Assembly (NCBI GenBank): GCA_015680905.1
Contig: CM027377.1
Span: forward strand, 88,949,001-89,013,000
Direction of reading: 5' to 3'
Length of the DNA: 64,000 bases
Source of the DNA: Coptis chinensis
Lineage: Eukaryota; Streptophyta; Magnoliopsida; Ranunculales; Ranunculaceae
The notes under the pieces: generated by a model
Told to the model about the DNA's origin: nothing
Seen by the model: the letters and a program-made list of their open reading frames with translations, nothing else
Databases searched by the model: none
Program-made: the position numbers and the translations under genes
Part shown: one piece after another, positions 1 through 64,000 of the stretch
Layout: each line of letters starts with the position of its first letter
Numbering within the stretch: the stretch's first letter is position 1

Positions 1-1330
1 TCCTTATAACATTCCACCATCCTGCGGTTGGTGCGGAACAAATTAAATTGAGGGTATTCCCTTTCACCTTAGCGATAAAGGCGTCTTGGTTAACGCCCAA
101 GCGCCTAGCCCTAATTAATGGACTCATGGGCCAAACTTGTTGTTTTGTTTATGGAACATTTTTACCCACCCCTAAAGGCGGATGAAATGCTTTCCAAGAT
201 TCACTTCTTTTCGACCTGAATGCTCATGAATCATTTTCAGGAGACTTGGAATCGTTTCACCGATCTGCTTATAGAGTGTCCACACCATAATCTAGCAAAA
301 GACACGTTAGTGCGTGCCTTTTCAAAAGACTTCAACATCACCATAAAGAAGTCCTTGACATAATGAATGGGGTAGTTTCCTAAGTAAAGGAGCCTCGAGG
401 CTTACAAATTTTAGAAGAACAAACTAAACGCTTAATAACAATTGGGGGAGTGATGATATCCCCCGCTCGCTAGTTCTTCTTCAACAGATTAAGGCGCCCG
501 GTATGTTTGAGATGAAACCCGATCCGAACTTAAAAATTTAATCGAATCTCTAACTAAAAAGGTAGAGGCTATTTCTATTCAACAAAAGCCTATCCCCGTC
601 ATGAACGTAAATTCAAATCCATGTAGTTTCTGTTGGAGTCCTGAGCATCCCGACTCCCACTGTCCTATAGCCTATGAACATTCTTGTTCCATTAATAGTG
701 AACCTAACGCCCCTTGGAGACAAAATCCTAACTTCGGTTGGAGAAATAACCAACAAGTCACACCTACAGGGTACAATAATCAATATATTAGGCCAACGCA
801 CAGTTATAACCAAGCTCCACCACAACAAGGACAGGGTCAGGGTAATTAAAATAATTATAACAACCAAGCATAACCTCGACAAGGTCAAGCACAAGGTCAA
901 TGTAGTTATAATAATTATAATGCTAATAGATGTATCGTTCCGGTAAATAATAACTATCACAATCCGCCCATAAATAATCAACACGAGATAGTTCCAGTCA
1001 CACCACCCGTGACTACTACACCCACACAACCGGATCGTCTTGACACCTTCATACAAGTGAGCCAACAACTTTTCCAAACCATGGCTCAATCTAACCAACA
1101 CATTCTACAATCCGTTAATAATTTAAACCAACAGTTAGCCCAAGAGAAAGCCCAACCAAAAGGCGTGTTTCCAGGCCAAGCGATACCCAACCCTAGAACA
1201 GCAAACACAGCCTTTGAAGTAAACGGTAATACTAGTGCGAAACTACAACCGTAGGTGAAGCTAAATGCCATCACCCTCTCCGTTCGGAAGAGTGGTTGAT
1301 AACAAAGTAACCATGCCTATAGTTACCCCA
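1..1330 (+). pseudogene. gag: gag (capsid/nucleocapsid) of copy 0, frameshifted and 5'-truncated
   Basis: Gag forms the particle that packages element RNA. Positions 1-420 match, in broken frames, the retrotransposon gag domain that is intact in copy I at 12000-12542. From 601 a frame opens with a CX2CX4HX4C zinc knuckle (CSFC...H...C), followed by an Asn/Gln/Tyr/Gly-rich tail to about 1250. Stops and frameshifts separate the blocks, for example the taa after the GQGQG stretch near 847. The ATG at 601 is an internal methionine, not the real start. Family assignment is firm from the parallel copies at 11035-11793 and 28208-28600. Confidence 0.85.
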
Positions 1331-1475
1331 TCAAGATACTCCTACACCGGATATCGAACTAGATACCGAAATAGAAACGAAGAACCTACCTTTTGTAGAG
1401 GTACTAGTTAAACCACAACCTAAGAAACAGAAAGCCAAGGTTACACATCAAGTCGAGCCATACGCTAAATATAGA

Positions 1476-1879
1476 GTGAAACCACCGTTCCCTAAGAAAT
1501 TAGCCATGCTAACCAGGGATACTAACTTTGAGGAGATTAGGAACGTTTTCAAAAATCTAACGATAAACCTTCCTTTTCTCGAAGCTATAAAAAAGCTACC
1601 TAACCACGCTAAGTTTCTTAAGGAGTTGTGCACTACTAGGCGTAAGACCAACATACCTAAAGACGCCTTTCTAACTGAACAGTTCCCAACTTTATCTGAA
1701 AGTAATGGAATTGTTAAGTACAAGGACCTCGGTCGCCCCATCTTGCATAATGCACCTTAGGAGATTCTCACACGACTACCGCGCTACTAGACCTGGGGGC
1801 TAGTGTTAACTTACTCCCGCTTTATTTGTATAAACAAATAGGTCTAGAGGAGATGCAACCTACTAAAATGACATTGTAA
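1476..1879 (+). pseudogene. gag-pro linker and N-terminal half of protease, copy 0
   Basis: The first 94 codons (1476-1760) encode the conserved segment preceding the Athila protease (PPFPKKLAMLTRDTNFEEIR), also seen at 29100-29300 and 40726-40980. After a frameshift near 1755 the aspartic protease active site reads LLDLGASVNLLP (about 1786-1821), the D-L-G-A-S form typical of Athila retropepsins. An in-frame taa at 1877-1879 separates this half from the downstream protease half. This is a relic of the processing enzyme; the stop probably disables it unless it is a sequencing error. Confidence 0.8.
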
Positions 1880-1912
1880 TTAGCGGATCGGTCTATTAAG
1901 TATCCTAAGGGT

Positions 1913-2998
1913 GTGGTTGAAAACGTGCTGGTTAAAGTCCAAAATTTTTACTACCCAGCCGACTTTGTTATCCTCGACACAGAAGTCACTAACGACTCTG
2001 TACCTATCATTTTAGGGCGTCCCTTCTTGGCTACTGCCAACGCGCTCATAAACTGCCGCGATGGTTCGATGTCCTTGTCCTTTGGCCATCTTTCTGTTGA
2101 GGTAAATGTTTTCAAAACGAGGACACAGTATCTCGATTCATCTACAAATGGCGAGGTTAGCATGATCGAGAGCTTAGCTCAAGATTACTTCAAAAACATG
2201 TTTCCGGAGAAACAGATTAACAAATTCCTTTCCTTCGGAAATTCCGACTTTAACAATGACTCCCTGGTAGTAGACGAAATCGAAGAAGAATTCCTGCAAC
2301 TCTTTTGCACCGCTTCTTTACCACGCGAGCCCCCGCCAACAACCATTCATCCCTTGATGCTATGGACGGAAGATGAATTTTTCAATCTCTATCCCGGTGA
2401 TCCTTTTGACCCACCTATTGAGGAATGTCTTGCATATATCAAGATTTCTGATGATATGGAATTGAGAGCTCTAGCTGAGAATCATTCACCTTCCCTCACC
2501 AATATTCCCCACCCTCCACCTTTTCAAAGGAACCTCGAGTTTGCACTCGATCCTTTAGTTTCTCCTGTGCTTCATGATTTTTTAAATCCACCTAGTAAAC
2601 AAATACTTCCCAAGGATAAACCACTTGACACCTTCATTTTCAGACTTGAGACAGTCCCTAACTACACCATGAATGAGTTTTGTGCTAAACCCACATCCTC
2701 ATTTTTTTCATGGTTTCCCTCTAAAAATTATCCCAATCCACCATATCTTCCACAACCATTCACTTTTCCACACTTATTCACTAGGACACCCTCTCATTCA
2801 AAGATGAAACATAAGGTGCATGCTCGGTTATGTTATAGGTCGATCCGACTTCGCTTTCATTCCACTAGGCTGCGTCGTAGGAAATCTTGGTGCTTGATTG
2901 TGTTTGGATATGTTTTCTGTGATATTTATTTATGGAATGATCCACAACTATTTCGGTTATTGATATATGATAAACTACATATTCATACATATATTTAG
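1913..2998 (+). CDS. protease C-terminal half fused in frame to novel ORF-X, copy 0
   Basis: This 361-codon frame opens in the protease (VENVLVKV...ILGRPFLATANALIN, residues 1 to about 70), passes through a linker shared with autonomous copies (to FLSFG, about residue 111), then diverges completely. Residues about 118-361 (ORF-X) occupy the place of RT, RNase H and integrase. ORF-X is Pro-rich (PREPPPT, PHPPPF, NYPNPPYLPQP), with an Arg/Lys-rich patch around residues 297-327 followed by a short hydrophobic run (CLIVFGYVFCDIYLW). I do not recognise a domain. The same ORF-X is in copy IV at 39414-40050 (-), where the frame continues into an integrase-like tail; here a one-base difference creates the stop at 2997. 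The true start would be upstream gag-pro; the ATG at 1913 is only the first methionine after the stop. Confidence 0.75.
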   Translation: MVENVLVKVQNFYYPADFVILDTEVTNDSVPIILGRPFLATANALINCRDGSMSLSFGHLSVEVNVFKTRTQYLDSSTNGEVSMIESLAQDYFKNMFPEKQINKFLSFGNSDFNNDSLVVDEIEEEFLQLFCTASLPREPPPTTIHPLMLWTEDEFFNLYPGDPFDPPIEECLAYIKISDDMELRALAENHSPSLTNIPHPPPFQRNLEFALDPLVSPVLHDFLNPPSKQILPKDKPLDTFIFRLETVPNYTMNEFCAKPTSSFFSWFPSKNYPNPPYLPQPFTFPHLFTRTPSHSKMKHKVHARLCYRSIRLRFHSTRLRRRKSWCLIVFGYVFCDIYLWNDPQLFRLLIYDKLHIHTYI

Positions 2999-3414
2999 AT
3001 AAAGTCTCGAGTATCTGACTATAAACGACTCAAATTTTGTGTTTGGTGCATTTCATTTCATTTCCATATATTGGTGAATGCACCATTCAGGTAACCAGGC
3101 CCTCCTTATGGAGTGTGTGGTTGTAAGTACCGGATCCTAAGTCCACGGTTCACATAATTCACGTTTTCCACTCTTGCATGTTTTCTTGGTTGTTGAGTCA
3201 TGTTTCTCTATGGTGTGAATTATGTCTTTACTGCTTCTTGTTTTCTTTTATATTAAACCTAATTCATAAAAAGTAAAAAAGTTTAAAGCTATAAAAATAG
3301 TAATCTAGCAAGTCTCGGGAATCTGACCTTAAAAGACCCAAGTTTTCGTACAATGCCAACTTTCTGGAGTATAGGCCAAACAAAAATTTCAAACTTAAAA
3401 AAGAGTTTTCCAAT

Positions 3415-3431
3415 TTTGTTTGGGGGGTATG
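3415..3431 (+). promoter_or_regulatory. internal polypurine-tract-like motif 1, copy 0
   Basis: TTTTGTTTGGGGGGTATG resembles the TGTTTGGGGTGG tract that precedes the 3' LTR. Equivalent motifs occur downstream of pol in copies II (27043), III (45701) and IV (39161). An extra plus-strand priming role is inferred. Confidence 0.45.
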
Positions 3432-3628
3432 TATTTTGGTATTCATTTCAAATCTTGTTGCCACCCTAAGCCTGTCATGTTTACTCCAAAGTAGAGTTTG
3501 TGTTAGTTAATGCGTAATGGTTTAATTGTGCTTCATATTATCATAACATCTTTACAATATTTTTACATTACAGATGCGCCAATTTTTGCCACGTTTCTAT
3601 GGTAAATTCTTTCCTTATCTCTTTACAC

Positions 3629-3670
3629 TTTGAGGACAAAGCGTTGATTGTTTGGGGGTGGGATAGAAAC
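3629..3670 (+). promoter_or_regulatory. internal polypurine-tract-like motif 2, copy 0
   Basis: A TTTGAGGACAAAG element is followed by TTTGGGGGTGGGATAGAAAC, the same two-part arrangement as the true polypurine tract (TTGAGGACAAG then TTTGGGGTGG). Motifs 2 and 3 and their downstream bases look like a tandem duplication of about 160 bp. Confidence 0.45.
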
Positions 3671-3803
3671 ATTTGCAAAAATTAGACACTTTTAGGATGT
3701 AAATTATGCACTTTTATTTATAAAATGTTAAAAATTATAAAAATTAGTTAGTTACATAATTTAATTGTGCTATTGAATTGTTTCATGAACCCCTTCTCCC
3801 AAA

Positions 3804-3826
3804 TTGTTTGGGGTGGTATAGAAACA
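3804..3826 (+). promoter_or_regulatory. internal polypurine-tract-like motif 3, copy 0
   Basis: TTGTTTGGGGTGGTATAGAAAC matches the tract that in copies II, III, IV and V follows ORF B (23236, 49481, 35284 and 61740). Confidence 0.45.
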
Positions 3827-5236
3827 CGATGTAAATGTTAAGCACATATTAGGTTGTATATTACGTATTATTTGTCTTAAAAAAAAAAATAAAAATAAAA
3901 AGTTTATGCTATACACTTAGGAATATTGGTATTGTTTCTTTTCTCTATGCTCTTAATAATCTAGAAGTCTCACGTAGCTTTTGCATTAGACTAGTTTTTA
4001 GAAACTTAGGTTAATATGTAGGTAATAATCTTTGCATCTATCTATAAATATATTACATGAGTATCTATGATTGTTTGTTTTAAAGAAGTTTTGAAATCTA
4101 GGCTAGAGTACTTATTCTACAAATCCTGTGAGAATATATCCTAAAGCCTTATATGAGTGAAACATTTGAGAAATGACACAAGGGAGAAGTATATTCCGAA
4201 TAGAGAAATCACACGTCCACATGCTTGACCACTATACCATGTCCTAAGAGAGAATTTAGGCCCTTTTTTGGATCGATATAGCTAGAAATTCGATCTAAGT
4301 ATATTTTCCGCTAGTTAGCCCTAATTGAGCCTTTTATTAGCCCTTTCATAAACCACAAATCCTTTACCCTGTTACAAAAAAAAAAAAAAAAAAAAAAATA
4401 AAAATAAAAATCAACCTACCCAATTTAGATAAGTCTGAGAATAGAATAAGGAAGAAAGAAGAAGAGAAAAACCTGTATAAACAAAAGTTAATTAATTGCT
4501 TCAAAAAATAAAGAAAAGAAGTTTTTATCCAAAGAAAAGAAAAATAAAAATAGAAATAAAATAAAAAATCCAAAAAAATAGAATAAAAGAAGTCAAAAGC
4601 CAAAGAAAAAGGAAAAAAAAATATGGCTAAGGATGGAAACAAAGTGTAGAAGCAAAAGTAAATAACAAGGTTTTCTCTAGTTACATAATATGAAGACTCT
4701 ATTATCTTAGACTTGTCCCTTTTGAATATCCATTTCCTTCCTTCTTAAACCATCTCCTAATCCCCGTAACACCTAATAAAGACCTCTAGCTCAATTAGGA
4801 ATAGGTTAGTGGGATAGTAAGTGGCAGATGTGTTTGATCAACTTCGGCTTCCTTGTGTGTCATTGAGATTGTAAGGTAAAGTATGCCCACTGCACATTGG
4901 AGTAGCAAAACTTGAGTGGAAAAATCAGAGTGATTTTTGTCTTGACTTTTATGTGAGAACCTACTTAAGGATGTTATTCCAAAGTTTCAGAAACGGACCT
5001 GTTACTGCATTTCATAGCATTACTCATTATATATATGTTTATTCGTAAATGATTGATTATTATGCATATATTAGCTTAGGTTTCGACTTGATTACTCTAT
5101 ATGCATTGCTAGTGAGAGGTATAGTTAATTTAGAGCATGAATAAAGAAACAATAGTTTTATTTCTTAGTCGTTGTAGTATAGATGAAGTTTGTGAGTACC
5201 TTCACTAGAAAACTCTCACGAGGCTATAACTTCGGC

Positions 5237-5257
5237 CCACTAGGGAATTCCTAGTGG
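5237..5257 (+). other. conserved hairpin upstream of 3' LTR, copy 0
   Basis: A perfect 8-bp stem CCACTAGG/CCTAGTGG encloses the loop GAATT, 137 bp upstream of the LTR. The identical hairpin is in copies II, III, IV and V. The function is unknown. Confidence 0.8.
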
Positions 5258-5363
5258 TTTAAAGCGCCTTGTTGCATATGGTCAATGCAATGCAATACAA
5301 ATAAAGCGAGAGTAGATAGAACTCTATTTTTGGTCACTTATTCTAATTTCTCATCTTTGCTTG

Positions 5364-5393
5364 AGGACAAGCAAAATGCTGTTTGGGGTGGTT
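5364..5393 (+). promoter_or_regulatory. polypurine tract, copy 0
   Basis: GAGGACAAGC, then GCTGTTTGGGGTGGTT directly adjoins the LTR start TGATAAG. This is the expected plus-strand primer position. Confidence 0.7.
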
Positions 5394-6862
5394 TGATAAG
5401 AGCCCAAAAAATTGTAGTTTTAACCCCTTAATAATCATACTTTTAGACCAATTATGTGAGTAATAATTAAGAGTTAACACCGATTCACGTGTTTTTATGC
5501 ATTTCGGGCTTCAAAGTCCATTATGTGCAGAAATGCCACTTTTAGCGAGATAAAGGAGCAAAGGTCAGTTACGAAGGAGTTCCGTGATTAAAGGCCAAGA
5601 TTCAAGAAGATAAAGCCTTTCGAAAGCCCGGTCAAAAGCTGAAAAGTCGACGCGGGCAGAAACAGCACACAAGTCAGCAGAACTTCCAAAGGCCGTATCT
5701 TTGGACTCAGACCTCGGAATGGGGCCTACCTTATGTCAAAACGACTGAATCGGAAAGAGCTTTCCAATGGTTCAAGCCTTGAGCCAATCAGAGGAGCAGA
5801 AGTCAACGAAAAGTCTGTTGAAGCCAACTGCAGCTGAAGAGGCCTTTTTGGACTGAAAGAATTGGGTTTTGGGCCTAATTCTCTGGCCCAAAACATGGCT
5901 CCAAGCCCATGCACGATTTTTGGATCTGAGAGTATAAAAACCAAAGCTTCACTCTTTGTTAATGGTAGATAGTTAGACCTAGATTAGAAATTAGATTAGT
6001 AGCCTCCATTAATTAGTTTTAGATCTTAGTTTTAGAATTTCATTCCCTATTTTAGATTAAAACTTTAAATCATTGTTCTTTATTGATTAGATAAAGAAAA
6101 TAGTTATTCTTGTCAATTTCAATTTTTGTCATTTACAATTTATTAGATCTAATTTCAATTCTTGTTATCATTCAATTCTTAGTTATTAATTAGATTTCGA
6201 TTATTGTTTAGTTAAATTTCATAAAGTTAGAATCTTTGTAATATGTTGTATTCAACTTCAATGGGAAATGATGGGTTGATGATTCGAGGCTAAAACCTCC
6301 ATTAGAGGGGTTGATGAAGCTTTGATGAAAACTTAGTGGTATAGTGTAGAAGCATTGTAGAATCTATTCCACTCTAGAAGGTCGTGTTTCGCCATAAGAA
6401 TGGGTGACGACCTCACATGCTAGTTAGTATTTGGTAGAAATGCCATGAACACTAGGGATTAGAACTCGAAATTCTTGCCGTAAGAACGTAAGAATCGAGA
6501 TACAAGAACCTAAGCTAGGTTATCAAGTTGGATTAGAGGTGGATTCAATTCCCCTCTAATCCTTTATCTAGATTCAAAAACAATCATATTTCCATATATT
6601 TCGTAGTGACATTCAACATATTGCTTTTCATATTGCATCGTAGTATAATTCCACTTCGTAAAACTCTCATAGACTTAAGACCGACTAATTAGACTAGAGA
6701 ACATTCCATGCTAGAGAACTAGGAGTGGAACGAATCACTCTACTCCACTATATTTCGATAGATTTGAGAGTAGAAAACTTTGATAAATATAGGCACGTAA
6801 ATAACCGTTTAGAGTTTCATCGCTTTATTTCGTAGGTAAAACTATTCATTTTACGTTTATCA
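5394..6862 (+). repeat. 3' LTR of copy 0 (long class)
   Basis: The LTR starts TGATAAGAGCCC and ends TTACGTTTATCA, giving the short inverted ends TGATAA/TTATCA. It is 1469 bp and carries the block of about 130-150 bp (roughly 5560-5690) missing from short-class LTRs. A TATA box lies at 5932-5939. The next bases, ACTTC, already belong to copy I. Confidence 0.9.
5931..5940 (+). promoter_or_regulatory. TATA box in LTR of copy 0
   Basis: AGTATAAAAA, at the same relative position as GTATAAAAC-type boxes in the LTRs of II (21117-21126, -), III (51668-51676, +) and IV (33269-33276, -). It is likely the U3 promoter. Confidence 0.55.
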
Positions 6863-7085
6863 ACTTCCTAAATTACTATGTTTGTGATTTTAACAATTTT
6901 TTAATTTTTTTTTTGAATAAGGTATAATATAAAAGAAGCAAGAAAGCAATAAATGCATAATTCACACCATAAAGGAACATGACTCAAAATCTGAGAAAAC
7001 ATGAAAGAGTAGAAAACGTGAATTATGTTAGTCGTGGACTTAGGATCCGGTACTTACAGCCACACACTCCATAGGGAGGGCCCGG

Positions 7086-8401
7086 TTACCTGAATGGTGC
7101 ACTTACCAATATATGAAAATGAAAGGAAGTACACCAATGAAAATGCCAGTCCTCATAGATAAGGTCCTGTAAAAGGACTTCCTCTACATTAGGGGACAAA
7201 AACTCGTGGAAATGTTTCAACCGTAGGCCATTGACTTGAAAGATACTGTTGTTCTTGGGATTTACCAAGGTTATTGCCCCGTGAGGGGTGACTTCAGTAA
7301 CTAGAAAAGGGCCAAACCAACGGGTTTTTAATTTCCCTAGAAAAATATATAGACGGGAGTTGTAAAATAAGACCTTTTGTCCTACCACAAACTCTTTGTG
7401 CAAGATTTGCTTATCATGAACACGTTTCATGTTAGCTTTATAATCTTTCGCGAGATCATAAGAATCGCTACGGATTTCTTCAAGCTCGTTCAATTACAAC
7501 TTGCGCTTGACACCCACCTCATCAAAATTGAAGTTAAGGCTTTTTATAGCCCACATAGCGAGGTGCTCTAATTCGACGGGCAAATGACAAGGTTTCCCAA
7601 ATACAAGTCTAAAGGGAGACATACATATAGAAGTTTTGAAAGCAGTCCTAATGCCCATAAGGCATCAGAGAGACACTTTGACTAGTCTTTCCTATCAGGA
7701 TTTATAGTTGTTTCTAATATCTTTTTGATTTCCCTATTAGAAACTTCTACATGTCCGCTAGTTTGTGGATGATACGGAGTTGCTACCTTATGTGTAACTC
7801 CATAATTTTTCACGAGATATGCAACAACTCTGTTGCAAAAATGTGTTCCGCCATCACTAATGATGGCTTTGGGAATGCCAAATTGACAGAAAATATACTC
7901 TTTAACAAAAAACACAACTATCTTATGGTCATTGCTACGACAAGCCATGGCCTCTATCCATTTAGATACGTAGTCCACGACAACTAAAATATAAATGAAA
8001 CCGTGGGAAACTGGAAAGAGACACATGAAATCAATGCGCCATACGTCAAATATTTCTACCACCATGATTGTATTTAATGGCATCATATTACGCTTCGTGA
8101 TTCAAACAAGTTGTTGGCAACGAGCACACGTCTTGCAATGCACTTGGGCATCTTTAAAGAGAGTAGGCCAATAAAACCCACATTGAAGAATTTTAGCAGC
8201 TGTTTTCATACCACTAAAATGGCCACCACAATCTTTGTCATGGCAGAATGAGAGAACCTCATTATATTCCCATTGGGGAATACAACAACGAATAATCTGA
8301 TCCGCATAATACTTGAAAAGGTAGGGCTCATCCCAGTAGTATAGCTTAACCGGCCAAGAACTTCTTACGTTCATTTCTTGACCAATCATAAGGAATAACA
8401 T
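7086..8401 (-). pseudogene. integrase of copy I in three frame blocks
   Basis: Integrase joins element cDNA to host DNA. Block 8102-8401 carries the N-terminal HHCC zinc domain (CGGHFSGMKTAAK...CKTCARCQQL). Block 7682-8086 carries the catalytic core: first Asp in WRIDF, second in [10 protein letters not shown], and the Glu in [13 protein letters not shown], so all three DDE residues remain. Block 7086-7493 is the C-terminal domain (VGQKVLFYNSRL...KTRWFGPF). Frameshifts separate the blocks near 8090 and 7500-7680. The C-terminal frame runs to 7086, just short of the post-integrase block. Confidence 0.85.
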
Positions 8402-8600
8402 TGGTTGCTAAATAATTCACAATGTCAGCATACCATGATGCTGAAAAAATAGCATATAGATGGTAATCAGGAAAAGAGTCTGGTATGGACTCAGAATCAC
8501 TATCATCGTCGTTTGTAAGTCTAGATAAGTGGTCGGCAACTACGTTTTCGACCCCTATTTTGTCCTTTATTTTTAATGTGAACTCTTGTAGGAGAGGAAT

Positions 8601-10142
8601 CTATCGGATTAATCTCTGCTTAGCATACTTCTTTGCGAGAAGGTACCTAAGGGCTACATGGTCCGTGTAAACTAGAGTCTTAAAACCAACCAAATAAGGG
8701 CGAAACTTACCTAAAGCATAAACGACAGCTAAGAATTCTTTTTTAGTAGTTGTATAATTCCTTTGAGCATCGTTTAGAGTTCTACTAGCATAATAAATAA
8801 CAGTGGACTTATTATCTAGTTTCTGTCCTAAGACAGCACCAACTGCATAATCACTAGAATTACACATGAGTTCGAAATGTTTAGACCAATCAGGAGGTTG
8901 TATAATGGGTGTAGAAGTTAAGGCGGCTTTTAAAGTTTCAAAAGCTTGTTTACAGTTAAAATTAAAATAAAAAATGGCATTCTTTAAAAGCAGATTAGTT
9001 AACGGCCTAGCTATTTTCAAAAAATCTTTGATAAAGCGCCTATAAAAACCTACATGGCCTAGAAAGGCTCTAATATCACGGACAGTCTGTGGTATAGGTA
9101 GAGCCACTATCTTATCTAGTTTGGCCTTATCTACTTCGATGCCATCACTAGATACAATGTGACCTAGTACTATGCATTTTTCCACCATGAAATGACATTT
9201 TTCCCAATTTAAAACCAGACTCTTCTCTTCACATCGTGTCAAAACTTTAGACAGGTTAGCCAGGCAGTCCGTGAAAGAGTCTCCATAGATAGAAAAATCA
9301 TCCATGAATACTTCCATGAAAAGCTCTACCATGTCACTAAATATATGAAGCATACACCGATGGAAGGTACCAGGAGCATTACAAAGGCTAAAAGGCATTC
9401 GTTTATAGGCGTATGTTCTAAAAGGACATGTAAAGATAGTCTTTTCTTGGTCATCAATATCAATAATAATTTGGAAATAGCCAGAGTAGCCATCCAAAAA
9501 ACAATAAAAAGCATGACTAGCTAGACATTCAAGCATCTGATCTATAAAGGGTAAAGGAAAATGATCCTTCCGTGTCATGGCATTTAAACGTCTGTAATCA
9601 ATATAGATCCTCCATTTCATAGGACCATGTGTGGCAACATATTCACCCTTGGCATTACGTACCATGGTAATCCCTGATTTCTTAGGAACTACATGAATGG
9701 GACTAACCCATTCGCTATCAGAGATTGGGTATATGATACCTACATCAAGTAATCGTAAGACTTCTTCCCTGACCACTTCTTTTATGGCAGGGTTCAAACG
9801 ACGCTGAGGTTCGCGAGAAGTCTTTGTGTTATCTTCCAAATGGATACGATGAGTGCATACATTAGGGTCAATTCCCTTAATGTCGGCTAGGGACCAACCA
9901 ATCGCTGAACGATGTTCCCTAATCACCCTGATCAAATGTGTCTCTTCCTCCTTAGATAACAGAGAAGATATTATTATCGGATGACTACCATCTAGATGAA
10001 GTTGAATATACTTTAACTCAGGAGGAAGAGGTTTAAGCACCGGGGTGGAAGGAATATCGATAAATGCTTCTGGGGGGGTCCTTATCTTGAGTAATGAATA
10101 CTTGCTTAGGCAGCATGTCTCCAAACTCTGTAGATGGAGCAA
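8601..10142 (-). CDS. reverse transcriptase-RNase H of copy I, 513-codon open frame
   Basis: This is the best preserved pol segment in the window. The RT domain spans about residues 110-310: the first catalytic Asp is in FLDGYSGYFQI and the catalytic pair in VFMDDFSIYG (FMDD form, usual for Athila). RNase H follows (about 400-513), with FELMCNSSDYAVGAVLGQ and YTDHVALRYL. The first RNase H Asp appears replaced: copy III reads C-D-A-S-D where this copy reads C-N-S-S-D. The frame ends at a frameshift; integrase continues below 8401. The real protein would be processed from a gag-pol polyprotein, so the first ATG is not a start. Confidence 0.9.
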   Translation of the reverse strand: MLHLQSLETCCLSKYSLLKIRTPPEAFIDIPSTPVLKPLPPELKYIQLHLDGSHPIIISSLLSKEEETHLIRVIREHRSAIGWSLADIKGIDPNVCTHRIHLEDNTKTSREPQRRLNPAIKEVVREEVLRLLDVGIIYPISDSEWVSPIHVVPKKSGITMVRNAKGEYVATHGPMKWRIYIDYRRLNAMTRKDHFPLPFIDQMLECLASHAFYCFLDGYSGYFQIIIDIDDQEKTIFTCPFRTYAYKRMPFSLCNAPGTFHRCMLHIFSDMVELFMEVFMDDFSIYGDSFTDCLANLSKVLTRCEEKSLVLNWEKCHFMVEKCIVLGHIVSSDGIEVDKAKLDKIVALPIPQTVRDIRAFLGHVGFYRRFIKDFLKIARPLTNLLLKNAIFYFNFNCKQAFETLKAALTSTPIIQPPDWSKHFELMCNSSDYAVGAVLGQKLDNKSTVIYYASRTLNDAQRNYTTTKKEFLAVVYALGKFRPYLVGFKTLVYTDHVALRYLLAKKYAKQRLIR

Positions 10143-10290
10143 CAGAAGGGTCTACGATAGGTGTAGACTCGAAGATGGTTTTGACTTCCTCTAAGTAGGA
10201 GTCATCGGCGAAATCTGAACTTCCAAAAGACAGGAATTTATGCGTTTGGTTTTCTATAAATGTTTTATTAAAATAATCTTGAGCTAAGCT

Positions 10291-10700
10291 CTAGATCATG
10301 CTTACCTCCCCATCTACAGATGAATCTGGTAATTGTTTCAACATTTTAAAAACATTTACCTCAACAGAAAGATGGCCAAAAGATAAGGACATCGAACCAT
10401 CGTGGCAGTTTATGAGCGCGTTGGCAGTTGCCATGAAAGGATGCCCTAAAATGATTAGAACAGAATCGTTAGCGACTTCTGTATTGAGGATAACAAAATT
10501 AGTAGGATAGTAGAAATCCTGGACCTTAACAAGCACGTTTTCAACCACACCCTTAGGGTACTTAATAGATCGATCCGCTAATTGCAACATCATTTTAGTA
10601 GGTTGCATCTCTTGTAGACCTATTTGTTTATATATATAATACAGGAGTAAGTTAATACTCGCCCCCAGGTCTAGTAAAGCGGTCGTCGCGTGGGAATCTC
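10291..10700 (-). pseudogene. aspartic protease of copy I
   Basis: The active site reads LLDLGASINLL (about 10640-10680, minus strand). It is followed by LADRSIKYPKGVVENVLVKV and the second conserved motif ILGHPFMATANALIN, where the usual GRPF is GHPF. The reading is continuous from the active site to 10291. Upstream, 10780-10990 holds the gag-pro linker with frameshifts. Confidence 0.8.
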
Positions 10701-11034
10701 CTAAGGTGCATTGTATAGTGGGACGACCAGGGTCTTTATACTTAACGATTCCATTGTGTTCTGTTAAAGTTGGAAACTGTTCAATTCAAAAGGTGAGGTA
10801 ATTTTTTAATTGCTTCCAGAAAAGGTAAGTTTATCGTTAGATTTTTTAAAATTTTCCTAATCTCGTCAAAGTTTGTATCCCTGTTTAACATAGCTAATTT
10901 TTAGGGAAATGGTGGTTTCTCTCTATATTTAGCTTATGGATCAATTGGATGTCTAACCTTTGCTTTCTGTTCCTTAGGTTGTGGTTTAACTGGTTCCTCT
11001 ATAGGGGTAGGCTCATCAGTTTCTATTTCGGTAT

Positions 11035-11793
11035 CTATTTCAATCTCCGGTGTAGGACTACTTGTGGGCTAACTATAAGCATAGTTACGTTGTTATCAAC
11101 CACTCTCCCAGAACGGTGAGTGGTGATGGCATTCAGCTCACCTACGTTTGCATTTTTCGGACTAGTATTACCATTCATCTTAAAGGCTGTGTTTGTTGTT
11201 TTAGGATTAGGTATTGCTTGTCCTGGAAACACACCTTTAGGTTGTACTTTCTCTTGTACTAACTGCTGTAAGGAAAGTTGGACGGCTTGTAAAATCTGTT
11301 GTTGAGATTGCATAAAGGTATCGAAACGATCCGATTGTGGAGGAGTGTTAGCTATAGGTTGTGTGACAGGAATTATGTCACGTTGATTATTAATTGGTGG
11401 ATTTTGAAAGTTATTATTATTAACAGGAACGATACCTCTATTAGCATTATAATTATTATTGTTATAATTATTATAATTACCCTGACCTTGTCCTTGTCGT
11501 GGTTGAGCTTGGTTGTTATAATTATAATTACCCTGACCTTGTCGTGGTGGGCCTTGGTTATAATTGTTTGTTGGTCTAACATTTTGATTATTAAACCCTA
11601 GAGGTGTTACTTGTTGATTATTTCTCCAACTGAAGTTGGGATGTTGTCTCCAAGGGGCGTTAGGAATAGGATAACTATTAATTGAGCAAACGTTATCTTG
11701 TTGTAATGTTTGTTGTTCGTAAGCGAGAGGACAATAGGAGTCTGGATGCTCCAGACTCAAACAGAAATTACATGGATTGGTGTTGACATTCAT
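11035..11793 (-). pseudogene. gag: gag C-terminal half (nucleocapsid) of copy I
   Basis: A 252-codon frame starts with a CX2CX4HX4C zinc knuckle ([14 protein letters not shown]). A long tract rich in Asn, Tyr, Gln and Gly follows (repeated NYNNYNN and QGQG), then QPKGVFPGQAIPNPK and the RSGR motif common to Athila gag. Low-complexity Asn/Gln/Tyr tails suit RNA binding or condensate formation, which is inference. A stop just upstream (near 11795) separates it from the N-terminal gag half. Confidence 0.85.
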
Positions 11794-11999
11794 GACGGGA
11801 ATAGGCTTTAATTTTGTTGAACAGAAATAGCCTCTACCCTTTTAGTGAGAGATTCGATTAAATTTTTAAGTTCAGGGTCGGGTTTCATCTCAAACATACC
11901 GGCGCTTTTTACTGTTGTAGAAGAACTAGCGGAACGGGAGATATCGTCACTACTATTATTATTATTACGCTTAGTTTGATCTTCTAAAAATTTATAAGC

Positions 12000-12542
12000 C
12001 TATGAGGCTCCCTTACTTACGAAACTACCCCCATTCATTATGTCAAGGACTTCTTTATGGTGTTGTAGAAGTCCTTTGAAAAAGGCACGAACTAATGTGT
12101 CTTTCGCTAGGTTATGGTGTGGACACTCTATAAGAAGATCGGTGAAACGATTCCAAGCCTCTGAAAATGATTCATGAGGATTACGTCGAAAAGAAATGAA
12201 TCTTGGAAAGCATTTCATCGGTCTTCGATGGTGGGTAAAATGTTCCATAAATAGTTGAACAAGTTTAGCCCACGAGTCCACAGAATTAGGCGCTTGGGCA
12301 GTTAACCAAGATGCCGCCTTATCGGCTAAAGTGAAGGGAAATACCCTCAGTTTAATTTGTTTAGCACCAACCATAGGATGGTGGAATGTAGTAAGGACTT
12401 GGTCAATCCTACGCATGTGTTGATAAGGCTTTTCATGGTCTAACCCATGGAAAACGGGTAACAAATTAAATATATTTAGGGGGATTCTGAAATCACCCAC
12501 TGGGTCTGATAGAACGATGCAAGATTTGGGGCTATCGTTCAA
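12000..12542 (-). CDS. gag: gag N-terminal half (retrotransposon gag domain) of copy I
   Basis: A 180-codon frame has the retrotransposon gag (capsid-like) signature: IKLRVFPFTLADKAASWL, then WAKLVQLFMEHF, then ESFSEAWNRFTDLL and CPHHNL. It ends at a tag at 12000-12002, where other copies read through (GAS then YKFLEDQTKR), so it is one substitution away from joining the C-terminal half. The methionine at 12542 follows ordinary leader sequence and may be near the true start. Confidence 0.85.
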   Translation of the reverse strand: MNDSPKSCIVLSDPVGDFRIPLNIFNLLPVFHGLDHEKPYQHMRRIDQVLTTFHHPMVGAKQIKLRVFPFTLADKAASWLTAQAPNSVDSWAKLVQLFMEHFTHHRRPMKCFPRFISFRRNPHESFSEAWNRFTDLLIECPHHNLAKDTLVRAFFKGLLQHHKEVLDIMNGGSFVSKGAS

Positions 12543-13256
12543 GGCTTTATAAAAGTCAGAGAGAGGAGACTCTCTTCTTCAACCATTATTTCAGGTGGTG
12601 TGTGTGGTATATTAGCTAGAGGTGTAGTGAGTCTTATACTAAAAGGCGTGTTTGTTGACGCTGCTGGTTGATTACGTTAGGCGTTTTTCTTCGGCCTGAC
12701 CTTAATCTCATGGAAGGCTAAGACCAATCTTAACTAAACACGACAACACTCCAAACAATCCTGATATGCTAGTATGAACCTCTAACAGGAGATGCGAGGT
12801 GTGGAAGAAAAGAGTACCTGAATACCTCCTTGCTCCGCTTATGAATAACGTCTTGTATATGCGTGCTCAGTGTATATAACAAGTTAGAACACTAAAAACC
12901 TTGAAGAAATTGAAATTTGAAACAAACCTATGGAAATCGAGCAGTTTCAGCAGAAGGCGCAGGTCGCTCTCAGAATAGTCCTATGTAGGGCGCGGGTCGC
13001 GCTCAGGTCAACCTGTAGTTCCAGGCATTTGGGCGCGGGTCGCACTCAGGGAGAAACTCAAGGTCCAAGCACTTGGGCGCAGGTGGCGCTCAAATTTAGG
13101 CTGCCTAAGGCGTGGGTCGCTCTCCGTGTAATTCTGCGAGGAAAAATTTCAATGCTAAAATGGACAACCACAGTTAGAATCAAACAAGGGTGGGTGGGTT
13201 TGGGACTTTGGAAGACTAACAATTCTAAAGAAAACAATACTAAAGGGAACTAAGAT
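12543..13256 (-). other. 5' leader of copy I with GC-rich tandem block
   Basis: Untranslated region between PBS and gag. Positions 12950-13135 hold about five imperfect repeats around GGGCGCRGGTCGCGCTC, spaced roughly 40-50 bp. Equivalent blocks occur in the leader of copy IV (42990-43160) and upstream of ORF B in II, IV and V. The open frame through it on the plus strand is a by-product of composition. Confidence 0.65.
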
Positions 13257-13269
13257 GGCAGCGGCGCCA
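13257..13269 (-). promoter_or_regulatory. primer binding site of copy I
   Basis: Minus strand TGGCGCCGCTGCC, two bases from the LTR end. It resembles the plant tRNA-Asp type (TGGCGCCGTTGCC), with one difference. Confidence 0.8.
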
Positions 13270-13271
13270 TT

Positions 13272-14813
13272 TAATAAACGTAAAAAAATGAATAATTCTA
13301 CTCACGAATAGAATGATAAAACTTCTAAACGAAAGTAAAACTAAAACTATACAAAGACAGTGTTTATCAAAGATTTCTACTCTCGAATCTATCAAAATAG
13401 AGTGGAGTAAAAGATTCGTTCTACTCTTAGTTCTTTAGCATTCAAAGTTTTCTATGATTATGAGTCTATCCAAAGTTAATGAGAGTTTTACGAAGGGAAT
13501 TATACAACGATGTCAATTCAAATACTAAATAAGATACGAATAACAAAAATGACGGAAATGCTAATGTTGAATCTAGATAAAGAATTAGGGGGGATTGATT
13601 CCACTTTAACTCGACTTAATTCACTAACGAAGAGTCGTCGAAATCCAAATTGAACTGCTTTCGCATAACAATTGGTTCTTCCTAATCCCTAATTGTTCAT
13701 GGTAATCTCTACCAACTAACATCTAGCATGTGAAACAATCAAACCCATTCTCATTCTCATGGTGAACTAATCGTTTTCTAGAATGGAATGGAAATTATGA
13801 CTACTCTACGCTAACACAAATCAAGCTTCATCAAGGTTTCTTCAACCCCTTCTAATGGAGGTTTAGCATATAATCATTATGCTATCATTTCCAATTGAAA
13901 TTAAACTAGACATCATATAAAGATTCTAACTTTACTAATTTAACTAATCAATAATTCAAATCTAAATTAACAACTAAGAAATGAAATTGATTCTAATGAA
14001 TTTAATAATTGAACTAGATTATGATTAACTAATTGTGAAATAAAGACAACTAATTTAAGAATTTAATAATACTAAACTTAAACAAGACTTTAATCAATAA
14101 CTAAATTGGAATGAAATTGAATACTTTATTATAAACTAATATTTGATTCTAAAATAACAATCTATTTGTTCTAATACTAATTAATTGAAAGGGAAAACTA
14201 TTCTAAAACAATAATTGAAAACTAATTAATAGAATAAAACTAAAAAAACTAGATCTAGAAATCTCTAATGGCTACTTTCTACCCTAAGCTAATAGATGCT
14301 TAAGAGCTAAGTCTTGTGTGTGGAAATGGAGGAGACCAGATCCACATTTTCGTGCATGGGCTGAGGAGCCATGTTTTGGGCCGGAAAATTGAGCCCAAAA
14401 CCCAATTTCTTCAGTCCACAGAGCTCTTTTCAACTGGCTTTGACTTCAACAGACTTTTCGTCCACTTCTGCTCCTCTGATTGGGTCAAGGTTTGGACCAT
14501 TGGAAAGCTCTTTCCGAGTTAGTCGTTTTAACATAAGTATGCCCAATTCTGAGGCCTGAGTCCAAAGATATGGTCTTCGGAAGTTCTACTGACTTTTGTA
14601 TGTTGTTTCTGCCCGCGTTGACTTTGACTTTTTATCTTTTGATCTGGCTTTACAAAGGCTTTTTCTCCTTGAATCTTGGCTTTTAATCACAAAACTTCTT
14701 AGCAAGCAACCCTTGCTCCTTTATCTCCCCAAAGTGGCACATTTATGCACATAATTGATTTCAATGCCTGAAGTACATAAAAACACGTAAACTACAGTTT
14801 TGGGCTCTTATCA
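13272..14813 (-). repeat. 5' LTR of copy I (long class)
   Basis: 1542 bp, reading on the minus strand from TGATAAGAGCCC (14813) to a mutated terminus at 13272. It includes the block absent from short LTRs (about 14585-14715). A clear TATA box was not found at the position used by other copies. It diverges visibly from the other LTRs, suggesting an older insertion. Confidence 0.85.
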
Positions 14814-14816
14814 ACC

Positions 14817-14936
14817 TACTGTAAGTTCCATAAGAGTAAGGGTCACAACACCAGAGCCTGTAGGACCCTGAAAAATGAGCTAAAGGATATGATTGAAAGG
14901 AGGTATCTGAAGCAGTTGTGGCCCATGAACAGGTGA
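14817..14936 (+). pseudogene. gag: Tat gag C-terminus with zinc knuckle
   Basis: The frame from 14817 encodes YCKFHKSKGHNTRAC followed by RTLKNELKDMIERRYLKQ. The C-X2-H-X4-H-X4-C pattern and its downstream helix are typical of Tat gag. A tga follows at about 14934. Upstream gag is displaced by copy I. Confidence 0.8.
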
Positions 14937-15082
14937 ATGCAGTACAACCTGAGGAGATCAACATTTCAGTTCAGGATCCTCTAGGTGCTGGACCGCTCAA
15001 TGGCCGACTCCATATAAATATGATTTCTAGAAAAGAAAGTAAATGGAATGGATAGATCACTGAAAAGGGTGTGCGATAGCAA

Positions 15083-15682
15083 ATGCACATCACCAAGCAG
15101 ATGAGGATCATGAACAGCGAGCTGACTACAGGAGCTCAAGATAACACGGTACCCCATAAGGATCTGCTCATCCTCTTCACTGAGGCTGACTGTTGTAGCA
15201 TCCAGACCCCCCATGAGGATGCACTTGTTTTGACACTTCCTTTTGGAGATTATGATTTGCATCGCATGTTGGTTGATCCAGGCAGCTCAGCAGATGTGAT
15301 ATACTACGCCACATTCAAAAAGCTACAAATTCCAGACTCTGAAATGGTTGCCACCAACTCCAACCTATATGGATTTAGTGGAGACAAAGCTCTGACAGTT
15401 GGAGAGATCCAACTACCCATAGCTACTGGTCTAGTAACTCTCATCATAAACTTTGTCGTAGTTAAAGCTAACACACCCTATCATATGATCTTGGGCAGGA
15501 CCTGGCTGCACAGACTCCAAGCTGTTCCTAGCACCTATCACCAATGTTTGAAGTTCCAGCATAATGGGACAATAGAGGCGATCAGAGGGGATCAGGTGGC
15601 TGCCACGGCATGCTATGTGCTGGCGACGAGGCAGTCCCCACTCCCTTTTAAACCAATAGAGGTGGGACGACCTGCCAAATAG
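15083..15682 (+). CDS. Tat aspartic protease
   Basis: A 199-codon open frame carries the retropepsin active site MLVDPGSSADVIYY (about residue 64 on; D-x-G-S-S form normal for Tat) and the second motif HMILGRTWLHRL near residue 137. It ends at a tag at 15680. It would process the gag-pol polyprotein; here it is an isolated fragment and the ATG is internal. RT begins about 80 bp downstream after stops. Confidence 0.85.
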   Translation: MHITKQMRIMNSELTTGAQDNTVPHKDLLILFTEADCCSIQTPHEDALVLTLPFGDYDLHRMLVDPGSSADVIYYATFKKLQIPDSEMVATNSNLYGFSGDKALTVGEIQLPIATGLVTLIINFVVVKANTPYHMILGRTWLHRLQAVPSTYHQCLKFQHNGTIEAIRGDQVAATACYVLATRQSPLPFKPIEVGRPAK

Positions 15683-15763
15683 CAATTACAGTTGGATCCA
15701 TCTTTCCTAGACCTGGTCCCATAAGAGAGGGAGGATCCCCCCTCACTAGAGCCATTAGAGGAA

Positions 15764-16560
15764 GTGGAAATTGTAGGTGGTAGCTCGCCAAAGACCACTT
15801 TCATTGGCACCTTGTTGAGTTCGAAAGAGCGCCAAACTCTGATACAGTTCCTCCGAGAGCACAAAGATGTGTTTGATTGGCCATTCGAAGAAATACCAAG
15901 AATTGACCCTCATGTGGCATGCCACCAACCCAATGTCCATAGTGATGGAATAGTGATGGAGCAGAAACCAAGAAGGATAGGTGCTGACAGATCAGGGCGG
16001 TAAAAGCTGAAGTTGAGAAACTAAAAGCAGCTAATTTTGTAAGGGAAATTAATTTCCCCACCTGAATTTCTAATATCGTCCCAATAAGAAAGAAGAATGG
16101 GTTGTGCAAAATCTGTATTGACTTCACAGATCTGAACCGTGCATGTCCAAAAGAAAGCTACCCTTTGCCACAAATTGACAAGTTGGTGGATGCGACAACT
16201 GGACATGAACTGTTATTCTTCACAGATGGGTCGTCAGGCTACATCCAGATCCCTTTACATGAAGAGGACCACAAGTATGCTAGTTTCACAATCGAGGATG
16301 GCCTGTACTGCTATCAGGTCATGCCATTTGGATTGAAAAATACATGAGCCACATACCAGCTTTTGGTAAACAAGATGTTCGAAAGATTAATAAGCAACAT
16401 TATGGAGGTGTGTGTGGACAATCTCTTGATCAAGAGTCTGAAATGAGGAGATCATCTCTCCTAGTTGAAACGTGCATTTGACATTTTTCAAGACTCCGCA
16501 TGAAGCTCAACCCTGCGAAATGTGTTTCGCTGTATCATTAGGAAAGTTTTTAGGATACCT
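15764..16560 (+). pseudogene. Tat reverse transcriptase, broken
   Basis: Block 15764-16003 holds the RT N-terminus (FLREHKDVFDWPFEEIPRID). Block 16102-16347 holds the fingers and palm with CKICIDFTDLNRACPKESYP, FFTDGSSGYIQIPLHEED and YQVMPFGLKN, and ends at a tga where other elements have an Ala codon. The active-site region follows at about 16404-16440 as VCVDNLLIKS: the usual YVDD is CVDN, so the second catalytic Asp is lost. Confidence 0.85.
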
Positions 16561-17110
16561 GGTTACTTGGAGAGGGATTGAGGGGAACCAAGATCAGATC
16601 CAAGCGCTCATAGAGATGCCCTTACCTAAAAACATGAAAGAGGTTCAAAAAGTTACAGGTAGGTTAGCAGCTCTGAACAGGTTTATCTCCAAGAGTTCAA
16701 ATAAGTGCAAACCACTATTTCAGTTACTGCGAAAGAACACCTCCTTCGTATGGATGGAAGAGTACCAAAAGGTGTTCAATCAACTCAAAACAAACCTAGG
16801 GGCACCGCCGATACTTTCAAAGCTTGTTGAGGGAGAAGTCCTCGGTCTTTATCTCTGTTCCTCTGACTACGGCATCAATTATGTACTGATACCCATGGAT
16901 AAAAAGAAGGTTGAAAAGCCTGTCTATTTCTTGAGCCAAACGTTCCTACCAGCATAAACAAGGTACCTTCAACTCAAAAGAGTCGCTTTAGCACTTGTTT
17001 TTGCCGCAGAGAAATTACGACCGTACTTCCAGTCCCACACCATCAGAGTGATCACAAAGTACCAATTGCGATCAGTTCTAGAATGACCGAACAAGTCAGG
17101 AAGGCCAGCT
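16560..17110 (+). pseudogene. Tat RT connection and first RNase H
   Basis: The frame to 16957 runs through the RT thumb/connection (KNMKEVQKVTGRLAALNRF) and into RNase H (CSSDYGINYVL, PVYFLSQT). It ends at a taa at 16955, after which the family motif for the end of RNase H (LRPYFQSH) is readable to about 17060. Both stops and the altered residues indicate it is inactive. Confidence 0.8.
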
Positions 17111-17239
17111 AAATGGTCTATGCAACTGTTAGAATATGGTATTATTTAGATCCCCAGGATCTCAGAGAAGGGTCAGGCACTAGCAAAATTCTTGGGAGAT
17201 TTCCCAATAACCGACACAGGGTATGATTCAACTACCCCC

Positions 17240-17640
17240 AGTTCTGATGATGGCATCCTGCTTGAATCTCCAAACTCCCATCCAGACCCATGGGAGTTGA
17301 GCTTCGGATGGCGGTTGTTTGTGGATGGATCTTCAAATGACAGAGGTGTAGGAATTGGAGTTGTGTTAGTTACTCCCGATAATATATGGTAGGAGAAATC
17401 TATCCGATTAGGTTGGAAAGCCTGTAACAATGAGACAATGGCCCTCGACCTGGGCTTAACACACCTCACAGTTTTTAGTGACTCACAGCTGGTTGTGTTC
17501 CAAGTTGATGAAGGGTATGAGGCCAGGGACGAATGAATGGCCAAATATCTAGAACTGGTAAGTGGTTTTCAAGGAAAGTTTGAGAACATTCAGTTCTATC
17601 AACTGCCTCGATCTGAAAATTGACACGTAGATGCTTTGGC
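17240..17640 (+). pseudogene. second (archaeal-type) RNase H domain of Tat element
   Basis: The segment has the RNase H beginning WRLFVDGSSNDRGVGIGVVL, then ETMALDLGL and VFSDSQLVVFQV, giving three of the acidic positions of the second RNase H typical of Tat/Ogre elements. In-frame stops occur at about 17390, 17535 and 17620. The domain order RNase H, second RNase H, integrase is the lineage marker. Confidence 0.8.
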
Positions 17641-18232
17641 ATATGTTGCCTCGATGTTGGGCAATAGTGAGTCACGTTCCATCCCTATAGGTGTCAAAGA
17701 GAAATCTAGCATTCAGATCCCAGTTACAACAGTTTATTTTGTTCCAGCCATTACTCCAAATTGGATGGATTCATATAAGTCCTACCTCAAAGACGGAACA
17801 CTCCCTGATGATAAGAATATAGCAAGGCATTTTCTTGCAAAGATACAAAGATTCACACTCGTAGGAGACGATATGTACAAGAAGTCCTTTTTGGGACATA
17901 ATCTCAAATGTCTCTCCCCACATCTTGCCGAACAGCTTATACGAGAAGTACATGAAGGAATTTGTGGTAACCATGCTGGGGGCAGAACACTAGCTCTCAA
18001 GATCCTAAGGCAAGGACACTTTTGGCCTTATATACAAAAGGATGCACAGGCTTTTGCTCGCAAATGTGAAAAATGTCAACGATATGCTTCTCTAATCCAT
18101 GCTCCAGCAACAGAATTGCACCCATTGGCCAGTCCATGGCCATTTGTGAAGTGGAGAACTGATATCGTTGGATCTCTACCACCTGCTCCTAGCAATGTCC
18201 GATTCCTACTAGTTGCGACGGATTCCTACTAG
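17636..18232 (+). pseudogene. Tat integrase, N-terminal part only
   Basis: A 198-codon frame. The HHCC zinc domain is visible as HEGICGNHAGGRTLALK followed by CEKCQRY. The core starts at WPFVKWRTDIVGSLPPAP (first catalytic Asp) and VATDSY, then stops. The remaining core with the second Asp and Glu is missing. The breakpoint is marked by three copies of TTCCTACT between 18205 and 18240. Confidence 0.85.
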
Positions 18233-18236
18233 TTCC

Positions 18237-18752
18237 TACTAATTTAATCATACTTGTGAATTTTTGTAATGAAAAGGACTTTTGTTTATTAAAAAAATTG
18301 TATTGGTTTCAAATTATTAGAATAATAAAATAGATGATGGGTTTTTGGAAGTGGAGAGTGCATCACACCTCGAAAATCGAAGAGTCGGAGACAAATATTG
18401 TTTTTCTGATTTTTTTGAAATTCGGGGTGTGACACATCTCAAAGTTTGTTCTGGTACTTCTTACCCATACTTACATGTTATCCAATTACTACGGAAGTGT
18501 TGTCACGTGTCTACTCCCTATTCGCATAAATATGTACACACATGTGCCCCTATTTTCCCTCCGATGGTTGCACATTCAACCGTTGAGGGAAAATGACAAA
18601 AGTGTCAAATTATATTTTATATAAATTTGTATAGAGAATCTTAGAAAAATAAGGTTTTGTAGGAAAATAAGGTTTGCCCCTGTGTCAATTCCGGTAAATA
18701 CCTTTAGTTTTGTTAAGAAATAAGGCTTTGTAGGAAAATGTAGGGTGTGTCC
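18237..18752 (+). other. unassigned sequence between Tat fragment and an Athila LTR
   Basis: About 515 bp without a convincing ORF. It has imperfect inverted segments TCACACCTCGAAAAT (about 18362) and ATTCGGGGTGTGACA (about 18420), and two near repeats of AATAAGG.TTTGTAGGAAAAT (18650-18740). It may be a remnant of another transposon; nothing specific is recognised. Confidence 0.4.
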
Positions 18753-20142
18753 TGATAAAAGCCCAAAACTGTAGTTTTAACCCCTTAATAATCATACTGT
18801 TAGACCAATTATGTGAATAATAAGTAAGAGTTAATACTGATTACGTGTTTTTATGCATTTCAGGCTTCAAAGTCCATTATGTGCAGAAATGTGCCACTTT
18901 AGCGAGATAAATGAGCAAAAGTCAGCAGAACTTCCGAATGCCATATCTTTGGACTCAGACCTCGGAATTGGGCCTACCTTATATCAAAACGACCAGCTCG
19001 GAAAGAGATTTGCAATGGTCCAAGCCTTGACCCAATCAGAGGAGCAAAAGTGGACGAAAAGTCTGTTGAAGCCGAGTCTAGCTGAAGAGGCCTTTTTGGA
19101 CTGAAAGAATTGGGTTTTGGGCCTGATTCTCTGGCCCAAAACATGGCTCCAAGCCCATGCACGATTTTTGGATCTGAAAACATATTAAAAACAAAAGCTT
19201 AGCTCTTTGTTAAGGGTAGATAGGTTAGAGTAAAAAGTAGCCATTAAAATAGCTTCTAGATCTAGTTTTATTTAATTGTTTTTGATTAAGTGTAGTTTAA
19301 AAATCCAATTATTGTATTAGATTAAACCCTTGAATCTTGTTCTTCATTTTGATTAGATCAATAAAGTAGTATTTCTATCAACTTCGATTTTTGTCATTTC
19401 CATTTCTAGATCTAATTTAAATTCATGTCCTTATTGCATTTTAGTCATTAAATTAGATTTCATTATTGTTTAATTAAGTAAATTTCAATTCTTTATATCA
19501 TGTTTAGTTTAAATTTAATCGAAATGATTGCGTAATGATTCTCGGCTAAACCTCCATTAGAGGGGTTGAGAAACCTTGATGAAAGCTTGATTCGATTAGC
19601 GTAGATTCGTCGTAATTTCCTTTTCACTCTAGAAGCGTTTAGTTCACCCATGAGAATGGGTTTAATCGTTTACATGCTAGTTATTAATTGGTAGAAATGC
19701 CATGTGTAATTAGGGATTAGGAAGAACCAATTGTTCTGAAAGCAGTTCCATTCGGATTACTGACGATTAAGTAGTTAATAGGATTAAGTCGAAGTTAAGG
19801 TGGAATCAATTCCCCTCTAACTCCTTATCATCGAATCAATGTAGCATTCCCCTTAGTTATTCCTAAATCGACTAGTTGCATTTAGGTGGGTAGTTGCATC
19901 GTAGTCTAGTTGCCTTTTTAAAGAATCTCTCTCATTAGACTTTAAGAAGAATACTTACACGTGAGAACACAGCATGCGGAAGGACTAGGAGTGGAACAAA
20001 TCACTCTACTCCACTATATCTCATAGGATTGAGAGTAGAATCTTTGATAAACATAGGCTCGCTCATAAGTTAAGTTTTAGTTTACTTACGTTTTGAATTC
20101 ATCGTTCATTTCGTAGGTAAACTACTCATTTTACATTTATCA
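18753..20142 (+). repeat. isolated Athila LTR (short class), plus orientation
   Basis: Starts TGATAAAAGCCC and ends TTACATTTATCA, 1390 bp. It lacks the block present in long LTRs: the sequence passes from GAGCAAAAGTCAG directly to CAGAACTTCC. The TATA region is altered (about 19180-19195). It is followed by two bases and a PBS, then by a second LTR in opposite orientation. No internal region of its own element is present. Confidence 0.9.
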
Positions 20143-20144
20143 AA

Positions 20145-20157
20145 TGGCGCCGCTGCC
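20145..20157 (+). promoter_or_regulatory. primer binding site at a head-to-head LTR junction
   Basis: TGGCGCCGCTGCC. The normal next bases (ATCTTAG in copy I) are absent; the inverted LTR of copy II begins immediately after the last PBS base. Confidence 0.85.
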
Positions 20158-21669
20158 TAAATGTAAAATGAATAGTTTACCTACGAAATGAACGATGAAT
20201 TCAAAACGTAAGTAAACTAAAACTGATCTTTTAATCTCAATTATCAAAGCTTCTACTCTCGTCTCGATAATTGCACTAAGTGGAGTAGGAAGTTCGTTCC
20301 ACTCCTAGTTCCCTAGCATGGATTGTTTTCTAAGTCTAAGAAATCAGTCTTAAGTCTAATGAGAGCTTTCTGAAAATGTTATGCTAACAAGACGCGTTAA
20401 TTTAAATAACAAGATATAATAATATAATAAATAACAAGATAAAATATAAACTAAAGTTAATCTACTTAAAGCTACGGAAATACGATTGTTTGAATCTAGA
20501 TAAAGAAATTAGAGGGGAATTGAATCCACCTCGAATCCAACTTAACAACCTAGCGTAGAATGTTGTATCTCAATTCTCACGTTCTTACGGCGAGAATTTC
20601 GAGTTCTAATCCCTAGTGTTCATGGCATTCCTACCGGGTACTAACTAGCATGTGAGGTCGTCCACCCATTCTCATGGCGAAACACGACCTTCTAGAGTGG
20701 AATAGATTCTACAAACAATTCTATACTAACCACTAAGTTTTCATCAAGGCTTCATCAACCCCTCTAATGGAGGTTTTAGCCTTGAGTCATCAAACTAACA
20801 TTTCCCATTGAATCTAAACTAAACATAATGTAAGAAATTGAAATTTACTTAATTAAACAATAATGAATGTAATTTAATGGCTGGAATGAAATAAGAACAA
20901 GAATTGAAATTAGATCTAGAATGGAAATGACCAAATTCGAAATTGACAAACTAACTATTTTATTTATCTAATCAATCAAGAACAATGATTCAAAGATTTA
21001 ATCTAAAACAGGAATTGAAATGGAACTAAAACTTAATTAATTAATAAAAATAGATCTAGAATTCTATATATTAATTTAGGTCTAACTAGCTACCATTAAC
21101 AAAGAGCTAAGCTTTTGTTTTTATACATTCCGATCCAAAAATCGTGCATGGGTTTGGAGTCATGTTTTGGGCCAGAGGATCAGGCCCAAAACTCAATTCT
21201 TTCAGTCCAAAAAGGCCTCTTCAGCTGCAGTTGTCTTCAGCAGACTTTTCGTCCACTTCTACTCCTCTGATTGGGTCAAGGCTTGGTCCATTGGAAAACT
21301 CTTTCCGAGCCGGTCGTTTTGACATAAGGTAGGCCCAATTCCAAGGTCTGAGTCCAAAGATATGGTCTTCGGAAGTTCTTGTCGCCTTTTTTGTAATCAC
21401 GCTGCGTGGACTTTGACTTTTCATCTTTTGACCAGGCTTTACAAAGGCTTTGTCTTCTTGAATCTTGGCCTTTAATCACCGAACTCCTTAGTAACCAACC
21501 ATTGCTCCTTTATCTCATCAAAGTGGCACATTCCTCGCATACAATTGACTTTGAAGCCGAAATACATAAAAACACGTGAATCAAGATTAACTCTTACTTA
21601 TTACTCACATAATCGGGTCTAAAAGTATGACTGCTAAAGGGTTAAAACTACAGTTTTGGGCTCTTATCA
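20158..21669 (-). repeat. 3' LTR of copy II (long class)
   Basis: 1512 bp. The start at 21669 (TGATAAGAGCCC on the minus strand) is intact; the far end at 20158 lacks TGA of the expected terminus. It contains the long-class block (about 21375-21510) and a TATA box at 21117-21126. It closely resembles the LTR at 51125-52610. Confidence 0.85.
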
Positions 21670-21799
21670 ACCACCCCAAACAGCATTTTGCTTGTCCTCA
21701 AGCAAATATGAGAAATTAGCATAAGTGACCAAAATGGAGTTCTATCTACTCGTCCTCATTGAGTGCGATTGCATTGACCATATGCAACAAGGCCTTAAA

Positions 21800-21820
21800 C
21801 CACTAGGAATTCCCTAGTGG
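21800..21820 (-). other. conserved hairpin, copy II
   Basis: Same 8-bp stem (CCACTAGG/CCTAGTGG) and 5-base loop as in the other copies, 130 bp from the LTR. Confidence 0.8.
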
Positions 21821-23235
21821 ACGAAGTTATAGCCCTCGTGAGAGTTTTCCCAGTGAAGGTACTCACAAACTTCATCTATACTACAACGACTAAGAAATAA
21901 AACTATTGTTTTCTCCTTCATGTCTCAACTATCTATACATCTCACTAGCAAATACATAAGAATAACCCAGTCAGAAACCTAAGCTAATATATGCATAATA
22001 ATCAATCATCTAAAATCAATGAGTAATACTATGAAATGTAATAGCAGGTCCGTTTCTGAAAACTCGGAATAGCGTCCTTAAGTAGGTCCTCACATAAATG
22101 TCAAGACAAAAACCACTCACGATTTTTCCACTCAAGTTTATTTTTGCTCCATTAAGTGGGTGGGCACACTTTACCTTACAATCTCAATGACAACAAGGAA
22201 GCCGGAGTCGATCAAACACATCTGCCACTTACTATCACACTAACCTATTCCTAATTGAGCTAGAGGTCTTTATTAGGTATTGAGGGGATTAGGAGATGGT
22301 TTAAGAAGGAAGGAAATGGATATTCAAAAGGAAAAGTCTGAGATAATAGAGTCTTCATATTATGTAACTTAGAGAAAACCTTGTTATTTCCTTTTGCTTC
22401 TACACTTTGTTTCCATCCTTAGCCATATTTTTCTTTTTCTTTTCTTTGGCTTTTGACTCCCTTTTATTCTATTTTTGGAGTTTTTATTTATTTCTATATA
22501 ATTTTTTTTTATTTTTTTTTCTTGGATGGAAACTTCTTTTCTTTTTCTGAAGCAACTAACTAATTTTTGTTTACACAGGTTTTTCTCTTCTTCTTTCTTC
22601 ACTCATTCTATTCTCAGAGTTATTCTAAATTGGGTAGGTTGATTTATTCTTTTTTTATTTTGTTTTTGTTTTTGTAACAGGGTAAAGGAATTGTGGTTTA
22701 TGGAAGGCTAAAGAAAGGCGGAGGGGCTTACTTAGCGGAAAATAATTCATAGGTTTGAATTTCTGGCTATATCGATCCAAAGAGGGCCTAAATTCTCGCT
22801 TAGGATATGGCATAGTGATCAAGCAAGTGGACGTGTGATATCTCTATCCGGATTTTACTTCTCCGTTGTGTCATTTCTCAAATGTTTCGCTCATATAAGG
22901 CTTTAGGCTATATTCTCACAGGATTTGTAGAATAAGTACTCTAGCCTAGATTTCAGAAACTTACTACTAACAATCATAGATACTCATGTAATATATTTAT
23001 AGATAGATGCAAAGATTATTACCTACATATTAACCTAAGTTTCTAACAATTATTCTGATGCAAAAGCTATGTTAGACTTCTAGATTGTTAAGAGCATAGA
23101 GAAAGAAAACAATACCAATATTCCTAAATGTATAGCATACTTTTTTATTTATATTTTTGAATTTTTGAAATTTTAACTAGAAAACAAGTGCATATTATAC
23201 ATATCTATATCCTAACAGGATGTCTTAATTACACG

Positions 23236-23280
23236 TGTTTCTATGCCCCCAAACAAAAGCATGGTTTGTCCTCAAAGCAT
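23236..23280 (-). promoter_or_regulatory. polypurine-like motif after ORF B, copy II
   Basis: Minus strand TTTGAGGACAAA followed by TTTTGTTTGGGGGCATAG, repeating the two-part arrangement of the true polypurine tract 1.5 kb downstream. Confidence 0.5.
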
Positions 23281-23484
23281 TTAAATAAAGAGGGTAGGAA
23301 AAATACCATTGAAGCGTGATATTCGTGAACATCGCAAAACAAGGTTAAAACATACAAATATAGTAATATAAAACCGGACTTAACTCTATAAGAGTTCCAC
23401 CCATTATGGGGTTAACAAAATGAAATTGCTTGGGACATAAGGAGACACTAACTTAACTAAAGACTTACCGCGCACCCGGCATTT

Positions 23485-24399
23485 TTACTCGTCATCCTCC
23501 TCTTCTATATGAGGTTCTTTCGTGATCCTTCCATGCCATAACAACTTGCCACGCCTTCCGGTGGGTGTATCATCAACTAGTGCTAACCTCTCTAGTGTTA
23601 CTTGGTCTGATGGGGTGTAAGGGGCAACCAAATGTGGTTGCACCTGCCATCCCGGCCAAGTCATGGCTCGGAATGATCTTACCACACGATTGGTGGGTCT
23701 CATGATTTCGACCCTTTCCCAATCTGCGGTAATCGCGGTGTGAGAATATGGGTAGGCAACCAAGATAATGCGGCAAACCAAGACAGGCATAAGAAGGTAC
23801 TTATGCCTCAAGGTATGGCCTCTCTTCAAAGTAGCAACTAAAACTCGGGGAATGTCATACCGACGACGTCCCTCAGCTAAAGCAAGGAAAACGTCACCAG
23901 CGGTATTATTGGGCGAAGTAAATTTCCGTTCTCCTAGAATGTTCATCATGATGAACAACATGGTTGTGCCTACATTCAGCCGATAGGCTACTCTCGTATT
24001 ATGTTATATTGGTCTTGGTCCATGATATTTAAACACCCTCCCCATAATACTCATGGAAATAGGCATATTCATATAGGTATGAGTTATGTCATCATATATC
24101 CCCACGGTGTGCAGTGGTCGTAATGGCAACCCCAAAACCAAAGCTATCAATTGCTTCATGAATTCCATAGTCGTGCCATCAATAGCAAGGGAAAATTTTT
24201 GTTCTCCTTCTTGGGTACAAAAAAAAGTAATATTATTATAGAAGAATTCAGTTAGCTTAGGTGAAAAAGAATCGTCATCACTCACCAGAAGATGCCGCCA
24301 TCCTAACTGCACGATCCGCTCGCGGAACGATGCTCCATAGGTATCGGTTCCCATCAAGTCTTCAAATGACTGTTCAGGAATCACTATAGGAGGTGTCAT
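23485..24399 (-). pseudogene. ORF B of copy II: env-position Athila ORF
   Basis: Starts with the ATG at 24399 (MTPPIVIPEQSFEDLMG) and ends near 23485 with an acidic tail (HIEEEDDE). The first block (24004-24399) has RERIVQLGWRHLL, LTEFFYNNITFF and MEFMKQLIALVLGLPL. This resembles the 'putative plant transposon protein' domain often annotated downstream of Athila pol. The second block (23485-23961) has MLFIMMNILGERKF and HTLRHKYLLMPVLV. A single frameshift near 23990 separates the blocks. No signal peptide or membrane span is evident, so env-like refers to position only. The same ORF is at 48361 (III), 36478 (IV) and 62911 (V). Confidence 0.7.
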
Positions 24400-24439
24400 C
24401 TCAAAACTACCCTGTAGAACAGCTGCGAAAACCTGGAAG

Positions 24440-24690
24440 AAACCTCAGACAATTGGAATTTCCTGTGCTTACGGGAGGAGGGCTGCGCTGGCTTCATTAT
24501 AGATAGCGAAGTCAGCTCGTAGGTTTTGGAATTACAGTGTTTTGGCTGGTCGCGTCTGCTGCTCTGCTTGAAGCGTCGGAGATTTTTCGATTTACAGTGT
24601 TGTAGGGCGAGTCGCGCTCTGAAAAAAAAAATTTATGGCAGTGTATAGGCGCAGCGCCGCTTCTAATCGAGCGCTGGGCGCCAGAAGCTT
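24440..24690 (-). repeat. GC-rich leader-like block upstream of ORF B, copy II
   Basis: Contains GGCTGGTCGCGTC, GGCGAGTCGCGCTC and GGCGCAGCGCCGC units resembling the 5' leader block of gag in copies I and IV, in the same orientation relative to the element. Confidence 0.55.
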
Positions 24691-24903
24691 CGTAAACCGA
24701 AGTTTACAAGAAAAAAACAAGAAGAAAAAGCTTGGAGTGAAAGGTGAGAGATGATTGTGGGGTGTAGTGTGGGTTGTGAGTGTAGAATGATGGAAGTTTA
24801 AATAGGTTCTGGGTTTCCAAAACGAATCGGCAAGTTGCCAAATTGTTTTAAGGCAATTTCCGGAAATAGAAAACTGCCAAACCCGAAAACGGAAACTAAC
24901 CAT

Positions 24904-25284
24904 AGTTTTGATTTCCTAACAACCCCTGGTATCTTTTAAACTTGGTTTAGAATAGTAACTTCTAAACTCTCCTACATATCATGCTACCCACTAAAAAAAA
25001 ATCATAGATATGCCGATATCGGTCTAATTTTCAACTTTTACTCCAAGACAACCTTACGAAAGATGATCAAAATAAATTATATTAAAATAATGTGAAATCC
25101 AAGCAATCTAAAACAAAAACTTAATATTTAAATCTAACTACTGAAATAAAATTCCACTAACAAAACAATAAAAAACAATGAAATAACAGGACCACAACCG
25201 ATGGTGAACACCTAGGCGCAGTGAAGAAGATGGTCCCCGAGATGGAGATCGGTTCGTGGTGAAGAATGGCTTGAGCCATCCGCC
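24904..25284 (-). other. AT-rich spacer between ORF A and ORF B, copy II
   Basis: No ORF. It has a conserved piece with TCATAGATATGCC near 25002, also found in IV at about 37025 and V at about 63450. The extra polypurine-like motif seen here in IV and V is absent. Confidence 0.5.
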
Positions 25285-26541
25285 TCAAGGGCGACGACGC
25301 TCATGCCTCTCGGACTTCGGTGAGACAGACTCATCCACGAAAGTGGCATCGCGTCGTAGCATCTCTATCCTGAACAACAATGCGGCTTCCATCTCAGTCT
25401 TGAGTACTGCATACTGGGCTTGGTGATTCTGGTGGATAATCTCCAAGTTAGACAAGATATCTTCCTGACCCCTTTCGAGCATTTCAACTCTCGTCTGAAA
25501 GTTCGTTTGCTTATTTCGAAGTACAATTTGTCTATGTCGGATATCTTCACAGATACGATAACCGCATCGCAAACCAGTTTGCAGCATTATCATTCGTTCT
25601 AAATTAGAAGTATGACTATCGAAATTATCCTCAACCAACCATGTCATATCTTCCCCTTCATTATCCGACTCAACTTCATTCTCTGCAGACAACGACCAAG
25701 TCTCTTGGATGCATTCCTTATAAATACTTGCATTAGAATGCAATTTGATCTTAATAGGAGCAAATTTAGCGACAGCTCTAAATGAGAGCATAATCTTAGT
25801 GATCAATACGGGAAGAGGCGCCATGCTCTTTCCCACTCCTCTAATCACATTCAAAATTAAATCGAGGATGCAGAAATTACACTCATTCGTTTGCAAAATC
25901 CAGAGAACGTGCAGACACTGAAGTCCGATGTCGCTGACTTTGTCTTTTCCGAGGATGTTCCTACCAATCCATTGAGCTACAGCCAGTTGATTGGTTCTCA
26001 GGGTCGTCTGGCGGACGCAATGAGATATCGTATTGTATTCACCCTCTATGACCGTATCTTTCATCAAAGCAGGAACTCGAGTATCTTTGGGATTCTGAAT
26101 GGTAAAATTATCTAGGTTGGTTACTGCGTGATTCCTAATAGCTCACCAACAACCTGTCTCGTTACTTCCTCCTCGTTCTCGCTATCCTAATGAAAATCCT
26201 ATTTCCTCCAATTCTCGTTTCTTATAAAACTGTTCTACCAAATCATAGTGATAGAACTCCTCTGTCGAATACCACGGTATGTTCCAACCCTCCTAATCAT
26301 ATCGTGTCGTAATATGGTGCGAAGTGGTCGGCCTCAAACGCGCGTGCTCAAGCAACATTCTTCGTCGAGCCATTGAAGTTTGAACTGATTTGGGGTTTGT
26401 AGATGGTGGTGGATGCAAGTTTGATGAAAACCAACTAAACACAACGGTGGTGGTTATGGTAGGTAAGGTGGCAGGTTTGAAGACTTGAATTGGTGGGTGT
26501 TTTCTTGGTGGAAACGGTTGGAGATTGTGTTGGTGTTTCAC
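25285..26541 (-). pseudogene. ORF A of copy II: first env-position ORF
   Basis: A candidate ATG at 26373 begins MARRRMLLEHARLRP; an upstream in-frame ATG at 26541 is also open. The N-terminal part (WYSTEEFYHYDLVEQFYKK) is interrupted by stops. The 260-codon block 25285-26067 has QWIGRNILGKDKVSDIG, DLILNVIRGVGKSMAPLP, an acidic stretch (ENEVESDNEGED), then a region rich in heptad-like Leu/Glu (about residues 185-245), likely a coiled coil. The overall plan recalls ORF B, suggesting two diverged relatives of one domain family; this is inference. Copies of it are at 46397 (III), 38473 (IV) and the right edge (V). Confidence 0.65.
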
Positions 26542-26573
26542 AAAGGGCGTGGGTGGTCTTTCTATTTTGATGT

Positions 26574-26620
26574 ATTCTATTTTTATTTTTATTTATTTAT
26601 TTATTTATTTATTTTTGGTT
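26574..26620. repeat. simple TTTA/TTTTA repeat
   Basis: About ten ATTT units directly upstream of ORF A; the complementary (AAAT)n stands at the same place in copy III (46158-46195). Confidence 0.8.
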
Positions 26621-27042
26621 GCTAGGGTTTAATTTAAATTAGTGAAAGGCGGTTTGAGAAGATGAAGTCGCGATTATGTTTTGGAGGAGGATGGCGCTAC
26701 CAGAGGTCTTGTGAGTTGGGCCCAAGCCCAATTCGATTTTTCGACTTTCGTCGATTTTTAGCGCAACTTCAAACTAAATTTCCCGCTTCGTTATCGGTCC
26801 GATTTTTGCGAATGAGATATAGAAATGATCAGGAGAGAATTTCCAATCCAATGATCCATAAACTACTCTATTCCGACCGTGGGTGACATATAAGATAGTG
26901 GAAAACGCCTCGAAGTGCGTACATGACGGAAGTTATGCGAACGAATGAACACTAAATTAGATGACGTCAACCCCAATGAACTATACTAATGGACCTAAGC
27001 AACACAAATAGAAAGTTCGAGCAATCCAGATGGAAAGACTGA

Positions 27043-27066
27043 TTTCCCACCCCCAAACAAATTTTT
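27043..27066 (-). promoter_or_regulatory. polypurine-like motif after pol, copy II
   Basis: Minus strand AAATTTGTTTGGGGGTGGGAAA, upstream of ORF A; equivalent to 45701 in III and 39161 in IV. Confidence 0.5.
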
Positions 27067-27175
27067 AAACACAAAATTTGTTTTAACATGGGTCGTTTAA
27101 AGTCAGATTCCCAAGACTTGTTGGATTGCTAGTTCTCTGGGTTTAGATATATATCTATATCTAAAAATGAAAACA

Positions 27176-27176
<1 letters not shown>

Positions 27177-27240
<64 letters not shown>

Positions 27241-27245
27241 TTATA
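27177..27245. repeat. TAT/TA microsatellite
   Basis: (ATT)n passing into (TA)n of about 35 bp. Copy III has (AAT)n at the same location (45565-45590) without the TA run, so its length varies between copies. Confidence 0.85.
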
Positions 27246-27486
27246 TAAAAACAATATATATAAATAAAGCTAAAAACAATTAAAGACATAATTCACACCA
27301 TAGAGAAACATGACTCAAAAATCCGAGAAAACATGCAAGAGTGGAAAACGTGAACTATGTGAACCGTGGACTTAGGATCCGTACTTACAGCCACCACACA
27401 CTCCATAGGGAGGGCCGGTTACCTTAATGGTGCACTTACCATTAAATGGAAGTGAAAGGAAGTACACCAATGACAAGGGTCATTCC

Positions 27487-28207
27487 TCATATATAGGGTC
27501 CCGTAAAAGGACTTCCTCTATATCGTGGGGGAAGTTCGTGAAAATGTTTTAATCGTTGACCGTTAACTTGAAAGGTACTGTTGTCCTTGGGATTTACCAA
27601 GGTAATTGCCCTGTAAGGGGTGACTTCAGTAACCAGAAAAGGGCCAGACCAACGGGTTTTTAGTTTCCCTGGGAAAATATGTAGACGGGAGTTGTAAAGC
27701 AAAACCTTTTGTCCGACCACAAACTCTTTGCGCCAAGATATGCTTATCATGAACACGTTTCATGTTGGCTTTATAATCCTTGGCGAGATCGTAAGAATCG
27801 CTACGGATTTCTTCAAGCTCATTTAATTGTAACTTGGGTTGAAAACCGCCTCATCAATATTGAAGTTAAGGTTTTTATAGCCCACGAGCACGGTGCTCTA
27901 ATTCAACGGGCAAATGACATGGTTTCCCAAATACAAGTAAAAGGGAGACATACCTATAGGAGTTTTGAAAGCAGTTCTATATGCCCATAAGGCATCCGAT
28001 AGACGCTTCGACCAGTCTTTCCTATCAGGGTTTACTGTTGTTTCTAAAATCTTTTTGATTTCCCTATTAGAAATTTCTACTTGTCCGCTAGTTTGTGGAT
28101 GATAAGGAGTTGCTACTTTGTGTGTAACTCCATACTTTTTAACTAGGGATGCAACAACTCTGTTGCAAAAATGTGTTCCACCATCACTAATGATGGCTTT
28201 AGGAATG
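27487..28207 (-). pseudogene. integrase C-terminal part of copy II
   Basis: From 28207 leftwards: the core around the second Asp ([13 protein letters not shown]), the Glu motif ([13 protein letters not shown]) and [21 protein letters not shown], ending at a frameshift near 27898. The C-terminal domain follows in 27487-27756 (VGQKVLLYNSRL, KTRWSGPF). The upstream integrase half is missing because the sequence joins copy III gag at 28208. Confidence 0.85.
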
Positions 28208-28610
28208 AATGTAAACTCCAACCCATGTAATTTCTGTTTGAGTCTAGAGCACCCTGACGATTATTGTCCTCTAGCTTATGAACAACAACCACCAGAACAA
28301 GATAATGTTTACTCTATTAATAACTATCCTATTCCTAACGCCCCTTGGAGACAACATCCCAACTTCAGTTGGAGAAATAATCAACAAGTAACACCTCCAG
28401 GGTACAATAATCAAAATGTTAGGCAAGCAAACAATTATAACCAAGCTCCACCTAGGCAAGGACAAGGACAAGGACAAGGTCAAGGGAATTATAATAATTA
28501 TAACAACCAAGCTAACCAACACAAGGTCAACGACAAGGTCAGAATAATTATAATAATTATAATACCAATAGAGGTATCGTTCGGTTAATAATAATAACTA
28601 TCACAACCCA
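28208..28610 (+). pseudogene. gag: gag zinc knuckle and Asn/Gln-rich tail, copy III
   Basis: Begins at the codon series [10 protein letters not shown]; the knuckle is [14 protein letters not shown] (CX2CX4HX4C). GQGQGQG and NYNNYNN repeats follow. The frame enters from inverted integrase at 28208, so the 5' half of gag is absent. A frameshift near 28510 breaks it. Confidence 0.85.
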
Positions 28611-28724
28611 CCCATAAATAATCAACGAGAGATAGTTCCAGTCGCACCACCCGTGACTACTACACCTACACAACCGGATCGTATCGACGCCTTTATATAA
28701 GTTACCCAACAACTTTTCCAGACA

Positions 28725-29306
28725 ATGACTCAATCAAACCAACAGATTTTACAATCCATAAATCAGGGCATACAACACTTAGCCCAAGCGAAAGCCCAAC
28801 CAAAAGGCGTGTTTCCAGGACAAGCGATACCAAACCCTAAAACAGCAAACACAGCCTTTGAGGTAAACGGTAATTCTAGTACGGAAACTACAATCGTAGG
28901 TGACCTAAATGCCATCACCACTCTCCGTTCTGGAAGAGTGGTTGATAACAAAGTAACTACGCCTATAGTTACCCCATCAATACTCCCTACACCAGATATC
29001 GAACTAGATACCGCAATAGAAACTGAGGAGCCTACCACCGTAGAGGTACCAGTTAAATCACAACCAAAGAAACCGAAAGCCAAGGTTACACAGCAAGTAG
29101 AGCCATATGCGAAATATAGAGCGAAACCACCGTTCCCTAAAAAATTGGCCATGCTAACCAGGGATACAAACTTTGAGGAAATTAGGAACGTTTTCAAGAA
29201 TCTAACGATAAATCTTCCTTTTTTGAAGCTATTAAAAAGCTACCTAACCACGCTAAGTTTCTTAAAGAGTTGTGCACTACTAGGCGCGAAAGACCAACAT
29301 ACCTAA
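28725..29306 (+). CDS. gag C-terminus and gag-pro linker, copy III
   Basis: A 193-codon frame. QPKGVFPGQAIPNPKTANTAFEVNG and TLRSGRVVDNKV mark the end of gag; a Thr/Pro/Glu-rich spacer follows, then PPFPKKLAMLTRDTNFEEIR of the protease linker. It ends at a frameshift near 29222 relative to copy 0, with the remaining linker readable to about 29400. It is part of a polyprotein, so the ATG is internal. Confidence 0.75.
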   Translation: MTQSNQQILQSINQGIQHLAQAKAQPKGVFPGQAIPNPKTANTAFEVNGNSSTETTIVGDLNAITTLRSGRVVDNKVTTPIVTPSILPTPDIELDTAIETEEPTTVEVPVKSQPKKPKAKVTQQVEPYAKYRAKPPFPKKLAMLTRDTNFEEIRNVFKNLTINLPFLKLLKSYLTTLSFLKSCALLGAKDQHT

Positions 29307-29399
29307 AGACGCTTTTTAGCTGAGCAGTTCCCAACTTTATCCGAAAATAATGGAATTGTTAAGTACAAGGACCATGGTCGCCCCATCGTAAAATGCACC

Positions 29400-30074
29400 T
29401 TAGGAGATTCCCACGACGACCGCCTTTTATTAAAACACGGGGCGAAAGTGTTAACTTACTCCCCGTGATTACTTGTATAAACAAATAGGTCTACAGTGAA
29501 ATGCAACCTACAAAAATAACGTTGCAATTAGCGGACCCAGTCAATTAAGTATCCTAAAGGTGTAGTGAAAAACGTGCTTGTTAAGGTTCGGATTTCTACT
29601 ATCCCGCTGATTTTGTTATCCTCGATACGAAAGTCGCTAATGACTCTGACCGATCATCTTAGGGCGCCCCTTCTTGGCAACCGCCAACGCGCTTTATAAA
29701 TTGTCGCGATGGAAAGATGTCCTTATCTTTTGGCCATCTTTCCGCCGAGGTAAATGTTTTAAAATGATGAAACAGGTTACGATTCGATTCGCGTAGATGG
29801 GGAGGTTAGCATGATCGAGAGTTTAGCTCAAGATTATTTTAACAACACGTTTCCTGAAAACAATATGTACAAATTCCTTTCTTTTGGAACTTCAGATTTT
29901 GTAAATGACTCCTACTTAGAGGAAGTCAACACCATCCTGGAGTCCACACCAATTGTAGACCCGTCGGTTGCTCCATATACTGATTACGAAGACTTGCTAC
30001 CTAAGCAAGTCTTCATTACGCAAGATAAGGACACTTATGAAACATCAACGGACATTCCGCCCCACACTGCTTAA
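29400..30074 (+). pseudogene. protease and pro-RT linker, copy III
   Basis: The protease is recognisable at the DNA level against copies 0 and I (LADRSIKYPKG and GRPFLATANAL regions at about 29520-29700) but is heavily frameshifted. The DLGAS active-site region (about 29430-29460) is garbled. The linker 29811-30074 is open (MIESLAQDYFNNTFPE ... FLSFGTSDF) and continues into the pol-specific spacer that ORF-X replaces in copies 0 and IV. Confidence 0.75.
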
Positions 30075-31560
30075 ACCTCTTCCCCGAGTTAAAATATATT
30101 CAACTTGATCCGGATGGTAGTCACCCGATAATTATATCTTCTCTGTTAACTAAGGATGAAGAGACATGTTTAATAAGGGTGATTAGGGAACATCGGTCTG
30201 CGATTGGTTGGTCCCTAGCTGACATTAAGGGAATTGACCCTAATGTTTGCACTCATCGTGATCCATTTGATGATAACGCCAAGACTTTCGCGAACCTCGG
30301 CCGCTTGAACCCCGCCATGAAAGAGGTGGTTAGGGAAGAAGTCTTTGCGATTACTCGATCGCGGTATTATATACCCAATCTCCGATAGCGAATGGGTAAG
30401 TCCCATTCATGTAGTTCCTAAGAAATCGGGAGTTACCATGGTATGCGTAACGGGAAGGGTGACTATGTTGTCACTCAAGGTCCTATGAAATGGAGAATCA
30501 GTATTGATTATGACGCGTTTAAATGCTATGACACGAAAGGATCACTTTCCCCTTACCATTTATAGATCGGATGCTAGAACGTCTAGCTGGTCATGCCTTT
30601 TATTGTTTTCTGGATGGCTACTCTGGCTATTTTCAGATTATTATTGATATTGATGACCAAGAAAAGGCATCCTTCACATGTCCCTTTGGAACATATGCCT
30701 ATAAACGAATGCCTTTTGGCCTTTGTAATGCCCCTGGTACCTTCCAGCGATGTATGCTTCATATATTTAGTGACATGGTAGAGCGCTTTATGGAAGTGTT
30801 CATGGATGATTTTTCTATCTATGGAGACTCCTTTATAGAATGCTTGTCTAACCTGTCTAAGGTCTTGACACGGTGTGAAGAAAAGAGCCTCGTTTTAAAT
30901 TGGGAAAAGTGTCATTTCATGGTCAAAAGGGCATAGTATTAGGTCATATTGTATCTAGTGATGGCATCAAGTAGATAAAGCCAAACTAGATAAGATAGCG
31001 ACCTACCTAAAACCACGGACTGTCCGCGGAGATTAGAGCCTTTCTAGGCCATGCAGGGGTTTTATAGGCGTTTCATTAAAGATTTTTCAAAATAGCTAGG
31101 CCTTTAACTAACTCGCTTTTGAAGGATGCAATCTTTGATTTTAATTTTAATTGTAAACAGGCTTTTGAAACCTTAAAAAGCCTAACCATCGCACCTATTA
31201 TACAGCCTCCGATTGGTCTAAACCTTTCAACTCATGTGTGATGCTAGTGACTATGCAGGTTGGTGCTATCTTAGGACATAAACTAGATAATAAGTCCCAT
31301 CGTTATTTATTATGCTAGTAAAACATTAAACGACGCCAACAGAATTATACAACAACTGAAAAAGAATTCTTAGCTGTCATTTATGCTTTAGATAAGTTTC
31401 GTCCTTATTTGGTTGGTTCTAAAACTTTAGTTTACACGGACCATGCAGCTTTTTAGGTACCTTCTTGCAAAGAAGGATGCTAAGCGAGATTAATCCGATG
31501 GATTCTTCTCCTACAAGAGTTCACATTAGAAATAAAGGACAAAAAAGGGGGTTTAAAAAC
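30075..31560 (+). pseudogene. reverse transcriptase-RNase H, copy III
   Basis: Open blocks are 30179-30388 (IREHRSAIGWSLADIKGIDP) and 30571-30936 (FLDGYSGYFQI ... VFMDDFSIYGDSF), so the catalytic FMDD is intact. RNase H (31020-31500) retains the C-D-A-S-D motif at about 31235 but is broken by several one- or two-base shifts. DNA-level similarity to copy I is continuous, so the gene order is complete. Confidence 0.85.
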
Positions 31561-31699
31561 GAGTTGCCGACCACTTATCTAGACTTACAAATGACGATAG
31601 TAGTGATTCTCGAGTCCATCTGGGACTCTTTTCCCCGATGAGCATCTCAGATGCTATTTTTTTTTCATCACCATGGTATCGCGGGACATCGTGAAATTA

Positions 31700-32317
31700 T
31701 TTAGCGGCTGATGTTATGCCTTATAATTGGTCAAGAAATGAACGTAGAAGTTCTTGGCGAGTCAAGTTATACTTGGGATGAGCCCTACCTTTTTAAGTAT
31801 TGTGCGGATCAGATTATTCGTCTTTGCATTCCCGGTGGGAATATAATGAAGTTCTATCGTTCGCCATGACAAAGAGTGTGGTGGCCACTTTAGTGGAATG
31901 AAAACAGCCGCTAAAGTTCTTCAATGTGGATTTTATTGGCCTACCCTTTTAAGGATGCCCAAGTGCATTGCAAGGCGTGTATTCGTTGCCAACAACTTGG
32001 GCTTAATCAACGGCGTAATATGATGCCATTAAATCCAATCTTGATAGTAGAAATTTTTATGTTTGGGGTATTGATTTCATGGGACCTTTCCCTGTTTCCC
32101 ACGGTTATATTTATATTCTAGTTGTCGTGGACTACGCGGTCTAAATGGATAGAGGCCCTAGCTTGCCGTAGAAAGCAATGACCATAAGACCGTTGTATTT
32201 TTTATTAAAGAATATATTTTCTATCGGTTTGGCATTCCTAAAGCCATCATTAGTGATGGTGGAACACATTTTTGCAACAGAGTTGTTGCATCCCTAGTTA
32301 AAAAGTATGGAGTTACA
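31700..32317 (+). pseudogene. integrase 5' part, copy III, up to insertion of copy IV
   Basis: Contains the zinc-binding region (KDAQVHCKACIRCQQLG at about 31950-32000), the core start and the second Asp region ([14 protein letters not shown] at about 32235-32275). It ends ...KYGVT at the TTACA target. The gene resumes at 44673 with [14 protein letters not shown]. Confidence 0.85.
32313..32317 (+). other. target-site duplication TTACA, left copy
   Basis: Directly before TGATAAC of copy IV; the matching TTACA is at 44673-44677 after the other LTR. Removing copy IV and one TTACA restores the integrase DNA seen at 28110-28120 (reverse strand). Confidence 0.95.
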
Positions 32318-33705
32318 TGATAACTATAAAATGACTAGTCTACCTACGAAATGAACTATGGATTCACAACGTAAGTAAACTAGAACTTAACTTTTTACAT
32401 GCCTAAGTTATCAAAGATTTCTACTCTCAATCCTATGAGATATAGTGGAGTAGATAAGTTCGTTCCATTCCTAGTGCTCTAGCATGGATGTTTTCTAATC
32501 TAACTAGTCGGTTTTAAGTCTATAAGAGTTTTACGAAGGGAATTATACTACGATGCAACTACCCACAAGATGCAACTAGTCGATTATCTAAATAATTATG
32601 GGAATGCTACGTTGATTCTATGATAAGGAGTTAGAGGGGATTGATTCCACCTTAACTCAACTTAATCCACTAACCATTTAATCGTCAGAATCGAATTGAA
32701 TCGGCCGCAGAGAACAATTGGTTATTCCTAATCCCTAATTATACATGGCATTTCTACCAATTCATAACTAGCATGTGAACAATTAAACCCATTCTCATGG
32801 TGAACTAATCATTTCTAGAGTGGAATAGAAAATGACTAATTTACGACGATAATCGAATCAAGCTTTCATCAAGGCTTCACAACCCCTCTAATGGAGGTTT
32901 AGCCTTGAATCATTCTGCAATCATTTCCATTTAGATTAAAACTAAACATAATATAAAGTATTGAAATTTACTTAATTTAACAATAATGAAATCTAATTTA
33001 ATGACTAAATTGAAATAAGGACATGAATTGAAATTAGATCTAGAATTGGAATTGACAAAATCGAAATTGATAAAGAATACTACTTTATTGATCTAATCAA
33101 ATTAAAGAACAAGATCCAAAGGTTTAATCTAATAAAGGATTTGAAACTAATTAAATAAAACAACTAAATCTAGATCTAGAAGCTATTTTAATGGCTACTT
33201 TCTATTCTAAGCTATCTACCCTAATTCTCCACTAATTAATCTACCATTAACAAAGAGTTAAGCTTTTGTTCTTATACATTCAGATCCAAAAATCGTGCAT
33301 GGGCTTGGAGCCATGTTTTTGGGCAAGAGAATCAGCCCAAAACCCAATTCTTTCAATTCCAAAAGGCCTTTTCAGCTGCAGTTGGCTTCCACAGACTTTT
33401 CGTCCACTTCTGCTTCTCTGATTGGGTCAAGGCTTAGACCATTGCGAAGCTCTTTCCGAGCCGGTCGTTGTGACATAAGGTGGGCCTCAATCCGAGGTCT
33501 GAGTCCAAAGATATGGCATTCGAAGTTCTTGCTGACTTTTGCTCCTTTATCTCGCTAAAGTGGCACATTTCTGCACATAATGGACTTTGAAGCCTGAAAT
33601 GCATAAAAAACACTTAATCAGTATTAACTCTTACTTATTATTCACATAATTGGTCTAACAGTATGATTATTAAGGGGTTAAAACTACAGTTTTGGGCTCT
33701 TATCA
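32318..33705 (-). repeat. 3' LTR of copy IV (short class)
   Basis: 1388 bp, minus strand TGATAAGAGCCC (33705) to GTTATCA (32318). It lacks the long-class block. A TATA-like box is at 33269-33276. It pairs with 43289-44672. Confidence 0.92.
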
Positions 33706-33841
33706 AACCACCCAAAAACAAAGATTTTGCTTGTCCTCAAGCAAAGATGAGAAATTAGAATAAGTGACCAAAAATGGAGTTCTACCTAATCTCGCTTTCA
33801 CTGAGTGCAATTGCATTGACCATATGCAACAAGGCCTTAAA

Positions 33842-33862
33842 CCACTAGGAATTCCCTAGTGG
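33842..33862 (-). other. conserved hairpin, copy IV
   Basis: Stem CCACTAGG/CCTAGTGG with a 5-base loop, 136 bp from the LTR. Confidence 0.8.
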
Positions 33863-35283
33863 ACGAAGTTATAGCCCTCGTGAGAGTTTTCTAGTGAAGG
33901 TACTCACAAACTTCATCTATACTACAACGACTAAGAAAATAAAACTATTGTTTCCTTATTCATGCTCAACTATCTATACATCTCTCTAGCAATTACATAA
34001 GAATAACCAACCAAAACCCTAAGTTAATATATGCATAATAATCAATCATCTACAATAAACATATATACAATGAGTAGTACTATCAAATGTTTAGCGGTGT
34101 TTGTTTTCGAGAACTCGAATAGCGCCCTTAAGTAGGTTCTCACAATAATAGTCAAGAAACAACACTCTGATTTTTCCACTCAAGTTTCACTACTCCAAAG
34201 TACAGTAAGCACACTTTACCTTACAATCTCAATGACAACAAGGAAGCCGGGTCGATCAAACACATCTGCCACTTACTATCACACTAACCTATTCCTAATC
34301 GAGCTAGAGGTCTTTATTAGGTGTTACGGGATTAGGAGGTGGTTTAAGAAGGAAGGAAATGGATATTCAAAAGGACAAGTCTGAGATAATAGAGTCTTCA
34401 GATATGTAACTTAGAGAAAACCTTGTTATTTTCTTTTTTGCTTCTATACTTTGTTTCCATCCTTAGCCATATTTTTCTTTTTCTTTTCTTTGGCTTTTGA
34501 CTCCCTTTTATTCTATTTTTTTGGAGTTTTTATTTTATTTCTATTTTTCTTTTCTTTGGATGGAAACTTCTTTTCTTTATTTTCTGAAGCAACTAACAAT
34601 TTTTTTTTGTTTACACAGGTGTTTTTCTCTTCTTCTTTCTTCACTCATTCTATTCTCAGACTTATTCTAAATTGGGTAGGTTGATTTATTTTTTTTTTTT
34701 TTTTTTTTGTTTTTGTTTTTGTAATGGGTAAAGGAATTGTGGTTTATGGAAGGGCTAATGAAAGGCTCGAGTGGCTTAATTACTAGCGGAAAATAATTCA
34801 TAGGTTTGAATTTCTAGCTATATCGATCCAAAGAGCGGCCTAAATTCTCACTTAGGATATGGTTTAGTGATCAAGCAAGTGGACGGTGATTTCTCTATCC
34901 GATTTTACTTCTCCCTTGTGTCATTTCTCAAATGTTTCGCTTCATATAAGGCTTTAGGCTATATTCTCACAGGATTTGTAGAATAAGTACTCTAGCCTAG
35001 ATTTTAAACTTTATCGCTAACAATCATAGATACTCATGTAATATATTTATAGATAGATGCAAAGATTATTACCCACGATTAACCTAAGTTTCTAACAATT
35101 ATTCCGATGCAACAGCCTATGTGAGACTTCTAGATTGTTAAAAGCATGGAGAAAGAAACAATACCAATATTCCTAAGTGTATAGCATGACTTATTTATTT
35201 ATATTTTTAAATTTTGAAATTTTAACTAGAAAACAAATGCATATTATGTCTATCTATATCGTAACAGATGTCTTAATTACACG

Positions 35284-35330
35284 TGTTTCTATGCCCCCAA
35301 ACAAAAAGCATGCTTTGTCCTCAAAGCATT
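35284..35330 (-). promoter_or_regulatory. polypurine-like motif after ORF B, copy IV
   Basis: Minus strand CTTTGAGGACAAAGC then TTTGGGGGCATAGAAAC. Confidence 0.5.
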
Positions 35331-35534
35331 TAAATAAAGAGGGTAGGAAAAATACCATTGAAACGCCGTGAAAATTCGTGAACATCCGCAAAACAAAGTT
35401 AGAACGCACTAATATAGGAAATAAAACCCACACAACTCTATAAGAGTTCTACCCATTATGGGGTTAACATAATTAAATTGTTTGGGACATAAGCGCACAC
35501 TCAACGTAACTAAAACTTACCTCCACTCCCGTTG

Positions 35535-36478
35535 TTATTCGTCATCTTCGCCATCCTCTACTTCTATAAAGAAGTGAGGTTCCCTTCAGCGCCCCGCCAT
35601 GCTATGATAATTTGCCGTGCTTCACGCCATTTATCATCTATGGTTGCTAACCTATTAAGTGCCACTTGGTCCGATGGGGTGTAGGGTGCAACCTGGTGAG
35701 GTTGTATCCGCCACCCATGCCAAGTCATTGCACGGAAAGATCGAATAATACTATTGGTGGGTCGCGACCGCGGTCTACCTTTAATCCAATCCGCGGAAAC
35801 GGTACAAAAACAGGAAAGAAACATAGCATAATACGCGGAATTAGAACAGGCATAAGAAGGTACTTATGCCTCATGGTATGGGCTCGTGCTAAACTAGACA
35901 TCAAAGTCCCGGGAAGGTCATAGAACCGGGCGGCCCATTGGCTAAAGCAAAGGAAAACGCTGCAAGTGGCGCCATTCACGTAAGAAAAACGCCATTCCCT
36001 AAAATGTTTAGCATAATCCAAAACATAACAGTTCCTATGTTCATGGACAAAGCTACCAAGTGGCAACGCTATAGTCCCCTTTGGTCCTCAATACGGAAAA
36101 ATGCCCGCCCCATAAGCCTCGCGGCAAAGACTCATAAGTAAGTATAGACATGCATATTATCTAATCTAATAGCACCATGGGTCTTGTATCTCGGCCGGGC
36201 ATAGCAAGTCCAAGAACAAATGCTAGCAAGAACCCGGTAATTTCCATTGGTTCATCGTCAATGTTGATGGAGAACACTTGTTCTCCATCCGGGTCTCTCA
36301 AAGAAAATGCAGTTATTATAAAAATAAAATGCAAGTGCCGGAGAATAAAGTTCACCCGGTCTTACCATAAGAGGTTCCCTACCAACATATGTGATCACTC
36401 ACAAAACCAAGCACCGTAAGTAGTGCTTTGGAACAAATCTTCGAAAAGATCTGTTCGTATTATTATGGGAGATGTCAT
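35535..36478 (-). pseudogene. ORF B of copy IV
   Basis: The ATG at 36478 matches that of copy II ORF B. Readable blocks: 36161-36355 (EQVFSINIDDEPMEITGFLLAFVLGL), 35725-36066 (NGATCSVFLCFSQWAARFYDLPG, HTMRHKYLLMPVLIPRIM) and 35564-35824 (SIIRSFRAMTWHGWRIQPHQVAPYTPSDQVAL). The protein is clearly the same family as in copy II but divergent, so copies II/III and IV belong to different subfamilies. Frameshifts separate the blocks; several fall at CAG/CTG contexts. Confidence 0.65.
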
Positions 36479-36539
36479 CTCAAAACTACGCTCGGAATAG
36501 TTGCAAAACGACCGGCACAACGCAACGCGAAAAACCGGA

Positions 36540-36725
36540 ATTTTTGTGGTCCAGGAGAGTCGCGCTGGCGCGCTAATATAGGCTGGCGCCGCTTCTTTGT
36601 ATTTTTGAATTCCAGAACTTAGCTGGTCGCTTTTGACTTGCTGGCGCCAGCCGAAAGCAAATTTTTCTCGACAGAAGTGTAGGGCGCTGAAGCGCCAACT
36701 AGGCGCTGGCGCCGCCCGAAGTTGC
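36540..36725 (-). repeat. GC-rich leader-like block upstream of ORF B, copy IV
   Basis: The plus strand has CCAGAACTTAGCTGGTCGC followed by TTGCTGGCGCCAG. The gag leader of the same element at 43040-43090 reads CCAAGAACTTAGCTGGTCGC then ATGCTGGCGC. Same orientation, so a module was duplicated within the element. Confidence 0.65.
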
Positions 36726-37114
36726 AGCTTTGTGAAAATGGAGACTAAACGCGGGAATCGGGTGTGAAGGGTGAGTGATGGAGTTTAGGTGTAGTGTGAG
36801 TTGTGAGGATAGATTGTATCAAGTTTATATAGGTTTAAAGTTGCTAGAATGTATCGGAAAGTTGCCAAAACTAATTACGGCAGCCCGAAATCCTAAAATT
36901 TCCAAACTTGAAAACGGAAACAACTCATATCCCAGATTCTAATTCAAACCCAAGATTCTTATTTGGATTTTATGATTGAATGTACCTATTTAATGTAGAT
37001 TTCATCCTACAATGATTCTCAATCATAGATATGCCTAAACGGCCATATTTTCACCTTTACTCCGTAAAGAAATTCTAACACTGTGGTTTTTTATAAAAAA
37101 TACAAATTTTGAAT

Positions 37115-37160
37115 GATAAAACCACCCCAAACAAGTTGGGAAGGTGGGGTCAAAATGAAA
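37115..37160 (-). promoter_or_regulatory. polypurine-like motif between ORF A and ORF B, copy IV
   Basis: Minus strand ACTTGTTTGGGGTGGTTTTATC. Also in V (63536-63560), not in II. Confidence 0.5.
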
Positions 37161-37419
37161 CAAGCACATTAACTGAAAATAACCCCCTTATATTAAAATT
37201 TTGATTCGAGGTCCTTTCACTTACAAAATTCAAATTACGGAAATAAAAGTTACATTACAATAAAAACAACAAAAGTAAATAAAACAACAACTTATAAAAC
37301 AAAAATAACTACGACTATCACTCCTCATCCTTCTAAACACCTCGCCAGTGGTGGGCCGAGGGCACGCCTCTAGTGGTGGCTCCCGGCTCCCGTAAGTCCA
37401 AGAATTAGTCATCCTTCGC

Positions 37420-38473
37420 CGACGACGCCATGCCTCAGAAGCTGTGTCTCGTGAGGCAGAGTCCTCAGATGAGGTGGGAAGCGCGTGCTAGCATATCTAC
37501 TCTAAACCGGGCGCTGGCTTCCATCTCACCGCCTCTCCATCATCTCATCCTCTCCGGTGCGGATCTCGGTTGTGATGAATGGTCGCCTGTCGAAGTCCGG
37601 AGGTCTGCAGACAGAGTGTTGAGTGAACGATGCCCCTATGAAGCATAGCCATGCGCCAAAGATCGACCAACACCTCGGAAGGCATCCGTGATCAAAGCAA
37701 GTCCCATCCTCCTCATCCTCCTCCGAATCATCCTGCTGTCCCTCCTCCTCTTCATTCCCAGCTCCACCATCCTCTTCTTCCTCTCTATCCTCAGCCCTCC
37801 TCCAAACTTGTTGGACACACTCCCTATAGATACGCGGGTTACGTGCAGTGGTAATGTAAATCCTCCTCGATGCAGGAGTTGCTTTCATCTTCAAGATGAT
37901 CTTAGTAATAAGCATGTGGAGAGGTGCCAAAGACCTTCCAACCCCCTAATAATGTTCAAAAAACCCGTGATGCAGAAATCATACTTCGCCCCCCGGAGTA
38001 CCCATAGGACGGGAGGCAGGTCGACCGATGTCACCGACCTTGTCCTTGCCTAGACATTCGACCAATCCACCGACCGAAGCCAGTTGGTTGGTCCCGAGGG
38101 ATGCTCGCTAACACAATGGGAGTTTGATTGTAACTCCCATTGATGACAAGAACGCCCATCAACGGCTCTACCCCCGTCAAACCGAGGATCCCGTAAAGTG
38201 GAAAGATCAGATTGATTCTAGGCGAATGCCTAGAATCTCACCAACAAATTCCGAGTCAACTCCTCCTCTTCTTCTTCACCAACACAAAAATCCTACTCCC
38301 TTCCAACTCCCCCGGTGTTGTAGAACCCGCCGGACCAAGTCTTCATGGTAGAAGTCTTCGGTCGAAAGTACCGTAGACTATTCCAGTCTTTACTAGCCAT
38401 TTTTGTCACCGTGAAAACGGCGAAATGGTCGGCAAATGAAAACTTGCTCGGCATGATTCGGGCGTTGAGCCAT
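37420..38473 (-). pseudogene. ORF A of copy IV
   Basis: The ATG at 38473 aligns with the MARRR start of copy II. The clearest block is 37526-37930: MAPLHMLITKIILKMKATP, IYRECVQQVWRRAEDREEE, then a strongly acidic run of Glu and Asp longer than in copy II. The acidic tail and the IYxECxQxxW motif tie it to ORF A of II and III. Upstream parts are frameshifted; the 3' end runs toward 37420. Function unknown. Confidence 0.6.
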
Positions 38474-39154
38474 TTGAAATTTGAATACGGGTTTGGGGTT
38501 TGTAGAGGGTGTGGTAGTGGTGGTTTAACTTGACCGACCGAAGGAACAGTGGTGGTGTGGGTGTGGTGGGGCTAGCACCTAAATTTTTGAATTTTGGTGG
38601 TTTTGTTGGGTTAAATTGGTGGAGGTGGTTTTGATTGGTGTTTGAAGTCGATTGGGTTGGGATTTGATTTTGGCGCTGGTTGTTTTTAGTTTTCTTTTTA
38701 TTTGATTTTTGTTTTAGGTTTAAGCTTTAAGCTTGGCGTTAATGGCGGTGGAAGATGAAGAACGCGATGAACTGTTCGCGGAGAAGGTAAGAGCCGAAAG
38801 CTACGGTCATGGGCGCTGGTGGGCTGGTTGGGCCCAAGCCCAAAATCGAAATTTTGATTTTTTCGATTTTTTTTAATTTCAAATCAAAATTCCCGTTTCG
38901 CTATCGGTCCGATTTTTTTAATGAGATATGGAAATGATCAGGAGAGAATTTCCTATCCAATGATCCATAAAACACTCTATTCCGACTTCAGATGACATAT
39001 GGATAGTGGAAAACGCCTCGAAATGCGTGCATGACGAAGTTATGCTTAACTAATGAAATCTAAATTAATAGATTATGTCAATCCGAATCGTAATACAATA
39101 AAACGGCCTAAGCAACTCTAATGGGACATAAAACATTTTAGTATCGGAACATTT

Positions 39155-39185
39155 AACACCCACCCCCAAACAAATTTTTTTTACA
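39155..39185 (-). promoter_or_regulatory. polypurine-like motif after ORF-X, copy IV
   Basis: Minus strand AAATTTGTTTGGGGGTGGG, about 200 bp after the end of ORF-X. Confidence 0.5.
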
Positions 39186-39413
39186 ACGGCTTAGAAAATT
39201 TGTTTTAGCAAATGGTCTTTTAAAGTCGATTCCCGAGACTTCCTAGATTACTATGTTTATTTTATTTTTTTATTTTTTATTTTATTTTTAGAAGGAAAAA
39301 CAATAAGCAATAAAGACATAATTCACACCATAGAGAAACATGACTCAAAAATCGAGAAAAACATGCAAGAGTGGAAAACGGAACTATGTGAACCGTGGAC
39401 TTAGGATCCGTAC

Positions 39414-40050
39414 TTACAGCCACACACTCCATGTGGAGGGCCCGGTTATCTTTAATGGTGCACTCACCAATATATTGGAATGAAAGGAAATGCACCAACA
39501 CAGAAATTTGAGTCGCTTATAGTCGATACTCAAGACTTTATCTAAAACATATGTATGAACATGCAGTTGATCATATATCAACAACCTAAATAGTTGTGGA
39601 TCATTCCATAAATAAATATCACAGAAAACATATCCAAACACAATGAAGCACCAAGATTTCCTACGACATTAGCCTAGTGGAATCCAAACTAAGTCGGATA
39701 ACCCTATTGTGTAACCTATCATGCACCTTCTTTTTTCATTTTGAATGCGTGGGTGTTTTAGTAAATAAGTGTGGAAAAGTGAATGGTTGTGGAGGATATG
39801 GTGGATATGGATAAGTTTTAGAAAGACACCCGCGTAACAATGAGGATGTGGTTTTAGCAATCGAACTCATTCATCATTGTGTGTGTAGGACCGCCTCAAT
39901 TCTGAAAATGAAGGTGTCAAATAGTTTGTCCTTCCAAGTATCCGTTTGCTAGAGGATTTAAAAAATTATGAAGCAATGTGAGAAACAAAAGGATCGAAAG
40001 TGCAAACTCGAGATTCCTTTGAAAGGGTGGAAGGAGGGGAATCGAGGTGG
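39414..40050 (-). pseudogene. ORF-X of copy IV
   Basis: Same unknown ORF as in copy 0 (2270-2998). DNA alignment is continuous: a Phe/Pro-rich part (39669-39860 in a shifted frame) and the C-terminal part in 39414-39641, FGYVFCDIYLWNDPQLFRLLIYDQL. Here the frame continues past the point where copy 0 stops, into SIDYKRLKFLCWCISFHSNILVSAPL, which aligns with the integrase tail of copy I (HWCTSFHFHILVSAP). This shows a substitution of pol between the protease linker and the final integrase codons. Confidence 0.7.
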
Positions 40051-40289
40051 ATGTTGTGCAAGTTAGTTCTTGATAGGGTGAAATTTCACCTACCGAAAAA
40101 AAAACTCATCAAATTCCTCATCTAGATTGGTCATATCCACATTACTATGGTAGTCCTCTACATCTTTGAGAAAGTCATCTATCCCGGCCCTCATCAATAA
40201 TATGTGTATCGACTAGTGTAGGAATGGAAATATTGAGTCCGACTTTCCAAAGGAAAGAATTTTGGGCATATGACTATCGGGAACGTGTT

Positions 40290-40980
40290 GTTGAAATAAT
40301 CTCGAAAGCAAAGCTCTCGATCATGCTAACCTCTCCATCCATAGACTAATCGGGTAATCGCGGTCCTTGTTTTAAAAACATTGACTTCAACAAAGAAGAT
40401 GGCCAAAAGACATGGACATTGAACCATCACGCAATTAATGAGCCGCATTGGCAGTTGCCGTGAAAGGATTCTAAAATAATCGGACAGAGTCGCTAGCTTT
40501 ACTTCAGATCGAGGACTACAAAATCAGCCGGATAGTAGAAATCCCCGAACTTTTACCAACACATTTTCGACTACACCCTAGGGTACTTAATAGACCGATC
40601 GCCTAATTGCAACGCCATTTTAGTGGGTTGCATTCTTGTCTAGACCTATTTGTCTATACAAATAAAATGGGAGTAAGTTAACACTAGCCCCCGTGTCTAA
40701 TAACGCGGGTCGTCGATAGAATCTCCTAAGGTGCATTGTATAGTAGATCTAACCAGTGGTCCTTGTACTTAACAATTCCATTATGTTCAGATAAGGTTGG
40801 GAATTGTTCTGCTAAAAAAGGCGCCTTTTGGTATATTTGTTTTACGCCTAGTAGTACACAATTCCTTAAGAAACTTAGCATGGTGTGGTAGCTTTTTATA
40901 GCTTCGAGGAAAGGAAGGTTTATAGTTAGATTCTTGAAAACGCCCCTAATCTCCTCGTAATTTGTATCTCTAGTTAACAT
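40290..40980 (-). pseudogene. gag-pro linker and protease, copy IV
   Basis: The open block 40726-40980 encodes LTRDTNYEEIRGVFKNLTINLPFLEAIK and EQFPTLSEHNGIVKYKD. Protease follows leftwards with the DLGAS region near 40690-40700 and the VENVLVKV and ILGRPF regions at about 40430-40590, all frameshifted. No sign of RT beyond 40290. Confidence 0.75.
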
Positions 40981-41189
40981 GGCTAATTTTTGTGGAAACG
41001 GTGGTTTCGCCTCATATTTAGCAATGGTATCACCGGATGTTTAACCCGGCTTTTGTTTCTTAGGTCAGGTTGTAACCGGTACCTCTACTGGTAGGCTCTT
41101 CAGCTTCTATTTCGCATCTAGTAATATAGCGGTGTAGGGTTATCGTTGGGGTAACTATAGGCATAGTTACTTTGTTATCAACCACTCGC

Positions 41190-41880
41190 TTTAACGGAGA
41201 GTGGTGATGGCATTTATCTCACCTACATTTTCATATTCATTACTAGTATTATCGGTGACCTCAAAGGCGCGGTTTGTTGTTTTAGGATTAGGTATTGCGC
41301 TACTCGAAACACACCTTTGGGTTGGGCTTTATCTTGAGCCAATTGTTGGGTTAAATTATTTACGGATTGTAGAAGCCGTTGGTTAGATTGAGCCATGGTT
41401 TGAAAAGTTTTGGCTCACTTGTATGAAGGTGTCAAGACGATCCGGTTGGGTGGGTGTAGTTTTCACGGGTGGTGTGGATCGAACTATTTCCGGAATTATT
41501 TATGGGTGGATTTTGATAGTTATTATTTACCGAACGATACCTCTATTAGTATTATAATTATTATAATTACCTTGACCTTGTGCTTGACCTTGTCGAGGTT
41601 GCACTTGGTTGTTATAATTATTAAAATTACCCCGACTCGCCCCTTGTCGTGAGTGGAGCTTGGTTAAAGCTTCATGCTGGCCTAACATATTGATGATTGT
41701 ACCCTCGAGGTGTGACGCTTTGGTTATTCCTCCAACCGGTTGGGATTTTGTCTCCAAGGGCTTAGGTTCACTATTAATGGAACAAGCCCGTTCATAGGCT
41801 ATGTGACGCTGGGAATCGGATGCTCGTGGCTCAAATAGAAACTACATGGGTTTGAATTTACATTCATGACGGGATAGGCT
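41190..41880 (-). pseudogene. gag: gag C-terminal half, copy IV
   Basis: The zinc-knuckle region lies near 41830-41850 on the minus strand, followed by the NYNNYN and RQGQ repeats in 41527-41757 and PKGVF/AIPNPK near 41290-41330. Several frameshifts. Confidence 0.75.
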
Positions 41881-41989
41881 TTTGTTGTACAGAAATGGCC
41901 TCTACCTTTTAGTGAGTGATTCGATTAGAGTTTTAAGCTCGAATCGGTTTAATTTCAAACATACCGCGGCCTTAACTCGTTGAAGAAGA

Positions 41990-42600
41990 ATCTACGAGAG
42001 GGGATATCATCACTACCCCCATTATTATTTTGCTTAGTTTGGTCTTCTAAAAATTTATAAGCCTCCCGAGGCTCCTTTACTTAAGAAACCCCCATTCATA
42101 ATGTCAAGGACTTCTTTATGGTGATGTTGAAGTCCTTTGAAAAAGGCACTAACTAACGGTCTTTGCTAGGTTATGGTGTGGACACTCTATAAGCGATCGG
42201 TGAAACGATTCCAAGCCTCGAAAAATGATTCATGAGGATTTTGTCGAAAAGAAATGAATCTTGGAAAGCATCTCATCCGTTTTAGGGGTGGGTAAAAATG
42301 TTCCATAAACAGTGAACAAGTTTAGCCCACGAAGTCCACGCAATTAGCGCTTTGGGCAATTAACCAAGACGCGCCTTTATCGGCTAAGGTGAAAGGGAAT
42401 AATTTTAATTTAATTTGTTTCAACCAACCGTAGGATGGTGGAATGTTGTTAGGACTTGTTCAATCCCTACGCGATGTTGGTAAGGTTTTTCATGGTCTAA
42501 ACCATGAAAAACGGGTAACAAATTAAAAATATTTGAGGGATTCTCAAATCCCTCCGGGTCCGCTAGAACGATGCAAGATTTGGGGCTATCGCCAAGGCTT
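41990..42600 (-). pseudogene. gag: gag N-terminal half, copy IV
   Basis: DNA-level match to the gag domain of copy I at 12000-12542 over its whole length, including the CPHHNLAKD segment (about 42155-42190) and the SPKSCIVL start region (about 42560-42595). Broken by short indels. Confidence 0.75.
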
Positions 42601-43274
42601 TGTAGAAGTCCGAGAGAGGAGTCTCTTTCTTCCCCATTATATCGTGGGTGTGTGTGGAATAGTAGCTAGAGGTGTAGTTTGTGGTATACTAGATAGACTT
42701 GTTTGTTGATGTTGGTTTGTATTTACGTTAGGTGTTTTGTTCGCCGCACCTTAATCTCATGCAAGACTAAGTCGAGCTTAACTAAACATGCAACACTCCA
42801 AACAATTTCGATGTACTAGTATAAACCTCTAACAGAGATGCGAGGTGTGGAAGAAAGGAATACTTGACAAGGCCCTTGCTTCGCTTTGAATGAATAGCGC
42901 CTTGTGTACGCTGTGTTCGTATATAAGAGAATAGAACACTAAAAACTTGACAACTCGGGTTCGAATCAAACCGTGGAAACTGAAATTTCAGCTGCTGGGC
43001 GGCTGGGCGCAAATCTGGCTTAGCGGGGCTTTGCAAAGTCGAAGTCCAAGAACTTAGCTGGTCGCGCTTTTTTGCATGCTGGCGCTGCGTATTGATCAAA
43101 TTCCAAGAATATAGCTGGTCGCTTCTCTTTGTATGCTGGCCAGCTGTATTTCCTCGAATTTTTCCAAAACTGAAACGGCAAACCACAAGATGAATCAAAC
43201 AAGGGTGGGTGGGTGAAATGGGACTTAAAATTACTAATTCTATTATGAAAACAATGGTAAAGTGCAACTAAGAT
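42601..43274 (-). other. 5' leader of copy IV
   Basis: Untranslated leader with the GC-rich block at 42990-43160 (two AGCTGGTCGC ... ATGCTGGC units). A minus-strand frame at 42782-43267 crosses it but resembles no protein. Confidence 0.6.
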
Positions 43275-43286
43275 GGCAGCGTGCCA
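43275..43286 (-). promoter_or_regulatory. primer binding site of copy IV
   Basis: Minus strand TGGCACGCTGCC: the tRNA-Asp-type PBS with one base missing, two bases from the LTR. Confidence 0.7.
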
Positions 43287-43288
43287 TT

Positions 43289-44672
43289 TGATAAGAAATG
43301 AAAAGCTACCCTTTAAATGAACGATGAATTCACAACGTAAGTTGAACTAGAACTTAACTTTTACGTGCCTAAGTTATCAAAGATTTCTACTCTCAATCCT
43401 ATGAGATATAGTGGAGTAGATAAGTTCGCTCCACTCCTAGTGCTCTAGCATGGATGTTTTCTAATCTAACTAGTCGGTTTTAAGTCTATGAGAGTTTTAC
43501 GGGGGAATTATACTACGATGCAACTACCCACAAGATGCAACTAGTCGATTATCTAAATAATTATGGGAATGCTACGCTGATTCTATGATAAGGAGTTAGA
43601 GGGGATTGATTCCACCTTAACTCAACTTAATCCACTAATCCATTTAATCGTCAGAATCCGAATTGAATCGCTTCGCAGAACAATTGGTTATTCCTAATCC
43701 CTAATTATACATGGCATTTCTACCAATTCATAACTAGCATGTGAACAATTAAACCCATTCTCATGGTGAACTAATCATTTCTAGAGTGGAATAGAAAATA
43801 CTTTAATTTAACTCTACGATAATCGAATCAAGCTTTCATCAAGGCTTCACAACCCCTCTAATGGAGGTTTAGCCTTGAATCATTCCGCTAATCATTTCCA
43901 TTTAGATTAAAACTAAACATAATATAAAGCATTGAAATTTACTTAATTTAACAATAATGAAATCTAATTTAATGACTAAATTGAAATAAGGACATGAATT
44001 GAAATTAGATCTAGAATTGGAATTGACAAAATCGAAATTGATAAAGAATACTACTTTATTGATCTAATCAAATTGAAGAACAAGATCCAAAGGTTTAATC
44101 TAATAAAGGATTTGAAACTAATTAAATAAAACAATTAAATCTAGATCTAGAAGCTATTTTAATGGCTACTTTCTATTCTAAGCTATCTACCCTAATTCTC
44201 CACTAATTAATCTACCATTAACAAAGAGTTGCTTTTGTTCTTATACATTCAGATCCAAAAATCGTGCATGGGCTTGAGCCATGTTTTGGGCCGCAGAATC
44301 GTGCCCAAAACCCAATTCTTTCAAATTCAAAAGGCCTTTTCAGCTGCAGTTGGCTTCCACAGACTTTTCGTCCACTTCTGCTCCTCTGATTGGGTCAAGG
44401 CTTGGACCATTGCAAAGCTCTTTCCGAGCCAGTCGTTTTGACATAAGGTGGGCCTCAATCCGGAGGTCCGAGTCCAAAGATATGGCATTCGAAGTTCTCA
44501 CGACTTTTGCTCCTTTATCTCGCTAAAGTGGCACATTTTCGCACATAATGGACTTTGAAGCCCGAAATGCATAAAAACACTTAATCAAGATTAACTCTTA
44601 CTTATTATTCACATAATTGGTCTAACAAAGATGATTATTAAGGGTTAAAACTACAGTTTTGGGCTCTTATCA
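43289..44672 (-). repeat. 5' LTR of copy IV (short class)
   Basis: 1384 bp. Outer end TGATAAGAGCCC at 44672 (minus strand). Near identical to 32318-33705; many of the visible differences are at CAG/CTG contexts and may be sequencing errors. Confidence 0.92.
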
Positions 44673-44677
44673 TTACA
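44673..44677 (+). other. target-site duplication TTACA, right copy
   Basis: Matches 32313-32317. Confidence 0.95.
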
Positions 44678-45400
44678 CACAAAGTAGCAACTCCTTATCA
44701 TCCACAAACTAGCGGACAAGTAGAAGTTTCTAATAGGGAAATCAAAAAAGATTTTAGAAACAACAAAAAACCCCGATAGGAAAGATGGTCAAGCTGCCTA
44801 TCGGATGCCTTGCCTTATGGGCATATAGAACTGCTTTCAAAACTCCTATAGGTATGTCTCCCTTTAGACTTGTATTTGGGAAACCATGTCATTTTGTTCA
44901 CAATTAGAGAGCACCGCGGTCGCTGGGCTATAAAAAGCCTTAACTTCAATATTGATGAGGCGGGTGTCAAACGCTAGTTACAATTAAATAAGCTTGAAGA
45001 AATCAGAAGCGATTCTTACGATCTCGCTAAGGATTATAAAGCCAACATGAAACGGTTCATGATAAGCATATCTTGCGAAAGAGTTTGTGGTCGGACAAAA
45101 GGTTTTTTTTTACAACTCCCCGCTCTACATATTTTCCTGTGGAAACTAAAACCCGCTGGTCCGCCCTTTTCTCGGGTTATCAAGTCACCCCTTACGGGCA
45201 ATTACCTTGGTAAATCCCAAGGACAACAAGCATCTTCAAGTTAACGGTCAACAATTAAAACATTTTCACTTAACTTTCGTCCCCTCGATATGAGGGAAGT
45301 CCTTTTACAGACCCTATATACGAGGAATGACCCTTGTCATTGGTGTACTTCCTTTCACTTCCATTTAATGGTAAGTGCACCATTAAGGTAACCGACCCTC
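44673..45400 (+). pseudogene. integrase 3' part, copy III
   Basis: Resumes at [25 protein letters not shown], which includes the catalytic Glu, and then reads in broken frames through the GKPCH region, NKLEEIRSDSYDLAKDYKANMKR (about 44980-45050) and the C-terminal domain to about 45360. The post-integrase block follows. Confidence 0.85.
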
Positions 45401-46396
45401 CCTATGGAGTGTGTGGTCTGTAAGTACCGGATCCTAAGTCCACGGTTCACATAGTTCACGCTTTTCCACTCTTACATGTTTTTGCATGTTTTTTCGGATT
45501 TTTGAGTCATGTTTTCTATGGTGTGAATTATGTCTTTATTTGCTTATTGTTTTAAAAAAAAAAAAAAAATAATAATAATAATAATAATTGTTTTCATTTT
45601 AGATATAGATATATATCTAAACCCCAGAACTAGCAATCCAACAAGTCTTGGGAATCGACTTTTAAACGATCTGATGTTAAAACAAATTTTGTGTTTAAAA
45701 ATTTGTTGGGGGGTGGAAATCAGTCTTTCCATCGGGATTGCTCGAACTTTCTATTTGTGTTGCTTAGGTCCATTAGTATAGTTCATTGGGGTTGACGCCA
45801 TCTAATTTAGTGTTCATTCGCTCGCGATAACTTCCGCCATGCACGCGACTTCGAGGCATTTTCCACTATCTTATATGTCACCCACGGTCGGAATAGAGTA
45901 GTTTATGGATCATTGGATTGGAAATTCTCTCCTGATCATTTCCATATTTCATTCGCAAAAATCGGACCGATAACTAAGGGAAATTTAGTTTGAAGTTATG
46001 CTTAAAAATCGATTTTAAAGTCGAAAAATCGAATTGGGTTGGGGCCAACTCACAAGACTCTACAAATACCGCCCATCATCATCCTCCAAAACATAATCGC
46101 GACTTCATCTTCTCAAACCGCCTTTCACTAATTTAAATTAAACCCTAGCAACCAAAAATAAATAAATAAATAAATAAATAAAAATAAAAATAGAATACAT
46201 CAAAATAGAAAGACCACCACGCCCTTTCAGGAAACACCAACACAATCTCCAACCGCTTCCACCAAGAAAACACCCACCAATTCAAGTCTTCAAACCTGCC
46301 ACCGCATCTACCATAACCACCACCGCTGTGTTTAGTTGGTTTTCATCAAACTTGCATCCACCACCATCTACAAACCCCAAATCAGTTCAAACTTCA
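45401..46396 (+). other. region between integrase and ORF A, copy III
   Basis: Contains the GGATCCTAAGTCCACGG block, a poly-A/(AAT)n stretch (45553-45590), a polypurine-like motif TTGTTGGGGGGTGG (45701-45716) and an (AAAT)n run (46158-46195). Mirror of 26374-27486. Confidence 0.65.
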
Positions 46397-47545
46397 ATGG
46401 CGCTTACGACGAAGAATGTGCCGAGCACGCTTTGAGGTCACCACTTCGCACCATATTACTTACACCGATATGATTAGGAGGGGTTGGAAAATACTGTGGT
46501 ATTCAACGCAGGAGTTCTATCACTATGATTTGGTAGAACAGTTTTATAAGAAACGAATTGAGGGAAATAGGATTTTCATTAGATAGCAGAACGAGGAGGA
46601 AGTAACGGATTGTTGGTTATCGAGCTATTAGGAATCACCAGAACCAACCTAGATATTTAATTATTCAAGAATCCCAAGATACCGGAGTTCCCGCTTTGAT
46701 GAAAGATAACGGTCATAGAGGGTGAATACAATACGATATCTCATCATGCTCGCCGACGATTCGAGAACCAATCAACCGGGCAGAAGCTCGCTGGATTGGT
46801 AGGAACGCCCCTGAAAGACAAAGTCACGACATCGGACTTTCAGTGTCCGAACGCTTCTCGGATTTTGCAAACGAATGAGTATAATTTCTGCATCCTCGAT
46901 TTAATTTTGAATGTGATTAGAGGAGTGGGAAAGAGCATGGCTTCTTCCCGTGATTGATCACTAAGATTATGCTCTCATTTAGAGCCGCCGCTAAATCTGC
47001 CCTATTAAGATCAAATTGCATTCTAATGCAAGTATTTATAAGGAATGCATCCAAGAGACTTGACCGTTGTCCGCAGAGAATGAAGTTGAGTCTGATAATG
47101 AAGGGGAAGATATGACATGGTTGGTCGAGGATAATTTCGATAGTCATACTTCTAATTTAGAACGAATGATAATGCCGCGAACCGGTTTCATGACGCGGTT
47201 ATCGATCTCGCGGGAAGATATCGACATAGACAAATTGTACTTCGAAATAAGCAAACTAACTTTCAGACGAGAGTTGAAATGCCGAAAGGGGGGTCGAAGA
47301 TATCTTGTCTAACTTGGAGATTATCCACCGTAATCACCAAGCCCCAAAGATAAAGACTCAAGATCGAGATGGAAGCACGCCGCTTGTTCAGATAGAGATG
47401 CTAATGACGATGCCACTGTGGATGAGTCCGTCTCACCGAAGTCCGAGAGGCATGAGCGCCGCCGCCCAAGAGGCCAGATGGCTCGCCATTCTTCACCACG
47501 TAAACCAGCTTCCATCTCGTGGACCATCTTCTTCACACGCCTAGG
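46397..47545 (+). pseudogene. ORF A of copy III
   Basis: The ATG at 46397 corresponds to that at 26373 in copy II. Clear blocks: 47067-47312 (SAENEVESDNEGEDMTWLVED, FRRELKC) and 47305-47544. The DNA is nearly the same as copy II in inverted orientation, but with more frameshifts, so the true state of the ORF is uncertain. Acidic stretch and coiled-coil region as in copy II. Confidence 0.65.
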
Positions 47546-48360
47546 TGTTCACCCATCATCAGGTCCTGTTATTTCATTGTTTTTATTGTTTTGTTAGTGG
47601 AATTTTATTTCAGTAGTTAGATTTAAATATTAAGTTGTTTGTTTTAGATTGCTTGGATTTCATATTATTTTAATATAATTTATTTTGATCATCTTCGTGA
47701 AGGTTGTCTTGGAGTAAAAGTTGAAAATTAGGCCGACATCGGCATATCTATGATTTTTTTTTTTGTAGTGGTAGCATGATATGTAGGAGAGTTTAGAAGT
47801 TACTATTCTAAACCAAGTTTAAAAGATACCAGGGTTGTTAGGAAATCAAAACTATGGTTAGTTTCCGCTTTGGGTTTGGTAGTTTTCTATTTCCGAAATT
47901 GCCTTTAAAACAATTTGGCAACTTGTCGATTCGCTTTGGAAACCCTTAACCTATTTAAACTTCCATCATTCTACACTCACAACCCACACTACACCCCACA
48001 ATCATCTCTCACCTTTCACTCCAAGCTTTTTTTCTTCTTGTTTTTCTTGTAAACTCAGTTTCAGACTTCTACGAAGCTTTCACGAGAGCTACCGCTTCCA
48101 TATACACCGCCATAAATTTTTTTTCAGAGCTACCCTGCCAAGCAGAGCGACTCGCCCTACAACATCAGAATCGAAAAATCTCAACGAAGGCCTACGCTCA
48201 AGCAGCAGACCGACTTCAAACACAGTAATTCCAAAACCCACGAGCGCGACTTCATCGCTCTATACGAAGGCAACGCCTCCTCCCGTGAAGTTAATGTGAA
48301 ATTCGATTTTCTCGAGGTTTCTTCCAGGTTTTCGCAGCTGTTCTACAGGGTAGTTTTGAG

Positions 48361-49271
48361 ATGACACCTCCTATAGTGATTCCCCGAACAGTCATTTGAA
48401 GACTTGATGGGAACCGATACCTATGGAGCATCGTTTCCGCGAAGCCGGATCGCGGTATTAGGATGGCGGCATCTTCCGTGAGTGATGACGATTCTTTTCA
48501 CCTAAGCTTAACTGAATTCTTCTATAATAATATTACTTTTTTGTACCCAAGAAGGAGAACAAAAAATTTTCCTTGCTATCGATGGCACGACTCATGGAAT
48601 TCAAGAAGCAATTGATAGCTTTGGTTTCGGGTTGCCATTACCCCGACCCTATGCACACGGGGATATATGATGATAACTCATACCTATATGAATATGCCTA
48701 TTTCCATGAGTATTATGGGGAGGGGTGTTTTCAGATCATGGACCAAGACCAATATAACATCGCCTCGAAAGTAGCCTATCGCTGAATGTAGCATTAAAAC
48801 CATGTTGTTCATCATGATGAACATTCTAGGAGAACGGAAATTTACTGGCCAATAATACCGGGTGACATTTTCCTTGCTTTAGCCGAGGGACGCCGGCCGG
48901 TATGACATTCCCCGAAGTTTTAGTTGCTACTTTTGAAGCCGAGGCCATACCTTGAGGCATAAGTACCTTCTTATGCCTGTCTTGGTTTGCCGATTACGCC
49001 GGTTGCCTACCCATATTCTCGCATTACGCACAATGATCGGGAAAAGGGTCGAAATCATGAGACCCACCAATCGGTGGTAAGATCATTCCGAGCCATGACT
49101 TGGTCGGGATGGCAGGTGCAACCACATTTGGTTGCCCCTTACACCCCATCAGCACCAAGTAACACTAGAGAGGTTAGCACTAGTTGATGATACACCACTG
49201 GAAGGCGGCAAGTTGTTATGGCATGGCAGATGCTTAAAGAACCTCATATAGAAGAGGAGGATGACGAGTAA
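48361..49271 (+). pseudogene. ORF B of copy III
   Basis: The ATG at 48361 begins MTPPIV as in copy II, and the stop at 49269-49271 follows an acidic EEDDE end. Blocks include GTDTYGAS (about 48413), LTEFFYNN (about 48510), MARLMEFKKQLIAL (48573-48785) and RSFRAMTWSGWQVQPHLVAPYTPS (about 49075). Several short shifts interrupt it. The upstream 48050-48300 portion is the GC-rich leader-like block with altered bases. Confidence 0.7.
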
Positions 49272-50261
49272 ATGCCGTCAAGTGTGTAAGTCTTTAGTTA
49301 AGTTAGTGTCCGCTTATGTCCCAAGCAATTTTTATCTGTTAACCCCATAATGGGTGGAACTCTTATAGAGTTAAGGCCGCTTTTTTTTTTATATTACTAT
49401 ATTTGTATGTTTTAACCTTGTTTTTGTGATGTTCCCGAATATCACGCTTTCAATGGTATTTTTCCTACCCTCTTTATTTAAATGCTTTGAGGACAAACCA
49501 TGCTTTTGTGGGGGGGCATAGAAACACGGTAATTAAGACATCCTGTTAGGATATAGATATGTATAATATGCACTTGTTTTCTAGTTAAAATTTCAAAAAT
49601 TCAAAAATATAAATAAAAAGTATGCTATACATTTAGGAATATTGGTATTGTTTTTCTATGCTTTTAACAATCTAGAAGTCTCACATAGCTTTTGCATCTA
49701 ATAATTGTTAGAAACTTAGGTTAATATGTAGGTAATAATCTTTGCATCTATCTATAAATATATTACATGAGTATCTATGATTGTTAGCAAGAAGTTTTTC
49801 AAATCTAGGCTAGAGTAATTTATTCTACAAACTCGTGGAGAATATAGCCTAAAGCCTTATATGAGTTTAAACATTTGAGAAATGACACAAGGGAGAAGTA
49901 AAACTGATAGAGATATCACACGCCCACTTGCTTGATCACTATGCCATATCCTAAGTGAGAATTTAGGCCCCTCTTTGGATCGATATAGCCAGAAATTCAA
50001 ACCTATGAATTATTTTCCGCTAGTCGCCTCTCCTCGAGCCTTTCTTTAGCCTTCCATAAACCACAATTCCTTTTTTACCCCTGCTACAAAACAAAACAAA
50101 ATAAAAAAAAGAATAAATCAACCTACCCAATTTAGAATAAGTCCGAGAATAGAATGAGTGAAGAAAGAAGAAGAGAAAACCTGCGGTAAATAAAAATTAG
50201 TTAGTTGTTTCCAAAAAAGAAAAGAAGTTTCCATCCAAAGAAAAAAAAAAAAAAAATATAA

Positions 50262-50313
<52 letters not shown>

Positions 50314-51124
50314 TCCAAAAATAGAATAAAAGGGAGTCAAAAGCCAAAGAAAAAGAAAAAAGAAAAAATGGCTAAGGATGGAAACAAAGTATAGAAGCAA
50401 AAGGAAATAACAAGGTTTTCTAAGTTACATAATATGAAGACTCTATTATCTCAGACTTGTCCTTTGAATATCCATTTCCTTCCTTCTTAAACCATCTCCT
50501 AATCCCCGCAATACCTAATAAAGACCTCTAGCTCAATTAGGAATAGGTTAGTGTGATAGTAAGTGGCGATGTGTTTGATCGACCACTTCCTTGTTGTCAT
50601 TGAGATTGTAAGGTAAAGTGTGCCCATCGCGACACCGGAGCAAATAAACTTGAGTGGAAAAATCAGAGTGGTTTTTGTCTTGACATTTACGTGAGACCTA
50701 CTTAAGGACGCTTATTCCGAAGTTTTCAGAAACGGACCTGCTATTACATTTCATAGTATTACTCATTGTTATATGTTTATTTTAGATGATTGATTATTAT
50801 GCATATATTAGCTTAGTGGTTCCGATCGGGTTATTCTTATGTATTTGCTAGTGAGATGTATAGATAGTTGAGACATGAAGGAGAAAACAATAGTTTTATT
50901 TCTTAGTCGCAGAAGTATAGATGAAGTTTGTGAGTACCTTCATCGAAAAACTCTCACGAGGTTATAACTCGCCCACTAGGGAATTCCTAGTGGTTTAAGC
51001 GTCTTGTTGCATATGGTCAATGCAATCGCGACTCAAAGACGAGAGTAGATAGAACTCCATTTTTGGTCACTTATGCTAATTTTCATATTTGCTTGAGGAC
51101 AAGCAAAATGCTGTTTGGGGTGGT
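49272..51124 (+). other. 3' non-coding region of copy III
   Basis: Polypurine-like motif at 49481-49530, A-rich stretch with (TA)n (50090-50400), hairpin at 50973-50993 and polypurine tract (51085-51124) next to the LTR. Confidence 0.7.
50973..50993 (+). other. conserved hairpin, copy III
   Basis: Stem CCACTAGG/CCTAGTGG with a GAATT loop, 132 bp from the LTR. Confidence 0.8.
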
Positions 51125-52610
51125 TGATAAGAGCCCAAAACTGTAGTTTTAACCCCTTAGCAGTCATACTTTTAGACCAATTATGTGAGTAATAAGTAAG
51201 AGTTAATACCGACACGGTTTTTATGTATTTCGTGCTTCAAAGTCAATTACGTGCAAGGGAATGTGCCACTTTGATGAGATAAAGGAGCAAATGGTTGGTT
51301 ACTAAGGAGTTCGGTGATTAAAGGCCAAGATTCAAGAAGACAAAGCCTTTGTAAAGCCTCGGTCAAAAGATGAAAAGTCAAAGTCCACGCAAAAGCGTAA
51401 AAAAGACAAAGAGAAATGAGAACCTCAAGACCATATCTTTGGACTCAGTGACCTTGAATTGGGCCTACCTTATGTCAAAACGACCGCCTCGAAAAGAGTT
51501 TTCCAATGGACCAAGCCTTGACCCAATCAGAGGAGTAGAAGTGGACGAAAAGTTTGCTGAAGCCAACTGCAGCTGAAGAGGCCTTTTGGATCGAAGACTG
51601 AGTTTGGCGGGGCCCGATCCTCCGCCCAAAACATGACTCCAAGCCCATGCACGATTTTTGATCGAATGTATAAAACAAAAGCTTAGCTCTTTGTTAATGG
51701 TAGCTAGTTAGACCTAAATTAATATATAGAATTCTAGATCTAGTTTTATTAATTAATTAAGTTTTAGTTCCATTTCAACCTCGCTTTTAGATTAAATCTT
51801 TGAATAATTGTTCTTGATTGATTAGATAAATAAAATAGTTAGTTTGTCAATTTCGGGAATTTGGTCATTTCCATTCTAGATCTAATTTCAATTTTGTTCT
51901 TATTTCATTCCAGCCATTAAATTAGATTCATTATTGTTTAATTAAGTAAATCTCAATTTCTTACATTATGTTTAGTTTAGATTCAATGGGAAATGTTAGT
52001 TTGATGAATCAAGGTTAAAACCTCCATTGAGGGTTGATGAAGCCTTGATGAAAACTTAGTGGTTAGTATAGAATTGGTTGTAGAATCTATTCCACTCTAG
52101 AAGGTCGTGGTTTCGGGCCATGAGAATGGGTGGACGACCTCACATGCTAGTTAGTATCCGGTAGGAATGCCATGAACAAATTCTACTGAAGAAGCGTGAG
52201 GTGAGATACAACATTCTATCAGCTAGGTTGTTAAGTTGGATTCGGGGTGGATTAATTCCCTCTAATTTCTTTATCTAGATTCAAACAATCGTATTCGCGC
52301 TTTGTAGATTAACTTTTAGTTTATATTTCATCTTGTTATTTATTATATTATTATATCTTGTTATTTAAATTAACGCGTCTTGTTAGCATAACATTTCGCC
52401 AGAAGCTCTCATTAGACTTAAGACTGATTTCTTAGACTTAGAAAACAATCCATGCTAGGGGAACTAGAGTGGAACGAACTTCCTACTCCCACTTAGGCTA
52501 GTGCATTCAGACGAGAGTAGAAGCTTTGATAATTGAGATTAAAAAATAAAGTTTTAGTTTACTTCACGCTTTGAATCGCTCATTTCAGAGGTAAACTATT
52601 CATTTTACAT
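51125..52610 (+). repeat. 3' LTR of copy III (long class), terminus incomplete
   Basis: Starts TGATAAGAGCCC; ends at CATTTTACAT without the final TTATCA. TATA box at 51668-51676. Contains the long-class block (about 51285-51425). Closest to 20158-21669 among the LTRs here. Confidence 0.85.
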
Positions 52611-53040
52611 TAAAGTCTTATTTTTATTAAAGGCTCATCGTTCTTCATGGCTGTTAAGTTGACAAGTTTTGCTATATAAGACAAGCTATCGAAGCACCCT
52701 TGGCTGTAAGTGATAAATTAAAAGGACAATGTTATTTTAATTGAAAATATTTAACAAAAAGAGTCGACAAATTATGGTATGTGTATTTATAGTGAAAGTG
52801 CAAACAGGGCCGCTTGGTGGCTCGTTAGTATTCCGCTAACGAGAGTCGAATTAGGTCGGCCTATGTTTTAGAATCTTAGCCCTAGCCCCTAGAAGGTGAT
52901 GGGCCCTACCCAAACTCGTGGAGGGCTTTAGTCGTGAGGCTTTATAGGCTTAGGGTCGGTCGGTCGTACGGGTTAGTGGTCGTTAGGCCAAATTCCCACC
53001 CCTACTCACTAAAGTGTGGATGTGTTACTTGGGAGTGACT
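52611..53040 (+). other. unassigned sequence right of copy III
   Basis: No ORF or repeat recognised. A TATA-like TATTTATAG is at about 52787. May be flanking genomic or older transposon DNA. Confidence 0.4.
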
Positions 53041-53237
53041 ATCAAGGACAAAGAGCGCCCAAAAAGTAACTCTTTAAGGACACATTTTTTGGTAACTCAC
53101 AAGGATCGCAGATGAAAGGTCAAGTATACCTTTGATGGGCCAAATAAAAATGGATCGGTAGATGAAATATCAAGTATACTCCCGACGCCGAATAATTAAC
53201 GCCCGCCTGCATTTAAACCCAAACTTCTGATATTTAG

Positions 53238-53571
53238 TATGAACATTGAATGTTCATAGTTCTGAAAGTATGAACATTGATTGAAAGTATGAACATTCAA
53301 TATTCATAGTCCTTTGGGTATGAGAATGGAATGTTCATACATGAATATTGATTGGGTATGAGCATTCAATGTTCATAGTCTTTTGGGTATGAACATTCAT
53401 GTTCATAGTCCTTTGGGTATGAATATTGATCGGTATGAACATTCAATGTTCATAGTTCTTTCGGTCATCAATGTTCATCAATGTTCATAGTCCTTGGGTA
53501 TGAATGTTGATCGGGTATGAACATTCGGATGTTCATAGTCTTTGGTATAAACATTCAATATTCATACATCA
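53238..53571. repeat. cluster of palindromic ATGAACATT repeats
   Basis: About ten imperfect units of roughly 30 bp. Each has ATGAACATT and AATGTTCAT arms (some AATATTCAT), separated by GTCCTTTGGGT-like spacers. Each unit can form a hairpin. Unit length and spacer vary. Confidence 0.8.
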
Positions 53572-54854
53572 ATATATTGTATAAGGCACATGTAGAACCG
53601 CTATGGTCGCAGCTTTACAAACCGTAAAACCATGCGCAATGAATAAAGGTTCCCAATGATTTTGTTTAAATCATACCTTTAGATCAACCGTGGATATCTC
53701 TCGAGAATCTAAGATCTACTAAATTAGCAACATCTTGATCTTTCGCTGTATTCCTATTCTTAGAATGGACGCTGGGGCAACGATCTTCCAAATTCTTTCT
53801 CTCTTGGCCCTCTCACTCTCAAAGTTGGAACCGAATTTGGATCTCACTTTTCTTTGAAAGCAAAACCTAGTCTTTTCGCCGTAGAAAGAGGGTTTCTATT
53901 TATAGGCTACAACAGGACCATGAGGAGAAATCGGTTAGGTCTTCCTCACGGGTTTCGGGCTTCCCATGTTCGCCGTAACACACGCCCCAAGTCCGGCCAA
54001 CAAATGACTTATTCCACTAAAGGCCATTGCTGCACTACCGCCTAATCCCAAATTACGTGTTACGCTTTATGGGCCCATATTATCTGCTTGTTGATTTCCA
54101 CGGTTTAAAATATCGAATGCCCATTGATAAAGTCAAGTTATCGACAACTACATTAATCAACTTTTATGTCCTCGAAAGTAAAACCACTCAACCTCATTGT
54201 CATGTTGCATTAAATCCACCTCGCATGATTTACATGACAATTTTTATGAGCTCCCTCAAGGGGACATCATCAACCCGACTTCCTGGGTCACCTGGATTCC
54301 TTCTATAATCAACAAAGACACCTTACATACAATGTCATTACCTAATCCATCGAAGTTTGTTGATTCACAAATGAATCTCAATCATCGATGATTTAAAACA
54401 ATGTACAATGCACGAAGTGCCCATTATTATATCCGGATTAAGAGGACAAACATCCATAATAACAGAGGTGTTTGTTCTCTTATATAGTAAGTATAATGAG
54501 AAACAACCTCATTTGGTCCTGTTCAATACACACAAAGTGTACTAGTGTACTCCTATAGTCAAGATAGACTAATACCGCATTATACTACAACCGCATTCAA
54601 TGGTTTGTCCAAATCCATCTAGGTTGTAAACGTTTACTTATACTTTATAAGGTACTGATGATATGATCTTCTATGTGTCACCACACACCATATCATCTAC
54701 AACATAAAGTATTAGACACATGCATATAACTAATAACATATATAATATGCATAACATTTGCCCATATGATTCTTATTCAAAATATAAAGAATTAGAGTTA
54801 ATACAAAAGTAATGCGTTTATTATATAACCCTATTAGTACATTCACCTATTTGG
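53572..54854. other. interior of the palindrome-bounded element
   Basis: No convincing ORF; frames at 53854-54045 and 54027-54308 show no motif. A hairpin GAGGACAAACA/TGTTTGTTCTC lies at about 54450-54480. A TATTTATAGG sequence near 53898 resembles a promoter TATA box. Confidence 0.4.
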
Positions 54855-54919
54855 ATATGAACAATCATTGTTCATATACCAGCAGAAGGTATGAACACTC
54901 ATTGTTCATAGTAAAATGA
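54855..54919. repeat. two palindromic ATGAACA repeats at right side
   Basis: ATGAACAATCATTGTTCAT and ATGAACACTCATTGTTCAT, related to the 53238-53571 units. Confidence 0.7.
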
Positions 54920-55185
54920 CATAAAAGATAAAATCAGAAAATATTTATTTTAAATCCGCCATTTGTCCTCGGTGGTTATTTTTCACTTAAGGGTATAACC
55001 GCGTGTATAACTGCATTTAAAAAGTAAAAGGGACGGGCTAACTTATTTTGTCCTTGAGGGTTCCTAATTTTGAAAGAGTGGGTTCGTGAGTTACTTTTCC
55101 CCAAAATTTGTCCATGTGAGTTACTCACAAAAAACAGTATCCTCTAGAATTACTTTTTCCCTAAATTGGTCTTCTGGACTATTTT

Positions 55186-55599
55186 CTTGTACAACGGTTA
55201 GTACTAACTGTAGACAAGTAATCAAAGAACTTGACTACCTTTCCCTTCAACACAAGTTGTATGTGTCCAAGATTTCTAAAATGTATTCAACCCGACACTT
55301 TGCACACACACTTCCAATCATGTTGGTTCTACTTTAACTTTGTATGAAGCCGCTTTCAATTTGGTTCCTAGTCAATTCACCTTCAACCAAACTCAGAATT
55401 GCAAACAAAGTTGTCTTTGTCCAAGGAGTCGATCCGCCCTTCACATAGTTGTATGGAATAACTGATACACAAGCCAAAATGGTCAGCATATATGTTGGTT
55501 AAGTTAAGATCAGATCATTTGTTAGATGACAATGGACTGAATGAGCGTTAGAGTTAATAGTTGCCGCATTACACCCCCCCCATTGAAGTCATAAGGTAA
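55186..55599. other. unassigned sequence
   Basis: No ORF with recognisable motifs, no repeats. Confidence 0.4.
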
Positions 55600-56346
55600 G
55601 AGCATCTTTAATAGTGACACCAATTCATTCACGCTCAAACACCAAATTCTTTTAAAATTTGATTAAAACCATCTTTAGTGGAGACACCAAATGGAATTTA
55701 CATAACCCCAAATGTACAACGTGGCTTTTGGCTTTTCAACACCGCCTTGCACCATATAGTTTGTGGTAACCCTTCAAAACAAATCAAACTAACAAATAAC
55801 TAACAGCCACATATAAGAGGATCCACCATGGTAATCGCGGGGAACTTGGTAGCACATATAAACTTGAAATGTTCAAGTTTGCAAAGCTCAATGTTAGACA
55901 TGTGTCCAGTGGAAGGAAACCAGGGCGGCGATTTTGTAAAGTTAGCACCACTAGTTGTAGTCTTAGTGATGATTGTAGCAACAAAACTATGTATTTTATC
56001 CCCCTCACCGGATCACAAACCGCCGAATTGATCAAAGGGATAAAGAAATAAGGATGTATTTGAGATTTTGCAATAAATAAAGGTTGAAAACCATAAACCC
56101 TAGTTATTTCAAAAAAATATATCTAATGTACATGTGTGTCATTGGTTTTCATTTTTTTTCTTGTGGTCCCTCCAAGTAAGACAAATCCAATCCCCCAAGT
56201 TGTGGTTCCTTCCCAAGCAAATTAAATCATTTGGTGTTGAATTTTTATGTCTAGACTAAAGTTGTTGTTATTTGGTAGTCGAGTGATTTGCGCTTGGTTT
56301 GATAAAAAAAATTAGTGTTTTTGAGCTTGCACCAATAAAGATGCTC
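55600..56346. mobile_element. Tourist/PIF-Harbinger-like MITE
   Basis: Terminal inverted repeats GAGCATCTTTAATAGTG (left) and CACCAATAAAGATGCTC (right), one mismatch, flanked by TAA at 55597-55599 and 56347-56349. A 3-bp TAA duplication is the hallmark of PIF/Harbinger elements. The 747-bp body has no transposase and only short chance frames. Confidence 0.7.
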
Positions 56347-57159
56347 TAAACTATCAAAGAAGGCTCACTTTGATGCAAAGATGGCCAAGAGGTAATCCTC
56401 AAAGGACACCGCCCTCCGATCATCTTGATATTTAGCTTTTATGCTTTAGATTTTTATTATTATTATTTTTCTTTCTTTTTTTAGTGGAAATTTTTATTAA
56501 TAAGAATAATGAGTTTTACAAATAATTAAGACAAACATGCAACAAAGCTTTGTCGCAAGTTCTTTCTCGAATGACAAATCCTATCCTCCTAGCTAAATGC
56601 AAACTCGCTAGAACCAAAATTATCATAATGTTATTGTCCATAACTTTCTGCAACCTCTTAAGGAGCTTGTAGCAATCCAAATTATGACAAATTGGAAGAT
56701 AAGCCGCGATGGGCACGGTAGCAAGATAGTAAGCAAAACAGAGAGCATCATAACAGAAGTTGCGGCTATGGAAATATAGAGGAGGGGGGAGGCACACGAG
56801 GCATGAGGTCGACGGGCGGATCATTATGAGTCAAAGGTCGATTAGCCTAGAACCAGATAAGCAATAATCCTAACATGGCACAGATAGAGCATCGACCCAC
56901 CAAGATTTATGAAAACCCTACACGGGTGATAGGGATAATCGAGATTGATAGACGATGTACGCACTGTGAAGGAAAGGAAGGGGTATAAAGCAGAAACAAA
57001 GAGAGAGAGAGAGAGAAAGGAGAAAAGAAGAGAAAAAGGAGGAGGAGAAATAGGGAGAGAAAACCGGTACAACATTTGGCAATCGCCTGCGGGGAGAGAT
57101 CAAATCACATAGAGAAATGGGCGATAAGGGTGAAGGAGGAGTAGGAAGACCGAGAAAAG
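56347..57159. other. unassigned sequence with GA-rich tract
   Basis: Includes a GA-rich run (56995-57062) and an (ATT)n stretch (56455-56470). A 102-codon minus-strand frame at 56516-56824 has no recognised motif. Confidence 0.4.
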
Positions 57160-58789
57160 CAAAGGGTCATCGAGGAAGAGGTGGAGTCGCGAAGGAGTGA
57201 CGGGAGGAGAAGGCGCGAAGAGACAATAGTGTTAGATTTAGAGGAAACAAGGCTGTGCATGAGGAGATAACGAGGTCGAGGGAAGAAAATGAAGGGTTTT
57301 GAAGGAGAATGAGACTATGAGGAATCCGAGAGGGCTTAATGCCGAGTCGAGAAAGAGGAGGAGGAGAGAGGTCAATCTGGTGGATAATGCGCGACGGACT
57401 CACAAAGGAGCAAGTTAGAGAAATGATTGCCGCTGATCCGGGGCAAACTTGGAGCAAGCCAAGGGTTTGGGTGGAGCGGGCGAAGTCGTGGTGGTAAGAC
57501 TAAATCGCGAACCCGGCCGATGCAAAGGTGGAAGTCCGAGGTTTCAAGAGGTTCAACCAGCCCAGGTTTGAGAGGTTTGAAGGGAAGCGGAGACCCGCGA
57601 TCACATCCATCACTTTCGCCGCCAGATGCCACCGCGGGCAAGAGCCGCTGAATGATAGGCTCGCGATACATGATGTTTCCCCGCGAGCCCCGAAAGGGGG
57701 AGATCCGACCGGGTATTACCGACTACCAACTAAGAGTATAAACAACTTTCGTGAGTTGGAGCAAGCTTTCATAGCCCACTTCATACATCAAAAGAAGCGA
57801 AAGTATTAGATATCATGCGTGTTGTTTAATGTAAGGCGAGATCCGCTGAGTCGGTGAGATATTTCTTATGTAAATTCAAGACGAGACGCTGAAGGTGGAA
57901 AACTTGGATGAGAAAACTGCAGCGATAGCTTTTGAACGAGGGTTACGGGCGGAACTAGGGTGAATGAGTCCGCGGGCAAGAACTAGATCGCGACGCTGCA
58001 TGAATTATACCCGAGAGTGGAGAAATATATAAGGTAAATTTGTGGACACTATGCAGAAAAGAAATGAAGAGACCAGAAAGGCGCGTTGTCATTAGAGAGA
58101 AAACGAGGACCGCCGCCGGTATGATGCATCGGGCAAGGGAAGCGATAGGTATCGAGGGAATTCATCGCGCCTTAACGGGCCGAGAGGAGATTAAGGAGAG
58201 AATAGGGAAAGGAAACCCTACCGTGAGATGGAATAGGTGGCGGTGAACAAAGCCGCTGGCTAGATATTGTTGTTGATTCAGAATTTGTGGTTACGGGCGG
58301 CCATGAAACAAACCCACCTGAAATACCAAGTAGGTTTTTATCAGGCTTATCATCAAATACGTAACCATGAGACTAACGACCGCGCCATGCGCGTTGAAGT
58401 GGTTGGTAGAGAGGATGATAAGGAAGGGGTTGTCAAGGAGTTTATAATAGAGAATGGGAAATAGGCAAAAATTACCAAATCGGGGAGGATAATCGAACGA
58501 TCAACGCCAATTAAAATGGAGAAGTGTTGAGTCACAACGCCCATCGGTCAGACAAGATTAAACGGTAACAAATGAGTATCCAGCAAGTCAACGAGGAACT
58601 GTGATAGTTGTGGCCGCCTCCATGGTCCACAAGTAGAAAGGGGAGCATAGTGTTTACCGACGCTGACCTTAGGGCTGCTGACTCTCCCTCATGAGGACGA
58701 TTAGTAATCACAAAGGGCGGCGGGTAATTATATGGTAAAAAGGGTGCCGCGGATCAAGATCAGCCACTGTGGATTTGTTGTTCGTAGGG
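57160..58789 (+). mobile_element. Tat-lineage gag relic interrupted by copy V
   Basis: Only gag-like sequence is recognisable, in broken frames, ending at the LTR of copy V. It is GC-richer than its surroundings. A second, separate Tat element from the one at 14814-18236. Confidence 0.5.
57528..58420 (+). pseudogene. gag: Tat gag, decayed
   Basis: The frame 57528-57809 carries GYYRLPTKSINNFRELEQAFIAHFIHQKKRKY, matching the Tat gag core (W/Y-x-R-L-P then F-x-x-L-x-x-A-F-x-x-x-F). The following sequence reads, across shifts, VLFNVRRDPLS (about 57800) and a VEDLDEKTA-like stretch (about 57890-57930). YHQIRNHETND at about 58340-58370 is a damaged zinc knuckle in which the cysteines are not intact. 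No pol sequence follows. Confidence 0.6.
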
Positions 58790-60189
58790 TGATAAAAGTA
58801 AAATGAATAGTTTACCTACTTAAAATGAACGATGAATTCAAAACGTAAGTAAACTAAAACCGACTTTTACGAAGTCTCAATTATCAAAGCTTCTACCTCG
58901 AATTTAAATCGCACTGCCGGAGTAGAAGTTCGCTCCACTCCTAGTTCCCTAGCATGGATTGTTTTCTAAGTCTAAGAAATCAGCCTTAAGTCAATGAGAG
59001 CTTTACTTAAATGTTATGCTACGATGCACTATGAAATTGATTATTTGAATTTAAACTACTTAATGCTATGGAAATATGATTGTTTTTAATCTAGATAAAG
59101 GATTGTAGGGAAATGGAATCCACCCTCGACTCCAACTTAACAACCTAGCTGTGAATGTTGTATCTCAATTCTCACGCTCTTACGGGCGCAGAATTTCGAA
59201 GTTCTAATCCCTAGTGTTCATGGCATTCCTACCGGATAATTAACTAGCATGTGAGGTCGCCCACCCATTCTCATGGCTAAACACTAACCTTCTAGAGGGA
59301 ATAGATTCTACAACCAATTCTATACTAAACAACTAAGTCTTCATCAAGGCTTCATCAACCCCTCTAATGGAGGTTTTAGCCTTGAGTCATCAAAACATCA
59401 TTTCCCATATTATTATAACTAAACATACTATCAAGATTCAAATTTACTTAATTTAAAACAATAATGAAATCTAATTTAATGACTAAAATGAAATAAGGAC
59501 AGAATTGAAATTAGATCTAGAATTGAAATGACAAAATCGAAATTGATAAAGAATACTACTTTATTGATCTAATCAAATTGAAGAGCAAGATTCAAAGGTT
59601 TAATCTAATACAATAATTTAAATGGAACTAAACTTAATTAAAACAATTAAATCTAGATCTAGAAGCTATTCTAATGGCTACTTTCTATATAAGCTATCTA
59701 CCCTAATTTCTACTAAATAATCTACCATTAACAATGAGCTAAGCTTTTTGTTTTTATACATCCAGATCCAAAAATCGTGCATGGGTTTGAGCCATGTTTT
59801 GGGCCGAGAATCGTGCCCAAAACCCAATTCTTTCAAATTCAAAAAGGCCTCTTCAGCCTAGATTCGGCTTCAACAGACTTTTCGTCCACTTCTGCTCCTC
59901 TGATTGGGTCAAGGCTTGACCATTGCAAAGCTCTTTTCCGAGCCGGTCGTTTTTGACATAAGGTAGGCCCAATTCCTGGTGGTCTGAGTCCAAAGATATG
60001 GCATTCGAAGTTCTCACGACTTTGCTCATTTATCTCGCTAAAAGTGGCACATTTCTCGCATTATAATGGACTTTGAAGCCCTAAATGCATAAAACACGTA
60101 ATCAAGATTAACTCTTACTTATTATTCACATAATTGGTCTAACAAGATGATTATTAAGGGGTTAAAACTACAGTTTTGGGCTCTTATCA
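58790..60189 (-). repeat. 3' LTR of copy V (short class)
   Basis: 1400 bp, minus strand TGATAAGAGCCC (60189) to the end at 58790 (plus strand TGATAAAAG). The flanking 5 bases TAGGG are a candidate target-site copy; the partner lies outside the window. Confidence 0.9.
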
Positions 60190-61984
60190 AACCACCCCTA
60201 AAAAGATTTTGCTTGTCCCTCAAGCAAAGATGAGAAATTAGAATAAGTGACCAAAAATGGAGTTCTATCTACTCGCTTTCACTGAGTGCGATTGCATTGA
60301 CCATATGCAACAGTGACTTAAACCACTAGGAATTCCCTAGTGGACGAAGTTATAGCCTCGTGAGAGTTTTCCAAAGGAAGGTACTCACAAACTTCATCTA
60401 TACTACAACCACTAAGAAAATAAAACTATTGTTTCCTTTATTCATGCTCAACTATCTATACATCTCTAGCAAATTGAATAAGAATAACCAAGTCAGAAAC
60501 CTAAGTTAATATATGCATAATAATCTATCATCTACAATAAACATATACACAATGAGTAGTACTATAAAATGTTTAGCGGTGTTTGTTTCTCGAAACTCCT
60601 AATAGCCCCCTAAGTAGGTTCTCACAATAATAGTCAAGAAACAACACTCTGATTTTTCCACTCAAGTTTCAAGCTTCTCCAAAGCAGTACAAGGCACACT
60701 TTACCTTACAATCTCAATGACAACAAGGAAGCCGAGTCGATCAAACACATCCGCCACTTACTATCACACTAACCTATTCCTAATCGAGCTAGAGGTCTTT
60801 ATTAGGTGTTACGGGATTAGAGATGGTTTAAGAAGGAAGGAAATGGATATTCAAAAGGACAAGTCCGAGATAATAGAGTCTCATATTACGAACTAGAGAA
60901 ACCTTGTTATTTACTTTGCTTCTACACTTTGTTTCCATCCCAGCCATATTTTTCTTTTTCTTTCTTTCGGGCTTTCAATTTTTTATTCTATTTTTTTGAG
61001 TTTTTATTTTATTTCTATTTTTATTTTTCTTTTCCTTGATGGAAACTTCTTTCTTTATTTTCCAAGCAACTAACTAATTTTTTTGTTTACACTGTTTTTT
61101 CTTCTTCTTTCTTCATCATTCTATTCCTCGACTTATTCTAAATTAGGTAGGTTGATTTATTTTTTTTTTTTTGTTTTGTTTTTGTAACAGTGGTAAAGGA
61201 ATTGTGGTTTATGGAAGGGCTAATGAAAGGCTCAAGGGCTTAATTAGCGGAAAATAATTCATAGGTTTGAATTTCTAGCTATATCGATCCAAAGAGGGCC
61301 TAAATTCTCGCTAGATATGGTTTAGTGATCAAGCAAGTGGACGGTGATTTCTCTATCCGGATTTTACTTCTCCTTTGTGTCATTTCTCAAATGTTTCACT
61401 CATATAAGACTTTAGGCTATATTCTCACAGATTTGTAGAATAAGTACTCTAGCCTAGATTTCGTAAACTTATCGCTAACAATCATAGATACTCATGTAAT
61501 ATATTTATAGATAGATGTAAAGATTATTACCTATATATTAACCTAAGTTTCTAACAATTATTCCGACGCAAATGCCTACGAGACTTCTAGATTGTTAAGA
61601 GCATGGAGAAAGAAACAATACCAATATTCCTAAGTGTATAGCATAACTTATTTATTTATATTTTGAATTTTTGAAATTTTAACTAGAAAACAAATGCATA
61701 TTATACATATTTATATCCTAGCAGATGTCTTAATTACACGGTTTCTATGCCCCCAAACAAGAAGCATGCTTTGTCCTCAAAGCATTTAAATAAAGAGGGT
61801 AGGAAAAATACCATTGAAACGCCGCGGAAATTCGTAAACATCCGCAAAACAAGGTTAGAACGCATTAATATAGGAAATAAAACCGACGAACTCTATAAGA
61901 GTTCCACCCATTATGGGGTTAATGTAATTAAATTGCTTCGGGGACATAAGCGCATTACTAACCGTAAACTAAAACTTACCTCCA
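60190..61984 (-). other. 3' non-coding region of copy V
   Basis: Polypurine tract at 60190-60225, hairpin at 60323-60343, pyrimidine-rich plus-strand stretch (60930-61190) and post-ORF B polypurine-like motif (61740-61790). Confidence 0.7.
60323..60343 (-). other. conserved hairpin, copy V
   Basis: Stem CCACTAGG/CCTAGTGG with a 5-base loop, 133 bp from the LTR. Confidence 0.8.
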
Positions 61985-62911
61985 CTTCCGCCGTTATTCG
62001 GCATTATTTCGCCATCCCTCTACTTCTATAAAGAAGTGAGGCTCCTTCGCGCCCCGCCCATGCTATGATAATTTGCCAGCTTCACGCCATTTATCATCTA
62101 TGGTTGCTAACCTATTAAGTGCCACTTGGTCCGATGGGTGTGGGTGCAACCTCGGGTGAGGTCAGTATCCGCCACCCTTGCCAAGTCATTGCACGGAAAG
62201 ATCGAATAATACTATCAGTGGGTCGCACCGCGGTCTACCCTAATCCAATCCGCGGAAACGCGGTACAAAAAATAAGAGAAACATAGCATAATACGCGAAA
62301 TTAGAACAGGCATAAGAAGGTACTTATGCCTCATGGTATGGGCTCGTAACTAGACATCAAAGTTCGAAGGTCATAGAACCGGGCCCCCGCGGGCTAAAGC
62401 AAGGAAAACGCCGCAAGTGGCGCCATTCACGTAAGAAAAACGCCATTCCCTAAAATGTTTAGCATAATCCAAAACATAACAGCCCTATGTTCATGGACAG
62501 CTACCAAGGGCAACGCTATAGTCCCCTTTGGTCCTCAATACGGAAAATGCCCCGCCCCATAAGCCTCGCGGGCAAAACTCATAAGTGTAGACATGCATAT
62601 TATCGAATCTAATAGCACCACGGGTCTTGTATCTCAAATGGCATAGCAAGTCCAAGAACAAATGCTAGCAAGAACCCGGTAATTTCCATCGGTTCATCGT
62701 TAATGTTGATGGAGAACACTTGTTCTCCATCCGTCTCTCAAAGAAAATGCAGCTATTATAAAAATAAGATGCAAGTGTTGGAGAATAAAGTTCACCGGTC
62801 TTACCATAAGAGGTTCCTACCAACGATGTGATCACTTCGCAAAACCAAGCACCGTAAGTAGTGCTTTGAACAAATCTTCAAAAATGTTCCGTATTATTAT
62901 AGAGATGTCAT
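61985..62911 (-). pseudogene. ORF B of copy V
   Basis: The ATG at 62911 aligns with those of copies II-IV. DNA alignment to copy IV ORF B is continuous, for example the reverse complement of CATAAGAAGGTACTTATGCC at about 62310, and the region of TWHGW at about 62170-62190. It is heavily frameshifted, with changes concentrated at CAG/CTG sites. Confidence 0.6.
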
Positions 62912-62959
62912 CTCAAAACTACGCCTCGAACAAATTGCAAAACAACCGGCACAACTCGC

Positions 62960-63160
62960 GAAAAACTGAATTTTTCCGGGTCCACGGAAGTCAGGGCCGA
63001 AGCTGCCAAACTAGGGCGAAATCGCGCTTTGTATTTTGGAATTCCAGTTTTTGAGCCGAAGTCGCTTTGACTTGTATGCTGGCGCCTCGAGCAAAATTTT
63101 CTGTCGAAGTGTAGTAGGGCTGGCCTCCTCGCGCCCCCGAAGTTGCAGATTTGGCGAAAA
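62960..63160 (-). repeat. GC-rich leader-like block, copy V
   Basis: AAATCGCGCTTTGTATTTTGGAATTCCAG and TGTATGCTGGCGCC pieces correspond to 36545-36680 of copy IV. Confidence 0.5.
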
Positions 63161-63535
63161 TGGAGACGTAAACGGGGAATCGCGCAAGTGAAGGGCGCGG
63201 ATGGAAGTTAGATGTAAGGTGAGTTGTGAGTGTAGAATGTATGAAGTTTATATAGGTTTTAAGTTGCTAAACGGATCGAAAGTTGCCACAAAGTATTTAC
63301 GGCAGCTTCCTAAATCCTAAAATTTCCAAACCCTAAAACGGAAACAACTCATTTTCTTGATTCTAATTCAAACCCAAGATCTTTTAGGTTGATTTTATGA
63401 TTGAATGTACCTATTTAATCTAGATTTCATCCTACAATGATTCTCACTCATAGATATGCCTAAACGCCATATTTTCACCTTTACTCCGCAATAAATTCTA
63501 ACACTAGGGTTATATAAAAATAAAGCTTGAATTGA

Positions 63536-63560
63536 TAAAACCACCCCCAAACAAGTCAGC
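63536..63560 (-). promoter_or_regulatory. polypurine-like motif between ORF A and ORF B, copy V
   Basis: Minus strand ACTTGTTTGGGGGTGGTTTTATC, as in copy IV at 37115. Confidence 0.5.
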
Positions 63561-63719
63561 GGTGGATCAATATGAAACAACCACACATACCGAAAATAAC
63601 CCCTTATATTAAAATTTTCATTCGAGTACCTTTCACTACAAAAATTCAAAATACGAAAATAAAAGTTACATTACAATAAAACAACAAAAATAAATAAAAC
63701 AACAACCACTATCAATCCT

Positions 63720-64000
63720 CACACTTCTAAACACCTCGCCATCGGGTGGCGGAGGGCACACTCTCTAGTGGGCTCCCCTGGCTCCCCGGCGGTCCAAAGA
63801 AGCAGTCGCCCTTCGCCGACGACGCCATGCCTCGAAGCCGTGGTCCTCGTAGGCAGAGTCCAGATGAGGCGGGAAGCGCGGCAAGCATATCCACTTAAAC
63901 CGGCGCCTGGCTTCCATCTCACAGCCTCGCTCCGTTCATCTCTCATCCTCTCTCTGCGCGGATCTCGGTTGTGATGAATAGTCGCCATCGAGTCCGGAGG
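63720..64000 (-). pseudogene. ORF A of copy V, C-terminal part at window edge
   Basis: DNA matches copy IV at 37320-37600 (ACACCTCGCCA, CGCCGACGACGCCATGCCTC, CTTCCATCTCACAGCC). It corresponds to the end of ORF A. The reading frame is not continuous. Confidence 0.5.

Follow-up and report, generated by a model that had tools for sequence, protein, structure and literature searches.

The locus analysed here raises the question of how a retrotransposon without a polymerase gene can move, and what the open-reading frame that stands in place of that gene is. The window, a stretch of 64,000 nucleotides from chromosome C1 of the 936 Mb Coptis chinensis genome, is densely filled with nested LTR retrotransposons. 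Two of these, copy 0 (1-6862, forward strand) and copy IV (32318-44672, reverse strand), are gypsy/Athila-type insertions in which the protease runs into a frame designated ORF-X and not into reverse transcriptase (RT), RNase H and integrase, the domains RVT_1, RNase H and rve being present in the pol-bearing neighbours. We take the pol-less elements and their neighbours to belong to Athila, the pol-less copies offering no RT by which to be placed in a tree.

Pol-bearing element I occupies 6863-14813 on the reverse strand, with RT and RNase H at 8604-10142, integrase at 7685-8086 and the primer-binding site (PBS) at 13269. Pol-bearing element III (28205-52611, forward strand) lies in two pieces, 28205-32317 and 44673-52611, since copy IV is inserted in its integrase region; its RT is at 30044-31498, its integrase at 32055-32317 and about 44673-44773, and its 3′ LTR at 51125-52611. 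Of element II, the integrase end alone remains inside the window, and at 28205 this end (reverse strand) meets the middle of the element III gag (forward strand) in an inverted join of two truncated elements. A distant RT of another retrotransposon group, 29-34% identical to that of element I, is found at 16108-17062. Copy 0 is complete, with a length of 9.2 kb, a 5′ LTR lying left of the window edge (L069:1857-3332), a 3′ LTR at 5394-6862, an LTR identity of 95.2% and the 5-bp target-site duplication (TSD) ACTTC (6863-6867). It adjoins element I, and the sequence on its left side is similar to a post-integrase region, so that copy 0 probably interrupts element I, as judged from the arrangement of the sequence. 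Copy IV had been described as having a clean TSD and near-identical LTRs; the 5-bp duplication TTACA is indeed present at 32313-32317 and 44673-44677, but the LTRs are only 94.8% identical.

In copy 0, the protease and ORF-X form one open frame of 372 codons plus stop (1880-2998, forward strand), in agreement with the first-pass annotation, which had placed ORF-X in frame with the protease. That annotation had also proposed that the sequence leaves the autonomous pattern and later rejoins it, and the DNA similarity of copy 0 to pol-bearing copies does end at ~2263 and restart at 3037-3043. The same replacement is found in both pol-less copies, with 2504-3338 of copy 0 matching 40042-39214 of copy IV at 84.4%. 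Within ORF-X, an acidic, linker-like N-terminal part (2255-2497), which differs in sequence from the IV type, is followed by a core of 166 codons (2498-2995) common to the young, L018 and IV types and gapped in L025b; the core of copy IV lies at 39546-40042 on the reverse strand. A short stretch at the right junction (2999-3036) resembles 3310-3358 and 27119-27085 of another element in a partly by-eye alignment, and leads into the post-integrase tail (3037-3313) held in common with pol-bearing elements. The repeat pair 2999-3036 and 3310-3358 brackets this tail, and the alignment of L009, L016 and L025 with copy 0 skips from 3038 to 3310, as if the repeats had recombined.

The composition reported earlier for ORF-X was reproduced on copy L030, with 12% proline, 14 lysine and arginine residues in the final 70 and a 16-residue hydrophobic run. 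That both copies carry the same ORF-X holds for the last ~166 residues but not for the first part, where the IV type, represented by the stand-ins L061 and L066, has an unrelated acidic stretch. In the assembly, the ORF-X of copy IV is interrupted by numerous small indels and by stops. Copy 0 itself contains a local, compensated frameshift at ~2336-2368, relative to which 18 of 19 aligned young and L018 copies show +4 and -1 and L027 shows +4 without -1; the compensated shifted reading is present in copy 0 and L030 (2 of 18 alignment rows). A natural copy, L029, carries a single gag-pro-X frame of 865 codons, the longest among the 150 matches listed, in which no frame beginning at a gag start was identified.

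These elements are repeated across the genome and are not confined to the two copies of the window. When 240 bases of ORF-X served as a DNA query, all 40 candidates scored matched at 94-100% (best 40 of 1606); a search with the copy IV version gave 40 of 40 at 93-100% (best 40 of 3111), and a search with the ORF-X protein gave 150 of 150 at 84-100% identity (best 150 of 16187), the candidate totals of this first look being loose and not copy numbers. By hand count, 100 of the 150 protein matches had no stop in the matched stretch, in a list that is ranked by similarity and thus biased toward intact copies. Copy IV is therefore a member of a second repeated pol-less type. Twenty loci were taken as 10-kb stretches (L009-L028), 16 of them with an LTR pair and an LTR identity of 94.5-97.7%, the pairs of L012 and L023 being cut at the stretch end. 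Elements spanning 8.9-9.5 kb were flanked by a 5-bp TSD in 11 of the 16 by a script whose pattern misses some, TSDs being visible by eye in L017 and L020. None of the 20 stretches gave a pol DNA match longer than 150 bp, and no RT or integrase protein match fell inside their elements; one distant RT lies in the L010 flank, outside the element. The pol-less subfamily proposed from the window alone is supported. Downstream of X, copy IV and L018 retain remnants of the 3′ ORFs that pol-bearing elements carry separately, as L048 does when judged by eye, and in eight other fetched stretches just one piece of a 3′ ORF, of at most 39 residues, matches there.

The PBS TGGCGCCGCTGCCATCTTAGT is identical in pol-bearing copy I, copy 0 and several fetched copies, with variants in other copies, and the LTR start TGATAAGAGCCC is common to copy 0 and the pol-bearing copies I and III. 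Within the LTRs, some blocks of some pol-less copies are 92-96% identical to elements II and III, and in those same blocks the pol-less copies diverge from one another by up to 29%. In LTR columns 900-1200, for example, some pol-less copies are 92-96% identical to II or III and others 70-73%, and the copy I LTR reaches 70-73% at best. Across most of the second two-thirds, the copy I LTR is 63-80% identical to pol-less LTRs at best, so that, even with the same PBS, no donor family is singled out. Among the pol-less copies (L009-L028), identity of LTR blocks ranges from 53 to 100%; against L016, bins of young X are mostly at 95-98%, compared with 69-98% for the LTR and leader bins 900-2700.

Mosaic LTRs combined with a uniform X fit template switching between co-packaged RNAs, which would imply shared particles and enzymes. 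The PBS, LTR ends and LTR blocks that match pol-bearing neighbours make movement in trans likely, and with the repetition in the genome and the TSDs in 11 of 16 stretches this mobility, which the first-pass annotation had put forward, becomes very likely on sequence grounds. Like the non-autonomous partner described in PMC11302176, these elements are devoid of RT and integrase, share PBS and LTR ends with pol-bearing elements and occur as structurally whole, recent insertions.

We also asked how strongly ORF-X is selected. Uncorrected dN/dS was 0.51 between types and 0.53 within the young type, the within-young set drawing 19 of 38 copies from the list ranked by protein similarity, and for this reason copies chosen by DNA similarity and a substitution-spectrum correction were adopted. 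Nineteen young copies, excluding L018 (a type of its own) and L022 (cut), were compared with 21 IV-type copies. The corrected omega of the protease between types was 0.34, with 29 silent and 22 replacing fixed differences and 1 stop (P = 4e-5), compared with 0.76 for the X core, with 18 silent and 35 replacing (P = 0.13). Comparisons inside each type gave an omega of 0.55 (young) and 0.57 (IV) for the protease and of 1.09 (young) and 0.76 (IV) for the core. Core values against L018 were 1.10 (young) and 0.79 (IV), and against L025b 0.77 (young) and 0.83 (IV). Amino-acid constraint on the core thus appears weak at best.

The frame itself behaves differently. Between L018 and L016, X has accumulated 53 substitutions and 0 indels over 747 bp, and the LTRs 293 substitutions and 26 indels, 21 of which are not multiples of three. 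At the LTR rate, ~3.8 frame-shifting indels would be predicted in X, giving zero a chance of ~0.02. The protease of the same pair shows 3 indels at 26 substitutions, indicating that the frame is sometimes broken in individual copies. Between young and IV cores, the sole fixed indel is one base at the last codon, beside 56 fixed substitutions. The L025b core has stops; relative to the young reference it shows changes of -33 and +9 bases in addition to the same last-codon base. These comparisons share branches and are not independent.

Broken frames of single copies have to be read with care, as IV-type X indels cluster at particular sites, with 104 of 175 lying within two bases of CAG or CTG, where such sites make up 14%. 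The corresponding counts are 50 of 167 against 19% of sites for the IV protease, 21 of 55 against 16% for the young protease and 8 of 87 against 6% for young X. Some enrichment is also seen in other contexts: in the young protease, 33 of 55 indels lie at CG (27% of sites), and in young X 45 of 87 lie at CAT/ATG (28%). A clear link to CAG/CTG is therefore limited to the IV type. In the ORF-X of L049-L068, the differences between otherwise near-identical copies lie in short hypervariable tracts grouped around CAG/CTG. Methylation-linked read errors or true local hypermutation could produce such indels, and the clustering makes single-copy frameshifts, including those of copy IV, unsafe as evidence of decay.

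These results bear on the earlier proposal that a fused ORF had been kept by selection or as a captured function. Retention of the reading frame argues against pure filler, whereas a core omega of more than twice that of the protease weakens the case for a captured function, as does the linker-like N-terminal part; such a function is possible. A rival reading makes ORF-X a functional accessory domain, for example one that targets Gag-protease to membrane or nucleus or brings the pol-less RNA into particles, to the advantage of the family. The frame kept across types, with its single terminal indel, would favour this, as would a basic-hydrophobic C-terminal end that is very similar in young and IV types and the position of X among the best-conserved stretches of young copies. 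Pointing the other way are omega values of 0.76-0.83 for young-IV, young-L025b and IV-L025b, of 0.79 for IV-L018 and of 1.1 for young-L018, with no significant excess of silent fixed changes (18 of 53). Over the final 120 bases of the core there are only four fixed differences, split evenly between first and third codon positions, so that no clear protein-level constraint is seen there, and the stops in L025b and the failure of AlphaFold2 to find a fold for ORF-X (pLDDT 35.5, from 18 closely related rows) also speak against this role, which we regard as unlikely. A narrower version, in which ORF-X, a lineage-specific accessory domain replacing pol, enables Gag-protease to serve pol-bearing relatives as a dedicated partner or to exploit them as a parasite, seems more doubtful still.

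Unlikely as well is that ORF-X is neutral filler, open by chance since most copies are young. An omega of 1.09 within the young type, the weak constraint between types and the absence of any detected homologue are what filler would give, but the indel-free 747 bp of X between L018 and L016 and the single terminal indel fixed between young and IV cores are not, within the limits set by the shared branches.

The origin of ORF-X was pursued in its two parts. The young-type X has 249 codons, about 83 acidic, fast-changing residues followed by the 166-residue core. A likeness to the protease-RT linker of gag-pro relatives extends over residues 16-83, its score being reached by 1 of 600 shuffles. 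These residues are also similar to the part of the frame immediately preceding X (7 of 5000 shuffles), a similarity that was noticed after looking. For the core, no such source emerged. A search of 5.8 billion proteins that detects only proteins with common 5-residue words and similar length returned no homologue at E up to 1, either for the protein query P0001 (236 candidates) or for the profile A2, built from 6 rows (3613 candidates). In the same database, a gag-pro-X query returned 1037 proteins, 120 of them listed and many named as plant proteins, indicating that plant elements are represented there. The ORF-X core likewise had no match in Pfam (0 families at E up to 10) or PDB. No protein homologue pointed to a cellular source gene, host genes not being separable from the many element copies in a genome search that scores the best candidates only. 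A likeness of the middle of X to the tails of RT-less gag-pro proteins (P0020, P0034 and others) was not significant (12 of 60 shuffles) and was set aside. Five gag-pro proteins (P0020, P0024, P0028, P0034 and P0097), four of them listed as jgi hypothetical proteins, have repeated linker modules, a common tail near PPPF.DH and none of the RT motifs checked; they are perhaps another pol-less gag-pro family with a tail of its own.

Two known sources were considered for the core. An envelope-like or Athila ORF-1 third gene, moved beside the protease after pol was lost, might be suggested by the hydrophobic run at the ORF-X end and by the pol-less gag and env Athila elements known in Arabidopsis (PMC2410132, in the text available). 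Remnants of the 3′ ORFs are nevertheless still downstream of X in copy IV, L018 and, by eye, L048; tblastn of three 3′ ORFs against copy 0 gave a best E in X of 0.79; and the best 19-residue hydropathy mean is 1.03, with a hydrophobic run of 16 residues. The Pfam null includes PF03078 and PF20167, the Env-like and Athila ORF-1 families according to the accessible text of PMC6317226 and PMC11728184, and with the tblastn null it led us to reject this very improbable identity. Decayed pol, or pol in another frame, is the least probable source and was rejected, since the ten-residue likeness of the C-terminal end to the integrase start (YLWNDPQLF vs FLWDDPYLF) is scored as well by 28 of 60 shuffles, the core matches the 120 listed gag-pro relatives no better than 70 of 400 shuffles, and the window outside X and its right flank gave no tblastx hit better than E 0.92 and no blastn hit better than E 0.32.

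The account that we consider probable is that these are non-autonomous Athila-type elements, served in trans and recombining at the RNA level, whose ORF-X is a weakly selected tail of Gag-protease with an orphan core. Such elements would keep gag and protease, having lost RT, RNase H and integrase, and would be copied and inserted by the enzymes of pol-bearing relatives with the same primer site and LTR ends, with whose RNAs their own would recombine. We infer both the supply of enzymes and the recombination step from the shared signals and the mosaic LTRs. ORF-X would form the C-terminal end of this Gag-protease polyprotein and consist of an expanded linker and an orphan core, joined on where pol was lost; its basic, partly hydrophobic end would close the polyprotein in frame, with weak selection presumably keeping it open and demanding little of its exact sequence.

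This polyprotein bears on why pol-less families retain coding capacity, as it offers an internal comparison between a protease that is clearly selected and an orphan tail that is kept in frame with its sequence hardly selected. LTR blocks are patchily common to pol-less and pol-bearing elements, and the pol-less coding part is nearly uniform. If the accessory-domain reading were true, a retrotransposon would have given up its engine and acquired a new function at the protein level.

Pol-less Athila families that keep gag, with recombination between families, have been described in Arabidopsis by Marco and Marin in 2008, and purifying selection was reported for their Gag and Env ORFs (PMC2410132, in the text available). 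The pol-less form, supported here as a subfamily, was already published as a kind. The two cases are alike in the loss of pol, the retention of gag and recombination; in Arabidopsis, the second ORF is Env-like, whereas the present elements retain the protease and carry, fused to it, an orphan tail under weak constraint (PMC2410132, same portion). RLG_Quinta of einkorn, the non-autonomous partner of RLG_Cereba, encodes GAG and a DUF without RT or integrase, and resembles the present elements in its one GAG-DUF ORF and in sharing its PBS and LTR ends with the autonomous partner; it differs in being centromeric and in that only GAG and DUF1 are named for it (PMC11302176, as far as its accessible text goes). 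Fatima subfamilies of bread wheat have gag and protease ORFs only, RT and integrase being suggested to come from another subfamily, and this gag-protease form is alike, with no orphan tail described in the available part of that report (PMC6097303). An orphan domain fused to the protease and replacing pol in Athila was not reported in the literature searched, subscription papers aside. Additional ORFs of plant LTR retrotransposons are of unknown origin and occur in most or all members of a family; according to the accessible sections of these reports they accompany pol and are mostly placed either 5′ of gag-pol or in the interval from pol to the 3′ LTR (PMC7264820, PMC6317226, PMC11728184). 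ORF-X differs from these in standing where pol was, fused to the protease. Pol-less partners that keep gag are thus already known, and it is the orphan core and its measured selection that look new.
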